Shown: positions 1 through 64,000 of the stretch, piece by piece
How the letters are laid out: each line of letters starts with the position of its first letter
How positions within the stretch are numbered: the stretch's first letter is position 1
From: Isoetes taiwanensis
Lineage: Eukaryota; Streptophyta; Lycopodiopsida; Isoetales; Isoetaceae
Length of the DNA: 64,000 nt
Direction of reading: 5' to 3'
Assembly (NCBI GenBank): GCA_021234155.1
Contig: JAJEKV010000031.1
Span: 1,419,614 to 1,483,613 of the forward strand
Program-made: the position numbers and the translations under genes
The notes under the pieces: model-generated
What the model was told of the DNA's origin: nothing
The model's input: the letters and a program-made list of their open reading frames with translations, nothing else
Databases searched by the model: none

Positions 1-160
1 AAAGAGAAAATGGCTAAGACAAGAGGTCCAATAGAGAGAAGAGAATTGCAAATCAAAAGGAAGGCACATATGACAGCACAAATTTCTTGTAGGAGCCTGT
101 ATTGGTCGTGGAGAGCTTTATCGCATCGTGCTCCTGAGCAAGCTCTGAATATGTAGCAAA
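1..160 (+). other. Unassigned stretch with a short open frame at 10-156
   Basis: An ATG at 10 opens a 48-codon frame that ends in TAG at 154-156 and is rich in basic residues. I recognise no family. It may be the tail of a gene or element lying left of the window, or chance. Confidence 0.15.
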
Positions 161-304
161 ATAACGGGGGTTTTTTTTTATATTTTTATACTTTTTTTCC
201 TATGGTTTTTATATGATTTGGTGATGGTATTTGATGAGACATACTAATCGGTACATCTAGAGTGCACATACTATCACGTTATTTTTTATGACATTTTTCA
301 ATGG
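161..304. repeat. Dispersed repeat A, copy 1
   Basis: This stretch runs from 'ataacggggg' through 'tttttatatgattt' and 'acatctagag' to a T-rich end. It resembles 59473-59623 in the same orientation, with point changes and small indels along about 145 bases. The similarity fades out in the next 60-100 bases, where both copies carry a 'gcatgcaa' motif and a T-rich 'tttagg' stretch. The two copies lie 59 kb apart. The element type is unknown. Confidence 0.6.
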
Positions 305-435
305 TTACAACTATGATTTAACCTAAATATCCTTAATCGAACATGCAAGCATCGAATAAGATTATTTTAGGTTATTTGAGTTTTGGAGATTTCTGGGTCT
401 TGTTGAGCCAAGGGCCACGAAAGCACGATCCGGGT

Positions 436-805
436 GAGGCAAGTGTTTGGAGCGATTTCGAAAGCAGGATTCAGCAACTTCAAGGTCTGTTCTTTAACTA
501 TTTTTTCCATTCGCAGGGCCTTAGGTCTATTTTTCCTGGTTCCACGGTTCAAAAGTGCGGTTGGTGCACTAGGAAAAAATGGCGGACCCTCATAGATCCG
601 GCGGCATCCTTTCTCGTGTCCGGTAAAGGCAAGGGTTTGGTTGAGGCAAGGGTTTAGGAGCGACTTCAAAGCAGGATTCTGCAACTTCAAGGTCTGTTCT
701 TTAACTGTTTTTTCCATCCACAGGGCCTTAGGTCTATTTTTTTTTGTTCCATGGTTCAAGTGCAGTTGGTGGCTGGCAGTAGGAAAAAAAATGGCAGACC
801 CATAT
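436..805. repeat. Two-copy tandem repeat, period about 207 bp
   Basis: The segment at about 436-600 (key words 'gcaggattcagcaacttcaa' and 'cagggccttaggtctat') is repeated at about 643-805 with roughly 85-90 percent visible identity. The offset between equivalent words is 207 bases. Open frames on both strands here (minus-strand frame 873-367) come from the repeated unit and themselves repeat, so I do not call them genes. Confidence 0.75.
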
Positions 806-840
806 CCGCAGACCTCATGCCGGCAGTCACTGAGAGAAAC

Positions 841-1968
841 CTCCAACACGTTACCATGCAGAATTCTATCCACCTGCTGGCAGTTTGAATCAAAACGTCA
901 TTGATTGATTCCAAGTTTACACCACCAGAGAAGGTAATCAATTGGCTTCCCTGAATATTAACTCCAGGGGATAATCAGTTTAATGGATGCTCATATATTG
1001 CGTAAGCAAGAACGCCTCGGTTTTACAATATTCTCAATGTTAGAGCAATTAAAAGGAAACTTCCGATCGAATATAGAAGTAAGTTGGAGCTTCTACTAAC
1101 GCTATCCTTACATTGCTTAATGTGCCAATCTTGTTTCCTCAGTTTTAGCTAACTTCTGCAAACTTCCGCATAATTAAACTCTATCACTCATTCTGCCTTG
1201 AAAGATCTCTTATATAAAGTTCGGAATCCTGCTTATAGTTCCATGAACTAAATTGCTGTTGTATATAAATGGGCATCCAAGGCTACATTTGTTGCTGAAT
1301 TTTGCCACCAATATAACTCCATGAATATAATTTATCCAATTAGTCCGTTGTATGTATTTGAAGTTTTAAATTCTTATTATTTGCATCTATTTTTCATATT
1401 CCTTGCTAGAAGAACTTGGAATGGCTTTGAAGTTCTTGCTACATATACAGATTGGCTGCCCTCTATTGTGGATTATGCAGAACGTAGTGGTTGTTCATGA
1501 ACACCTCAACCATGAAGGGCTTGGATGTCAAAGTGTGTTGTCTGCAAAAGTGCAAAAGTCTTGTGACAAAAGTCTTGTGTGTTGTCTGGAAACAAACAGT
1601 ATGTAATGAATGTTGCCTTAAGATTACTATAAAATGCTATGTGTTTCATTGGCTTGAAAAACGACTTTCCTTTTCAGGTATTTAAGCCACATATGCCATA
1701 TGCTTATGAATGCTTGCCATGGCAAAATAGGCTTGCATTGATACAAGCACATGTTACCATATGCACTAGCATATGCATGACAATGTGCAGTTTACAATAG
1801 TTTACATGATTCTTGTATTGCAATATTCAAATTACAGATAATGAATATAATGATTACATAAAATGTACTCATAGTAGTTTGCAATGGAAATAACTTGTTT
1901 GTCTTGATGTTATTGTGCTTTTTAGTAATCAATATTTAGGCCCATAAACTTTACCTATGTTTGCTTTG
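841..1968. other. Intergenic DNA, no gene recognised
   Basis: AT-rich sequence with several short frames and no recognisable domain. A small tandem 'aaaagtcttgtg' duplication lies near 1550-1580. The stretch 1690-1800 repeats words such as 'catatgc'. Confidence 0.4.
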
Positions 1969-2120
1969 GTTAGGGCCCGAAGGGCCCAAAATTTTTTTTA
2001 TATAACAATGAACACACAACTACCATTAACATTATTAACACAAACCATTGCATTTAACATATTTAAATTAAAATCCCCCTTAAACCCCCTTTGGTTTGGG
2101 TGCATATTCACACGGGGGGT
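1969..2120. repeat. Dispersed repeat B, copy 1
   Basis: It starts 'gttagggcccgaagggccc' and ends 'gcatattcacacgggggg', with an internal 'cccttaaaccccctttggtt' block. The same start and end occur at 61622-61918 in the same orientation, where the internal block is present in three tandem copies. The sharp shared boundaries suggest the end of a transposable element, perhaps an LTR fragment. No target duplication was identified. Confidence 0.65.
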
Positions 2121-2429
2121 TACGTAATTCATGACAAGATGGATCAGAACACGACAATGGTACCTAGATTGGAGAAGTTAGCCAAATCAGTGTCGAGAGG
2201 AGAACGCTTGAAAGTAAGTGTGACAGGTGCATTGATGCATGGCCATGGTATTGGGGCTCTGGGCCATTTTTCACTAGATTTGTGGAAGGATGGTTCTAAT
2301 TTTCATATTGGGTCCTTGAACCACACGCTTAAAATCCTGGAGGATGCTTCGAGAGACAACTGGGGCCATTTAAGAGAAGTTGAGCGCCCTGATTGTGCAT
2401 GGGGAGCAGCAGTCCTTCTATGGCATTGA
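2091..2429 (+). CDS. Uncharacterised 112-codon open frame
   Basis: An open frame of 112 codons begins inside repeat B and runs past it. The composition looks protein-like (mixed charged and hydrophobic, MHGHGIGALGHF segment), but I recognise no domain. It directly abuts the repeat end, so it may be the coding edge of the same element. No splice pattern or promoter was identified. Confidence 0.2.
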   Translation: MVWVHIHTGGYVIHDKMDQNTTMVPRLEKLAKSVSRGERLKVSVTGALMHGHGIGALGHFSLDLWKDGSNFHIGSLNHTLKILEDASRDNWGHLREVERPDCAWGAAVLLWH

Positions 2430-3040
2430 GGACTAAAAAGGTCAATAACACTGGACAAGATGATGAAAGAGGCTATTAAATACTTTGCCCAAGGAACCAG
2501 AAATGCAAATAATGTATTGCCATTAAGTCTGGCCCTTACCTAGCCACAATATTCAAACAAGTGTCCACGCAAAATAAAATCCTCCAGACAGAAGACGGCT
2601 CACAAGCTAAGACCTTAAGACTATTCCACAAGCGATTCATAGGCAATTCAGAAAAGATAAATGGAATTGTAAGAAAATGATTGAATTGCATACCTAAACT
2701 AAACCTTTCAAATGAATCTGGTTGCTGCCAGAAGCTCTCAAACAATAATCCTCTCAACCAGAAGCTCTCAAACAATTTGGTTGCTGGCATCTACAGACAT
2801 GCAAAAACATACAGACATACAGACATGCATGTACAAACCCTAGGAATGGCAGAATCAGCGGCAGCTATGGCAGAGGCAGCGGAAGCTCTCCCTAGGAAGC
2901 AGAGGCAGTGGCTATGGTGGCAGAAGCTCTACGATTATGAGCTGGAATGTCTCCGTCGTTGCCCCTCCCGATCTTGCTAAAAAAAAAGGTCTGCTTTTCT
3001 TAATAAGGACTGCTTTCATGTCGGATTGGGTTGGACTTCA
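2430..3040. other. Intergenic DNA with short duplications
   Basis: No gene recognised. 'cagaagctctcaaacaat' is repeated at about 2730 and 2760, 'acatacagacat' is iterated near 2805-2825, and a GCAG-rich stretch lies at 2850-2930. Confidence 0.35.
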
Positions 3041-3480
3041 GCGGAAACCTCCCCAACTTTCTCTGCAAACCTCCTCCTTTTCGTGGAAACCTCCCCAACT
3101 TTCCATGGAAACCTTCCCAACTTTCCCTGTGACCTTGGGAGGTTTCCATATTAGAAAACAGCCCCACCCTTCCCTGGAAACCTCCCCAACTTTCTGGACA
3201 TGATCTTGGGAGGTTTTCTAATTAAGAAAACAGTTTCCACAGAAAGGTGGGGAGGTTTCCAAAAAAATAAAAAAGAAGCCCCTCCTTAAATTTGCACGAA
3301 GACCAAGATTTGCCCCCTCGTGCATCTCCATCCTCGTGCGTTCCTCGAAGATCAAGATTTGCCCCCTCATGCATCTCGATCCTCGTGCGTTCCTCGTGCG
3401 TCTTAATGAGGTGGTTGCAAAAATTAATTACTATTTTTTTTATATAAATATTTCATGGAAACCTCCCAAAGTTTTCAAAG
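3040..3480. repeat. GGAAACCTCCC repeat cluster and 50-60 bp tandem duplication
   Basis: The word GGAAACCTCCC or a close variant appears several times in direct orientation between 3044 and 3190. The inverse GGGAGGTTTCC appears near 3136, 3207 and 3250, and another direct copy lies at 3459. The cluster can therefore form local hairpins. Directly after it, 'aagatttgccccctcgtgcatctc' and the following 'cctcgtgcgttcctcg' are tandemly duplicated at about 3305-3400. Confidence 0.6.
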
Positions 3481-4230
3481 AAACTAGGGGAAGTTCCACA
3501 AAATGTCTAAAATCTAACAAGTTTATCCTCGTAGAGAACCATTTCTTCAGCAGCAAGGAGATCAACATTATTTGCAACCTACAGCTCAACAAAGTGTTGT
3601 TAAATGTATTGCCTTAAGCAAATGGATGTTGTGTTTACCATATCCATATATGTTCTATGGATCAATACTTCCTTTGGAAACTCTGTTTTCTCCCACTTTA
3701 TGCTTATCTGATTTACATCCGATAGTTACTAACTAGCACCTTTGAGCAGTAGACTCTTGAAAATATAGCAATTCACTTGTCGAAGGATTTGTTAAGTGAT
3801 GATTATTATGTCATACTACTATGCACATAATCCCATTTTAGACGATTCCCATATTGTCATCAGCACTCCCATTGTGCTGCATATAAGTGCCAGATACTCT
3901 TAATAGTGTGAGTGCTATTGTAAGTTCCTATTTGAGAAATTCTAACCCAGATCGGGAAGGGTTTCCTATTCTAGATATTCTAACCCAGATTGGGCGGGCA
4001 GAGATAGTGTGAGTGCTATTGTAAGAGCAGCCCTTTTCATTCGCTAATAATAATAATCAAGTGTTAGATTAAGGGAACTTTCAGGATATTCCTGTATCTT
4101 TTTTAGATGAAACTTTCAGGCACGGAACGAACGAAATTGTAGAACACTAGAAATCATTTGAAGATTGCAGAAACCCAAAGCAATTTTTAGTAGCTTAGAT
4201 CAGAATTGGATGAACTAACTCATTAGAACA
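3481..4230. other. Intergenic DNA, no gene recognised
   Basis: A short direct repeat ('gatattctaacccagattggg' type) lies near 3935-4000, and 'agtgtgagtgctattgtaag' occurs twice (about 3905 and 4005). Nothing else identifiable. Confidence 0.35.
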
Positions 4231-5810
4231 TGTGACGTTCCAGCATAATATACGATCCGAATACGTATATTATACTGCCACGTCACACGTACATGTCACG
4301 AATGACATGTACTTGAGAGCCGTAAAGGGTTGCACCTAGGGGGCAAGAGTTGCACCTAGGGGGGCAACCTCGAATGTTGTGCATGTTAAATAAACATACA
4401 CAATTATAAACTCCATGGACCCCATTGCCAAATGGCTAAACCCCATTTGGCCAATGCCTAACCTAACCCTAAGGGTTTCTATATAAGGGCTTTCTCTTAA
4501 ACCCTAAACCTTTCTACTCTTTGCATTTAGGGTTTTCCTTGAGCCCCTTTCCTTCTCTCGCATTTATGGTTCTCTTGAGCCACTCCGGCCAAGCTAAGAC
4601 CCAAATTCGCATTGCCAGGCTCCGAAAAGCCGCCTTTGCACAACAGATCTTCGAGTAGCAGCAGTCTGCAGCAGGATCAGAGGCATGGATGCATTCCGAG
4701 GCTCTGGAACAGGTCAAGTACCAGGTAATTAGTCATTCTGTTGTGCAAAGCCGCCTTGTGGCTAGGCAATAGGCTAGTTCAGCTTTAGAGGCCTTATAGA
4801 TCCCGAGATCATAAGCTCTAACAAAGGAACCTAACTCTGGATGTTTAGGTAGATAGATTAGATGTTATTATTCATTTCAGTTCTGTGATGATGTTAGTAT
4901 TTTACTCTGTGACCTCCATGTATTGGGAAGGGGGGTAGAGGTCTAAAGCCTGTGTAGCAGATAATCCTAGGTAGCCTACTAGTTCCCAATTACTTACGGC
5001 CCGTGCATAGGAGCCCGCCTGGTTGTGGGTGGCGGGACTAGGCCGGTTGACAAGGAGGAACTTGTCCCATCACGGTTTGACCCCTCTGGTGTGTAAAGCC
5101 TACCGGGGGTCTATGTGGGCTAGGCTTAATGGCTTGTCACTGAGTGTGGCAAGGCATGAGCTCGACACCTCTGGGGTGATGCGTCACCTTCCATGAGGTT
5201 CAAGTTGAATACGAGCAGTGGCCCTCTAGCCGCCATGCCTCTGGAGGGGAGGTGACTTCCCTCCTGCCTCATCGGGACTGGGGAGATGCAACCCAGCAGT
5301 AGCCCATTTGGCTATGCACCCGGCAGGCTACGGTGAGGTCCCTATACTTTCCAACCTACTCTGCAAAGTGTGCACGGGAGGGGCGGATGGAATGGACTAC
5401 CCTCAGCCATGTTCTTATGCCAGCCAAATCCATTTGCCATGAATTCTGTCTACAATGACCTCTGGAAGCCCAAGCCGTCAGTTGAACCCCCTTGAATCTG
5501 AGCCCTGGATAGGATTTCCCTTGTTGCTATTGTTCATGTTGATGATGTTGTATATGTGATGATTATAATGTGTTCACCCTTCGAGGTGATTGTATTGATG
5601 TATTGTTATCATGTACTCATGTTTATTCACGCTTCCGCAGCTAGGTCAACCCGAAGGGAGACGGGTGAATGACACATCCACTCTTCCCTTGCTGGCTCAT
5701 TCCACTGGGAGTGGAGTCAGGTGGATGGCCCCTGCCAGTTTGGCTGACAGGGGGAATGCTCCGCCTTCTGATACGATGTGTGCATCGTATAAGAAGTAGG
5801 GTACGTCACA
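4231..5810 (+). repeat. LTR (5' or solo-type) of an LTR retroelement, 1580 bp
   Basis: The left end reads TGTGACGTTC and the right end GTACGTCACA, so the termini are TG...CA with a 7-bp inverted repeat (TGTGACG/CGTCACA). The primer-binding site starts two bases beyond the right end, as expected for a 5' LTR. A TATA box (tctatataag, 4478-4487) and a telo-box AAACCCTAA (4499-4507) lie about 250 bases from the left end and fit a U3 promoter. The long remainder is GC-richer than its surroundings. No second copy of this LTR was found to 64 kb, so the element is either truncated on the right or its partner is too diverged to see. Confidence 0.75.
4478..4507 (+). promoter_or_regulatory. TATA box and telo-box of the LTR promoter
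   Basis: 'tctatataag' is followed within about 20 bases by AAACCCTAA, with further 'aaccctaa' words just upstream. Telo-boxes are known promoter elements of highly expressed plant housekeeping genes. Their role here is inference. Confidence 0.5.
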
Positions 5811-5811
5811 G

Positions 5812-5845
5812 TGGTATCAGAGCATGATCTTGGTAGACCAAGATC
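5812..5845 (+). promoter_or_regulatory. tRNA-iMet primer-binding site with adjacent palindrome
   Basis: TGGTATCAGAGC (5812-5823) is the standard plant retroelement primer-binding site, complementary to the 3' end of initiator Met tRNA. Two bases later a perfect 20-base palindromic hairpin (9-bp stem, 2-base loop AG) occupies 5826-5845. Its place beside the primer-binding site suits an RNA dimerisation or packaging signal, but that is inference. Confidence 0.8.
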
Positions 5846-6529
5846 GAGCATTGACCATTCCCTGTTAGAACTAACAGTAGACTTCAAGTCTTGGGAATAG
5901 CCACCCAAGCATGAACCTCGAAAATTGGATTTTTTTTTTCCAATTTCTAGTGCAGTAAGTAGATAAATGCTAAGTTAGTAGTAAGTTTTAGCAAAAACCC
6001 AACCAAATTTGGTCAAAAAGAGGTGACCCCTCAGAGAGTGCGCCCAGACCAAATCCGCCAGTCTCGGATTTGCTCCTCGCGCAATGTGTGAGTGGTGGAC
6101 CCATGTTGACCTAGATAGATGCACAATTTAGGTAATCTAATAGTGCAGTTCAGCATATCCCTTAGATTTTAACTAGTTTTGCATGTTAGAACACTAATGA
6201 ACTCTTTATAAAGTGAAAATTGGACCCAAAAAGAGGTGACCCCTCACAGAGTGCGCCCAGACTAAATCCGCCATTCTCGGATTGGCCTCTCGCGCACTGT
6301 GTGAGTGGTGGATGCTTTTTGGCCAAATAAACCTAATGTACTCATCATAACTACACTAATATCTTCTAGAATGGCATAATATGGAATTGCAGGTCCAAAC
6401 CCTAAAATCCCCCTACCTATAAGTAGACAATTAGGGTTCCTCATTTACACTTATCTCCTCCAGCAAACAGCTCCTCGTCCCAGAAGACAATTTTTAGGCG
6501 CCAGGAAGCCGATTCCCTTGATTCAAAAC
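5846..6529 (+). other. Leader between primer-binding site and H3-like frame, with an 85-bp direct repeat
   Basis: No coding frame is recognised. An approximately 86-base segment at 6014-6099 ('aaaaagaggtgacccctc' to 'gtgtgagtggtgg') is repeated at 6227-6312 with few changes, offset 213. A possible second core promoter, 'ctataagtag' (6417-6426), lies about 105 bases before the ATG at 6530. The histone-like frame might therefore be driven by its own TATA box as well as by the LTR. Confidence 0.55.
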
Positions 6530-7735
6530 ATGGCCCGAACCAAACAGACCGCCCGTATCGTAGTGCCTGAGGACCATGTCAGTGCCCAGGAGCGAGCAGC
6601 CCAACAGAAGGCGAGACAGGCTCAGGAGCGAGCCAGGCGGGAACAGGGCACATAAGCCAATCCAAATGCCCAAGAGGAGACCCGGGAGCATCAGGAGCGC
6701 CCCCAAAACACTGAGCAGCAAAAGGATCGTGGGAGCCAGAGCGACCCATGCCATGAAGAAGAGGAAGCTGAAGAGGAATTGCAGAGGGAGCTGAAGATGT
6801 TGGAGAAGAAGGAGCGGAAAAGGAAAAGGAAGGAGTCAAGAATACCAAAGAGGAGCGCAGGAGGGAGAAAGAGGAGCGCAGGAAACAGAAGGAGGAGAGA
6901 AGAAAGAAGAAGGAGGAGCACAGGAAACGCAAGGAGGAGCACCAGAAGAAGGAGGACAAGGGGAAAAACCCCGAGTTACCCAAGGAGACCCGACGCAAGC
7001 TGAAGACGACGCCGGCAAAAGGAGTCGTCATACGGGAGCAAGAGCCCGACAAGCCGCCCTCCTCCTCTGACACTAAGTCAGATGAGGAGATAAGGGTCCC
7101 TATTCCAACTGAAGGCTCGGGACCCTCGAATGCAGGTAATGAAGAGGAGGAGCCGACAGCAGAGGTACCCCCGTACCCAAGATGGCCTTCACCCAAGCAC
7201 CCGGCAGCAGATAAGAAGAAGCCGAGGCCTGCGCGGGAGTCATATGTACTCAAGCACGAGCTTGAGTAAAGGAAGAAGCTAAAAGAGTACAACCAGTACA
7301 TGAAGATGTACGAGGAGTACTCGAAATACTACGAGGTGCACAGGGTCGCAATACCATGTGGAAGGAGGCAGGCCTACCAAGAAGAACACTTTGAAGCCGC
7401 CTCCGGAAAGACCAACACCTCCAAAGAAGCCCATTAAGAGAAAGACGGACTCGTACTTCGTCAGAGCTGCTCGGGAGATCCGGCACTTTTGGAGGAGCTA
7501 TGGATTGCTGATCCCAAGAGCCGCTTTCACGAGACTCACTCGCGAAGTTTTGCAGGAATTCGACAGTACCAAGAAAGTAACAGACGACATGTTACTCGCG
7601 CTACAGGAGGCGGCCGAGCAGAAGATTGTCCAGCGTTTTGAAGATTCGGTAGCATGTGCCCTACATGCAAAAAGGGTAACATGCATGCCTAAGGATATGA
7701 GGCTGGCCAAATATATTAAGAACGAAGACTGCTAG
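6530..7735 (+). pseudogene. Histone H3/CENH3-like protein with long charged N-terminal extension, retroelement cargo (decayed copy)
   Basis: The ATG at 6530 opens MARTKQTARIVVPEDHV, whose first nine residues equal the start of histone H3 (Lys4 and Arg8 included; Lys9 is replaced by Ile). A Gln/Arg-rich tail, then about 60 residues of Glu/Lys/Arg repeats typical of a charged helix, then an acidic Pro/Ser-rich linker follow. The last ~95 codons (7440-7732) are a histone fold: REIRHF (alphaN), LLIP...AF.RL.RE (alpha1), ALQEAAE...FED (alpha2), HAKRVTCMPKD...LA..I (loop 2 to alpha3), ending at TAG. REIRHF and LLIP recall plant CENH3, but loop 1 has the H3 length and lacks the CENH3 Trp. Expected length is about 400 residues against 136 for H3. 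Breaks: TAA at 6653 and 7267 (both possible CAA to TAA), a frame change near 6800-6840, and another near 7320-7357. The frame stands where gag would start. I am sure of the H3 fold, fairly sure it is one protein, and less sure of the link to the LTR. Confidence 0.85.
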
Positions 7736-7873
7736 CCTATTGTAGAAAACGTTTGTAAATACAAATTTATGTTTTTGACATGTTAATATGTGAAATCATA
7801 GTTATCTAGGTTGTATTGATAACTTCTGCAATTGGAATCACCAAATTTGGAACAAGACTCAGTGTTTTTTTAC
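7736..7873. other. Short spacer after the H3-like frame
   Basis: AT-rich. It contains no gypsy or copia pol motif, no polypurine tract and no start of a 3' LTR. The right edge of the LTR/H3 unit must lie here or be lost. Confidence 0.4.
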
Positions 7874-8113
7874 CTTCTCTATCAACATAGGGGCATAAGC
7901 ACAATTCAAGTTCCACAACTCACTTGATTCGTTGCTGCAAGTTGAAGATGCAGAACCGGCACTCACAATGTCTTCTAAAAATGATATCCTAGCATAACAT
8001 GAACTCAAACAGACTGATGGTCCATTTTGCATAAGTGTTTGCACAATAACCAGACTCTTCAGTGAAATCACAGGGCTAGAAAGATGCGGCCTCTTTTTCA
8101 AGAAATTGAATAT
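7874..8113 (-). pseudogene. Exon-like fragment, possible ENTH/ANTH-type helical domain
   Basis: On the minus strand an 80-codon, phase 0-0 exon is bounded by an acceptor (ttatattcag, ending at 8114) and a donor (gtaaaa, starting at 7873). The core reads KRPHLSSPVISLKSLVIVQT and continues with LMQNGPSV. This resembles the helix 'LK.L.V.Q.LLQNGPS' of ENTH/ANTH-like domains in clathrin-assembly proteins and related kinases. The match is by eye and weak. More exon-like frames lie upstream on the same strand. Confidence 0.35.
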
Positions 8114-9355
8114 CTGAATATAACAGGCCACGTATTCATAGCTAGTTTTTTGAAGAAAAATTTGGGTAAGCATGCAATTCACATACCGTCAATGTACTAC
8201 CACTATTATGGTTCCAGAAGGACAAGACAAGATGACGTAGATGCTTAGGCTAGGGTGGACACACTTCCTTGTGAGTGGCCTTTGCTAACAATGTTCTCTT
8301 CCTATACCAATCCTTCAGACTTGGTAGACCTACTCCAAAATGTGAAACTATGTCTTCATATTTAGGATATTCAGCATCCTTTCCATAAAACTTTCTCCTT
8401 ATTTCCTTGCAAAACTCATTAGTATCTGAATTTGAATGGAGGAGAGAAACTGGATCCCAAGCATTTCCTCATTTTCCATGCCCTGTAATTGTATAATGGC
8501 ACTTCTCTTTTAACAAACTTGTCCATCCTTCTTTGTCTTCCTCCTCACAATTATTTTTGTTATATGAGCCATTATCCATAGGCCTTCTATAACCATGCGC
8601 ACATGGACGGGCTATTAGTGAGGATCAAATCAAAGAAAATTATGTAACCAAATCAAAGAACGTTGTAAAATGTTGTGGTGCACAGACATGCATTGATTCA
8701 AACAACTGCAGCTCAAGGCCAACTCTGTCTATAGATGCACATGATTAGAATGATTTGGGGCCTCAATATACTAACTTTAGACTCAATAGAAGGAAAAAGA
8801 AAAGAAAAAGAAAACAAATGAAAGCTCTCAATATGAATAATCTTACTAAAATGCAAAAGCTAACCTTTGACATGAAGCATAGAAATCTAGCACACATAAG
8901 GAAGCTATATCCACCATGGCGCCATTTTCTTTCCTAATAAATAAATTTTTGAGCCCTACTTTTAGAATCCCTTTCATCACAATAGTATCCTTCCCAGCAG
9001 AGTTGCTCATGGTGGAAAGATAAATGAGATGTAATCCGGGACGAATAAGTTCATAGTTGGTAATAGATGCTCACAAGTTTTGTGCAGTAGCAGGCTTCAA
9101 CATTATGATGAGTGTCAATTTCTTGTTCTAAACATTTCAAATTCAAATAAGGTTTATGGCTTACCAATCTTTCCTGTATCCCACATTGTAATGCGAGGGC
9201 AGTTGCTACTTCACCAACCGGGAAAGTGAGCATTGAGCCTCCATATTCAACTGGCAACAATGGCGCGGCGGTGCCGGGCTAGCGGTTTACTTACCTGGCC
9301 CTAAAGAACACCGGGCGACCGCAATTTCTGAAATTGATAAGTTTGGAGCGGCCGC
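8114..9355 (-). other. Minus-strand exon-like remnants, unidentified
   Basis: A minus-strand frame of about 75 codons spans roughly 8245-8478 and contains KFYGKDAEYPKYEDIVSHFG. It is preceded by a TGA and another frame reading KEGWTSLLKEKCHYT. A second open frame lies at 9051-9260. Their composition looks coding, and they could belong to one broken gene together with the exon at 7874-8113. I cannot name it. No plus-strand gene is seen. Confidence 0.25.
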
Positions 9356-9420
9356 ATATACTTAGAATATTCTGGAAACCCACATGAGCAAGGGTTTGCC
9401 CCCCTAGGGACAACCCAAAA
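9356..9420. repeat. Dispersed repeat C, copy 1
   Basis: 'atacttagaatattctgg' followed by 'acccacatgagcaagggttt' matches 42809-42868 in the same orientation, with a few substitutions. A GC-rich stretch sits just before it at 9265-9350. Confidence 0.5.
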
Positions 9421-9512
9421 ACCCTCTTACAAACATATTTTTGATTAAATCTTTTTCCCTTCAACCAAAATTTTAGAAAAAGTATTTAACAACATAATCA
9501 ATTTTTATCTAC

Positions 9513-9526
9513 AAAAAGTTCCTAAA
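9513..9526. repeat. Target-site duplication of the L1 element, left copy
   Basis: AAAAAGTTCCTAAA is repeated exactly at 11962-11975, just after the poly-A tail of the LINE. Confidence 0.8.
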
Positions 9527-11961
9527 TGTTTTCCAGGAATATTGGGATTGGTTGGGTTGCGATCTTTATAATGCTTTCTGTGAGTTTCGTAGGTTCAGAA
9601 GTTTAGATAAGATCCGTAATACTGGCTGTATTTCTCTTATTCCCAAGTGTAAAGAGTCAAGATCGATATCCGACCGCTCTATCACATTATTGTCTTCCGT
9701 GTATAAAATATTTGCGAAGGCCCTTGCAGACAAAGTGCGTGATGTCTTGGCTATATCAATCTCTCCTACTCAATCTGGATTCTTGCCAAAGAGGAGCATT
9801 TTAGACAATGTTGTCAGCCGCTATGAGGGTATGTATTGGGCCGATTGAAAGGTCGGGCCAGATAGTCTATCTTAAATTAGATTTTGCCAAAGCATATGAT
9901 GGTGTACATTGGGAATTTTTTGGAAAAAGCCTCTTAACATTGGGCTTTGGTCAGTCAGTTCACCAATGATGTTATGAAGCTCCATATCTCTAAATCACGG
10001 CTTCATCAGGTTGTTGTTTGGGGAACCCTCCAATTGTTTTTTCAGGTTTGGTGTTCGCCAAGGATGCCCATTAGCTCCACTTTTTGTTCACAATAGTAGC
10101 TGAGGTCCTATCACATCTATTTGCTAAGGCCGCGCGGTGATGGGATAGTGCGGGGGTTGAGTATGGAGGATGGTTCATAGGAGATTTGTAACCAAGATGT
10201 CTTGACACGCGTTCCTCTTTCTTGTTGTTTGTCACGGACAATCTTCGAATGCAAAGCTTCTTCTTGATACTTTCTCTTTAGCATCTGGAGTTCTTGTTGG
10301 TTGGCCAAAGTGTTCTGCGTTATGGACGCTTGATGGAGTTATGCCTCCTTGTGTTGCGGAGTTTCCTTGGAAGGTGCTTCCTCATGGGAAGGCTACTAAA
10401 CTTCTTGGTATTCCTGTGGGCATTCATATTTCTACCTTTGATGCTTGGGATATTATCATAGAAGGGTTGCGTAAGCATTTATTTTGGTGGAATACTGCTA
10501 AGCTCTCTCTGCCAGCGCGAATAACGGTTGCTAAGCATGTTTTAAGTAATTCCCATGTCTATATGGCCTCTGCCCTTCTGGCTTCTCAGTCAAAATTTCA
10601 GGTGATTGTTACTATTATCCGCAATTTTATTTGAGGTGGGACTGAGGAGCATGCTGTGGTCAAGGTTGCATGGTCCAAATGCACCAAGCCGAAATTTGCA
10701 GGTGGTTTGGGTATGACAGACTTCCATTTGCAGAGTAAGATTCTAATTTCTAAATTCATTTGGAGGATCCTCAAGGATATGGTTGACTTACCTGGAGTGC
10801 GGTTGGTGAGACAGTCACTTGCACATTGTGTTCCTTTTGGGAAAGCTTCATTAAAACCGCTTCTTTCTTGGAGTCTCTTTTATCAGCTATGCCCTTTTCC
10901 TAATGCTCCTTTTTTGAAAGGCTTGCTGGAGTCTTGGGAGACAGTACGGACCCTATTTCGTATTGATCTTGTTGCATGTCATCAGTTGAGTGCCCCTTGT
11001 TGGTGGATATCTGTGGAAAATAATCTTCCACTTTGTGCTTCGGTTCATCCATTAACTCAACGGCGCTGGAGGTTAGCAGGAATCTTGACAGTTGCGGCAT
11101 GGTATGATTCTGGCCAGTTAGCGACATAGCAAATCTTTCAAACAAAATTCTCATTGTCTCGATGGGACAGACCTATTTGACAAAAGATTGCTAGTACTCT
11201 GCCATTGGTTGCTCCAAAGGATATTGAAGGGTGCATGTGGGTTTCCCACCAGAGTGTTCACGAGCATAGGCTTGTGAACTCTATGTATAGGCTGCTTGTC
11301 AATAGTGATATCATTCCGCCATCATTCACCTCCTAATTGGAGAAGTATGTGGACTTGGGCTTGGGATAAACTACTCCATCCTAAGGTGGCGGTGCTTTGG
11401 TGGCAGATTCTTCACAGATGCCCTCGTGTGAACGTGCTTGTCCACGGATTTGATCCTCGAGTGTCAGCACTCTGCCCATTGTGCAAGCAAAGGGACGAGA
11501 CCATTGAGCATTGTTTCTTTTTATGTGTTCATCTCCAGCCTATTTGGTCTTGGCTGCTTTCTCTTTTTCATGTGACATTGACAAGTCAGCAAGTGCTTCT
11601 GGCTATTTATCCGGATGCTTGGAATAAGTTGCGGAGCCAAGCATTTCATTTAGCATCAAGATGGTTGTTGTGGTCCATCTGGAAGCGCAGAAGACTGTGC
11701 ATCTTTCAGGGTTTGGATATTCCTCCTGCAGTTGTCCTCCAGGATGCACAATCTAGAATCGCTAAGGCATACCATTGTTCTTCGCTTGCTCCTGCCAAGC
11801 GACAGTTGATACTTGAGTCCTATTTGAGTGTGCTGTCTTATGCATAGGCTGGTGGTTCTACTCAGTGGATCATGATTATCCTCTGAGACTTTATTCCTGC
11901 CTCTGCATTTGTATTTTGCTTTTGGCTTGGAGTTTCAATAAAGTTTGTCGTTCTTAAAAAA
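9527..11961 (+). mobile_element. 5'-truncated L1-type LINE (reverse transcriptase to zf-RVT)
   Basis: The element starts inside the reverse transcriptase domain: CISLIPKC, then SVYKIFAKALADKVRDVL, SPTQSGFLPKRSILDNV and LKLDFAKAYDGVHWEF. A VRQGCPLAPL-type motif appears near 10050-10085. The catalytic YxDD segment is not recognisable at about 10100-10200. Thumb and connection sequence follows (10341-11129). The C-terminal zf-RVT domain at 11296-11847 is intact for 183 codons and includes CPLCKQRDETIEHCFFLC. The 3' end is a poly-A run after an 'aataaagttt' signal. Flanking 14-bp duplications prove insertion by target-primed reverse transcription. Frameshifts and stops make it inactive. Confidence 0.88.
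11296..11847 (+). pseudogene. zf-RVT C-terminal domain of the L1 ORF2
   Basis: This 183-codon open stretch is the best-preserved part of the L1. It shows HPKVAVLWWQILHRCPR followed by the zinc-knuckle-like CPLCKQRDETIEHCFFLC and ends at TAG. Plant L1 ORF2 proteins carry this domain after the reverse transcriptase. The frame upstream is broken between 11129 and 11296. Confidence 0.85.
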
Positions 11962-11975
11962 AAAAAGTTCCTAAA
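11962..11975. repeat. Target-site duplication of the L1 element, right copy
   Basis: Exact copy of 9513-9526, overlapping the last bases of the poly-A run. Confidence 0.8.
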
Positions 11976-12540
11976 ATTTACAAAATTTTGTACTTAATAT
12001 GGAGGTTCCCCCTGAATTACTAGCATATTTTAAAAATGTGATATTTTTGTTTTGTGAAATGTCGATATATTTAGTACAAATTTTGTTGATATTGCAATAG
12101 ATGTAAAAATCCTTAATCTTAAGGGCAAACTACAAAAATGCCCCTGCAAGTCTTAAACTCGTAACGGGTGCCTGGCGTTGTTGTACATACTTAGGGATGT
12201 ATGTTTTGTTTTTGGCTTCAATAAGAGTGAGGTGGTGGAGTTGGTACCCTCTTCTCGGATTCAGTATGTGCGGCATATCAATGTATAAATAACAAAAGCT
12301 ATATTGTTGACTTTCCCCATAAATGTTCTTGCATTCTCAAGCATAAGATGGAATCCAATTACGATGACGATAATAAGATATTGCATCATGTGACTTTGTG
12401 GATGCGTGACTACATTCTAATACGACAATATTGGCATTGGCATTTTGTGATTTAACTTCCACTTGTATAGTGCAAATTACTAGTGTATTGAGATGTTTTT
12501 TATTGCTTGTAGGCATGATTTTTATTGCTTGTAGGTTAGT
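11976..12540. other. Intergenic DNA
   Basis: No gene recognised. The sequence right after the target duplication continues the AT-rich flank seen left of the L1. Confidence 0.3.
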
Positions 12541-12572
12541 AGTGCTTCTATTCTATTCTATTCTATTATAAC
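12541..12572. repeat. (TTCTA)n short tandem repeat
   Basis: About four units of TTCTA. The same pentanucleotide on the opposite strand ends the LINE at 16856-16925, so this tract may be a relic LINE tail or insertion site. Confidence 0.7.
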
Positions 12573-12599
12573 ATCAGTGTGTAGGAAGTATAAGGTACA

Positions 12600-13330
12600 A
12601 GGTACAAGGGCTAGAAAAAGCCGAAGAAGATATTCTTTGGAGAATGGAAGTGGTCGAGACGGAGAAGGCATAGATAATAGAAAGGTTGGATGCAATAGAA
12701 AAGAAGCACATTGGTTTAGATACATGGCGAACCTTTGGTAAAAGAAAAAACCACGTTGCTGAATTGGAGGAGCAGAATAGGATTAAGTATGATGTTAGAC
12801 TGATAGGGATTGCTGAGAAACCTAACGAGGATACTCTTGGAGTTGCTGCAGATATAGTGAAAATGTGTTCAACACTGAAGTATAATAGTCAAAGAAGTAG
12901 GCACAATGCCAAACACATCAATATGATCTTAAGAGATATGGCATCGAGGGAGAGGATACTATGTGCGGCGCGGCCCCTCGACTGAGCCAGAATCAAAGTA
13001 CAGGAGACACTAATGGCCATGCAACAAGGCTTCTACACGGTGTTGACGAAGGCAAGGAAATTTAATCAGACATGCACCTAGACCGAAATAAAAAATAGAA
13101 AAGTTTTTTGAAAAGGGCCAGGGATCCACAGTTACAAGGGCAGACGCAGTGCTTGGGGAGATTGAAAGGAATCAAACCTAAAGGGACAATAGGGCAAGAT
13201 GTCGGAGATAACAATACATGCAGAGGAATGGTTAACACTTGGAGACAAACACTACAGAGGAACGATACACTTGGAGACAAACACCACCGGGGAGATCATA
13301 GTGAAACAAACACAAGTAGAAACAAAAAAT
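12600..13330 (+). pseudogene. LINE ORF1 fragment, same family as the minus-strand LINE at 17-23 kb
   Basis: The frame 12686-12985 contains LDTWRTFGKRKNHVAELEEQ, followed by KYDVRLIGIAEKPNED. The ORF1 of the minus-strand LINE (22584-22108) has LDAWESFDRIKPHIMEYEEQ and KHDVRLIGVVERPNED, so the two are homologous. The match fades after about 12985. The rest to 13330 is a Lys/Thr/Asn-rich frame of uncertain origin. No reverse transcriptase follows, so this is an isolated 5' piece. Confidence 0.7.
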
Positions 13331-13524
13331 AGATGAGGGGAGAGAAAAGAGGTGTGCTAGATGAGGGAAGAGAAAAGAGGTTGCCAAGCACACAAAGAAC
13401 AACGAGCCACAGTCAATAGCAAAAACAAGATGGTAGACTAGGAAGACAAATGAGAAAACATAGTAGCAGAAAGGGAAGGATTTTTCGAAGGGAAGGAGGA
13501 ACTCAGTATTTGTAGCTGCACTAG
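13331..13524. other. Purine-rich spacer
   Basis: 'gatgagggaagagaaaagagg' type units are duplicated near 13331-13382. No gene. Confidence 0.4.
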
Positions 13525-14760
13525 CTATTTTTGGGATGATGGAAAAATGCTAGAAAAGGCAAGAGTTGATATTGCTGAGGCGTAGTCTGAGCTTGGAAAA
13601 CTAGCTTTTGGCGAAAGGGCGTGGGATGAGCGTAGGGCACTCTTCCATACTGTGGTTGCACATATTGCAACATTTGCAATGAGGAGGTCCATTAGAGAAG
13701 TTGCACTCATTGGCAAAATGTCCATATACTTGCAAATATAACACCAAATTTAACTGTATTGAGATTGAGAAGATTGTTGCGGTGACCTGGAATTCTGAAG
13801 AACTGTTACCTGCTGCTTAAAGGGAAGATTTGACAGGGGAATCCCACGAGAGGACACGTTGACCGAATGGTTAATCAGTTCAATAGCATGTTCCAAGGAC
13901 GTAAGTCATAAGTACTCTATCATTAGGCGAATTGCAGGAGGCAAACCTTGAAGAAATCGGACAAGAATCTAGCTCTTCGTAGGATATTCCTTAAGTTTGT
14001 TGATCAGAATAAGGAGTCAGTTAGCAAAGTCATGCACAAACTTTGTAGTTTGTTGCATGTCATTGAGTTGCTTCAAGATTTGTTGATAATCAGCTGAGGA
14101 ACCATAATGTGCTAGAAAGACAACTTTCATTTCTCCTCAACTTTGTTTCCAATAGCTTTTATTGGCCATAAGCCATTGATGTAGTGCACCACGCAGCATG
14201 GTTGAGAAAATGTGAAACTTAATCTGAGGCTGAGAGTGTCCATTAAGGATAGTGAGTGCTTTAAATTCTTCCGTATGTGCTTCTGCACTTTGATCCAGTA
14301 TAGACTTGCCTTTAGCATTTTCAAAAAATGGGATATGGAAGTTTGCTTGTGATTGACATCTATAGTTGGGACATAAGCAGAATTGCCTGAAGTATAAGTA
14401 GCAATATTTGGAACTGGTACTTGACTAAAAGATGGTGCCTGATGAAAAAATGAGGCACTAGCTGAAGAGGCTGGTTGTTGTATAGGAATAGCAAACGAAC
14501 CAAAGCCTGAGGATGCTGAAAAGACAGGATTCTTGAAGTTGGAATTGGAATTACTAGGGTTGACTTTAAGGTCTGGCTGAAGATCACCAACATTGTAAAC
14601 ATTAACTGGTGGTTGAAGGGATGGAGCAGTTTGAAATTCGTTGACATAGATTGGCAAAATGAAACTTGCGAGAAGCCCGCTCCATGTTGTGGTGAAGAAG
14701 GTTGTGAATGATGAGACTACAAAGGGGAAATATGTATATAGGTCCATGGTCTTCTTTACG
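13525..14760 (-). pseudogene. Ty3/gypsy Gag remnant
   Basis: Read on the minus strand, the frame 14747-14127 has an N-terminal Ser/Asn/Gln/Pro-rich part (QQPASSASASFFHQAPSFSQ). A capsid-like stretch follows: IPFFENAKGKS, HTEEFKALTILNGH, QIKFHIFSTMLRG and HQWLMAYKSYW. Continuation in shifted frames gives LAHYGSSADYQQILKQLND and LVRFLQGLPPAIR-type words, the usual retrotrans_gag pattern. Several stops and frameshifts are present. The pol remnants that follow at 15.0-16.9 kb lie on the other strand, so the pieces were rearranged or come from two insertions. Confidence 0.65.
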
Positions 14761-14997
14761 TTCTTTCCTTGGGATTAGGGCTCTTTCCACATGTCTTGCC
14801 TCTGTATAATAGAAATAGCCCTATATGTTTGGGCACAGGACTAACAGGTGGACCAACTTCACACAAAAGTAGGATGAATCAATAAGGGAATATAACATTG
14901 ATGAGACTTTATTTCAGTAAGGTTTGGATCATGATCAAGTAGAGATGTTGATTTTGACATCAAGTATGGAGGAGACAAGGAGGAAGTAGCCCACTAT

Positions 14998-15240
14998 AGA
15001 GGGACAAATGCTTTTACATGGGGCGTTCTCTAAGCTCAAGAATTGTGGAGGTGTAGGAATGTATAGGCATAAGACGAAGATTGTTATACTGAGTATGGCA
15101 AACAATGCAAATAATAATAATGAGGTTAAATATGATGCACTTATTCAAGGGATGACTTTGACAAAAAAGAAACGTATTGATTGTTTGACTATTTTTGAAG
15201 ATTCTTTGTTGACGTGTCAATAAGTTACTGATCAATTTCA
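14998..15240 (+). pseudogene. RNase H fragment of a Ty3/gypsy element
   Basis: LLHGAFSKLKNCGGVGMY is followed by NNEVKYDALIQGMTL and a Leu-rich continuation with FEDSLL. This is the pattern 'DGA.S...GGG...NNEAEYEALI.G...GDS.L' of the RNase H domain, here with H and E where some catalytic acids belong. It lies left of the reverse transcriptase, which is not the normal order. It may be the second (archaeal-type) RNase H of a Tat-lineage element moved by rearrangement. Confidence 0.6.
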
Positions 15241-15327
15241 AGTTTTAAGTGTTAACATAATTGGCAATATTGCGAGCAGCTTGGTGGCATGAGCAATTTC
15301 TAAAAGATGAGGTAAATTAATTCAGTC

Positions 15328-15432
15328 CATGTTCACTCCATTCACACATTCATCACATTCACTCTATTCACACATTCATCACATTCACCCCATTTGCCAC
15401 ATTTGCTACATTCATCATGTTCACCATATTCA
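15328..15432. repeat. Degenerate CATTCA(C/T) tandem array
   Basis: About 100 bases made of variants of 'cacattcatcacattcac'. It separates the RNase H fragment from the reverse transcriptase fragment. Confidence 0.75.
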
Positions 15433-15459
15433 GTCAAAAACATCAATATTTATCAAAGA

Positions 15460-16390
15460 GATGAAGAAGAATACGTTACCATTGGAGGAGATCTTATTCA
15501 AGAGGAGGAAAGTGACTTGATAACTGTGTTGAGAGAATTCAGGGATGTTTTGGCAAGGGATTACAAAGAATTGAAAGGCATTCCAACTGAGATTGTAGTT
15601 CATATCATTGATTTGAGACAAGGATCAAAAGCAGTCCAACAAGCTCAAAGGACAACGAGCCCAACCATAGAGGAAAAAGTAATGAAGCTTTTGGAAGCCG
15701 GATTTATTATACTAGTGCTAAAATTAAATTGAACCAGTTTTACTCTACCAAATGAAGAAGCTAAATAATTTAATTGAAGTATGCATTGATTACAGGAATC
15801 TCAATAAAGCTACCAAAAGAGATCATTCTTCTACACCGTTCATAGACATTTTGTTGGATGTTGTTGGAAATCAGGGCTATTCTTTCTTGGATGATTACTC
15901 TGGATATAATGCAATTCAAATTTATCTACAACATCACGCAATGACGGCTTTTCGAACACCATTTGGTATATATGATTATAAGGTATTATCTTTTGGCATC
16001 ACAAATGCCCCAGCTATATTTCAGCGAGCTATGACATAAGCAACCATGATATTTTAGACAACTTGAGAGTCTTTATAGATGACTTAACAATATTTAAAAT
16101 CCAAGAATGGATCATTTAGATCATATTAGAAATGTTCGTGAAAGGTGCAGATTGTATGGCATAAGTGTGAATCATGGTAAGTGTATTTTCTTCACTAGAG
16201 GGGGAAAACTATTGAGCACTTATGTTTTGAAAAATGGTTTACAAGTAGAACATGGTAAGTTTGCGGCTTTAGCGAAGGTAAAACCATCTACTAATGTAGC
16301 ACAGTGCCATGCATTTATAACAAGACTATTCAAGATCCTAAATTTACAAGATGGTCTCTTATCATACAAGAGTTTGAGGTGAAGTATGTT
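15460..16390 (+). pseudogene. Ty3/gypsy reverse transcriptase remnant
   Basis: The order of motifs is that of gypsy pol: VLREFRDVLARDYKELKGIP, EEKVMKLLEAGFI, VCIDYRNLNKATKRDH, PFIDILLDVVGNQGYSFLDD, YSGYNAIQI, HHAMTAFRTPFGIYDYKVLS and ITNAPAIFQRAMT. The FxDD catalytic stretch is recognisable as VFIDDLTIF across a frameshift near 16040-16090. The following stretch gives CRLYGISVNHGKCIFF and KLLSTYVLKNGLQVEHGK. After about 16350 the frame reads RWSLIIQEFEVKYV, which belongs to the far end of RNase H, so most of RNase H is deleted. Confidence 0.8.
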
Positions 16391-16629
16391 AAGATAGCTC
16401 GAGTAGATCATAATCCAAGTGCTTATTTGGGTAGTGGTGCTAAAACAGAAGAGGAAACAGATTAGCAAGTAGCATTTTAAGATGATGGAGTGTTACAAGG
16501 ATTCATTGAGACTGATCTTTGGTATGCTAATATATACAGGTATCTACGAAATCAAAATTATCTTTTATCATTTTCCAAGTAATAAAAACATGCTCTTAGA
16601 GTACAAGCAATTGGTTATGTTGTAAGGCT

Positions 16630-16855
16630 ATTCTTTATAAGAGGACTATGGATGGACTCTTATTAAGGTGTGTTGTTAGTCAAAGAACTCATAATTTATT
16701 GCATCAAGCACATGATTCTCAGGGGCATTTTGCAGCTAGAATGATAGATAGAAAGATCCTTCACTAGGGATATTATTGGCCAACTCTTTACAACTAGAGA
16801 CTTTGCGATCAAATGTGAATGAAAAGTGTCAAAGGCATAAGCAGTTAACAAACTA
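16630..16855 (+). pseudogene. Ty3/gypsy integrase zinc-binding fragment
   Basis: LLHQAHDSQGHFAARMIDRK followed by ILH and GYYWPTL matches the HHCC-type N-terminal region 'H...HGGHFA...T..KIL..GYYWP'. The Cys pair and the catalytic core are missing, and the sequence runs straight into the (AATAG)n tract. Confidence 0.65.
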
Positions 16856-16925
16856 TAATAGAATAGAATAGAATAGAATAGAATAGAATAGAATAGAATA
16901 GAATAGAATAGAATAGAATAGAATA
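16856..16925. repeat. (AATAG)n, the (TATTC)n 3' tail of the minus-strand LINE
   Basis: About fourteen perfect or near-perfect units. Read in the sense of the LINE to its right, this is a 3' (TATTC)n tail in place of poly-A, as in LINE clades that end in short tandem repeats. Confidence 0.85.
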
Positions 16926-17199
16926 TACATTAATGTCCCTTGTGCCGCGAGGCCCCTGGACTTGTGTAGCATGGGCGAGCTCCCTAAAAGGGTGCTACTA
17001 GCACATCACGCTGTTATGATGTAGCCTTTTCTGAAGGCTGACTTTTTTCTATTATTACCAGCATCCCGATTTACCGGCCCTTGGCGGGTCGCGGTGATGC
17101 GTCGTTATCAATCAGCTTTTAACTGAACAATTTGTATGGGGTTTATGACCCGCTTTTTGTACGGATCATATTACGAACCCTCTTTCACTGTGTACTTCT

Positions 17200-17574
17200 C
17201 TATGTCTGATCATCATTCTCTGGAAGCGATTCTGTTATTGTCATCAGAATATATACCGGTTCCCCCCATCTTATATTTCTGTATTTGTCTCTGATGTCTC
17301 CGTATATCGGGCAATCGTTAATCATGTGATTCTCATCCTCTACTCTCCCATTGTCACAGATTCTGCATATCCGGTCCTCCTTGTCTATTCCTCTCCACCT
17401 GTCTTTTTCGATTCTTAGATCATGACTCCCCATCCTGAATCTAGCTAGAATGTCTCTTCTAGTTTTTCCCAGTATGTTATCCCGGTACATCTGGTGTTGA
17501 AAACTGTCATGAGCCAGGCTATCTTGGGTCCTGTGTGTCTTTGCAGCCATGCTCTTGTGGCTCTGTCTGCCCAC
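17200..17574 (-). pseudogene. C-terminal zinc-binding domain of LINE ORF2
   Basis: A 124-codon frame ends this element's ORF2. It shows RDILARFRMGSHDLRIEKDR and CRICDNGRVEDENHMINDCP, a C-x2-C-x10-H-x4-C arrangement, then YRNIRWGEP. Such a domain follows the reverse transcriptase in several LINE groups and helps bind nucleic acid. The frame is separated from the reverse transcriptase by a break at 17575-17746. Confidence 0.7.
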
Positions 17575-17746
17575 TCCTCATTCCACTGCCCTTCCTTTAT
17601 TAGGTCGCTCAGGTTTAATCCCATCTCTCTGATTCAACATGCCACATCTTTAAACCATCCGCTGCCTATGAGGATGTGTAATTTTGCTGATTCGGTGATT
17701 GCAATACTGGACAATTTCCCCTGAATGTCTCCTGCATTGTCCCTAA

Positions 17747-18990
17747 TCAGGTACTTATGGTTCTCTCCCATGCTCTCACCTCCATTGGTTTTTGCCCTGT
17801 TTCGAGGACCATGATTGTCAGTGGCGTATTTGTCCTTACTTTAAATTCCTGTCTGTGCCACTGCCTAAGGATTCCTTCCTGTTTTTCCCATTTTCTGTCT
17901 GTTAGGCCTGGCCCCCAGGCTTCTGCCCCATATAATTGAGTGGTGGCTACTACTGCACTGAATAAGTAACATTTGATGTCCCAGTCAATTATTCTGCTTC
18001 TGTTGCAGAAATTCTTCATATTGAAATAACTCCCTGTAGCTGATTGGAACCTGGTGTCTGCCCCCTTGGCCCACTTCCCTGTGCCATGCGCATCGTACCC
18101 TATATATCTGTATTCCGTTGCTTCCTCTATTTCTTTTTCCTTATATCTGAAGAGTCTATACCTGTTCTTATGTCCAAAGATGACTATCTTAGTTTTTGCT
18201 AAATTTGCAGTCAGCCCTGTTTCTTCACAGAATTGTTCTAGAATTTTTAGCAGTCTGTGCATCCCCTTGTTTTTTGTGGCCATCATACCTAGATCATAAG
18301 CATATAGCATAATTGGTAACTTCGTGTCTCCTAACGTAGGGGCGTATTCGTCCCCTTGCTGTTCTGCTATGTATTCCTGCAAAGCGTCTATGTATATTCC
18401 AAACAGAGTTGGGGATAACGGGCAACCCTGTTTTACGCCTGTGTCACAGTTTATTGGTTGTCCTTCTTGTTCTATCTTGGCATATTCCCTATGGTATAGT
18501 CTTGCAATCGACCCTACCATATTTCTCGGAGCTTGCATGTCCATCAATCTTTGTAGTAGCTTCTCTCTCGGGATTGTGTCGAATGCTTTCCTGAAATCTA
18601 CAAAGCAACAGATGATCTTTCTTCCCTGTGCCTTGTTCTGTTCTATTAATATTCGAAGAGTTACTAGGTGGTCGGTGGTTGAGTGTTCCGGCCTGAATCC
18701 TGCTTGCCCTTGTGCTCTCATGTTTCCTTCTTCTGCCATTTCTTTAATTTGTTATCCAGTGCTTTTCCAATCCATTTCGTGAAAATGGAACTCACCATTA
18801 TTGTCCTATAGTTTCCTGGATCCTGCCTGCTTCCTGCCTTATGCAGAGGTATGACTCTATTGTACGTCCACTGTCTGAAGCCCTGTTGTGTATGATGCCG
18901 TTGAAAATGTGCGTGACGGACTGTCGCCAATTTACGTCTCGGCCACACTTGATAATTCCACCGGGTAGACCATATAGATTCAATGCTTTA
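17747..18990 (-). pseudogene. LINE reverse transcriptase, downstream copy
   Basis: The frame 18739-17747 (330 codons) covers fingers to thumb: QAGFRPEHSTTDHLVTLRIL, CCFVDFRKAFDTIPREKLLQ, GVKQGCPLSPTLFGIYID and MLYAYDLGMMATKNKG, then connection sequence to GAEAWGPGL. The catalytic motif expected as YADD reads YAYD, so one catalytic Asp is replaced by Tyr. The 5' part (19001-18718) is in other frames. It is nearly identical over its 5' two-thirds to the second copy at 19205-20420. Confidence 0.85.
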
Positions 18991-20420
18991 TGGTTAGCCA
19001 TCCCCGTTTAGGGCTATCATTACCTCTACCATGTTGAAGCATGGTTTGTCCGAATCCTCGCAACATTGGTATTGATACGAGGAGGTGCCCCCTGTCTTTA
19101 TACAATTTCTCCGTGTTTTTCTCCCATCCTCATTGTTCCAATACCATCATGTTCACTCCTTGTTTTCATATTATCCCTCCCCTTCGTTTCCAATAATTGG
19201 ATCGACATTTGATGTCCCACCAATTATTCTACTTCACATGCAGAAATTCTTCATATTGAAATAACTCCCTCAGAGCTGATTGGAACACGGTGTCACGTCC
19301 CCTTGGCCCACTTCCACGTGCCATCGCATCGTACCCTATATATCTCAGATTCCGCTTTTTCCTCTATTTCTTTTTCCTTATATCTGGAAGAGTCTATACC
19401 GTTCTTATGTCCAAAGATGACTATCTTAGTTTTTTGCTAAATTTGCAAGTCATACTGCTTCTTCCACACAGAATTGTTCTAGAATTTTTAGCAGTCTGTG
19501 CATCCCCTTGTTTTTTGTGGCCATCATACCTAGATCATAAGCATATAGCATAATTGGTAACTTCGTGTCTCCTAACGTAGGGGCGTATTCGTCCCCTTGC
19601 TGTTCTGCTATGTATTCCTGCAAAGCGTCTATGTATATTCCAAACAGAGTTGGGGATAACGGGCAACCCTGTTTTACGCCTGTGTCACAGTTTATTGGTT
19701 GTCCTTCTTGTTCTATCTTGGCATATTCCCTATGGTATAGTCTTGCAATCGACCCTACCATATTTCTCGGAGCTTGCATGTCCATCAATCTTTGTAGTAG
19801 CTTCTCTCTCGATTGTGTCAATGCTTTCCAAATCTACAAAGCAACAGATGATCTTTCTTCCCTGTGCCTTGTTCTGTTCTATTAATATTCGAAGAGTTAC
19901 TAGGTGGTCGGTGGTTGAGTGTTCCGGCCCGAATCCTGCTTGCCCTTGTGCTCTCATGTTTCCTTCTTCTGCCATTTCTTTAATTTGTTATCCAGTGCTT
20001 TTCCAATCCATTTCGTGAAAATGGAACTCACCATTATTGTCCTATAGTTTCACGGATCCTCGCCGCTTCACGCCTTTATGCGAGGTATGACTCTATATTA
20101 TGCGTCCACCGTCTGGAAGCCCCGTGTTGTATGATGCCGTTGAAAATGTCTGTGACCTGTCTGCCAATTTCTGTCTCAGCACACTTCAGTAATTCCACGG
20201 GTAGACCATATAGATTCGGTGCTTTATGGTTAGCCATCCTGTTTAGGGCTATCATTACCTCTACCATGTTGAAGCATGGTTTGTCCGAATCCTGCAACAT
20301 TGGTATTGATACAGGAGGTGCCCCTGTCTTATACAATTTCTCCAGGTATTTCTCCCATCCTGCTGTTCCAATACCATCATGTTCACTCCTTGTTTTCATA
20401 TTATCCCCTCCCTTCTGTTT
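17969..20420. repeat. Tandem duplication of about 1.22 kb within the LINE
   Basis: 17969-19190 and 19205-20420 are copies, offset 1236 at the left edge. Long stretches (for example 18240-18560 and 19500-19800) are identical. The edges facing each other (18880-19200 and 19200-19460) differ by many small indels centred on CTG or CAG words. The pattern suits an assembly or consensus artefact at least as well as a true duplication. Confidence 0.85.
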
Positions 20421-20440
20421 AAATCCCCTCCAAAATCTTC
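19450..20440 (-). pseudogene. LINE reverse transcriptase, upstream copy
   Basis: This repeats the fingers and palm of the copy at 17747-18990, including FRKAFDTI (here broken near 19810-19835), GVKQGCPLSPTLFGIYIDAL and the same YAYD variant. It stops at about 19450, where the sequence deteriorates into indels. The stretch 20468-20076 upstream carries NMVEVMIALNRMANHKAPNL and YGLPVELLK, the region just before the reverse transcriptase in such LINEs. Confidence 0.8.
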
Positions 20441-22100
20441 GGGGCTGTTGCTTCAACAATTTTCCCATAGCAGGTTATTATTCCGTTTTATCTTTAGTAA
20501 TCTTATGTATGCTGCTTTTTCTTTCTGGTATGTCTCCCTCCCTCTATGTTCTTTTGTTTTCCTTTTTCTCCCCTTTTCGTCACCATCGCATGCTACCGAT
20601 GCCAAGGCCCTGTTCTTTCTGGTTCTATTCCTTTTCCCAAACACCTCTGTTGCTACTCTTACCATGATGTCATTGAGTGTATTACCATTGTCATTCGCAT
20701 TGTGTTTTCCCCATTCCCATTTTCCCATTTCCTCCCTGACTGTTTGTATGAATATATCTGTGTATTTTTCTTGAAATTGGATCCTCACTCTAAGCTTTCT
20801 TTTCCTCCTTTCCCCTGTGTTATTATTAATGTAGGCGTCCCACCCCTTCTGAGTATTAATTTGATCGGTCTATGACTCTCCCTTTTTCCAGACGGCCATT
20901 CCTGTAGCATTAGTCCTTCTATTCTTTCTACTGCTTGGTCGTTCAAAATTACATAATCTACTATGCTCTTACCATATTATGATTTCGTAAAACCCCCGTC
21001 CCTCCATTTTTCCTCCATTAGCTATGATCACCCCTTGCTGCCGTGAGTTCCAAAGATGAATTCGCCTTTAGTGTTGACCTCTGTCTTATCCTATGTATCT
21101 CTCCATTCATTCATTGTTCTTCTTTTTTGCATTGTATATTATCTGACCATCCTTCTCATCAGTGTTCTCGTGCTTTGTGCATGTTCCTGTCTGGTTCTGG
21201 CATTTAAGTCCCCTACTAGTATTATTGGTCCCTGTTCTTTCCATTTCATCATACTTTCCCCTAGGTCCAGCAACTCTAGCTTATCACTGTTTGGCAGATA
21301 ATATGCAATTATCAGAAATATGTCTTGTTTGTTTTTTCAATTGGACATTCAACACCATGTATCTTTTATTGATATCCGAATGTAACATACATCTTATTTG
21401 TTAGCTATACTATTCTTTACATAACGGGGCGGCCCACGACTTCCCCTCCCTATCTTGAAATCCTTGTCTTTCCAGCACGTGAACAGCTGGTATCCTTCTT
21501 CCTCTGGTAGCCTCTTGATGTTATGCTCCCATGTTTCTACCAGGCATATTATGTCGCAGCTGTGGGCACCTTCTAGTCTCTCTCCATCATCCCACGGGTA
21601 CCCGTGCATAGTTCGATTACCATATTGTCCGCCAGTCTCTTCCCCAGGTTGCTCGCCGAGGTCTCGTGCCTTCTGTCCCATTGCCCGCTCTTCTTGGTCT
21701 TCCTCTGGTCTTCATTGTCGGGGTTGGCCCCCCAAACCCTGCTTGTGTTGTTCGTCTTCTCTTCCCGCTTCCGCTTCTTCACCCCTCTGCGTTACGATTC
21801 CCTTCTAGCGTGATCGGCCCAGTGCTCCCCGGCCAATGCTGCTCTCCACCTTTGTTGTATTGTCTTGAGGGGATGTATGTTTTCCTTTTCCACTTCCGTT
21901 AATTTTGCTACTCCCTCATTGTCCCTCTGATCTGTTCTTGCCGGTTGAGTCGCTGTTCTCTTACCCTCTTGTGAAGGTAAACTTTGTGGATTTCTGACCC
22001 CCGCATGTATCCACTTGGTTGAAATTCCAGCTCCGCTTTGGCTAGCTCCTGTGTAGTCCTTGTGTTTGCATTCTTTATTAAAGACTCACGTGCTTTGATT
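20440..22100 (-). pseudogene. LINE endonuclease region
   Basis: Reading right to left, a broken AP-endonuclease-like domain is visible. 21681-21394 gives CDIICLVETWEHNIKRLPEE with GYQLFTCWKD, the usual 'ADIICLVETW' strand. About 21290-21180 gives a stretch like MKWKEQGPIILVGDLNAR, containing the catalytic GD-N motif. The linker to the reverse transcriptase (20788-20453) is a Lys/Arg-rich frame with YQKEKAAYIRLLKIKRNN. Frameshifts occur throughout. Codons and motif order fit a single former ORF2. Confidence 0.75.
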
Positions 22101-22562
22101 CCATTCCTCAATCTGGATCCCATCCGCAAGATTCTTTCTTTGGTTGCCAAGTCCCTCGATTAATGGGGTTTATATGTCTCGATCTCCCTCTCCATTGGCC
22201 TGACCGTAGTGCCTTGACAATGACGCTCCTGTGTTCCTTGAACACTGTCTCTATCACTTCTGCAGTAACTCGATATATATCCTCGTTAGGTCTCTCCACT
22301 ACCCCAATTAGCCTAACATCATGTTTAATCTTACTCTGCTCCTCATATTCCATTATATGTGGCTTTATCCTATCAAATGACTCCCATGCATCCAACTCAA
22401 CATTTGATTTCTCTAATTCAACCAACCTTTGCAGAATCTTTGCTTTCTCCTCTTCGATCTCGTTCATTCGGCGCTGCATTTCCTCGTTCGTCCTCTCCAC
22501 CCCTCCTAACCTCACATCCATACTAGAGATGGCTAGTTTGTTACTGTTGCATGTTTCAGCCA

Positions 22563-22570
22563 GTGCATTG
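22563..22570. repeat. 8-bp target-site duplication (left)
   Basis: GTGCATTG, exactly repeated at 23080-23087. Confidence 0.85.
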
Positions 22571-23079
22571 CAATGTTGTCCCAAACGTTTTGTACGTATG
22601 TAAAAAATATGTATGCATACGTTTTTTACAAGTATGTATCAATACAAACGTATTTTACAAAAACTTTTTTTTTCTCCCTTTTTTTTTTGGTAAATCAGAA
22701 ATCTACCTCCTTGATGAGCCTATTATTTGCTTATCCTGTGGAGGATGCTATCCAAGATCATTGTGAGGTGGCTAAGAAGCATTCAAGGAAGCAAGCAAGA
22801 CAATCAAACATGATTTGGAGTCTTCACCTTGTCATCTCAGGCTATGATCGTCTACTCCGTCCGAGCGGCGTTTAGGGCAACAGAGAAACGTATGAATGGA
22901 AGAAAAAAGAAGACTTACCTAAGATATTAACAAATATAATATGTTATATTGAAAAAAAAAAGCAAGGATAAAAAAACTACTAAATTTTTGACCAACGTTT
23001 TTATCATACATACGTATAATACGTTTGTTTCGAAAAATACGTTTGGCATATGTAAAATATGCGTATTTATACAACACTG
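22571..23079. mobile_element. Non-autonomous hAT-type element, 509 bp
   Basis: The ends CAATGTTGT... and ...ACAACACTG form a terminal inverted repeat (CARTGTTGT), and both subterminal regions carry 'gtatgtaaaaaatatg'-like words. The 8-bp duplication GTGCATTG flanks it. Short CAGTG-type inverted ends with 8-bp duplications define the hAT superfamily. The middle (22690-22890) is less AT-rich, with an open frame of about 60 codons that I do not recognise. It could be a transposase scrap or captured host sequence. Confidence 0.85.
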
Positions 23080-23087
23080 GTGCATTG
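23080..23087. repeat. 8-bp target-site duplication (right)
   Basis: GTGCATTG, matching 22563-22570. Removing 22571-23087 restores the LINE ORF1 frame context. Confidence 0.85.
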
Positions 23088-23290
23088 AGTGCATCCATGT
23101 TCGAAATTTTTGATTCTAACTGCTTGTCCATCTGTGCTAGGAAATCCCTAACGTCCTGCTGGCTTACTGGCGCTCTCGCTGCCTCTGCTCTCCTCTGCTG
23201 GCTGCTGTTGGTAATGTCGGCCATAGCTTCTGTTTGCGAGAAAACTCTGCGGTGGCCTTGGGCAGCGCGATCAAACTAGACTCTCTCTGG

Positions 23291-23959
23291 TAAGTTAGCC
23301 GTAATGCCTCCTTAAGGATATATATTACCTCCTTCTAAACGGTATTTTTGTTTAAAATTACCGTTTTAATTTGAATTTCAAAATGTCCATAATTACTCCG
23401 CCCGTCTCTTTTTATTATTACTCGATCTTCTCTTCCCGATATTGTCACATTTCTTCTTCGTCTGTTGGTCGAAGTTACTAAACCACTCCATAAAAAACTT
23501 ACTAAACCATCGTCCCATACTAAAAGCATTACGGGTTTGATGCGTAAACATGCAAGGCTTTAGGCCATTAAACAATCATGACATATGACATGTAAACACA
23601 AGGAGAACCATATAAATGCTATTTTAGCATTCTAAAAACCACGTATATATAACAATATATTAAACCACGTCTTATTACCACCATACCACACCACATTCAC
23701 AAACTATGCATATAAAGCATTATATTTAATTATTGCTTTTAAACATGTTAGAAAACCACCTTGGTGAACACCATATAAAATTCATATAAGGTTTTTAATG
23801 ATATCAACCCACAAAGATGTATTGGTTTTATTAAGCGGTTTTATATATATAACTAGGATAAAAACCTATATTGGTTTTAGTTTTGGGTGCCTTGTGTTTC
23901 TGAGCCGATTAGTTCAGTAGTTGCCTACCTGCATTAATTATGTATTTATGTGACAACAT
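23291..23959. other. AT-rich intergenic DNA
   Basis: No gene recognised. It is dominated by 'aaaccac' and 'atatata' words between 23630 and 23870. Confidence 0.4.
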
Positions 23960-23967
23960 TCCGTCCT

Positions 23968-24310
23968 TTCTGCACTTCTGCACTTCTGTATCTCTGCATT
24001 TCTGTATTTCTGTAATTCTGTATTTCTGTCATTTTGGTGATCTGGGAACCAGTTGGGGGCCGAGCTCGCGCTATCCTGGCCTATGGCGGGGGTTATACCC
24101 CTCAGTCCATAATTTTCCCCATTCTCCCTTTTGACAATTTTCGACAATTTTTGACAAATGAGGTATTCTTCATACCCCGCTAAAAAGTCATATTTTGTTC
24201 TCCTGATGTCAACGAGTTTTTAGTGGTCCGGGTTACCAGTTGGTGGGTCTAACCCTCGCTATCCTGGTGTATGGCGGAGGCTTAGCCTCTCTGTCCCGTA
24301 GCTTGCCCCG
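23968..24310. repeat. 'tatttctgt' minisatellite and diverged 200-bp duplication
   Basis: 23968-24035 is a run of 'gcacttctgtatttctgta' variants. The block 24036-24110 ('gggaaccagttggggg', 'cgctatcctggcctatggcgg') recurs in diverged form at 24227-24310 ('gggttaccagttggtggg', 'cgctatcctggtgtatggcgg'). Confidence 0.65.
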
Positions 24311-24376
24311 TCCACCTTTTACTCTGAGGTTCTTGTAGTCTTTTTGTCTTGTACCTTCAATGGTCCAGTTTTACCT

Positions 24377-24720
24377 TTACGAAGCTTGTTCCCTTGATAT
24401 TTTGTTCGTCCAACCTGGCATCGTTTCCTTATCTTTTTGCTTACCTGTCACCCCTTGTCCTATGTTTTTCCCGACTTCGACATATTCGCCACCCTTTTTG
24501 CGTTTAGATTTGGTTTCTACCGCAGTATGGTCTATCTCTCTTTGATTTTGCCTGCTATCATTTCCCTTCTGTTGTCGAATGTATCCTGTTATTATCCAGC
24601 ACACCGACTTACCCTGTATATGTCCACTGGTGAAACCGATCAAAGTGTATCCCCTGAGGCTCTTCCTCCTGTTATCGCATGTCATCCGAAGTGTCTTGTT
24701 GCCTGGTCCTAACCTGAATG
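24377..24720 (-). CDS. Uncharacterised Lys/Gln-rich open frame
   Basis: Read on the minus strand from about 24712, a frame of at least 102 codons contains LRGYTLIGFTSGHIQGKSVC, followed by a Lys/Arg/Gln-rich tail. I recognise no domain. It may belong to the same unknown element as the Cys-rich frame at 25246-25757, on the same strand. Confidence 0.25.
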
Positions 24721-25245
24721 TATGAGGATATCAGCAATTCCCCAACCATTTGTTCATTTTTGTTATAGAGTATAATGCTTTAGATCAGAAGCAATTCATC
24801 AGAAGTAGGCGATTTAAGCTATACAATGAAGCTGCTTTACCAGTAACAGCCGTTACTTCAAATTTTCTATTCAAAAATTCTCAAAGCAAAGATAACACAG
24901 GCGTATACATATAACATTGGTACATTCAGTCATGCTTAAGGCATGGTATTCTCTCAAGAGGCATAGTTTTCTCTTCTGGAAGACTTCATCTAATTCATTT
25001 AAACAATCAGACTCAGCCGAGGGCTGCTAGGGGTTACCCATCTTAGGAATTGACAGGGATCATATATGAAGCATAAGCTAAAGAGGATTGATTCAAAGTA
25101 AAAACAAAAGATAAAAACAAAAGATAAAAACAGAACAGTAGAAGAACAAAAAACCTAAGGTCAACTCCTATCCACCTCAGACCCCTTCCACTTTTCCCTT
25201 CTTTCCGTCTTTTCCTTGCTGCTTTATTGCATGGATTTACTTCTT

Positions 25246-25757
25246 CTACTTCTTTTCTGTCGATGGCTCTCCAATATCCTTGACTTTTTCCAGATTCCTA
25301 TGCATAAAAGCCTGGCATAAAAAATCCACTGGATTTTTCTCGCAGCAAAAAATGCAGACCTTGCCATAGTCGCCGATCATAAGATTATACTGGTAGCTGG
25401 TGAATTTCTGTATTGCCGCATGCATCTGAAGTCTATTGAAGCATTGCATCACTCTGTCCATATCCTGGCGCCGAACTGTATCGTTCTTGTCTGATAGAAC
25501 CCCAAGCACTCCTAGAAGGCCAAGGTTATAACCTGCATCTTTCATCGACTACGCATGGTGAATGCGGTCGCAAAACAGGCAATGGACGCACCCACAACTT
25601 ATGCATGACCCTAAACCTTTATACAAGCATAGGCAATCCGGCTCACGGTCTGGGTTCCATGGCACGGTAAGATGCCCGGAACCCCCGATCTCGGGCGCTT
25701 CATAGCTGACTTTCTATCTCCATCTTCATCGCTGATGATCTTTTTTCCTTTATCCAT
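25246..25757 (-). CDS. Uncharacterised Cys-rich open frame (broken)
   Basis: An ATG near 25757 (MDKGKKIISDEDGDRKSAMK, basic and acidic like a nuclear protein) is followed, after a frame change, by CISCGCVHCLFCDRIHHA. The 99-codon frame 25545-25246 then has VMQCFNRLQMHAAIQKFTSY and VCIFCCEKNPVDFLC. The repeated C-x2-C pairs suggest metal binding. One stop separates the halves near 25545. I cannot assign a family. Its neighbours are retroelement remnants. Confidence 0.3.
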
Positions 25758-25759
25758 TA

Positions 25760-26280
25760 TAAATTCCGAAATCTGCCGGAGCTAGGTCGGGCGCTGCACT
25801 AGAGCCGGAGCTCGGAGAATTCACAAAACTTAGAAAACTTGGAGGCGGAGCTTCACTCTTCACCTTCTCCTTGTTATATCCTTGTTATATCTTTTAGGGT
25901 TACGAAATCTATCTAAATTCCCGCTTCTTTATTACGCCCGTCTGTCTTAATTGCTGGTCTTGTCTTATCCTGTCCTCCTTATTTTCGTATGCATGTATCC
26001 GCCACCTGTCTACTACCTGTTACACTGACACCCGTACTATGTCCTCCCTTAATCCATAACCATAATTTATTACTTTATTACCTTCCCCGTCTGGTGTTTG
26101 TGATGATTAGTGTGACACGTCGGGCCAATTGTAGGTGTTAATTCCCTGCATTATAAATTATGATTCATATATTCTCACGATCGCCCGCGATTTACCACGT
26201 CTCCCCATCTTTTTAGTAATTCAACTATTTACGTAAATTCGGTTACCTACCATTTTTAATTAATATTATATTGTAATAAC
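25760..26280. other. Intergenic DNA
   Basis: 'tccttgttatatc' is duplicated near 25870-25890. No gene recognised. Confidence 0.3.
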
Positions 26281-26284
26281 TTAA

Positions 26285-26332
26285 ATGCTTAAATTAAATT
26301 AAATTAAATTAAATTAAATTAAATTAAATACC
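26285..26332. repeat. (TTAAA)n microsatellite
   Basis: About nine units, followed by a C-run and a T-run. Confidence 0.85.
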
Positions 26333-26696
26333 CCCCCATCCCCCCTTTTTTTTTCGTTTTAACGGATCTGTATTTTGAAATCCTTGCCGGGCAAGTTTTT
26401 AGTTCCTTTTAAGCCCATATTTTCTGTGTATCCGTGAGTTTACGATTTACTTTTATGCTTCAGTCTCTAATCTTGGAGCACAGTGGTACCCCTTGTTCAA
26501 CCTATTACCTTATTTTATTTTCCCATGCTGTTTTGAGACATTCTGAGATATTCATATCCCGACGATCAAAACCTTTCTCTTACCCGAGATCACAGTTACT
26601 GTATTTATATAATCTACAAACTTATAATATCCATGATTGAACGAATGAGTGCATGAGTGTGTATACTTACCTGACGTCGCTCTATCCCTGTTGACA

Positions 26697-26762
26697 CCCG
26701 CCCATCGCCCATCCACCCATCGCCCATCGCCCATCTATTCTATTCTACTTTATTCTATTCTT
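26697..26762. repeat. CCCATCG minisatellite followed by (TTCTA)n
   Basis: Five or six 'cgcccatc' units (26697-26733) lead directly into imperfect TTCTA units (26733-26762), the pentanucleotide that ends the LINE at 16.9 kb. Confidence 0.75.
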
Positions 26763-26849
26763 CAATTCTCTTCCTTGTGGCCATATTTAAATACTTTTTT
26801 TTTTCTTTCCATTAAGCCATAGCCCTCTGTCATGTTTTGAGTATTGGTC

Positions 26850-27120
26850 CATTTCATATGTGAGGATTGGATTACATGAAGCCTATCAATCCTCCATCTT
26901 CCAAAGGTCATAAGTATATATTCGGAGACACATGCATTTTTACAAAGTGAGTAGAAGCAATTCCAGCAAGGCATGCTACAGAAAGTACCACAATAAGCTT
27001 TCTTTATCATAATTTAACTCCTCAGTTTGGTGTTCCAACCATTCTTTTGTCTGATCGGGAAACCCATTTCATGGAGAAAGTAGTAGCTCAGGCACTTGTC
27101 AAGATTTCATGCTGATTTCT
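26850..27120 (+). pseudogene. Ty3/gypsy integrase core fragment
   Basis: GLDYMKPINPPSSKGHKYIF leads to VEAIPARHATESTTISFLYH, then PQFGVPTILLSDRETHFMEK. These are the standard words of the gypsy integrase core ('GLD..GPI.PPSS.G.KYI', 'KW.EA.P', 'FG.P..I..D.GTHF'). The second catalytic Asp (SDRETHF) is present, and the first (usually TDYFTKW) is lost in GDTCIFTK. No other part of the element is adjacent. Confidence 0.75.
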
Positions 27121-27219
27121 TTGATTATCCTTCACTGTTTTAGCCAAGATGGCTTTCAAAAATTAGCTAGTAGGCTCAACTTCTTCTTGTTGAGTACCAA
27201 ATTGAACACCTTCTTAAAT

Positions 27220-28745
27220 ATTTGATGATACTATAGGATGTATAGGCACAACATGCCCAACTTTCTAGTTAAATTTGCATACGGTTTCTGCCATGTTTGA
27301 TAGATCCCACTTTATAATAGCCATATAGAATTTTAAGTTAACAAGATATTGCTTTAGCAACATTTAAATTAGCCAGCTCAATAGTAGTCAGGGGCACAAC
27401 ATTAGTAGCACAGTGCCATTTTACACCATCCATCTTTCTTTCTGTCTTTTCTTTTTTGTTTTGGTTTTTTGTATAATAACTTGCTGACAGCTCTAAGAAT
27501 AGAATAGAATAGAATAGAGTAAAATGCTCCTTTGCATTTTAGTCATGCATGTTTCATTGTATGCACATGTCGAGTGGATGCATTTAGTTATACAAAAACT
27601 TCAAGCCTTAAATATCTCTAATAGTTCAAGCATGCCGCATTATATGTGCATGTTCAGTGGATATATTTTAGTTATAAACAAACTTCAAGCCTTAAAAATA
27701 TTTGTAGTCGTCAAGCATGCCTCGCTGTAAGTGGATGTATTTTATTTAATACACAAACTTCAAGCCTTAAATAATCTTGTAGTGCAATTCTAATAATTGT
27801 ATAATATGGCATTGCTTTGTACTATTGCAACCAACAATATTAAAATTAGCCAGCAACATAGTAGGAGAGTGCCATTTTACACAGTCCATCTTGGGATTAT
27901 TTTTTGATAGAATATAAGAGCTTTTATTGTCCACGGAGACTAATCGACCTATGGGACCTAACAAAATGGCGCAACAAACTTATTGCTGATGTAATATATC
28001 CAAGAGTTTTTTTCATGGCATTATAGATCTATTGCGTAAAGATACTGCAAATGCTGCAATAAGAGTTCCTTTGCATTTTAGTCATGCATGCCCCGTTGTA
28101 TATGCAAGTAGAGTGGATGCATTTAGTCATAGAAAAACTTCAAGCCTTAAATATTTCGAATAGTTCAAGCATGCCTCATTATATGGGCATGTACAAGTGA
28201 ATATATTTTAGTTATAAACAAACTTCAAGACGTAAAAATATATCTACTAGTCAAGCATGCCTCATTGTATGCGCAAGTAGAGTGGACGTGTCTTATTTAA
28301 TACACAAACTTCAAGCCTAAAATATTGTAGTGCATTTTTACCAATTGTATAATATGACATTGCTTTATACTATTGCAACCAACAATGTTAAAAGTAACCA
28401 GCTCAATAGTAGTTAGAGGTACAACATTAGTAGCATAATGCCATTTTACACAGCCCATTTTGGAATTATTCTCTTATGTAAAATAACTTGTTGGAAGCTC
28501 CAAGACTTATTTTGATGGCATTATTGATCTAGAGACTATAAAATGGTTGTTCTACTGCATGAAGATGCTGTAAAAAGTGTTCCTTTGCATTGTAATCAAG
28601 CATGCCGCATTATATGCACAAATAGAGTGGATGTATTTTAGTTATATACAATCTTCAAGCCTTATAAGACAACAAGGGTTGCATTGTCTTCATGCTGAAT
28701 GTACCAATTTCATTCATGGTAGAGTATGCATAGTCAACGGTTGGA
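27220..28745. repeat. Long direct repeat D, copy 1 (left of the P450)
   Basis: Key words are 'ttgatgatactataggatgta', 'gatagatcccactt', 'aacaagatattgctttagc' and repeated units of about 95 bases around 'caagcatgcctcattatatg...acttcaagccttaaa'. The same series occurs in the same order at 32966-33980. Within this copy the 95-base unit recurs near 27530-27780, 28075-28330 and 28590-28660. No coding capacity is recognised. Confidence 0.75.
27490..27520. repeat. (AATAG)n short tract
   Basis: Four to five units, the same pentanucleotide as the LINE tail. Confidence 0.75.
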
Positions 28746-28835
28746 CAAATTTATTAAGGATTGTTGACATGTCATATCAATGGGCCTTAGAATGGGCCTC
28801 AAAAATTGGGCCTCGGAAAGAAAAAATAAAAAAGA

Positions 28836-28912
28836 AAATTGGGCCCCAGAATTTAATGAGATTGAATTGAAATTGGGCCCCAGAATTTAATGAGATTGAA
28901 TTGAAGAAGATA
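28836..28912. repeat. 39-bp tandem duplication
   Basis: 'aaattgggccccagaattta' with the following 'atgagattgaattga' occurs twice in a row, 37-39 bases apart. Confidence 0.85.
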
Positions 28913-29071
28913 TCATAATGCGTCAAAAAGATATCGGAATAGAAGATGTTAGATGGCATATGAGGATTTGGTCAACTGATAGACGAGTTAATAATTGGGC
29001 TACAGAGTTATGCTTCAGAATAGGGGAAAACATAAGACGGACTGTGTTGTTCATGCATAGAAGAACTAAAC

Positions 29072-30680
29072 ATGGGTACACACTTAAACGGTGATATAGC
29101 TCTTCCTTTTATTCTTCTTTCTCTAGCCTTGCTTTTTCTTTCAATCAAATTATTTGCTCCCAAAAGCAATCAGAATCTTCCACCAGGTCCTCCAGGATTG
29201 CCCATAATAGGTCACTTGCACTTGCTGAGCAAATTTATTTATCGTGATTTGGATCGTATTTCCAAAAAATATGGGCCAGTTGTGCTGCTGAGAATGGGGG
29301 TGCACTCAACGTTGGTGGTTTCTTCGCCAGAGATGGCGAAAGAATTTCTAAAGGGGAATGACCATAATTTTCCATCAAGACCCAGTACTTTGGGTACAAG
29401 GGAGTTGGGCTATGATCAGAAGAGCATGATCTTGGCAAGCTATGGTGAATATTGGAAGCGAATGAGAAGATTTCTGAGCTTAGAGCTCCTCTCTTCCCAA
29501 AAGGTGGAGGAAAGCCGTGCTATCAGAGCAGCCGCCATATCTGATATGATCAAAATTATCGAATCTGAAGGAAGGGCTGGCAAAGACATTAATATGTCTA
29601 ACATGATAAACATTCTGAATTTTAATTTTATCAGCATGATGATCTTGGGAAAGGATTTGCCGAAAGAGAAAGCCCTCCAGATTAGAAATATCATTACTGA
29701 ATCAGTACTTTTATATGGAACTCTTGTTCCTGGAGATTTCATTCCTCTACTTTGGTGGACCGATATATTTCAAGGATACAAGTCCAAAATGAGGAAGGTA
29801 CATGTAAAGATGGATCAATTTCTAAGTAACATACTTGAGGAGCACCGGCTCCAAAATACAGAGACAAATAAGATGCAACATAGTAGTAATTTTATTGATG
29901 CAGTAACCCGCCATAATCTGGAACATGATGAGGTCAAAGCCATTATTCAGGTAATAAGCTAAGATTGGCAAAAGAGTACCATCAATTTTTATATAAAATC
30001 TGGTAGAATATCCTGGTTAACATGATTTTAATGCTAATTTAAAAAGCATATTCTTCTAATGCTAATGATTGATTCTTGTTGAGGATGTTTTGGGCAGAAT
30101 GAATCAACTTCAAGCACTCTACAATGGGCACTTTCGTGAGCTACTTCTGAATCCATCTATATTAAAGAGAGCACAAGAAGAAATAGATAAAACAATAGGC
30201 ATAAATGGGGTGCTAGATGAATCACCATAAATGATCCGAAATATCCGAAAAGCAATTGTGAAGGAGACATTGAGACTACATCCAACAAGCCACTTTTACT
30301 ACCACATGTGTCCTGTAGAAGATTGTATTGTGGTGGCTACTACATTCCCAAGGGAACTAGGTTGATGGTGAATGTTTGGGCAATAGGGCGAGATCCACAA
30401 GTATGGGAAAGGCCATTTGGAGTTTAATCCCGAAAGGTTTATGGAGAGCACCATCGATGTTAAAGGTCGATTTTAGCTTGCTACCATTTGGCTCGAGTGC
30501 GTATGACTGCCCGGTAGTGTTTTGGCTATGCGAACAATGGAAATTACTCTTGCACATCTGCTCCATGCCTTTGATTGGGATCTGCCAAGAAATAGCAAGC
30601 TTGATATGGAGGTAAATGGTGGGCAGGTTTTGAGCAGGGCGAATCCTCTCTTTGCAGTTGCCTCTCCCAGGCATCGTTAA
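29072..30680 (+). CDS. Cytochrome P450, CYP71 clan (two exons; exon 2 with frameshifts)
   Basis: Exon 1 (29072-29950) is open for 293 codons: an N-terminal membrane anchor ([18 protein letters not shown]), the Pro-rich hinge [17 protein letters not shown], then typical CYP71-clan words ([30 protein letters not shown]). A 133-bp intron (gtaata...gag) sits at the usual clan position before the I-helix. Exon 2 (30084-30680) shows WALSELLLNP across a break, KETLR (ExxR), [25 protein letters not shown] (PERF) and the haem Cys in FGS....CP. It ends [13 protein letters not shown] and stop. The breaks are one-base indels at CTG, CCGG or GG sites, so the gene may be intact in the plant. Product: ER haem monooxygenase, substrate unknown. 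Confidence 0.85.
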
Positions 30681-31258
30681 GTTTCTGGGGATAATAACAT
30701 CAGATGAGTAAAGAGCTGGAGTTCGACCTGTGTAAATGGAATCCCAGATTATGGTATATCTTGGCATTGAAGGTATGCACTATCATGTCCATTTCTGAGA
30801 TCAATATACATAACATGCATTACAGCTACTTACAAAAGAAATAAAATACATAGCTTCCTATTGCTCAAGTGGAATCCTGTTATATTCAGTCATCTGTTGG
30901 ATTCTAAATGCCGTAAATTTATTGAGTATTGACCTATTGTCTTGCCAAAAAGATAATATGCTTATTATACAAGCCTCAAATTCATTCAGCCAAATGGGAT
31001 TAGCCAAATTCTATTATAGATGAGAACTCACCAAAAAGTTACCTAATTTTTTACATTCTAATAGCATCTCTATGCTGTATTGTCTTTGCACAAGGAGTTC
31101 CCTCAGTTAACCCTGGTAGTTGGCCTAGATGCTTGTTGATATGGAATTAGATAAGCTGGGGGGGTAGAGCAGAGACAGATGATTAGGATTGCTGAATAAA
31201 ACATTTGGATTTGCGCATGTCGGCACTTAAGATCCAAATCAAGCCTTGCTTCTTATAA
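30681..31258. other. 3' flank of the P450 and spacer
   Basis: No further gene recognised; AT-rich. Confidence 0.3.
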
Positions 31259-31470
31259 TTGGCCTTGCAATGCCAAAGTTCCTGAAGGTCGTACTCCAAA
31301 AATGTCAGACAAGCCTATTCTTTTTCCAAAAGGAGAGCTTTTGTCACAATTAGATTTATTTAGAGACACTGTATATAGTAGAGATAACATTGTTTTTATG
31401 GGCATTAGTTCTGTACAGCTTGCAGCTTCCATCCAAAGGATGGATAAAGGGATAGCAATGCACAGATAAT
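31259..31470 (+). other. Unidentified open frame of about 70 codons
   Basis: A plus-strand frame contains KVPEGRTPKMSDKPILFPKG and ELLSQLDLFRDTVYS and ends at a stop near 31468. Composition is protein-like, but I recognise no family. The overlapping 126-codon minus frame is probably its shadow. Confidence 0.2.
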
Positions 31471-31858
31471 GCTCTGCCAGTACACGATTTGGAAGGGGGT
31501 CGATCATCTTCTCATCATTGCCATAATAGATTGCAGGGAAAAAATCCTCGAGTCCAAAATAGAAGAGGGAACAAAAGGGAATGAAAAAATTGGAAAACTG
31601 GTCCATATTTTTTAGAAATATGATCCAAATCATGATAAATACATTTGCTCAATAGGTGCAAGTGACCTATTATGGTTCTTTTTATAGAAGATTCGTGAGC
31701 ATATACAAATACAGTTTTACTGACTATATATGTGTTGTCTAGTCTACAATATCTAGATCATTTAGGCATCGAGATGAGCTGCATTCAACACAAGCATTTC
31801 ATGAATTACCTGGGCCGCACGCACTACCCAAATCCTGATTCCTCCCCTTCATTCTTTT

Positions 31859-32248
31859 GTGCCTCTCAAATTCCATCCAAATCATGATTCGATCAAACTA
31901 AAAGCAGATTCTTGGGTCCTCTCTAAATTCAATCTACGTTCAAATCACCAAAGAGAGCTTCTACTGCAATCTTATTTTCCACTTTTGGCCTCTACAACCA
32001 ATGCAAACAGGGAAGAATCCCGGGTTCTGTGCATCGCTAAATTTCTAGCTTGGTCGTTTGCCTTCGATAGCATTAACGACAATCCAATCAATGGCATGGG
32101 AAGCAATCTGTTTGCTGCAGGACATCTCATTCAAGCTCTAAAATGCATGCTCTTGAATCATGCATGCTCCAGAGATGCATACCTTCATGTTCTTCTTCAA
32201 GGTCCCACTTCACAGTGGTTAAATGAGGAACTTGTTCTTATTAGTTAG
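31859..32248 (+). pseudogene. Microbial terpene synthase-like (MTPSL) N-terminal fragment
   Basis: The frame reads FHPNHDSIKLKADSWVLSKF, then NREESRVLCIAKFLAWSFAF leading into DSINDNP. This matches the start of bacterial/MTPSL-type terpene synthases: 'NP....' and 'W' near the start, then a helix ending in the Asp-rich motif 'F.FDD..D'. Here DDxxD reads DSIND, so the second Asp is replaced by Ser. Only about 80 of an expected 330 or more residues are present, with no NSE motif. The rest of the frame (to LNEELVLIS, stop) is not recognised and is partly duplicated at 32455-32541. MTPSL genes make terpenes and are typical of non-seed land plants. Match by eye. Confidence 0.5.
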
Positions 32249-32640
32249 CAATTTTGACCAGCCTAAAAATACCAAAAATAGTTCATCTCAATTTAAATCA
32301 ATGCTAATGTTAACAATATTTTTCTTGGGTCTTCAATAATAAAATTTTGGACCTTGCATATTTCACTCAGACATTTTGGACCTTGCATATTTCTCTCAAC
32401 ATACTTATTACTGCCAAGTTTTTTCCCTTGAAAACCCTTTGGGGTGGGGGTTTCTTCATCGCCAGAGATGCTTACCTTCCTATTCTTCTTCAAGATCCCA
32501 ATTCAAAGTGGTTAAACGAGGAACTTGTTCTTATTAGCTAGCATTTTTAATGAGGCTAAAAATAGCAAAAATAGTTCATCTCAATTCAATTCAATTCAAG
32601 TCTAATGTGAACAATTTTTTTTTGGTTTTTCAATGGTAAA
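32160..32640. repeat. Tandem partial duplication, offset about 290 bp
   Basis: 'agagatgcataccttcatgt' to 'gaacttgttcttattag' (32165-32245) recurs at 32464-32540, and the following 'aaaaatagttcatctcaatt' block recurs too. The second copy ends in the same in-frame stop. Confidence 0.75.
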
Positions 32641-32965
32641 TGTTTGGACCTTGTGTACCGCACTGAGATTAAAATATATCATTATGTCTATCATTGTACA
32701 CTCTCAACATACCTATTATTGCCAAGGTTTTTCCTTCAAAAAACCTTCGAGGTGGGAGTTTTATAATCATAGCAGTAATATGTTTGATGTATTTCTTGTT
32801 TAGGTCCCATAGGCCAATTGGTCTTCACGGACGATAAAAATCAATTCAATTCAACTCTATTCTATAAAACATATTGCAAAACTCTCCATATAGTTTTGAC
32901 AATAAGTGGTATCTTGCGTTTGTGAGTTTTTCCTTCCTTTAGTGACGAAATCAAAGTCCTTCTTA

Positions 32966-33980
32966 AGTATTTGATGATATTATAGGATGTAAAGGCACAA
33001 CTTACCCAATTTTCCAGTTAGATTTACTTATAGTTTCTCCCACGTCTGATAGATCCCACTTCATAATAGCCATATAGAATTTTAATTTAACAAGATATTG
33101 CTTTAGCGATATTAAAATTAGCCAACTCAATATTAGTCACAGGCACAACATGAGTAGCACAGTGCCATTTTACACTATCTTTTATGTGTAATAACTTGTT
33201 GAAAGCTTCTAGAGTAAACCAATTTGATAAATTCTAAATCTAAAGTTATTTTCAATGCATTATAGATCTATAGACCATTAAATTGGTTTTTCTAGTGCGT
33301 ACAGATGCCGTGATAAGAGTTCCTTTGCATTTCAGTCACGCATGCTTCATTGTATGTGCACATAGAGTGAATGCATTTAGTTATACAAAAACTTCAAGCC
33401 TTAAATATCTCTAATAGTCCAAGCATGCCTCATTATATGCGCATGTACAGTGGATATATTTTAGTTATAAACAAAATTCAAGCCTTAAAAATATTTCTAG
33501 TAGTCAAGGATACCTCATTGCATGGGCATGCATTTTAGTTAATACACAAACTTCAAGCCTTAAATATTGTAAAGCATTTCTTCATTGTATAATATGATAT
33601 TGTTTTGTACTAATATTAAAATTAGTCAGCTAAATAGGAGTCAGACACGACATTAATAGTAGAGTGCCATTTTACACAACCCATCTTGGGATTATTTTTT
33701 GATGTAAAATAATCTATTGAAAGCTCCAAGAGTTATTTTCGTGCACTATACATCTAGAGACAATTAAAATTATTGTCCTATTGCGTAAAGATGGCGCAAT
33801 AAGAGTTCCTTTGCATTTTAGTCAAGCATGCCTCATTATATAATTATATGCACAAGTAGAGTGGATGTATTGTAGTTATACACAAACTTCAAACTATATA
33901 AGACAACAACCGTTGCGTTGTCTTCATGCTGAAAGTATTAATTTCATTCATGTGGAATATGCATTGTCATCAATTGGACA
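32966..33980. repeat. Long direct repeat D, copy 2 (right of the terpene synthase-like fragment)
   Basis: Same order of words as 27220-28745, with a shorter middle. It ends in 'agacaacaaccgttgcgttg' and 'tcttcatgctgaa', matching 28670-28700. Visible identity is roughly 80-90 percent. Confidence 0.75.
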
Positions 33981-33984
33981 AAAA

Positions 33985-35341
33985 TTTTTACTTTGTGTAT
34001 GGGGAGACTCTAATTAGATTAAGTACAAAGATTTATAAGTGTTCTCCACTTGTCATATCGACTCACCTTTTTCATTTATTGCATAGTGTATTGTCTTCAC
34101 CTTTTTATTTGTTGCATAGTCTATTGTCTTATATAGGGTGGGGCAAGTTCTACCTCTTGGACTAGCACCTCCGGACATTTTGGAGAAAGGTCATGCACAA
34201 ACCGCTGTAGCCCATAGGAAATATCAGCCTTGACCAGTGGGTGCAGTATTTTGCGCCAACACGATGAACTCTTGGGGTCCGAGCTGAGGCACCCCCATAG
34301 ACAGGCCCGATATTTGATCTCAGTTCAATTCATTTTGTCTCAATTGAAATAGTTCATCTCAATTCAATTCAGTTCTAATGTTAACAATAATTTTCTTGTT
34401 TCTTCAATTCATGTGCTTTTGTTTTTCAGAAAAAATAAATTACAACTTTTATTCTCTCAATCGTATCTCTATCTCATGATGCAGAAGGAGACGAGGAAAA
34501 ATAAGCTAATGTGTACAACGAGATGGGTGCAAAACCTTTATAAGACTTTTAACAAAAACAAAAGCTAATATATGAAATATGTTTCTTGGCGCTTCTCTCC
34601 GCGCCTGCGGCTAGGGCGACTATGGGAGAGAGACCACCTCTTTCTCTCTTGTTTCGGCACTACTGCAACAAATTTGTGGACATCACAGGTCTTTTCCAGT
34701 TAATAATAGGGGTTCTAGCGATTTTTTAGAGTCTTTTATGGTTCTTTTGAGATGCCCTTTCTTACAGCGGGTTGTGGTAGATCTTTTCATTCTCCTCTTT
34801 GTGTGGATCTGCTCTTTGGTTTCTGAAGCATAATGCTATCTGTTAGGTTAAGAAAGAACGTTCCAAGCAGCTGCTAATGGTATGGTTTTGTGGGAGACCC
34901 TATTTTTTCCTAGGCACAGGCACACTAAAACGGCAAAAATTGGCCGATAAGATGGAGCAGAACGATGCAAAGATTGGTAAGATAGCTGCTTATAGGTTTA
35001 ACATCAAGACTTTTTAATATCCAGGATTCTCTAGCAGATTGTTCGATCCTTCCATTCTTTCTTACTAGCAGAAAGGTTTAGAATATTCAAGATATGATCA
35101 GAATCCATCTTTTATCAGAAGGTCTATTGAGGAATTTTGGAATTATTGGAATCGATTTGAAGTGCAAGAAATGCAATCAATTTAGAGGCCCGAGCTAGGG
35201 ATATTATGTGAGCAGGGAGAAGCTTGTATATCATGAACCAGACTTTAGGGAGGAGTCTTGGCGACTAAGCATGTGTTTCTAGCCTACTTTGATTGACTAT
35301 TTTACATCCCAATAATGCAGCAACTAAGTCGATCTCATATC
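33985..35341. other. Intergenic DNA
   Basis: A small duplication ('catttattgcatagt..attgtctt') lies at 34072-34130. The stretch 34493-34550 resembles 42885-42940 ('aagctaatgtgtacaacgag'). No gene recognised. Confidence 0.35.
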
Positions 35342-36044
35342 TGTTAATGTTTGGTCAGCTTAGGGTTGATAACAAAGTGCATGATTGTTTTCTCAAAAGT
35401 TGCAAATTCATAGTTGCAGCTCAACAAATCTGGAGTCTAAGGTTTATTCAACTTTTGAAGTGTTTATTCTTAGTTTTGTTAAACCTAAGGTTCAATGGTT
35501 GAACAAAAGCCGATTTCTTCTGGTGGGCATGTGGGATAATAGCAGAGGAGCCGATTTACTCACGAATGCCTGTGGGATAATGTAGAACACGGTTTTCTCT
35601 AAGTTTAGCGGTTGATCATTTGGATACCTCTCCCTACAATCACGAATGAAGATATATATGCTTAAGGAGGAGCTAGCGGTAGGGACGGGCAAGCAAAGAG
35701 AGATTTGGAGCCTGGATTACCTAAAGGCGAGTTAAGTGGTCAACTTAGCTACTGATATTTTGGTCAATCACAGAGCTTCTGTGAAAGAATATTGCTACAG
35801 TGATTTCTATGGTTTAATAGTTTAAGTTGTTATTTAAATCATCTAGACAAAGACTACTATGATCATGAAGTGATTATATGATTATTTCTAGATGATTTTT
35901 ACTTGAACTATTGCTTCTACTTGTTTTTCAATAAACTTGGGATTAGAGACCATTTTTTGGCTCCCAAGGTTGAATAAATATTTGTGAAACAAGTAGTCTT
36001 TCAAGCTATCTTGCTAGGCATATTAGGAAGCACTTTTTCTAACA
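35342..36044 (+). repeat. 5' LTR of Ty1/copia element, 703 bp
   Basis: It begins TGTTAATG and ends TTCTAACA (TGTTA/TAACA inverted ends), with the primer-binding site three bases beyond. The matching 3' LTR is 40309-41013. Confidence 0.92.
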
Positions 36045-36046
36045 AT

Positions 36047-36059
36047 TGGTATCAGAGCC
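36047..36059 (+). promoter_or_regulatory. tRNA-iMet primer-binding site of the copia element
   Basis: TGGTATCAGAGCC, complementary to initiator Met tRNA. Repeated after the 3' LTR at 41016-41028. Confidence 0.88.
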
Positions 36060-36066
36060 AGCAGAC

Positions 36067-37060
36067 ATGTCTAGCAGATTTGGAGCTAGTCTTTTGAATC
36101 AGGTGGAGGTTTACAAAGGTGGACCTGGTTTCCAAGTATGGAAGGACGCCATGATCCATATTTTGGAAGTAGAAGATCTTTGGGAACTGGTAGATCCTAC
36201 CACCAAGTGGTCTAAGCACCGGAGCTGTGGTGAGATCCAGTTCCAAGCAGAATCGATGGTAGGAGGAGCGAGGCAAATCCTCGATGGTGCAGTACACGAA
36301 TAGTGGAATGCCGGGAGAGAGGGGGCAAGTACCGGCCGAGCAAAACTAGTGTGAAAATCAATACAAGCAAAAATTAAAGAAGCTCAAGGTATTATTTCTT
36401 GCAAAGTTAGTCCTACTATTAGATTGAAATTGAGATCTCTTAGTCCTAAGGACATGTGGAAATTCTTATTGAGTCACTATGAATAAAAACAGCTTCACAA
36501 ATGGATTTATTAGAAAATGAGTTAAGGAATTTGAAAATCACAGAAGAGGAAGATGTAGTTGAATTCTTTAACAAGTTTGATAATATGATAGCGCACCTAG
36601 TCAAGGAGGTACTATCATATCCTCGAAAGGGCCAAGTACTTCAAATTTCTAGAGCCATAAGTGATAATGAAAACTTGGCCTTGTTTGTTAGAAATACATG
36701 TAAAACTAAAGAAGAGGCTGAAAATCTACTAAGAACAGAGGGAAATGAAAAAAGATTCTCGAGACGAAGTCAAGAAAACCCCAAAGTTTTAATGATCAAG
36801 AGAAAAGAAAGGGGTGTATGCTATTATTGCCATGAGGGGGCCATTATAAAAATGAATGCCCTAAATTAAGAAAAAGAAAAAGGAGTTTAATCTTGTTTTA
36901 ATTGTGGAGGGGAGAGGGCATATGGTACAAAAATGCCCTACTCCTAAGAACTTTGGAAGAGGAAGGGGAAGCAGTTCAAATAGAGGTCGAGGAAGGAATC
37001 TGAGAAAAACATTTGTAGCCCGAGAGGTTGAAGAAAAGAACAAAGCCGAGATTGGTGATT
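36067..37060 (+). pseudogene. Copia Gag
   Basis: It starts MSSRFGASLLNQVEVYKG and continues FQVWKDAMIHILEVEDLWEL, the usual copia Gag start. It is broken at 36300-36500 and resumes as MDLLENELRNLKITEEEDVV and EFFNKFDNMIAHL. Two CCHC zinc knuckles are recognisable: CYYCHEGG.Y...C, broken by one G near 36840, and a second CFNCGG.GH....C at about 36890-36940. A Gly/Arg-rich tail (RGRGSSSNRGRGRN) follows. Confidence 0.85.
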
Positions 37061-37109
37061 CGATGAAGAGGTAACCAATGCTTTTCTTTTGTTCATGAAA
37101 ATCATAATC

Positions 37110-38400
37110 CCGACAACTCGATTTGTTTGTAGTTGATTCGGAGCCGAAAGATCGATAGTAAAGTCAATCGAGATGCTTAGAAATTTGTCTACCACAAACT
37201 CAAGCAAATTCAAGTTGGAAATGGAGCTCTAACCGAGATTGGGGTAAAGGATTATTACAACTTGAAGATCCGGAGGGGAACATTGTAAATATAGAAGATG
37301 TGTTATGTGTGCCATTACTATTAAGAATCTGATTTCTGTGAGTCAGCTTGTTGACTTGGGGTACAAAATTACTTTTGACTCCAAAGAATGTAATGTTCTT
37401 ATGAATGGAATTCTGAAATTTCGAGCAAGGAGGATGGGGAATTTATTTCAAATGCATGGTCTTATGGCAAACAATGTAAACCTAATTCAAGAGGCAGATT
37501 TGGAATTATGGCATAAATGACACTAGCACATACACATTATCACAATCTAAGAACTTTACAAAAGCTTGGAGTTATAAACTGCAGTGACTCAGGAAAGGAA
37601 GATCCATTATGTGAAGGGTGTGCAGTTGGGAAATTGAATAGACTACCTTTCAAAAGAAGGGAATCAAAGACAACACAAGTTTTAGAACTTATTCATACGT
37701 AGACCTATGTGGCCCATTGAATGTAAGAAGTAGGACAAATCATAGATATTTCATTACATTCATTGATGACTATAGCGTAAAAATGCACAATCTATTGTTT
37801 GACAAGAAAATCTCAAGCTTTACAAGCATTCAAACAATTTGTGACTGAGGTTGAAAGAGAAACCGGTCTAAAAGTCAAATGTGTTAGATCTGACCGTAGG
37901 AGGAGAATACACTGTCACAAAAGTTCAGAAGTTTTGCATTAATCATGGCATCAAAAGACAACTAACTTGGTGATTTAGTCCTCAACAAAATGGGATTTCT
38001 GAAAGGAAAAATAGGACAATTTTGGATGCAGTAAGGGCAATGCTTAAACAAAGTGGTTTACCAAGAAACTTATGGGAGGAGGCTTTGAGAACTGCAATCC
38101 GAATTCAAAACATGTTACCATCTGCAAGTATAAAAGGTAAGATACCTAATTTAGTTTGGAATACAAATGAAAGATTAAATTTTGACTGGCTCAAAACATA
38201 TGGTTGTTTATGTTATGTACACAAGCCAATAGAATTAAGAAAGAAGTTGGATGATAAAGCAGAGATAGGTTTTTTGGTGGGATATGATACTGAATCCAAA
38301 GGCTACAGAATTTTTATGCCAGAAAAGCAAACCATTATTATTAGCAGAGACGTCTTATTTAATGAAAAAGTTGTCTATAAAGATAGATACAAAAAGGGAG
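37110..38400 (+). pseudogene. Copia protease trace and integrase
   Basis: A VDSGA-like protease word is suggested at 37130-37150 in a frame-broken stretch. The pre-integrase domain follows (LISVSQLVDLGYKITFDSKE, 37330), then HNLRTLQKLGVI, CEGCAVGKLNRLPF and FIDDY. After that come ETGLKVKCVRSD..GEY and QQNGISERKNRTILDAVRAM, with the catalytic Glu in the last. The stretch 38022-38390 is open and ends with the usual LVGYDTESKGYRIF and IISRDVLFNE. Confidence 0.85.
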
Positions 38401-40250
38401 TCAAAATCCAGGAGCAAAATTCTGATGTAAATGAGAATAAGATAGATCTGGATAATGATGAAGATAATGAAAAGAATGATGTCTCTGACACTTGTTCAGA
38501 CAAGGAGCATATAAGTGCAGAAAATGGGGAAAAGGAAACTACTGTGGTACCAGCCGAGAATATACCTGAGGCAGAAAAAGTTCAAGAAAATATTGGAAGG
38601 AAAAGAAGAACTCAAGCTCAAAGATTAATTGAGGAGGCAGGGTTAGGAGAAATGCAATATGGAAGAACTGAAGGAGGTAGAAGCAGACGAATTGAAAGGA
38701 AAAAGGAGGAAGAAGAAATACCTTATGAACAAATTATGACTATTCTAGAAAATGAGCTAATACCAGAAACTTTTGAAGAAGTGCAAAATAGTGTGAATAA
38801 AATTGAATGGTTAAAAGCAATGGAAGATGAGTTGACATCTTTTGAAGATACAGAAACCTATGATCTTGTCAAATCAGAAAAAGGGAAAAATATTATTGGA
38901 AGCAAGTGGGTCTTCAGAATAAAACAAAATCCTGATGGTACAAGAAAAATACAAAGCTAGGTTAGTAGCACAAGGATTCACTCAAAAAGGGAAGAGATTA
39001 TGAGGAGACATACTCTCCAATTGTCAAACTTACTAGCATTAGAATCCTTTTGGCAATGGCAAATGCTCTAGGTTTGGAACTACATCACATGGATGTGAAA
39101 ATCGCTTAAATGCTATTCTTGAAGAAGAAGCATACATGAAACAGCCACTGGATTTGAAAAGGATAAAACATGGTCCGGAAATTAAACGAGGCGCCTATGG
39201 TCTAAAAACAATCCCCAAGAGAATGGTATTTATGCATGGACCATTTCTTGAAGGAACAAGGGTTTGAAAAATTGAAAAATGATGGAAACCGTATGCATTC
39301 GAAAAGGAAGATAATTTTGCATCATTGCACTTTATGTGGATGATTGCATTATGGTAGCAAACTCTATGAGGCTATTGGATGAATGCAAAATATTCTAAAA
39401 TCACGTTTTCAAATGACCGATCTTGGTGAGTTGAAGAAGTTTCTAGGAATAGATGTGATCAGAAACAAACAAGAAAAAGACATTAAAGTTGAGCCAATGT
39501 AAACATGTGGAAAACATCTTTGGAGATTTAATCTGGAAAATGCAAATGCAGAGAAAATTCCAATGCTACCGAGGCCAAAGTTGATCGACAATCAAGAGCA
39601 AACCGACAAAGAAATAGCGGATATGGAATTCATTCCTTATAGGGCATTAGTTGGTGCTTTATTATTATACTTGGCAAATAGTACCAGCCTGATATAGCAT
39701 ATGCAATGAATATATTAAGTAGAAAATGTCATAATCCCACTAAGGAACACCGAAGCCGGAAAACGTGCTCAAATACTTGAAAGGTACTTTCGGAATCATG
39801 GAATTTGTTATACCTCGACAAATTTGAAATTATTTGCATATAGTGATGCATTTGGGAGGTGACTTGGAATGTAGAAAGTCCACTTCAAAGTTATGCAATT
39901 TTTCCGGCTGGAGGAGTCGTTACTTGGAGATGCAAAAACAGTTGAAACCATAGCCATGAGTTCTCTGAAGCGAGAATATGCAAATGCCCTCTCTAGTAGC
40001 CAAGGAGATTGCTTGGTTAAAAAGGCTATTAAATGAATTAAACGTGAATGTGTTGAAGCCAAAAATCTTCACAGATAGTCGAGTACATTGCAATAGTGAA
40101 AACCCAGTTGCACATGAGAGAACAAAGCATATTGAGCTCAACATCCACTTTATCGGAGATTTAAGTAAAAAGAAGGTTATTCAAATGAGGTATATAAAGA
40201 TCCGGAGATCAAACGGTGATATCTTAACTAAAAGCTCGCGGCGAAAATAA
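38400..40250 (+). pseudogene. Copia reverse transcriptase and RNase H
   Basis: An acidic linker (38400-38780) leads to VNKIEWLKAMEDELTSFEDT, NIIGSKWVFRIKQNPDGTRK and LVAQGFTQK. LELHHMDVK, YMKQP.GFEK, YGLKQSPR-like and LYVDDCIM (the YVDD catalytic box, about 39335) then appear in shifting frames. FQMTDLGELKKFLGIDVI and RNase H words (TDSRVHCNSENPVAHERTKH, NIHFIGDL, IKIRRSNGDILTKS) follow to about 40250. Most breaks are one-base indels. Confidence 0.85.
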
Positions 40251-40308
40251 ATTTAAGCAGCTCGAAACTATCTTAATGTTATCAACTAATGAAGCTGGGG
40301 AGGAGGAG

Positions 40309-41013
40309 TGTTAATGTTTGGTCGCCTTTAGGGTTGATAACAAAGTGCATGATTGTTTTCTCAAAAGTTGCAAATTCATAGTTGCACTCAACAAATGTCA
40401 TAGTCTAAGGTTTATTCAACTTTTGAAGTGTTTATTCTTAGTTTTGTTAAACCTAAGGTTCAATGGTTGAACAAAAGCCAATTTCTTCGGGTGGGCATGT
40501 GGGATAATAGCGGAGGAGCCGATTTACTCACCGAATGCCCGTGGGGATAATGTAGAACACGGTTTCTCTAAGTTTAGCAGGTTGATCCGACCGATACCTC
40601 TCCCTACACCGCCGGAATGAAGATATATATGCTTAAGGAGGAGCTAGCGGTAGGGGACGGGGCAAGCACAGAGAGATTTGGAGCCTGATTACCTAAGGCG
40701 AGTTATGGTCAACTTAGCTACGCCAATTTTGGTCAATATCAGAGCTACAAAGAACATTGCTACAAAGATGATTTCTATGGTTTAATAGTTTAAGTTGTTA
40801 TTTAAATCATCTAGACAAAGACTACTATGATCATGAAGTGATTATATGATTATTTCTAGATGAGTTTTTACTTGAACTATTGCTTGTACTTGTTTTTCAA
40901 TAGACTTGGGATTAGAGACCACCTTTTGGCTCCCAAGGTTGAATAAATATTTGTGAAACAAGTAGTCTTTCAAGCTATCTTGCTAGGCATATTAGGAAGC
41001 ACTTTTTCTAACA
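40309..41013 (+). repeat. 3' LTR of Ty1/copia element, 705 bp
   Basis: It pairs with 35342-36044. Long identical stretches are interrupted by clustered differences at CTG, CAG and CCG words, for example 'tcagctt/tcgccttt', 'agcagagg/agcggagg' and 'cctgtggg/cccgtgggg'. Confidence 0.92.
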
Positions 41014-41162
41014 ATTGGTATCAGAGCCAGCAGACATGTCTAGCAGATTTGGAGCTAGTCTTTTGAATCAGGTGGAGGTTTACAAAGGTGGACCTGGTTT
41101 CCAAGTATGGAAGGACGCCATGATCCATATTTTGGAAGTAGAAGATCTTTGGGAACTGGTAG
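41014..41162 (+). mobile_element. Second primer-binding site and gag start, fragment of a tandem copia copy
   Basis: Bases 36045-36192 (primer-binding site and first ~42 gag codons) are repeated here without visible change, directly after the 3' LTR. Identity stops at 'gggaactggta'. The 3' LTR therefore also serves as the 5' LTR of a second, truncated unit. Confidence 0.9.
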
Positions 41163-41164
41163 CC

Positions 41165-41661
41165 TCGGTAGCCTCAGCAGACACTTCACAAACCATGGCG
41201 AACCTGAACCAACTTTAGAACAGACAGACACAAGGATTTGAACCCAGAAAATCTGTTCGCCTGCCCTCAGAAAGGAGCTAGAATGCGAATATAAGATGCA
41301 GAATATAAGCTAGACTTTGCCAGAAAATCGTACTGATTTACAACCTCAAAAATATCGATTTAATGTTGCTGCTTCAAACATCCCAATTCATTCAAGTAAC
41401 CACTTCACTCTTATGCTCTACGTCCAGAAGTTGAAGATTACATGTTGCACCTAAATAGAAGAAAAAATGGCAACAATAATAGACATGCAAGAATGATTTG
41501 ATATGAACCCAACTAACATAAGTATATAAGTGTATTTGCTGTGCAAAGATCTATACATCAAATTCATCCAGCAGCATTGCGTTGCCCATGCAAGCAATCA
41601 ATATAGCACATCTATATCAACAGGCTTTGATAAAAACTTAATTTTCAGAAAGCAGGACACA
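41165..41661. other. Intergenic DNA with a tRNA B-box-like word
   Basis: 'ggatttgaaccc' (41212-41223) is the reverse complement of a Pol III B box, so a minus-strand tRNA-derived SINE relic is possible but no A box is clear. No gene recognised. Confidence 0.25.
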
Positions 41662-41755
41662 GTAGTATGGAAGCTTGTCTTAGATATGTGGCCACACTCA
41701 TCATGTAGTAGTATGGAAGCTTGTCTTAGATATGTGGCCACACTCATCATGTAGA
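41662..41755. repeat. 46-bp perfect tandem duplication
   Basis: 'agtagtatggaagcttgtct' with 'tagatatgtggccacactca' occurs twice in a row. Confidence 0.9.
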
Positions 41756-42808
41756 ACTATGAAACTGGATAACCTTTATGTTGGAGCCCAAGTGCAATCA
41801 ATCATTATCCAAAAGAAAGATTTTTAAGGCTTAAATCTGGCAGGTATAGAGCAATACAGAAATGAAAAACAGAGATACTATGCATCATGTAAAGCCAACA
41901 TAAAGGCAATACAGATTGTTACCTGGGTTGTGAGTTAAACCAAAAGCAAGATAAATCAAGTAGAGTCCAATTTGAAGTTCGAACGGAATAAAGCAAGAAA
42001 GATGAAGCTCTGCTTTTGAAAATATGCTACGAAGAACTCTTCTAAGAGTGAAACAAAATCGAACACTTAATATGATAGCAGCTTCAACTGTTGCAGAGAT
42101 TGAGGCATTCAATACCTTATGGAATTGGCTTCGATTCTTCTCTGGCCACACCATTCCTTTCTGGATTATCAAACCACTTGCATGGTCATTGCATGCAGCG
42201 TTTAAAAGGAAGGATTATTCCCTTGTAAAACGCCGTTGGACGTTGTCTTCATAAGCTCTGAATGGCTGGTAACTGGACCCATCGCAACTGAATATTCTCA
42301 AGAGTGACTGAACAGATAGATTATTGCCCACTTAACCATGCCCTAGCATCCAAAAAAAATGCTCGCCTCCCTGCCAGAGTTTTGTGAATGAATTCGTGGC
42401 AAGTGATTACAGGCATTGGTATATTTTGGTAATATAGCGTCAGAATCGAATCTTGAATCAGAACAGCAGAAAAAGTATTGTTGCCAAATCCAAGAGTTAA
42501 TTGTTGGGCCAAGAAGCAAAAGAAAGTTTGGTAAGAAATAATGCCCTGTTTTCAAATCGCCATTCTCCACGACTCAAAGTTCCACTGCCTGACTGCCCAG
42601 ACGCTTGGCATGCACATCTTTTTCTGACACTGGAAGGGAAGATACAACGAAAATCCATGATCAACAAGAATGGGCGATCTGCTATGGCAAAGCCTTGCCA
42701 ATTACTCGGTTGAAACATCCGGGATCAAGAACGCAGGTGATCGCCAGTTTACAGGAAACAATAGGTATGGAGCAGTTACCAGCATATCTTAGGTATATTC
42801 CAGCATAT
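41756..42808. other. Intergenic DNA with unrecognised frames
   Basis: A plus-strand frame of 76 codons (42024-42254, TVAEIEAFNTLWNWLRFFSG) and minus-strand frames at 42343-42718 look somewhat protein-like. I recognise no family and no splice logic. Confidence 0.2.
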
Positions 42809-42868
42809 ACCTAAGATATTCCAGAGACCCACATAAGCAAGGGTTTGTCCCCTAAGGGCAACCCCCCC
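42809..42868. repeat. Dispersed repeat C, copy 2
   Basis: Matches 9356-9420. Just upstream 'cagcatatcttaggtatatt' is followed by its near-inverse 'atacctaagatattcc', a local hairpin. Confidence 0.5.
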
Positions 42869-43499
42869 CCCAAAAAAGGGAAAGCTAATGAGTACAACAA
42901 GATCGGTGCAAAATCTTTATGCCACTCTTTGTTAAAAATTCACTTCAAAACATGCTTGTACAATACCTTTGCTCATGGGTAAAAGAAAGCTAGGGTGTCT
43001 AAAAAAAATGCCCTTACATTATGTATAATGTAGGGTATGTAGGCACCCGTTTTTTTTTTTTTTTTTTTTTTGAATTTTAATTAGTTGGGATATGTAATCA
43101 TTAGGAGTAGCCACGTCAGCAATTCAAAATTATGAGTGGCAGTGGCAACCAGAACGGATCTTCATTGCAATTTTTCGGAGGGAGATTGCGAAGTGTTTCC
43201 TGTTTAGGAAAAAAAATTGCCGTTGTTCCAATTTTTGGTGTTTCTGTATGATCAACGAAGTAATTCGACTGTAATTTGTTCTTCTTCCTCGAAATCCTTG
43301 CCCAAATCCAAGCAATAGACGCCTTTGCCTCCCGGAAGTCACCTAGATTAAATAAAAATTTGAAAACAGTCGATTCTAGCAAGAAAGCCGAAAAAAACAA
43401 GAGGGAGGTTCAAGCATTTGAAGAACCAGGGCAAAAAAGAAGACTTATTTGTGAAGAACCCGCTCTTGCCCGGTTGTCACGACCCCTTTCTTAGATAAT
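42869..43499. other. Spacer with a 22-base T-run
   Basis: A T-run at about 43050-43071 could be the tail of a minus-strand retrosequence. A plus frame at 43276-43494 contains FASRKSPRLN and KKAEKNKREVQAFEEPGQKR, basic and unidentified. Confidence 0.25.
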
Positions 43500-43501
43500 A
43501 A

Positions 43502-43596
43502 GTAACCTTTACAAGAAAGTTATCGCGGCGGCCTTGTAACCTTTACAAGAAAGTTATCGCGGCGGCCTTGTAACCTTTACAAGAAATTTATCGCGC
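43502..43596. repeat. 42-bp tandem repeat with GCGGCGGCC core
   Basis: 'gtaacctttacaagaaagtt' followed by 'atcgcggcggcctt' occurs twice, plus a third partial copy ending 'aaatttatcgcgcc'. The inverse core is at 53418-53460. Confidence 0.85.
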
Positions 43597-44062
43597 CATT
43601 TCTTTGTCCAGTCCAGTGCAAAGGCCACCTTGCGTTGCATATAAGATATTCCAGTTATGCTTGTAGCTAGAACAATGAATATTCTGAATGAACTTGTTGT
43701 TATCATAAATGCTAATCTTATCTTAACATATATAATTATTAGGGGGAGGAATCTTTGGTCCCGCAAAAGCAGGGGGCCTGCTTCTTCCTCCTTCCTCGCG
43801 ACCACCAAATAATCGACAAGCAAGCTAAATCGGGGCCTGCTTCTTCGTCGTGACCACGGAATAATCGACAAGCAGGCTAAACCGGATAAGGTTGAATTTG
43901 CAAAGCGCGTATATCCAAAGAGCGACACGCGCTTTTGGTCCGCCAACAGAGCCGAGGATGATTTTTTGCAGATGGAGACATCTGTGCAATAGTTGGCAGC
44001 TTCGGAATGGGTTGTGACGTGCATAAATAGCTTCCTTTAACTACCGGGTTGGATTCAAGGGC
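43597..44062. other. Spacer with a diverged internal duplication
   Basis: 'ggggcctgcttcttc' and 'ataatcgacaagcaa/ggctaa' occur twice (43776-43885). A 156-codon minus frame covers this and the tandem repeat but shows no family pattern. Confidence 0.35.
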
Positions 44063-44127
44063 GAAGAAGAAGAAGAAGAAGAAGAAGAAGAAGAAGAAGA
44101 AGAAGAAGAAGAAGAAGAAGAAGAAGA
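44063..44127. repeat. (GAA)n microsatellite
   Basis: About 21 uninterrupted units. Confidence 0.92.
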
Positions 44128-44689
44128 GATTTTAACGTCACGCCACAAGGCAGCGTCCTATCGGACATGTGACACTTTACAACACACCCAGATGGGTCCT
44201 GCCCCCACCACTTTACATTGCTGAAGTGGGTCCTTCCCCCACCAACTTTACATTGCCTCTGGCTTCAAAACATAGGCAAACAAACTGAAGTCTCTCATGG
44301 ATATCATTTTTACCTGTTTTTACATACACTGACATGTAAATAATTTGATATAGTAAGCTTTTGCCTATGGCTGTCGAACCAATGGTCTAATGGCGCGTCG
44401 TGGTATTCTCCAGGCATGCAAGCCTGCAAGGCAGTTCAGGTAAACCTCCAACAATCTCTTATGAGTTTGTCCTAGCTCACGCAAGTTGCTATTTATGTTC
44501 TAAATGTGATGTATTTAAACGCATTGTTCATGTCATACCATTCTGATGACCAGTGATCAATGTTATAATCACTGCTTCTGTGATATGATTACAATCAAAT
44601 GCTTCAAAAGAAGCAACTTCCACATGTAGAAGTACCAAAGGGACATATTTTGGGGCAGCCGGAACTTTGTTACGGTGCTAAGGCAAAAC
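44128..44689. other. Possible intronic or intergenic DNA
   Basis: 'gtcctgcccccaccactttacattg' is duplicated in diverged form at about 44194-44255. No exon is recognised. Confidence 0.25.
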
Positions 44690-46300
44690 GAGTTGGGAGA
44701 TGCAATCGAGGTCAAGAAGATTCAAGGCCATATTTCCAAATAATCTGCAGCCTTCATCATTCCACCCTGAATCTTTTGAAAATCTCTGATAGTGTGCATA
44801 ATGCTGGTCCAAATGTGTGAAGTGGTAAATTATTGAGTGGTTTAGCATGTCTTACATAGTTATATAGTGCTGTTTTTCTGCTGGATGTTGAGTGAATCTG
44901 ATCGTTTATAGATTACTCCATCCTTTGAATCAGAACCATTCCACCAACTTAGCTTGTGCCTCAGTTGCTCCCTATGTTCCTATATGTTCTTCTGTAAGGA
45001 AAAAAGCAACATAATGTAGGGAAGTATTGGGCACTCCTTCTGAAGGAGATGTCTGTAAATGCAGCTCTGCAGATAGAGTCTCTATTGGTTTATTGTCTAT
45101 ATCTTATTCCTGAACTTGAATGGCTGCTATTCTGAAGGCATGCTGCTTCAAGAGAAGGAAGTTTTGTTGGCATTAAGTTTTTGAATCTTAGAGCTTTCAT
45201 GAAAAAAGCAACGTTTTACATTTTCATGCGTCCTCAAACATGAATATAGCCCTCATTTTAAAGCTGCTTTACAGTCTTTTGTTGGTTCCTCTTTTTCTCC
45301 TTTCTTTCCTAAGTTTTGCTAACAATAAAGAGCTAATTTATGCTTTAATGAATTTCTCTTTTGGACTTCTTGATCCCACTATGTATTTCTCCTTAGTATA
45401 CTAGAAATTCTGCTGGCATTATCGGTGAGCAGAAATATGGGTTCATAGAATTGTTCTAAGTAGGAATTGTTAAACCCAGATTGTCGTCTTCTACGAGTTG
45501 GGAGATCCAATCGAGGTGAAGAAGATTCAAGGCCATATTTCCAAATAATCTGCAGCCTTCATCATTCCACCCTGAATCTTTTGAAAATCTCTGATAGTGT
45601 GCATAATGCTGGTCCAAATGTGTGAAGTGGTAAATTATTGAGTGGTTTAGCATGTCTTACATAGTTATATAGTGCTGTTTTTCTGCTGGATGTTGAGTGA
45701 ATCTGATCGTTTATAGAGCATTACTCCATCCTTTGAATCAGAACCATTCCACCAACTTAGCTTGTGCCTCAGTTGCTCCCTATGTTCCTATATGTTCTTC
45801 TGTAAGGAAAAAAACAACATAATGTAGGGAAGTATTGGGCACTCCTTCTGAAGGAGATGTGCGTAAATGCACTCTGCTGCAGATAGAGTCTCTATTGGTT
45901 TATTGTCTATATCTTATTCCCCGAACTTGAATGGTCAAGCTATTACGAAGGCATGTTTGCTTCAAGAAAAGGAAGTTTTGTTGGCATTAAGTTTTTGAAT
46001 CTTAGAGCTTTCATGAAAAAAGCAACGTTTTACATTTTCATGCGTCCTCAAACATGAATATAGCCCTCATTTTAAAGCTGCTTTACAGTCTTTTGTTGGT
46101 TCCTCTTTTTCTCCTTTCTTTCCTAAGTTTTGCTAACAATAAAGAGCTAATTTATGCTTTAATGAATTTCTCTTTTGGACTTCTTGATCCCACTATGTAT
46201 TTCTCCTTAGTATACTAGAAATTCTGCTGGCATTATCGGTGAGCAGAAATATGGGTTCATAGAATTGTTCTAAGTAGGAATTGTTAAACCCAGATTGTCG
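44690..46300. repeat. Tandem duplication of about 804 bp
   Basis: 44690-45493 and 45494-46300 are copies, starting at 'gagttgggagat' and ending at 'ccagattgtcgtcttcta'. They are nearly identical except for clustered indels at CTG/CAG words ('gtctgtaa/gtgcgtaa', 'cctgaac/ccccgaac', 'ggctgctattctgaagg/ggtcaagctattacgaagg'). No coding content is recognised, so it may be an intron of the following gene. Confidence 0.85.
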
Positions 46301-46344
46301 TCTTCTATTGCTTGAATGATAACAGTACATGAATTGTTTTGCAG

Positions 46345-46527
46345 GTGACTTCTCCTGATGAAAGATTCATTATTATAGCCGATATTGACTTCAAGATTCG
46401 GATATATGTCATTGGATGTTCTGTTGTCTCTTATTTTCGTAGTTACAATTTTTTTTGTGCATGGGCCTTTTACAGATCAGTGTTCTTCCTAAAAGACCAA
46501 CATCAGGAGCTGTGACAATTGCCAGCT
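46345..46527 (+). pseudogene. TRM82/WDR4-like exons (tRNA m7G methyltransferase non-catalytic subunit)
   Basis: After an acceptor (gcag), 46345-46400 reads VTSPDERFIIIADIDFKIR. After an intron of about 75 bases with a damaged donor (ggatat for ggtat), 46476-46527 reads ISVLPKRPTSGAVTIAS, then a donor (gtaag). Together this resembles the WD-repeat word 'SPDG.FI..ADRDFKIR.SVLPK.P..GA..I.S' of TRM82/WDR4, which with the catalytic partner makes m7G46 in tRNA. No other exon of the gene was recognised. Match by eye; other WD proteins are possible. Confidence 0.45.
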
Positions 46528-47752
46528 GTAAGTGCATAAATTAAAAATGACCTGTTAAAGGAATAATTACGATCTTTAGTAGTAGAAACAACTATTAGGT
46601 TGTTTTCCTCTACTTTAACATCTTGTGTCTTTGAGATCGTCTTTATCATCATTCATGCACCTTGGTGTTATTCTGACATACAATGCTCGATGTAGCTTTG
46701 TCTCTTGCCTTGCATTTATAGGAAGTTATTTGGGCATATCACTCCTCATCTCTGTTTGACTTGTGTCACTTCCACCTTAGCGAGATAAAGTCTGGCTTTC
46801 ATATAGGAAGATAATTTGGCTTATGACTTGATGCTGCTTACCAAACAATGTACATTTTGCAATAAGCAACAACAGAAGTGCCAAAGGGCACTATTTAAAT
46901 CTTTATGCATGTGCGTTCCTGTTCTTCAATTAGTTTAATTAGTTTTGATGTGGCAAACATTCATTCCGCCTGCTAAATCCACGAGATTCATACTTCCGAA
47001 TTATCCATATTAAAACCACAACAAATGCAAGAACTTCCAAAACACAAAGTAGGAATGGCCATTCGAAGACCATAGCCTAACTTTGACCGGAGCTCATGTT
47101 CTCTATGGCACGGCCTCCGTGAGTAGTGTATAGTCCATGTTTATGTTATATGATATATGAAAGATAACCATCCTGTTACGAAACCATGGCTATTTTATTC
47201 TAAATATTCCTTTCTCAACTTAATTAAAGCTTTATTAAATGTTATCATAATGCTAGGGAAATATTCCTCCAATTTTCCCAATCTAGACGATGATTAAATT
47301 TGGATACATAGATCCTGTTCTGGATGTTTCCCAAATCTAACGTAATCGTGTACAACGAATAGCACTATGATGTGGAAATGTTAATTGTGAATATAAAGAA
47401 ATTTAAAACATATGGTTGTTATCCCTTTACACTAATGGGAAGTTTTATGAGGTTAAGGTTGTGTTACCATGTCCGAGTCTATCTAAGCTAAACACCTTAC
47501 GTTAGCATCAATATAATTGTTTAATATCGATTGGATGAGATAGCAACGATGGCTCTGACATGTCAATTTCTTCCATTTGTACAAGTTTTATTTTTGCTCA
47601 TTGATAATGTGATGCCTCTAAAGTGACGGAAAGAGATGAGAGATAGAAAGTAGGAGAAATGTATAGGAAACATTGCGAATGAGAAACAACAAACAACACA
47701 GGTAAGTCCCTTTACATATGAGATTGTTACATTAACTAGCATACATAATCCA
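46528..47752. other. Intergenic or intronic DNA left of the Helitron
   Basis: AT-rich, no gene recognised. The 5' end of the Helitron (expected TC) must lie in or near this stretch but cannot be fixed. Confidence 0.3.
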
Positions 47753-50213
47753 ATGCCTACTAGAGAGTGGTATTCGAACTTAAGTGAAGAAGGTAGGGAG
47801 AGAATACGTCGAAGAGAAAGAGAGCGTTATGCAGCTCGATCCGAAGAAGAACGTGAAAGAGCATTACGAAGAAGAAGAGAACGCTATGCATATAGACGAG
47901 AGTTGTCTAGGCAACGAATTGATAGGAGCACAGAGTCTACTTGCTTAGATACACCAATAATAGATGCAAATATGACTGACGTAAATAACTTGCAATCACA
48001 AGTTGCTGGCCCAAGCAAATTACCTGATCAAGCAAGCCCTACACCGGGAGGAGTCGGGAGGAATCTTCCAAGATCGGCGAAAGCTGGGTGTTTCACCGCC
48101 CGGCAAAGACAAACCGCCTCGGTGGAACAACCCACAACACCGTATAGCCCCAAAGAAAGCGTGAGAGATTAGTGGATGTTGCAAGGAAACATCGACATAG
48201 TTTATGTTCAAGCTGCATCCATGGTAGACATGTGCTCGCTTGACCAAATGATCCGCAGCACAAGTAGTTTACCCATTGGCGCCTTTCGAATATAATGATA
48301 TTCTTGGTTCCATAACGGAATCGAATGAAAGAGTTGAGAGCTCAGATCAACGAGATCTAACACATTGGCGTGCATGTGCACGACGTATGAACTTGGCAAT
48401 GAATAGAACTTACGTAATGTGCACATGGAATAAGAGGTGCACATATTGTCAAATCTTGCTGCTTAACATTGAGGAAAATGGTTTTTGTTGTAATAATGGA
48501 AGATGGTTACTTCCACCGTTACCACCTTTGCCTACAGTATTAATTAATTTGTACAACACACCTGGTTTTGGTCAAGGTAGCGGCTGACGAATAAACAAGT
48601 TGTTCTGCTTTTGATTATACTTGGTGTTGATGGCAGCTTTGTGAACTTAGATTTTCCATCCTCCGTTGCGATCACGGGTCGTACATATCATAGATTACTC
48701 CCTACAGCAGATGTTGGGAATCCTATACATTGGTATGTCTATGATGAATCGCAACGTTACATACATGCACGTAATCAAAGAGTGCCATTCCAATGGATTG
48801 CGACAGTTGGATCGGCTCTTAACCAATTAAACCCATTCATACGACACCTTCGAACTATGGGAAGTATGGATATGCCATCGGCATACATAACAATAGAAGG
48901 AGCTGTTGCTATTAATGAAATTGCATCTATTGCCGAGGTCAACAATACAATGAACATCCGACCTCGCATTCTTGGATTCTCGGGTTGAAACCAAGGAGAA
49001 CCGACCTTCATAAATATCCTTGATCCCATGTATGAACCACTTCAATACCCTTTGTTCTTTCCCCATGGCACATTAGGATGGGGGCTTGGAAATGAGCACA
49101 ACTTGACGCAATTGCAATGGTATAGGACAAGGTTATTACATGAAGATCGGTTCTTGCAGTTAGGTCGACTCTGCGGAGAATACCTAGTAGATATGTATTC
49201 GAGAGTTGAGGATGCGCGTCTGAATTATTTTAAAACAACGGCGTTCCGCAATAGAAGAATACAATATGATGAGGATTATTCCGAACACGATAACGATGAT
49301 GAAAATGACATTATCTTACCTGCATCATTCTTGGGTTGTAAAAGATGGTGTTCGGTACAAGTAGCAGACGCACTAGCACTCTCAAGGGCAAAAGGTCGTC
49401 CTACCTTATTTATTACGATGACGACAAACACAGATTGGCCCGAGATACGAACTGCACTTAGGCCAGGACAAAATGCATCCGATGCTCCTATGATCATAGT
49501 TCGGTGTTTCCACGGTAGACTACAACGACTAAAAGAATTGCTACGAAAGTTCTTTCAACGTATATCATATATGATTCCAGAAACGAGGATTGCCCCATGC
49601 TCACCTTGTGCTACGCACAGAACCTGATATACCGATCGATTGTATCGATGAGATCATTTCTGCTGAGCTGCCATCGGATCCGGTGCTTCGAGCACAAGTA
49701 CAAAAGTTCATGATTCATAGGCACACAGAGAGATGTTCTTCTAACAATTCTTCCTGCTGTTACAACTTCCCAAAGCCCGTGAATCCCACGACATATCTTG
49801 ATTCGAGAGGTTATGTACAATATAGAAGAAGAAGTGCAGATGATATGTGGGTGGTGCCGTACAATGCGTTCTTGCTTCACGAACTAGATTGCCATATCAC
49901 CGTGGACGTTGCATCTACTGTGCACGTCTTTTCCTATCTCTATGGTTATATATATAAAGGGTTCGATAGTGCCAACGTTCGAGTAGCACAAGATAATGAG
50001 TCTGCAGGTCAATCTTCATCAATAAATAGTCAACCAACTCAACACATGTCGTGTACCTCGTTAGCAAATGGAGGGCAAGGAATAGAAACGTCTAAACATT
50101 CTTTCGAAAATATATCATCGGATAAACCTACTAAACCAAATGCTACGAACGAAATACGGGACTACGTTAATGGATCGGTATCATCCGCGCCATGGAGGCA
50201 TCGTGGAGAATAA
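47753..50213 (+). pseudogene. Helitron Rep (N-terminal and HUH nuclease part)
   Basis: It begins with the Arg/Glu/Tyr repeat typical of many plant Helitron proteins (RRERERYAARSEEERERALR). Then come QRYIHARNQRVPFQWIATVG-like words, PLQYPLFFPHGTLGWG and LQLGRLCGEYLVDMYSRVED. The Rep core follows: GRPTLFITMTTNTDWPEI, FHGRLQRLKELLRKFF, PHAHLVLRTEPD (HUH motif H-A-H) and YLYGYIYKGFD with the Tyr pair. Frames change near 48172, 48590, 48990 and 49600. Function in active copies: nicking and rolling-circle transfer of single-stranded DNA. Confidence 0.88.
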
Positions 50214-50429
50214 TGTCCTATCATATAACACATAAATCGCCATCCGCCGATGTCTCCCACTTTGCCCTACGGTTACCAAATACAAACTCGCTCTAGGATC
50301 ACTATTTTTCACGGCCACTAGATTCCGAAGTTCGATTCTCTCACGATATCCAATATCATGAACAAGACACATTAATTCCATATAATGGGACATCTATCTT
50401 GCAACATGGTGAGTATCTAGAGCAAGAGC

Positions 50430-52358
50430 CGACCGGATACGCGAAAACATTGTCAAGAAGAGATCTATGCAACCGATTATATGTAGAGTACGTTTATTAT
50501 TACCTCGGGTTGGTGAAGCATTTTATTTAAGGCAAATCCTATTACATCGGCCTGTAAGAACATGGGATGAAATCAAAATCGTAAATAATTTGGAACATGA
50601 AACTTATCGACAAGCTGCAGAGGCACATGGACTACTTGCAAAGCAAGGTAACGAGGCAACGCCGATTATGGAAGAAGCAACGTCGTTGTCTCTAAGTCCC
50701 ACACAACTACGATTTTTATTTGCAATGGTCTTACTTGATCAAGCGCCAGCACTCGAGATATGGAGTAGATTCCGAGTACCGATGAGCATTGACTTGCTAG
50801 ACCAATACTCGAATGATGAAACAGTTGCATTTAACGAATCACTCCACCTAATCAATAATATATTGACTCAGCATGGCACTAACATCGTAGCTTTCGGATT
50901 ACAATTGCACGCTCGTCTCGTAAGAGATGTAATGCATGAGTTATTTACATTTCCCGATCATGAAGCTTATTTAGAAGCTGTAGCAGAGATGTCGAACACA
51001 ATGAACACTAATCAATTAGAGGTGTATACTTATATACGAGACGAGATAAAACAGATACAGAGCAAGCAACCAATATTTGTAAATGGCAAGGCTGGTACAG
51101 GAAAAACGCTTTGTTCTCAATTGTATATGTTTATTAATACGGAACAAGAACATAGTGCTTCCATGCGAATAACAAAGACTTGCAGCTCTTCAATACCCAG
51201 GGGGTCGAACTGCTCACTCGCTTTTTCAAATACCAGTTGTAGAAAAAAATGTAGGCCTGCATTCATTATTAGAACGGGATTCGTGAGTTCGCCGAACTTC
51301 TTATTGCAAAGAAAAGCGATAATTTGGGATGAATTCCCAATGGCTAATAAAGCAGTTATAGAGAGTGTACACAACCTGTTGCAACATTTGTGTAAAAACA
51401 GTTCTCCCTTTGGAGCAAAACACTTCATAGCTTCTGGAGATTTCAGGCAAGTAGCACCTGTCGTTAAGGGTGGTAAACCGCAGCTCCAATGCGTCCCATA
51501 AAATCATCTCCATTATGGCAAACATTTCACGTTCTAAAATTGGAACAAAACCAAGACGAAATGCGGGTGATCCCGAAAGCTAATGCAAGACGTTGATAAC
51601 ATAGGAGAAAACTGGGCAAAGAATCGACGGTTTCATTGGACATATTTAACACAACTACCAAAATTGCGTACATTTGAAGACTTCCCTCAGATCCGGGTCG
51701 ACATCTTGAAGAATCCAAGCCAATGTGAGAAGCGAGCATTCCCGCTTCCTATCAACAAGCACGCCAAAGATTTCAACGAAATGCAGCTAGATAAAGTGTG
51801 CAACAGAAGTAAGAAATATTATAGCCACGATCACATCAGTGAATAGGATGAAATCATATATGACCACCCTGATTTTTTGAACAATTTCACGCATTCTGGC
51901 ATCCCCGAACACGAACTGAATCTTAAAGTAGGAGCAATATGCCACGTTATGAAACGTCTTGACACGGAAAAAGGTCTGGTAAAGAATGCAATAGTCATGA
52001 TCACATCAATGCATGATAAGTTCGTAATGGTAAAAGTCCTAGGGTCAACAGCGCGTTCAAATGATTGCACATATCCTATTTCGAGAACTGACTTCTTTTA
52101 CCAACCAGAAAATAGACCATGGACCATCCACAGACGCCAGCTACCATTACGACTAGCATATTCCACCACCTTCAATAGCTGCCAAGGATTAACGTTGGAC
52201 CGTGTTGTCCTTGATTTACGTACAAATGTCTTTGCACACGGTTAATTATACACGGCCCTCACGCGCATACGAAAGAGGGAAGATGTACTCATCCTCCTAT
52301 CTCCGGATAACACAACAAAACATACCGCAAATGTCGTCTACAAAGAATTACTTTGCTA
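50430..52358 (+). pseudogene. Helitron Pif1-like helicase part
   Basis: The 344-codon frame 50467-51501 carries FYLRQILLHRPVRTWDEIK, IFVNGKAGTGKT (Walker A), IIWDEFPMANKAVIESV (Walker B, motif II) and SGDFRQVAPVVKGG (motif III). The frame 51877-52245 carries HVMKRLDTEKGLVKNAIVMI, FYQPENRPWTIHRRQLPLRL and FNSCQGLTLDRVVLDL (motif VI). It is followed across a break by LYTALTRIRKREDVLIL near 52245-52305. It is a 5'-3' DNA helicase in active elements. Broken near 51500 and 52245. Confidence 0.88.
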
Positions 52359-52365
52359 GCTAGCC

Positions 52366-52790
52366 AAGTTTTTTTTAATTATCACGTCATATATCCAGGT
52401 GCTTGCAATTTCTTCAATTCTCTTTTACAAAGGTACATTTGCCTAAATCCTTTTCTATGTTAATGTGAATCTTCTTTTCCCTAACCATTAATTAAGTAGG
52501 TACAGATGACTTCTTCAACGTTATTCGAATATAAGGTACATCAAGAAAAGAAAAGAAAAAAAAAAAAAACTCCCTTATGCAAGAGGTAATATATACTAAA
52601 GGACTCGTTTGCTAACAAGCTAGTTTTTTCGTGACGATCACATATGCAGATGCTTGCAACTTCTTCATGTCTCTTATACAGAAGTATGTTTTCTCAATCA
52701 TTTTCTCTGCTAACGCCTGTTTTCTTCAACCACTAATTAGGCAGGTACAAACGACTTCTTCAACGTTATTTGGATAAGGTATGGCCCAAA
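52366..52790. repeat. Diverged tandem duplication, offset 242 bp
   Basis: 'tagtttttt...atcaca/gtcatat.t.cagatgcttgcaa' to 'gacttcttcaacgttatt' occurs at 52366-52555 and 52608-52790. It lies just after the helicase end. Confidence 0.75.
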
Positions 52791-52876
52791 AAAAAAAAAA
52801 AAATCTCCATTCTGTGATAGATAGATAATGTGCTATCTGATCACCATTGCATTCACATCACTCATTTTTTAATAAA

Positions 52877-53220
52877 TAACATCGCCATGCCAGTCTAGTG
52901 GTCAAGCTATTGGTAATGGGTGACCCCCATCCAAAGCCCAAAACCCATACGGGACATTGGATGTAAAAAATAAGATAAATGAAAAGAGCATTCAATAAAC
53001 AACATCGCCATGCCAAAATTAGTGGTCAAGCTATTGGTAATGGGTGACCCCATCCAAAGCCCAAAACCCGATTTGTCATTGGATGTAAAAAATAAGATCA
53101 GTTAAATCAAAAGAACATCCATCGCGATGACAGTTTAGTGGTCAAGCTATTGTTAATGGTTGACCCCATCCAATGCCCAAAACCCGCTGACTGTCATCGG
53201 ATGCAAAAATAAAATAAAAT
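52877..53220. repeat. Three tandem copies of a ~110-bp SINE-like unit
   Basis: Each copy has 'tagtggtcaagctattg' then 'atgggtgaccccatccaa' and 'gcccaaaacccg', and ends in 'ggatgtaaaaaataaga', at about 52877, 53000 and 53121. The first word resembles a Pol III A box (tRNA-derived). No clear B box lies within the unit. Confidence 0.65.
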
Positions 53221-53252
53221 AAATAATGACAATGGTAATAATTGTGAATCCC

Positions 53253-53335
53253 ATGGTAGTCGGTTATAGCACCTATCTATCATACGGGCACAAAACAAAT
53301 GGCAATTGTGCAGGTTCAACTCCTGCATGTTATTT
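53253..53335 (+). other. tRNA-like stretch with a B box
   Basis: 'gtcggttatagcacc' is followed about 50 bases on by 'gcaggttcaactcctgc', a hairpin with a B-box-like loop as in a tRNA T-arm. A full cloverleaf could not be folded by eye, so a tRNA pseudogene or SINE head is possible. Confidence 0.3.
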
Positions 53336-53416
53336 CACATTCAAAGGTTGTCCAGAATTGAGAACTATTTGACTTGGCACAAAAATTCTTTTTAGAGTAG
53401 GTTGGAGGAGAAATGT

Positions 53417-53462
53417 TCGCGGCGGCCGTAAGGCCGCCGCGATAAATTTCTTGTATAAATAA
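53417..53462. repeat. GC-rich palindrome CGCGGCGGCC/GGCCGCCGCG
   Basis: Ten-base inverted arms around GTAA (53418-53441), followed by 'ataaatttcttgta'. The inverse of this arm plus flank occurs in the tandem repeat at 43502-43596. Confidence 0.85.
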
Positions 53463-53810
53463 TTTCTGTGAGAGTCTCCTTGTAATAGTCAGGGAAAATC
53501 TACAGGCTTCTCATAAGCCATTGGAAAATTTATTGTCTAGAGCCCTTCGTGTGACGAGCCTGCCGAGCAAAGCAAACTATGAAGAAAGCAAAAGATTTCA
53601 GGAAAGGCTTTGGAAAAAAAATGCCGCGAGGAAAGCTGCAGGTGCAAAGATGAAGCTCAAGTGAAGCTCAAGTGGCAAAGATGAGAGACCATTATTTCCA
53701 GCAGTATCCGAAGTTGTATAATTGCGGCTGATTTTTCTTATAGAAGAGAACCTCATTAGAAGTGCCTGTTAAGAGGTTTTCACGTAATCCAAAAAAACTT
53801 GCATTCAAAT

Positions 53811-54625
53811 CTACCTGCAGCGATCGAAGAATGTGCGTTTCATGGCCCTGCAAATCCCTTGCAAATTAGGGTCTACGGCAGGATCAGGTTTTCCAGTTTT
53901 TTGAAAATTGTAGCGCCTAGGAAGAACATTTGCACAGCCAATGGTATGTGATCCAGAAAGAACTAACATATCTTTTGAAGATAAGCCCTTGTTCCCAAAT
54001 TTGGTTATGAGTTCTGATAGAGTAGAATTTGGTGACGGAATATTTGTATTAGCTTGATTGAAGTTTGCTGTTAATGCATCTCTGCGTCCTAGAAGCACAT
54101 CATATGATGGCCCTCCCCTCTGCAGGATTTAATAAGTTACATATCCTATTTGCGATTAGAATGAAAATGAGCAGGGCTAATTAAGATTCAAGACATATTA
54201 CCGTAAATACAGAGTCCCTTTGCAAATTATGGCTATAATATCCGCACAAGATATTACTCCCGGACATTGTTGTTCCAATGCACTTTGATTTCATCTATAT
54301 ATTCATAACCTCTAAGAGAATTCTTATTTGGCCCTCGTTCTTTTCTCCTTGCATGGTTGGCGATCATCTAGAAGAACCGATGCATCACATCCCTGCCGAG
54401 AAACCAAAGCTGATTTAATTACATGCTTAATGTAATGTTGATATAAGTCAAATGCTATTTTTATCCTTACATCTACAAAACAATCATGGAAGTGCATTCT
54501 CAAGAGTGGACCGTGATATGCGAGGGTCATTAAAAATCATCCGACTCAATTGACCCCTCACTATTGATTCTCGCGGACTTTTATCATAAAACCCGGTGAT
54601 AAGTTGTGCCAAGTGTTCCATAATT
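53811..54625 (-). pseudogene. Class III peroxidase fragment, three exons
   Basis: On the minus strand exon 1 (about 54625-54475) gives ITGFYDKS, IVRGQLSRMIFNDPRI and LLRMHFHDCFV with the distal haem His. A donor follows. Exon 2 (54393-54206) gives GCDASVLLDD, NSLRGYEYIDEIK and CPGVISCADIIA. The last exon (about 54118-53811) gives GGPSYDVLLGRRDALT, FGNKGLSSKDMLVLSGSHTI with the proximal His, then YNFQKTGKPDPAVDPNL. One-base indels break exons 1 and 2. No signal peptide and no full C-terminus are found, so it is shorter than the usual 320-350 residues. Secreted cell-wall oxidoreductase family. Confidence 0.85.
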
Positions 54626-57164
54626 CATACACAGCAGATGATCAAAATGTTGCAGCAGCTAAGGTAGAAGCCTAATTTTTGCATCTTAAATATGCAGACT
54701 TCAGAGAAGCCAAGTAGCTTTAGATTGAAGATGCATTTATAAGGTGGTCTATGGATGTATATATAAGGTGGTCTATGAATAATATATTCAAAAGACTAAC
54801 CAATTGTTTGAGGATGGGGGCCATGATTGACGTATGCTGAAACTGGAATAGTCTTCCACTTCTTAGAATGGTCAATAAACGTTACAATAAAATACAGACT
54901 TAATCTTAGGCTGGAAGCACAATTTTTTTTGAAATCACTAGGTAACCAAATGTGGATTCTATTAGTAAATTATTAAAGGATCCTTATGTTATGTTTTGGG
55001 TGTGTTATATGAGAGAGATGTTTTTTTTTTCAGAAATAAAAAGGCTAAACTAGCAGAACTGCAGGGTTGGGAAGAAGGCTAGGTAGATGTGTTTGTGTTG
55101 AAATAATTTAAATTTCGGCGGCATGCTAAGAGAATATGTATTATTATACGAATGTTACATTGTGCAACACTAGTATTCGTATCCAGGTCAAAAGATAAGA
55201 TCCAGCAACAAAAAAATCCAGGCACCCAAATCCCAAGGAGAAATAGGAACAAGAAGATTTCTGTCATGTGCCTCCCCATCGCGAGGATCTCCGGAAGACC
55301 ATGCGAAGTGGAATTTTCTTAACCTATCAACTTGGACTAAGCACATTGAAACATTGATTATGTTCTCTATTGAGATATATCAAGGAATATCTTATCAAAA
55401 CAGGACCATTAAATAAAAGAATCGAAAGAATTGAAGAGTAAGCAAGCTTGCGCACTAATGAGGTTTGCCATCACTCTCTGACATAAGGGCCACCACTATC
55501 AACATTCTATCACATCTCTAGCATAAAGCCACTAGAACATAAATGGATCACCACTTTGGCACGATGGCCACCACCTATCTTGGTACAAGGGGCCACCACT
55601 TCTTACTTTTTCCATTCAAACAGAACAGGCTTTGGACGAGGGACATCACCCTAGAACTAAGGGAATATAGACACTTGACAAAAGTGCTACCCAAATAACA
55701 TGATGGCATGAATCCAACCTAGACTCAAGGGCCACTAGACAAAAAAATATTCGGATTACTAAAAATGCTCAACCCAGAATGATAACAAGCAAAAGAGAGC
55801 CAAACCACTTTAATTGCAAGAAAAGCTTGAACTAGAATAGACCAACACAATAAAAAAAAAACACATGAAAACACTAAAAGCCATTGAAGCGCGATCATAA
55901 CAAGAGCTCAAAACAACATTTCAAGGCACAAGGGCTACCCCTTAAAACAAGCTACATCCAAACACCATGAAAATTATTGAAAGGGTGACAGACGGAAGAC
56001 AACTAATTAAAGGCAAACTGGAAAAGGTCAATCAAAGGCAAAAAAGGGTGGGAAGGTGGGACATGCGTCTAACTGGGGAGGTGCTCAAATGGCCGATAAG
56101 GACACAACTAGGCTAGATGGGATTAAATATTATGAGGGAAACCCTCAAGTAGCCTCACGAAGCAGATTTATCTGCTAATCTTGAAACACAGATAAATCTC
56201 ACTTCTAGAGCCTAGTCGAGCACACAAACCAAACAACCCTGCTGAAAAAAAGAGGCAGAAAAAGAAAGAAAATACCTAAGTATTAAAAGTGAAACTAAGC
56301 CTTACAAGTGAAATACGAGATTGATAATGTACATGGCTAATGAGGGCCACTAGAAGCCATCTAAGGGTGAAGAAGACACTGACAAAAATAACCATGAACG
56401 CGAAGAAGGAAGAGAGCAATAAAGGAGGCCCCTGACAAAATAGTAGAGATGTGATATGGTAAAAGACCACATGCAAAATAAAAAAGGATGACAACGCTAA
56501 CACCCAAGGCCTTAGCATCAACAACAAAGCAAATAAGCCACGGCCTATAACCTATAACACAGTTAGTACAAACAAAATGCTCTAAAACCTCCAACAGTCC
56601 TCAAAATAACCACCCTGAGCTCCAAAAAATTAACCCATTCAATCAAAAGCAAGCAACCAAACTCATAGTATGGTCTTATACGAACGGAAGTAATAGGTGC
56701 GCACACCGAGATGAGATGCAACCACATAATAGAGCAACAAAGGCATTTAAAATCTCTTTTTCCATATACAAAACGACACAACTAAAATCAATAACATCCA
56801 TCGCAACATCGACAAAAATTTAAAACCTAAAGAACAATCCTTAATACGTGAGTACAGAAAAATGCATAAACAAAGGCCCAAAAAACCATGAGGCTCGTGC
56901 CCTACAGATATGTGGTGAAACAATACATGTGAAAGAGAGAAAATGGAAATCATGTGCCACTAGATCAGTCAAATTGAAAGAAGCAACTTGAGGTATAGTT
57001 CCAAACATCTAATCTTTGGAATGGAAATAATGGATGAACAATCTTAATATCTAGCATTACACAACGAAAAAAGTGCTCTAATACCCCAAAAAATACCCCC
57101 CAAAAATGACTACAGAATCCCCCTTTTTTGTAGAACAATGGGGTATAAAATGATTTTTTGGAAT
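54626..57164. other. Intergenic DNA
   Basis: 'aaggtggtctatg' is repeated at 54741-54777. The word 'ggccaccac' recurs between 55489 and 55600 in a loose array. Several minus-strand frames at 56276-57180 are hydrophobic and lack family patterns; I do not call them genes. Confidence 0.35.
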
Positions 57165-57500
57165 CGGGGTATTTGGCCATAATCCCCCTTTTCCTTATTT
57201 ATAAGATAATACCCTGTTACGTTTGGCCATAATCCCCCTTTCCTCGTTTGTAGAATAATACCCTGTTATATGTGGCCATAATCCCCCCTTTCCTCGTTTG
57301 TAAAATAATACCCTGTTATATATGGCCATAATCCCCCCTTTCCTCGTTTGTAAAATAATACCCTTTTGCATTTGGACATAATCCCCTCTTCTTCATTTGC
57401 AAGATAATACCCTGTTACATTTAACCATAGTCCTCCCTTTCCAAAATAATACCGTGTTAGCCATAATCCCCCCTTTCCCTCGTTTGTATGTTACATTTAG
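57165..57500. repeat. Tandem array, ~51-bp unit, about 6-7 copies
   Basis: The unit is 'ggccataatccccc' then 'ctttcctcgtttgtaaaata' and 'ataccctgttat', with the last copies shortened and diverged. Confidence 0.9.
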
Positions 57501-57886
57501 CTGGTAATTATATTTTTTGGTAACTTTGGTTGCCCATATTTTATGGGCTAGTTGTCCAAATTTCGTATTTAGATTCTAAACTCAGGTCTTTTTTCATTGC
57601 AAAAGAGTTTCAATTCCACTACAGAAGTTTTTCATAGTAAAAACACAGTAGTTCATAGCAAAAACTTGCATTATATTTTATCAAAGCCAAAGTTTGTTAC
57701 ACAGATCACAGTTCACTTCTTGAACTTACTTCAATATTCTATTTGTCTTGTCAACACTAGGAGCTGAGCCAGTAGATAAACTGTTCCGTCCAGTACCTCT
57801 CATCCAACTGGACCTCTCATCCACAGCTTCATACAACAGGCCCAATAGGATAAAGCACAGAAATATGCATGGAAGATAATGGATAC

Positions 57887-58388
57887 CTAGCAATGTTCTT
57901 ACAGCTTCACTTGAAAAATCTATACAAAAATCATGGCAGTGATCAATGAAACTAGCAAGTATATATATCTTAACTAAAATTCCTGCTAAGGCATCATGCT
58001 GTATACAATTTCGCATGAATACCTTAAGGCGTGATTTTCTGTGTCAGCAACGTAAAGAACATTTTTGGCTGCATTATAAGCTAATCCCTGGAAAAGAAAA
58101 ATGAAGAGATTTTAGACCTCTATCCGATGAAAAACCTGAAACAATAGAAGAAGCATAAAGAACAACAAGTTCCACTCTCTTAGAGTGCCTCTCTCTACTC
58201 TCAATTACATCAGATGCAAAATGGCATATTTTCTTACTTAGGAGCTCAAACAGTTCCACGTACAATGAACAATAAAACAATGTGTGATGAGGGAAACCTG
58301 TGGTCGATAAAATGCCGCTGCTTGAAAAGATCCATCCTTAAAACCTTCATCCGAAAAACCTCCAACTTCATCGGAAAGTGGAAGCAGG
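57887..58388 (-). pseudogene. SOQ1-like NHL-repeat exons
   Basis: Three minus-strand exon pieces read on in order. 58388-58298 gives LLPLSDEVGGFSDEGFKDGS then FQAAAFYRPQ (donor gtttcc). 58087-58023 gives GLAYNAAKNVLYVADTENHA then LR (acceptor ccag, donor gtattc). About 57922-57887 gives IDFSSEAVRTLLG (donor gtatcc). This is the NHL beta-propeller sequence 'G..DG....A.F..PQGLAYN...N.LYVADTENHALR.ID...E.V.TL.G' of SOQ1-type chloroplast proteins (HAD hydrolase, thioredoxin-like and NHL domains). The other domains are absent. Introns are retained, so the source is DNA-level capture or a relic, not a retrocopy. Confidence 0.7.
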
Positions 58389-58645
58389 CTGGGATGCAAA
58401 TATTGCCACTTTCATTCCGGCAACACAGTGGCCCGGTATATTACATATGAAATAAACACTAGGAAATTGCAAGGGAACCTCTGTATCGCTTGCCGGAGAA
58501 CTGACAGGAAGCATTATAATCCTCTTCATTAACTTGTATAACTTCATTAATCCGCAAGCATTATAATCCTCTTCACTAACTTGGATGACGCAGTGGGAAG
58601 ATCCATACCTAAGAACTACATTCAAGGAAAAAAAAAACAAAAAAA
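58389..58645 (-). pseudogene. Phytocyanin (blue copper protein) fragment
   Basis: Minus-strand words are LRYGSSHCVIQVSEEDYNAC, SSPASDTEVPLQFPSVYFIC and PGHCVAGMKVAIFAS. This is the cupredoxin pattern '..Y....HNV.QV...DY.AC..SSP......L....YYF.C..PGHC..GMK.AI', including copper ligands Cys, His and Met. The first copper His region is changed (SSHCV). A 40-base internal duplication ('agtgaagaggattataatgc') follows DYNAC. There is no signal peptide. It abuts the SOQ1-like exon without a gap. Confidence 0.7.
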
Positions 58646-58970
58646 CCAAAGATTAGGCGCCGGAGCTAGGGATGGTGACAGAGCTAGGGATGAGTAAAAG
58701 CAGATGCCCTTGTTTCGGCCGCTCAATCCGACCGCTGCACTACTGCTGCACTACTGCTTCCGCCGCTGCTGCAAGGGAAGATCTGGCCGGCGATGAAGCT
58801 TTGAGGCTCTGGCCGGCGATGAAGCTTTGAGGATCTGCAAGGGAAGGCTCTGGCCGGCTTTGAGGAATAATGGCAGGCTGAAGTTATGGCCGGCTGAAGT
58901 TATGGCCTCTTCTTTAAATTTAATGCAATATGCCCGCCTCCCCCCTCCCCTTTTGTTTTTTGAATTTCCC
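58646..58970. other. Intergenic DNA with short direct repeats
   Basis: 'ctctggccggcgatgaagct' occurs twice (58770-58830), and 'gctgaagttatggcc' is also doubled. No gene. Confidence 0.5.
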
Positions 58971-58977
58971 TTTACTC

Positions 58978-59445
58978 TTTTATATGAAAAACCCCGATAT
59001 TCTTAAATAATCCTCTATTATATGGTAATTCCCTTTTTAAACCAGTCCCTCTTTCTTGAAAAAACCCCGATATTCTTAAATAATCCTCTATTATATGGTA
59101 ATTCCCAGTCCTTCTTTCTTGAAAGTACCCCAATCTATCTGAAAGTTCCCTTTTGGCCCAATCCCTCTTTCTTGAAAATACCCCGATGTGCATTTGCAAT
59201 CCCCTATTTCTACTAATTTCCCCCATTAGGATATACCTTTTTTGTTCAAGAATCCTCTGTTTCTACTAATTTTCCCCCATAGCTACTAATTTCCCCCTTA
59301 GGATATACCCTTTTTGTTTAAAAATCCCATGTTTCCCGTCATTTTCCCCTGTAAAGTATACCCTTCTATTCAAAAATTCTCCATTGCAAAGAAAATAACT
59401 CATTGCTCTCAAGTCCCCCAGTTCCTCAATGGGGGATTTTCCAGG
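58978..59445. repeat. Degenerate tandem array, ~75-80 bp unit
   Basis: 'gaaaaaccccgatattctta' with 'aataatcctctattatatgg' occurs at 58986 and 59059, with more diverged units to about 59400 ('gaaaataccccgatgtgcat', 'aggatatacc...tttttgtt'). The minus frames here are repeat products. Confidence 0.7.
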
Positions 59446-59472
59446 GGATTTGAGCATTTTTTTCGTTGTGTT

Positions 59473-59623
59473 ATAACAGGGGGTTGCTTTTGTATTTTTG
59501 TACGTTTTTCCCTAAGGTTTTTATATGATTTCGTGGTGTATTGTCGTGGATGTACTAATGCATACATCTAGAGTTCTAGAGTGCGCATACGCATTTCTTA
59601 TTTTTTATGGCACTTGCCAATGG
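59473..59623. repeat. Dispersed repeat A, copy 2
   Basis: Pairs with 161-304. It leads directly into the tetraspanin fragment. Confidence 0.6.
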
Positions 59624-59739
59624 TTTAACCCCTTAAAAAAAAAAACCCCGATTCATCGCATGCAAATCTCGAGAGGTTTTGCTTTAGGGTTCCACTCTTC
59701 CACTGGGGTATTTTAGGGTGCCCTTGATTTTTCTACTAG

Positions 59740-60090
59740 GAATAGCATGATCAATCAAAACGGGCGAGCTTACATTTTTTTCCCATCCCAAGTTTATGTT
59801 CATCCTCATTTTACTCTTGTTTTGCTTCACGGTATTTGCTTTCGTTGTCACAAACAAAGGCGCCGGCCATGCCCTTTCTGGCAAAGGTTTCAAAGATTAC
59901 AGGCTTGGAGATTATTCCACTTGGCTCCAGAGAAGGGTCGAAAAGATTAGAAGCTGCCTTTCTGATGTTAAAGTATGTCAAAATCGGCGTAAGATTATCC
60001 GGCGTAAAAACGGTTTGATAAGGCTAAACTTTCACCTCTTCAGGTATGTGGAAAGAAAGATTTATTCAATAACTCAGTAATCTAATTTGG
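59740..60090 (+). pseudogene. Tetraspanin fragment (plant TET8-like)
   Basis: The frame at 59796 reads MFILILLLFCFTVFAFVVTN (third membrane segment), then GAGHALSGKGFKDYRLGDYS, TWLQRRVEK and IRSCLSDVKVCQ. This is the start of the large extracellular loop of plant tetraspanins, with a short deletion where 'NW..I' should follow RV. The usual protein is about 270 residues; only about 65 are visible. Plant tetraspanins organise membrane microdomains. Confidence 0.75.
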
Positions 60091-60285
60091 CACCCATGTC
60101 ACGGAATGCTTGTCTGGGAAAAGATTAGAAGTCTGCCTTTTCGATGCTAAAGTATGTCAAAATCAAGCGAAGATTATCCGACGTAAGAACAGTTTGATAA
60201 GGCTAAACTTTCACCTCTTCAGGTATGTGGAAAGAATGTCAGACTTATTCAATAACTCAGTAATCTAATTTGGCACCCATGTCAT
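59930..60285. repeat. Tandem duplication of the tetraspanin tail, offset about 180 bp
   Basis: 'aaaagattagaagctgcctt' to 'taatttggcacccatgtcacgg' (59940-60102) recurs at 60119-60285 with small indels ('gaagctgcc/gaagtctgcc'). Confidence 0.8.
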
Positions 60286-61621
60286 GGTCTGCTTGTCTGC
60301 CACAGAAATGCGAAAAGCCTATTCAAGCTGGTAAATGAATGGCATTTTAGGGTTTTTGTTGCTGCCGTGAGCTTCTCATCGAATGCTCCAGACTTTGCAT
60401 CTGAGATTTATTCTATTGTGAATGTTCATTCTTGTGACAGACCTATGCTTACCAAGTACGTTTTGTTTTGTACTGGACACCATGCTTGCCAAGTATGTTT
60501 TTTTTTCCTGTACTGGGCACCAAAGTATTGCAAAGCTTCTGTTGATGTTTGCTTTTGCTTTGTTCGGATTAGAGGAAGAAAGTGCACTTAGAATAATTTC
60601 CAAGTTAGATGCTAGTTGCTTTTTAGCTGTCTCACACTTACTAGTACTGTTTGTGTCTCAGGACTATTACATCCGATATCTTGATGGGTGCACCATGAAT
60701 TCTGAGGCTGAACCATAAATTCTGAGTCTGAACAACAAAGGGCAAATAAAATGCCTAGAAGCTGCAATAGAGCACTGCATCTCTGAGGTATCTAGGATTC
60801 CATTTATATCATTTTCATTCCTCTGTCAGTTTAAAAATTGTAACCCTTGCCTTGGTATATTCAGGGCGTGAGGGTGCAATTGTGTGTTCAGATAGAGTGG
60901 GTTTGTTATTAGAAGCGAGACATCTGTTTTGAGAAAATGGGTTGTGCGTAACCCGCGCCAATGTTATCATGCACGATCCATGGAAATGAATGTATTTTAA
61001 AATGAATGTATTTTACGTGACTGATGCTGAAGAAAATCCTGTTAACATGCAAGATCAGGGCTTCAACTCTCTATTACCCATTTTTTCCTTTATCTTGCTA
61101 TTTAATGTAGAACCTGGTACATGTTTCTGAGATCTAGTAGGAATACCACATTTTGAAATATTTATTCTTTTGGGTGTTAAACAAGCTTCTTTGGTATTTC
61201 AGTCTGGCATGCATTGTTTTCATTAATCTGATTTACGCTACCAAATTTATAAGCATTCGTAGATAAATGTCGTGCATGTCCTATTGCATTGCTTGCCTTT
61301 TTCGTGCTTCATATTCCACTGGTTGGTAATGTTTACTTTGCATACTTGTTATGGTAGTATAGATATTTCACACTACAGTGGATGTTTGATGCTACAGTAT
61401 TCGCTATGCCATGCATATTCAATATGTTTATAATGATGCTACAGTATTTGCTATGCCATGTAAGTTCAATAAATTGTGGCAATATGTTGATATCTCTATC
61501 AATTCTCACATAATAATTATATGATGAAAATTATGCAAGTGTTTGGTTTGTATTAAATGCTTTTCTATTTTTTTCATCAATCTTTACACAATTCCTAAGG
61601 CCATTAAAGTTTTCCTCCTTT
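60286..61621. other. Intergenic DNA
   Basis: 'tgctacagtattcgctatgcc' is doubled near 61391-61455, and 'tactgg(a/g)caccatgcttgcc' words are doubled near 60470-60520. No gene recognised, although an open frame 60422-60718 exists. Confidence 0.3.
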
Positions 61622-61918
61622 GTTAGGGCCCGAAGGGCCAAATTTTTTTTTTAGTATACCTATCAACACATAACTACCATTAACATTAATTAATACAAAC
61701 CATTGCATTCCACAGTTAAAAATAAAATTCCCCCTTAAACCCCCTTTGGTTTGGGTGCATATTAATACAAACCATTGCATTCCACACTTAAAAATAAAAT
61801 TCCCCCTTAAACCCCCTTTGGTTTGAGTGCATATTAATACAAACCATTGCATTCCACACTTAAAAATAAAGGTCCCCCTTAAACCCCCTTTGGTTTGGGT
61901 GCATATTCACACGGGGGG
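61622..61918. repeat. Dispersed repeat B, copy 2, with three tandem 62-bp units
   Basis: Same ends as 1969-2120. The block 'aatacaaaccattgcattcc' to 'cccctttggtttgggtgcat' is present three times. Confidence 0.75.
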
Positions 61919-62159
61919 AATACTTGTAAAAAGGATGCTAACAGAGCAAATTCCTAAACTAAAACTAGTTCCAAGAAGCAATATGGTTATTATTGTGCAT
62001 ACTATTGTGGTCTTAGAAGGTGCAACTCAATTTAAATAAACAAGGCAAAAGTTTTAAATGCGACTTTAACCATAAACTTCCCAGGAACCTATATACAGTA
62101 TTGAAGTCGTATTTAATTAAAGTGGGACAAATCTCGAATTTTGGGACTCCTTGAAAAAT

Positions 62160-62540
62160 GGGACTCATAAAAAAAAAAAAAAAAAAGGGGAGGGAGAGGG
62201 GGGGGGAGGGGGAGAGGGAGGAGCAAAGGGCAAAGGAGGAGGGGGGAGGGAGATGGGGCACCTTGATAAGGAGAAGGGTAGGAGGAGAAACAGGGAGGGG
62301 CACACGTTGAAGAGAGGAAGGGGATAAGTTGGAAGAAGGGGCAGGGGCAGGGATGGGAGAGGAGAGCAAAAGGGCAAAGGAGGAGAGGGAGGGGATAAGT
62401 TGGAAGAAGGGGGAAGGAAGGGGGGGAGCAAAGAGGCAAAAGAGGAGGGGGAGGGGCAAATGGGGAGGAGCAAAGGAGGAGCGGGAGGGGCAAAGGGGGG
62501 CAAGCCCGCTCCTCCCCCTCCAAAAAAAAAAAAAAAAAAA
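62160..62540 (+). repeat. Homopurine, G-rich low-complexity tract between A-runs
   Basis: About 340 bases are almost only A and G on this strand, with many GGGG runs. An 18-base A-run lies on the left and a 20-base A-run on the right. Partial repeats such as 'gggataagttggaagaaggg' occur. Large frames on the minus strand (Pro/Leu/Ser only) are products of the composition. Confidence 0.88.
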
Positions 62541-63480
62541 AAGTATTAATTATTAATATATAATGAATAATTAATTAAGCTAATTAGATAATTAATCAAA
62601 TAAATAAATTAAATTAATCTATTGATAAAATAATCAAATATAAATTAATAATCAAGTATAAATTAAATTAAATCAATAATAGAAACCTTTCTCGACCCAC
62701 TAGTCGAGAAGGCAATCTAATTCCAGCACCAAACACCAAAAAAGCACCGTGACAGAGGCAAGAGGCAGCAAACCAAAATCACCAAAATCCAGCACTTCAT
62801 AAGGAACTTCCTCCACAGGAAGCAAAACGTGCGTGCAAAGTTATTAGCTTTTATGGGCGTTCGAGCCTCGGATGACGGCCTCCATTTTTTGCACAGAGCT
62901 ACATTTGTAGATTGCCAGTCTACAAATGCCAGTCTACAGAGCTAACTTAGCACTTACTTGCATGCAACTCCAGTTCTGGCAGACCTCCAGTTCGTGGTAT
63001 GATGCCATATATTCTCTTGTACTGTCGCTTACCGCCATTTAGGATGTGGCTGCAGGATCATCACCGGCCGATTTCATCACCGGCATTAGGAGCTTTAGCA
63101 AAAACTGTTTCTCTTGCCGCTCAGGAAAATACCGCAGCTGCTGGAGGTTTGGATATGTATCGTGCTGTAGAGATCAGAGGAAATATTGGCTCTCGTTAAT
63201 TTGTTTGTTCTTACATAAACATAAGAAGAATACAGCTTAGTTTACATATTACCTGTAGCTCTGAAAATGCCCGTTGTTGCGTCAGATCTTTCTTTCTGAG
63301 TTCTTCTCAGCCTTCTCTGAGTTCGGCCTTCTCTGGTTGCGGAGAAAATGGTCTGATCATCATCGGCCTTCGTCATCGGCCTCAGATAGGCCTTGTTTCA
63401 GATCGAAGGCAGCGCAGCTGCAGAATGGAACGGTTAGATCAAGCAGATTTGGCTATGGCGGACTCCAACCTTTTTATTGA
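62541..63480. other. AT-rich DNA, then unassigned sequence
   Basis: 62541-62690 consists of 'ttaatta/aaataaat' words. 63000-63480 has short frames and repeated 'tcggcctt' words but no family recognised. Confidence 0.3.
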
Positions 63481-63487
63481 ACTGGAT

Positions 63488-64000
63488 ATGGCGGTTCCTT
63501 TGCAATGCGAGAATAGAAAGGGCCATCACAGGCATTCTAAATCTTTAGAGTTCTCGAGATTTTGAGTTTGGCATTTCTTTTCCGGTAGCAGGGCATCTAG
63601 GAGCAAATGATTACTCGCCGGCAGATGATCTTTTCTACAAAGGAAAGCTTCTTCCCCTGTATTTGCCTCCCCGTTTACAAATGGTTCAGAATATTGAGCA
63701 AACTGACGATCCTAGATATAATTCTGCTTTCACATTTTCTTGCCGCTATCAAGGATCTGCTATGCTCCAGCTTGCATCCGGCCCCTTGAAGTTTGCTCAT
63801 TGCGATTACATGCCTAATCCAAGCGTCCTGATCGATCTTGCTTTTCGCTTCATCTGCGCTTTCCAAGCTAGCCCTAACTCAGATAAAATTTGGCATGGGT
63901 TAAACCTAGCTCTCCAGATTCGGCCTTTCATCATCGGCCTTCAGAATCGGCTTCAAAATCGGTGGAGGCCTTTAGAATCGGCTTCAGATTGGGCGAACTG
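63488..64000 (+). pseudogene. Membrane-associated kinase regulator (MAKR)-like gene, 5' part, runs off the window
   Basis: The ATG at 63488 gives MAVPLQCENRKGHHRHSKSL then EF, followed by a one-base frame break near 63555. The frame continues FEFGISFPVAGHLGANDYSP and ADDLFYKGKLLPLYLPPRLQ, then MVQ. The last part is the signature 'SPADELFYKG.LLPL.LPPRLQMVQ' of MAKR/BKI1-like proteins, which act at the plasma membrane on receptor kinases. The frame stays open to the window end. After about 63760 the sequence, ending in TCGGCCTTCAGAATCGG repeats, no longer resembles the family. Confidence 0.6.

Follow-up and report, generated by a model that had tools for sequence, protein, structure and literature searches.

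A decayed, H3-like ORF1 of a Ty3/gypsy LTR retrotransposon in the genome of Isoetes taiwanensis

The H3-like frame at positions 6530–7735 of a 64,000-nucleotide stretch of Isoetes taiwanensis DNA (hereafter the window) is what remains of one copy, decayed and truncated at its 3′ end, of the ORF1 that a high-copy Ty3/gypsy LTR retrotransposon carries. ORF1 almost certainly encodes a diverged histone H3, and in the best-preserved clade of copies it is under purifying selection about like that on gag. An initial annotation of the window had taken the frame for an H3/CENH3-like protein with an N-terminal extension. The H3-type fold and tail stand, but the frame is the 5′ extra ORF of a Ty3/gypsy element rather than a plant gene; that annotation had overlooked an LTR and a primer site just ahead of the frame, as well as the fact that the sequence is repetitive.

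The window copy and its element

The element copy is laid out in the window as follows.

4231–5810 (+): 5′ LTR (TGTGACG...CGTCACA, 1,580 bp); an end-to-end alignment with the LTR at locus L034 gives 79.6%
5812–5823 (+): primer binding site TGGTATCAGAGC, recognised by its sequence just 3′ of the LTR
6014–6111 (+): leader repeat copy 1, a direct repeat and predicted RNA hairpin (fold z-score −3.1)
6227–6324 (+): leader repeat copy 2, a predicted RNA hairpin with 88% identity to copy 1 (fold z-score −4.8)
6530–6556 (+): ORF1 start, M plus H3 tail residues A1–R8 (MARTKQTAR), read from the sequence; kept in relatives with synonymous codon changes
6557–6559 (+): codon for H3 residue 9, ATC, Ile here; K, I, M or V in relatives
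6560–7439 (+): charged part of ORF1 (Glu/Lys/Arg) with the Pro-rich linker; the homologous stretch is open in 16 relatives
7440–7735 (+): H3 histone fold of ORF1 and stop codon, identified by Pfam, PDB search, AlphaFold2 and Foldseek
7736–7869 (+): element DNA beyond ORF1; 7869 is the furthest reach of homology to fetched relatives

The LTR start at 4231 is common to many of the loci fetched from the host genome. The primer site TGGTATCAGAGC, which we take to be of the plant initiator-tRNA type, is matched exactly where the LTR ends in 13 of the 20 loci, as well as in the window copy. The ORF1 frame of the window is broken by stops at 6653–6655 and 7267–7269 and by two frame changes between its parts, and neither ORF2, nor this element's gag-pol, nor a second (3′) LTR was found in the 64-kb window. 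The leader hairpins are a candidate packaging or dimerisation signal of the element; pairs of ~100-nt repeats resembling them also occur in L038, L039, L046 and L048. A ~300-nt direct repeat with ~200-nt spacing lies just past ORF1 in L036, L041, L042, L044, L045, L047 and L050 (about 4020–4570 in ORF1 orientation), and the window copy ends about where this repeat of the relatives begins.

The complete arrangement is seen in the relatives. Fifty fetched loci represent 46 distinct ones (L016, L018, L020 and L029 duplicate L045, L046, L047 and L043, respectively), and 9.9 kb was read around each of 20 loci picked for long open frames. The element measures ~13 kb and carries, in order, an LTR, the H3-like ORF1, an orphan ORF2, gag, protease, reverse transcriptase (RT) and RNase H. 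Paired LTRs, TG...CA ends and a primer binding site, all hallmarks of Ty3/gypsy elements, were found in relatives, the window copy having one LTR. Specifically, a genome search with the LTR of L034 as query shows two same-strand LTRs of 98% identity for this copy, with starts 11.75 kb apart, and the element spans 13,331 bp (C1048:2332418-2345748). Behind ORF1, Pfam identifies Retrotrans_gag (E = 6.7e-17) and RVP_2 (E = 3.4e-9) in L034/L037, RVT_1 (E = 8.8e-41) in L037 and RT_RNaseH (E = 4.2e-34) in L034, and gag has a weak match to a CCHC zinc knuckle, below the cut-off. Matches to gag-pol were obtained in 16 of the 20 loci, and matches to ORF2 with a bit score above 60 in all 20.

ORF2 reaches 542 codons (L031 3586–5211 on the minus strand; L034 4866–6341 on the plus strand). 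It has no Pfam match and no PDB match, and none of 7,998 scored candidates among 5.8 billion proteins is a relative at E ≤ 0.01. Its pN/pS of 0.10–0.49 (six loci) makes ORF2 look constrained. In L041, the LTR and internal ends are repeated with 97% identity at 1–2001 and 7902–9901, and an identical purine-rich sequence precedes both LTRs; this is a tandem LTR-internal-LTR arrangement.

The element family looks large. When the host genome was queried with the ORF1 fold at the protein level, 150 places were scored among 9,346 first-look candidates, each with an E-value of 1.5e-59 or better and 73–100% identity. A search with the L034 LTR gave 40 scored places out of 9,206; the candidate numbers are not confirmed copies. 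Chromodomains are also plentiful (150 scored of 8,792 candidates), a genome-wide count that is not specific to this element.

The window contains sequences of other kinds as well. A reverse transcriptase frame, probably of LINE type, lies at 17747–20424 (RVT_1, E = 8.1e-28) with a stretch duplicated at 1,230–1,241-bp spacing, and a zf-RVT fragment at 11278–11847 (E = 8.4e-10) is probably from a LINE-type element. A cytochrome P450 open frame of 308 codons occupies 29036–29962 (E = 1.5e-31), with a diverged repeat array ahead of it at 27528–28667. At 37974–38960 lies an LTR-retrotransposon polyprotein fragment with an SH3_retrovirus domain (E = 5.1e-25), presumably of the Ty1/copia type, and at 48989–51501 a Helitron remnant with Helitron_like_N (E = 5.7e-23) and PIF1 helicase (E = 3.4e-20) in separate open frames.

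The ORF1 protein and the selection on it

The histone fold that the initial annotation had placed at 7440–7732 is borne out by four methods. The window frame 7304–7732 (+) matches the Pfam Histone domain with E = 3.8e-20 (72.8 bits; cut-off 26.4) and H3.3 in the PDB with E = 4.4e-21. AlphaFold2 models the fold as four helices in H3 order with a mean pLDDT of 83.9 from a 64-row alignment, and with a pLDDT of 55 from a 4-row alignment instead. All 50 matches listed by Foldseek against the PDB are H3 chains of nucleosomes or histone octamers, with 41–48% identity.

The reading of the first nine codons as an H3 N-terminus is likewise upheld. A degenerate MARTKQTAR-x-V pattern, which fixes residue 10 as V, has 183 exact matches in the whole genome and none in the reversed control; this control and the E-values above rule out a chance motif match. 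Furthermore, the proposal that one protein once spanned the whole frame is supported by the intact relatives in the genome: in 16 of the 46 distinct loci, tail and fold lie in a single open frame of 379–421 amino acids from the ATG, running from the MARTKQTAR-type start through the end of the fold, and an open frame from the start is absent in the other 30. The long charged insert is also present in these relatives; in L034 it measures ~290 residues, and residues 91–150 are 78% charged. A search of proteins with the ORF1 linker plus fold returned three matches out of 139 candidates, all of them H3 domains and none with the ORF1 linker.

The tip of the tail is kept closely. A1–R8 is exact in 12 of the 16 open copies and K4 is present in all 16, and across these copies codons 1–8 show many synonymous differences and few amino-acid changes. 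Beyond residue 8, the H3 tail (S10, K14 onward) is replaced, with K9 retained in one subfamily only. Of the 46 loci, 8 are unreadable at residue 9, and the other 38 all have K, I, M or V there (I 17, M 10, K 8, V 3). Among the 183 pattern matches, the 50 listed with their letters, partly the same copies, give K 20, M 14, I 12 and V 4. These states follow subfamily, the best-preserved subfamily being K9. Judged by eye on an unrooted DNA tree without an outgroup, they form a linear series K-I-M-V that needs about three changes; with so few apparent changes at residue 9, its mostly aliphatic states are weak evidence.

Between H3 residues 47 and 130 of the fold, all 16 open copies share 26 positions with H3, among them F67, R69, L70, E97, F104, D106, C110, H113, K115, R116, M120, D123 and L126, many of which we take to be H3–H3′ and loop-2 DNA contacts. 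Across the same copies, loop 1 keeps none of its eight H3 residues and the N-terminal helix 3 of 11. The DNA-entry segment (residues 40–46, including RPGTV at 42–46) is replaced, R63 and F84 are altered, and the net charge of the fold is 0 to +6, versus +8 for H3 and +6 and +7 for two plant CENH3 sequences. With loop 1 and the N-terminal helix so diverged, segment 40–46 gone, R63 and F84 changed and the fold less basic, stable nucleosomes are not assured.

The selection tests cover those 16 of the 46 loci whose frame is open from its MARTKQTAR-type start, 7 of them in the best-preserved clade. Across the 21 pairs that these 7 copies form, pooled pN/pS comes to 0.08 for residues 1–20, 0.19 for the charged part, 0.12 for the linker and 0.10 for the fold. 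Between clades, where silent sites are saturated, the corresponding values are 0.22–0.38, 0.43–0.45, 0.23–0.25 and 0.17, and constraint looks weaker. For the whole of ORF1, pN/pS is 0.10–0.23 (5 copies, 10 pairs), compared with 0.06–0.27 for gag (4 loci, 6 pairs). Choosing long open frames filters stops and not missense changes, so that an idle gene would show missense ratios near 1 in spite of this choice; from the low ratios of ORF1 we conclude that the element has used it as a working gene. In L034, L035 and L037, ORF1 pS is 0.26–0.34 and exceeds the LTR divergence of the same three pairs (4.7–8.5%), perhaps reflecting loss of methylated CpG in a GC-rich gene.

Origin and possible roles of ORF1

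Both protein trees join the element folds in one clade with full support on a long stem (100/100 and a stem of 1.19 in the AU-tested tree). In the latter tree, the nearest row to this clade is an H3-like protein, P0007 (89/91). In this phylogeny with H3 and CENH3, of the kind that the initial annotation had suggested, a grouping with four plant CENH3 sequences is not rejected (p-AU 0.267). The AU-tested tree holds 11 of the 16 open copies and 21 of 123 proteins from homology searches, the other protein tree listed proteins of 100–200 amino acids only, and alignment A2 63 of 120 listed proteins, hand-picked mostly for length. By identity, the fold is 41–47% like H3 and 38–50% like two plant CENH3 sequences.

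Individual residues show a mixed picture. Eight columns consistently discriminate two H3 rows from the majority of four plant CENH3 rows; at five of these, one at the ragged C-terminus, the element has the CENH3 state, at none the H3 state and at three neither. Specifically, it sides with CENH3 at four core positions at which all four plant CENH3 stand against the two H3 rows (R63P, L65A, Q85T and V89L). The CENH3-like motifs pointed out in the initial annotation, EIRHF (there as REIRHF) and LLIP, recur, and loop 1 is confirmed to have the H3 length and to lack the CENH3 Trp; tail and loop length are H3-like. A single-copy host relative outside any element could be the source of ORF1.

The retained tail tip and fold suggest that the element makes a chromatin protein of its own, perhaps to resist silencing. 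Our best explanation of the whole, which we advance tentatively, is that the window holds a decayed ORF1 copy and that the H3 encoded by the element acts on chromatin and blunts H3K9-linked silencing; anti-silencing through an H3 mimic is, taken by itself, possible rather than probable. The ORF1 protein would be made from element RNA and then enter the nucleus, where it would pair with H4, alone or in H3–H4 deposition complexes, and present its partial H3 tail. The A1–R8 segment of H3 is the part gripped by many H3 readers and writers. Enzymes and readers of this kind would read the ORF1 tail, which would be cut off from normal H3 modification past residue 8. With I, M or V at residue 9, as in most subfamilies, H3K9 methyltransferases could bind but not methylate, as with H3K9M in fission yeast. 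H3K9-linked silencing would then weaken at the element's own copies, or the element would keep these copies open.

This route has precedents in earlier studies: H3K9M traps the H3K9 methyltransferase Clr4 (PMC5030085), the geminivirus protein TrAP inhibits the H3K9 methyltransferase KYP (PMC4606454), and VANC proteins are transposon-encoded and anti-silencing (PMC10398659, PMC5735166). Trapping through residue 9 cannot serve every subfamily, because the best-preserved one keeps K9. A bolder form, somewhat unlikely in our estimate, makes the core histone of the element a chromatin weapon that enters or competes with host H3–H4 assembly; the non-methylatable residue 9 (I, M or V) of most subfamilies would be a natural counterpart of H3K9M, working against the H3K9 silencing that the element faces, and the K9 subfamily, later or ancestral, would play the same game differently.

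Two other roles are serious competitors of this mechanism. The protein might act inside the replication cycle, as a charged histone-fold protein that binds DNA or RNA, condensing element RNA or cDNA or guiding nuclear entry, with the H3 tail used for import or chaperone binding. We consider this unlikely: the long Lys/Arg/Glu stretch, a histone fold with loop-2 K115, R116 and M120 kept in all 16 open copies, and a position upstream of gag with constraint about equal to it all fit, but the retention of tail residues 1–8 is left unexplained, and gag, from its sub-threshold knuckle match, seems already to have a CCHC zinc knuckle. Alternatively, ORF1 might steer integration or the fate of copies: resembling H3, the protein would associate with H3–H4 chaperones, with replication forks or with centromeric chromatin and anchor the integration complex there. 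The presumed H3–H3′ contact residues are kept, and the four CENH3-like core substitutions point the same way; on the other side, loop 1, the mark of CENH3, has the H3 length and no Trp, and the Isoetes taiwanensis genome paper gives, in the text available, a homogeneous repeat distribution (PMC8566536). We consider a role in integration slightly less likely still.

The remaining explanations give ORF1 no role in the element. Captured gene fragments are abundant in plant elements according to the available text of a review (PMC13317346), and most copies lack an open frame from the start, as would suit a host H3 gene fragment captured by the element and carried unused. Such a passenger was rejected on constraint, as pN/pS in the best-preserved clade is about 0.1–0.2, like gag, and tail residues are kept while codons change; we regard it as very improbable, unless the choice of 16 open copies with long frames misleads. 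A host plant H3/CENH3 variant gene, present in the window as a pseudogene, would agree with the mixed H3/CENH3 motifs and with the unrejected plant CENH3 grouping. At the window locus, a host gene is ruled out by the LTR, the primer site and the gag-pol context, which flank the same frame in relatives, and the copies are dispersed and number at least 150, so that this reading is scarcely credible.

Known systems and meaning

Ty3/gypsy elements that carry extra ORFs are a known kind; an extra ORF that is a histone H3 we have not seen described. Plant Ty3/gypsy elements with extra ORFs (PMC6317226) share with the Isoetes element the LTRs, the primer binding site, the gag-protease-RT-RNase H set and, on the 5′ side of gag, an additional ORF. 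Among the eORF domains that survey names are plant mobile domain, Transposase_28 and Athila ORF-1, whereas in Isoetes the additional ORF encodes a histone H3 that retains the tail tip and has been under selection. By title or abstract start, none of the literature matches listed concerns a retroelement encoding histone H3, a scope that leaves most subscription journals, preprints and supplements outside. In a term search, the word 'histone' was absent from the main texts of the Isoetes sinensis genome paper (PMC10541799) and of a 2026 review on gene capture by plant elements (PMC13317346).

Compared with H3 and CENH3 themselves, ORF1 is alike in its fold, in tail residues 1–8, in the presumed H3–H3′ and loop-2 contacts and, for plant CENH3, in the four core substitutions, and it differs in its identity of 38–50%, the replaced tail past residue 8, the missing RPGTV, the ~290-residue charged insert and its residence in an element. 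VANC of the VANDAL transposons, which to our knowledge is not a histone, is similarly a transposon-encoded protein against silencing, a role that for ORF1 is proposed; VANC is described as sequence-specific. Histones of large DNA viruses (PMC11222145, PMC9396995) are, in the text available, also core-histone folds encoded by selfish elements, but they belong to DNA viruses and are fused repeats in one case, whereas ORF1 is a single H3 in a retroelement. The H3K9M mutant histone (PMC5030085) shares its M at residue 9 with one element subfamily. As described there, it is otherwise a normal H3, whereas the element H3 is diverged and carries I, M or V, with K in the best-preserved subfamily.

The element has a consequence for annotation. 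According to the available text of the Isoetes taiwanensis genome paper, BLASTx against plant proteins was used to find and remove such repeats from the repeat library (PMC8566536), and an element bearing an H3 could drop out at this step or be annotated as histone genes.

Many plant LTR retrotransposons have extra ORFs, for which a large survey leaves any role open in the text available (PMC6317226). In this element, such an ORF can be recognised as a core histone; its constraint is close to that of gag and it occurs in divergent subfamilies, so that a function is directly testable. If the ORF1 protein enters chromatin, the element has made the substrate of silencing one of its own genes.
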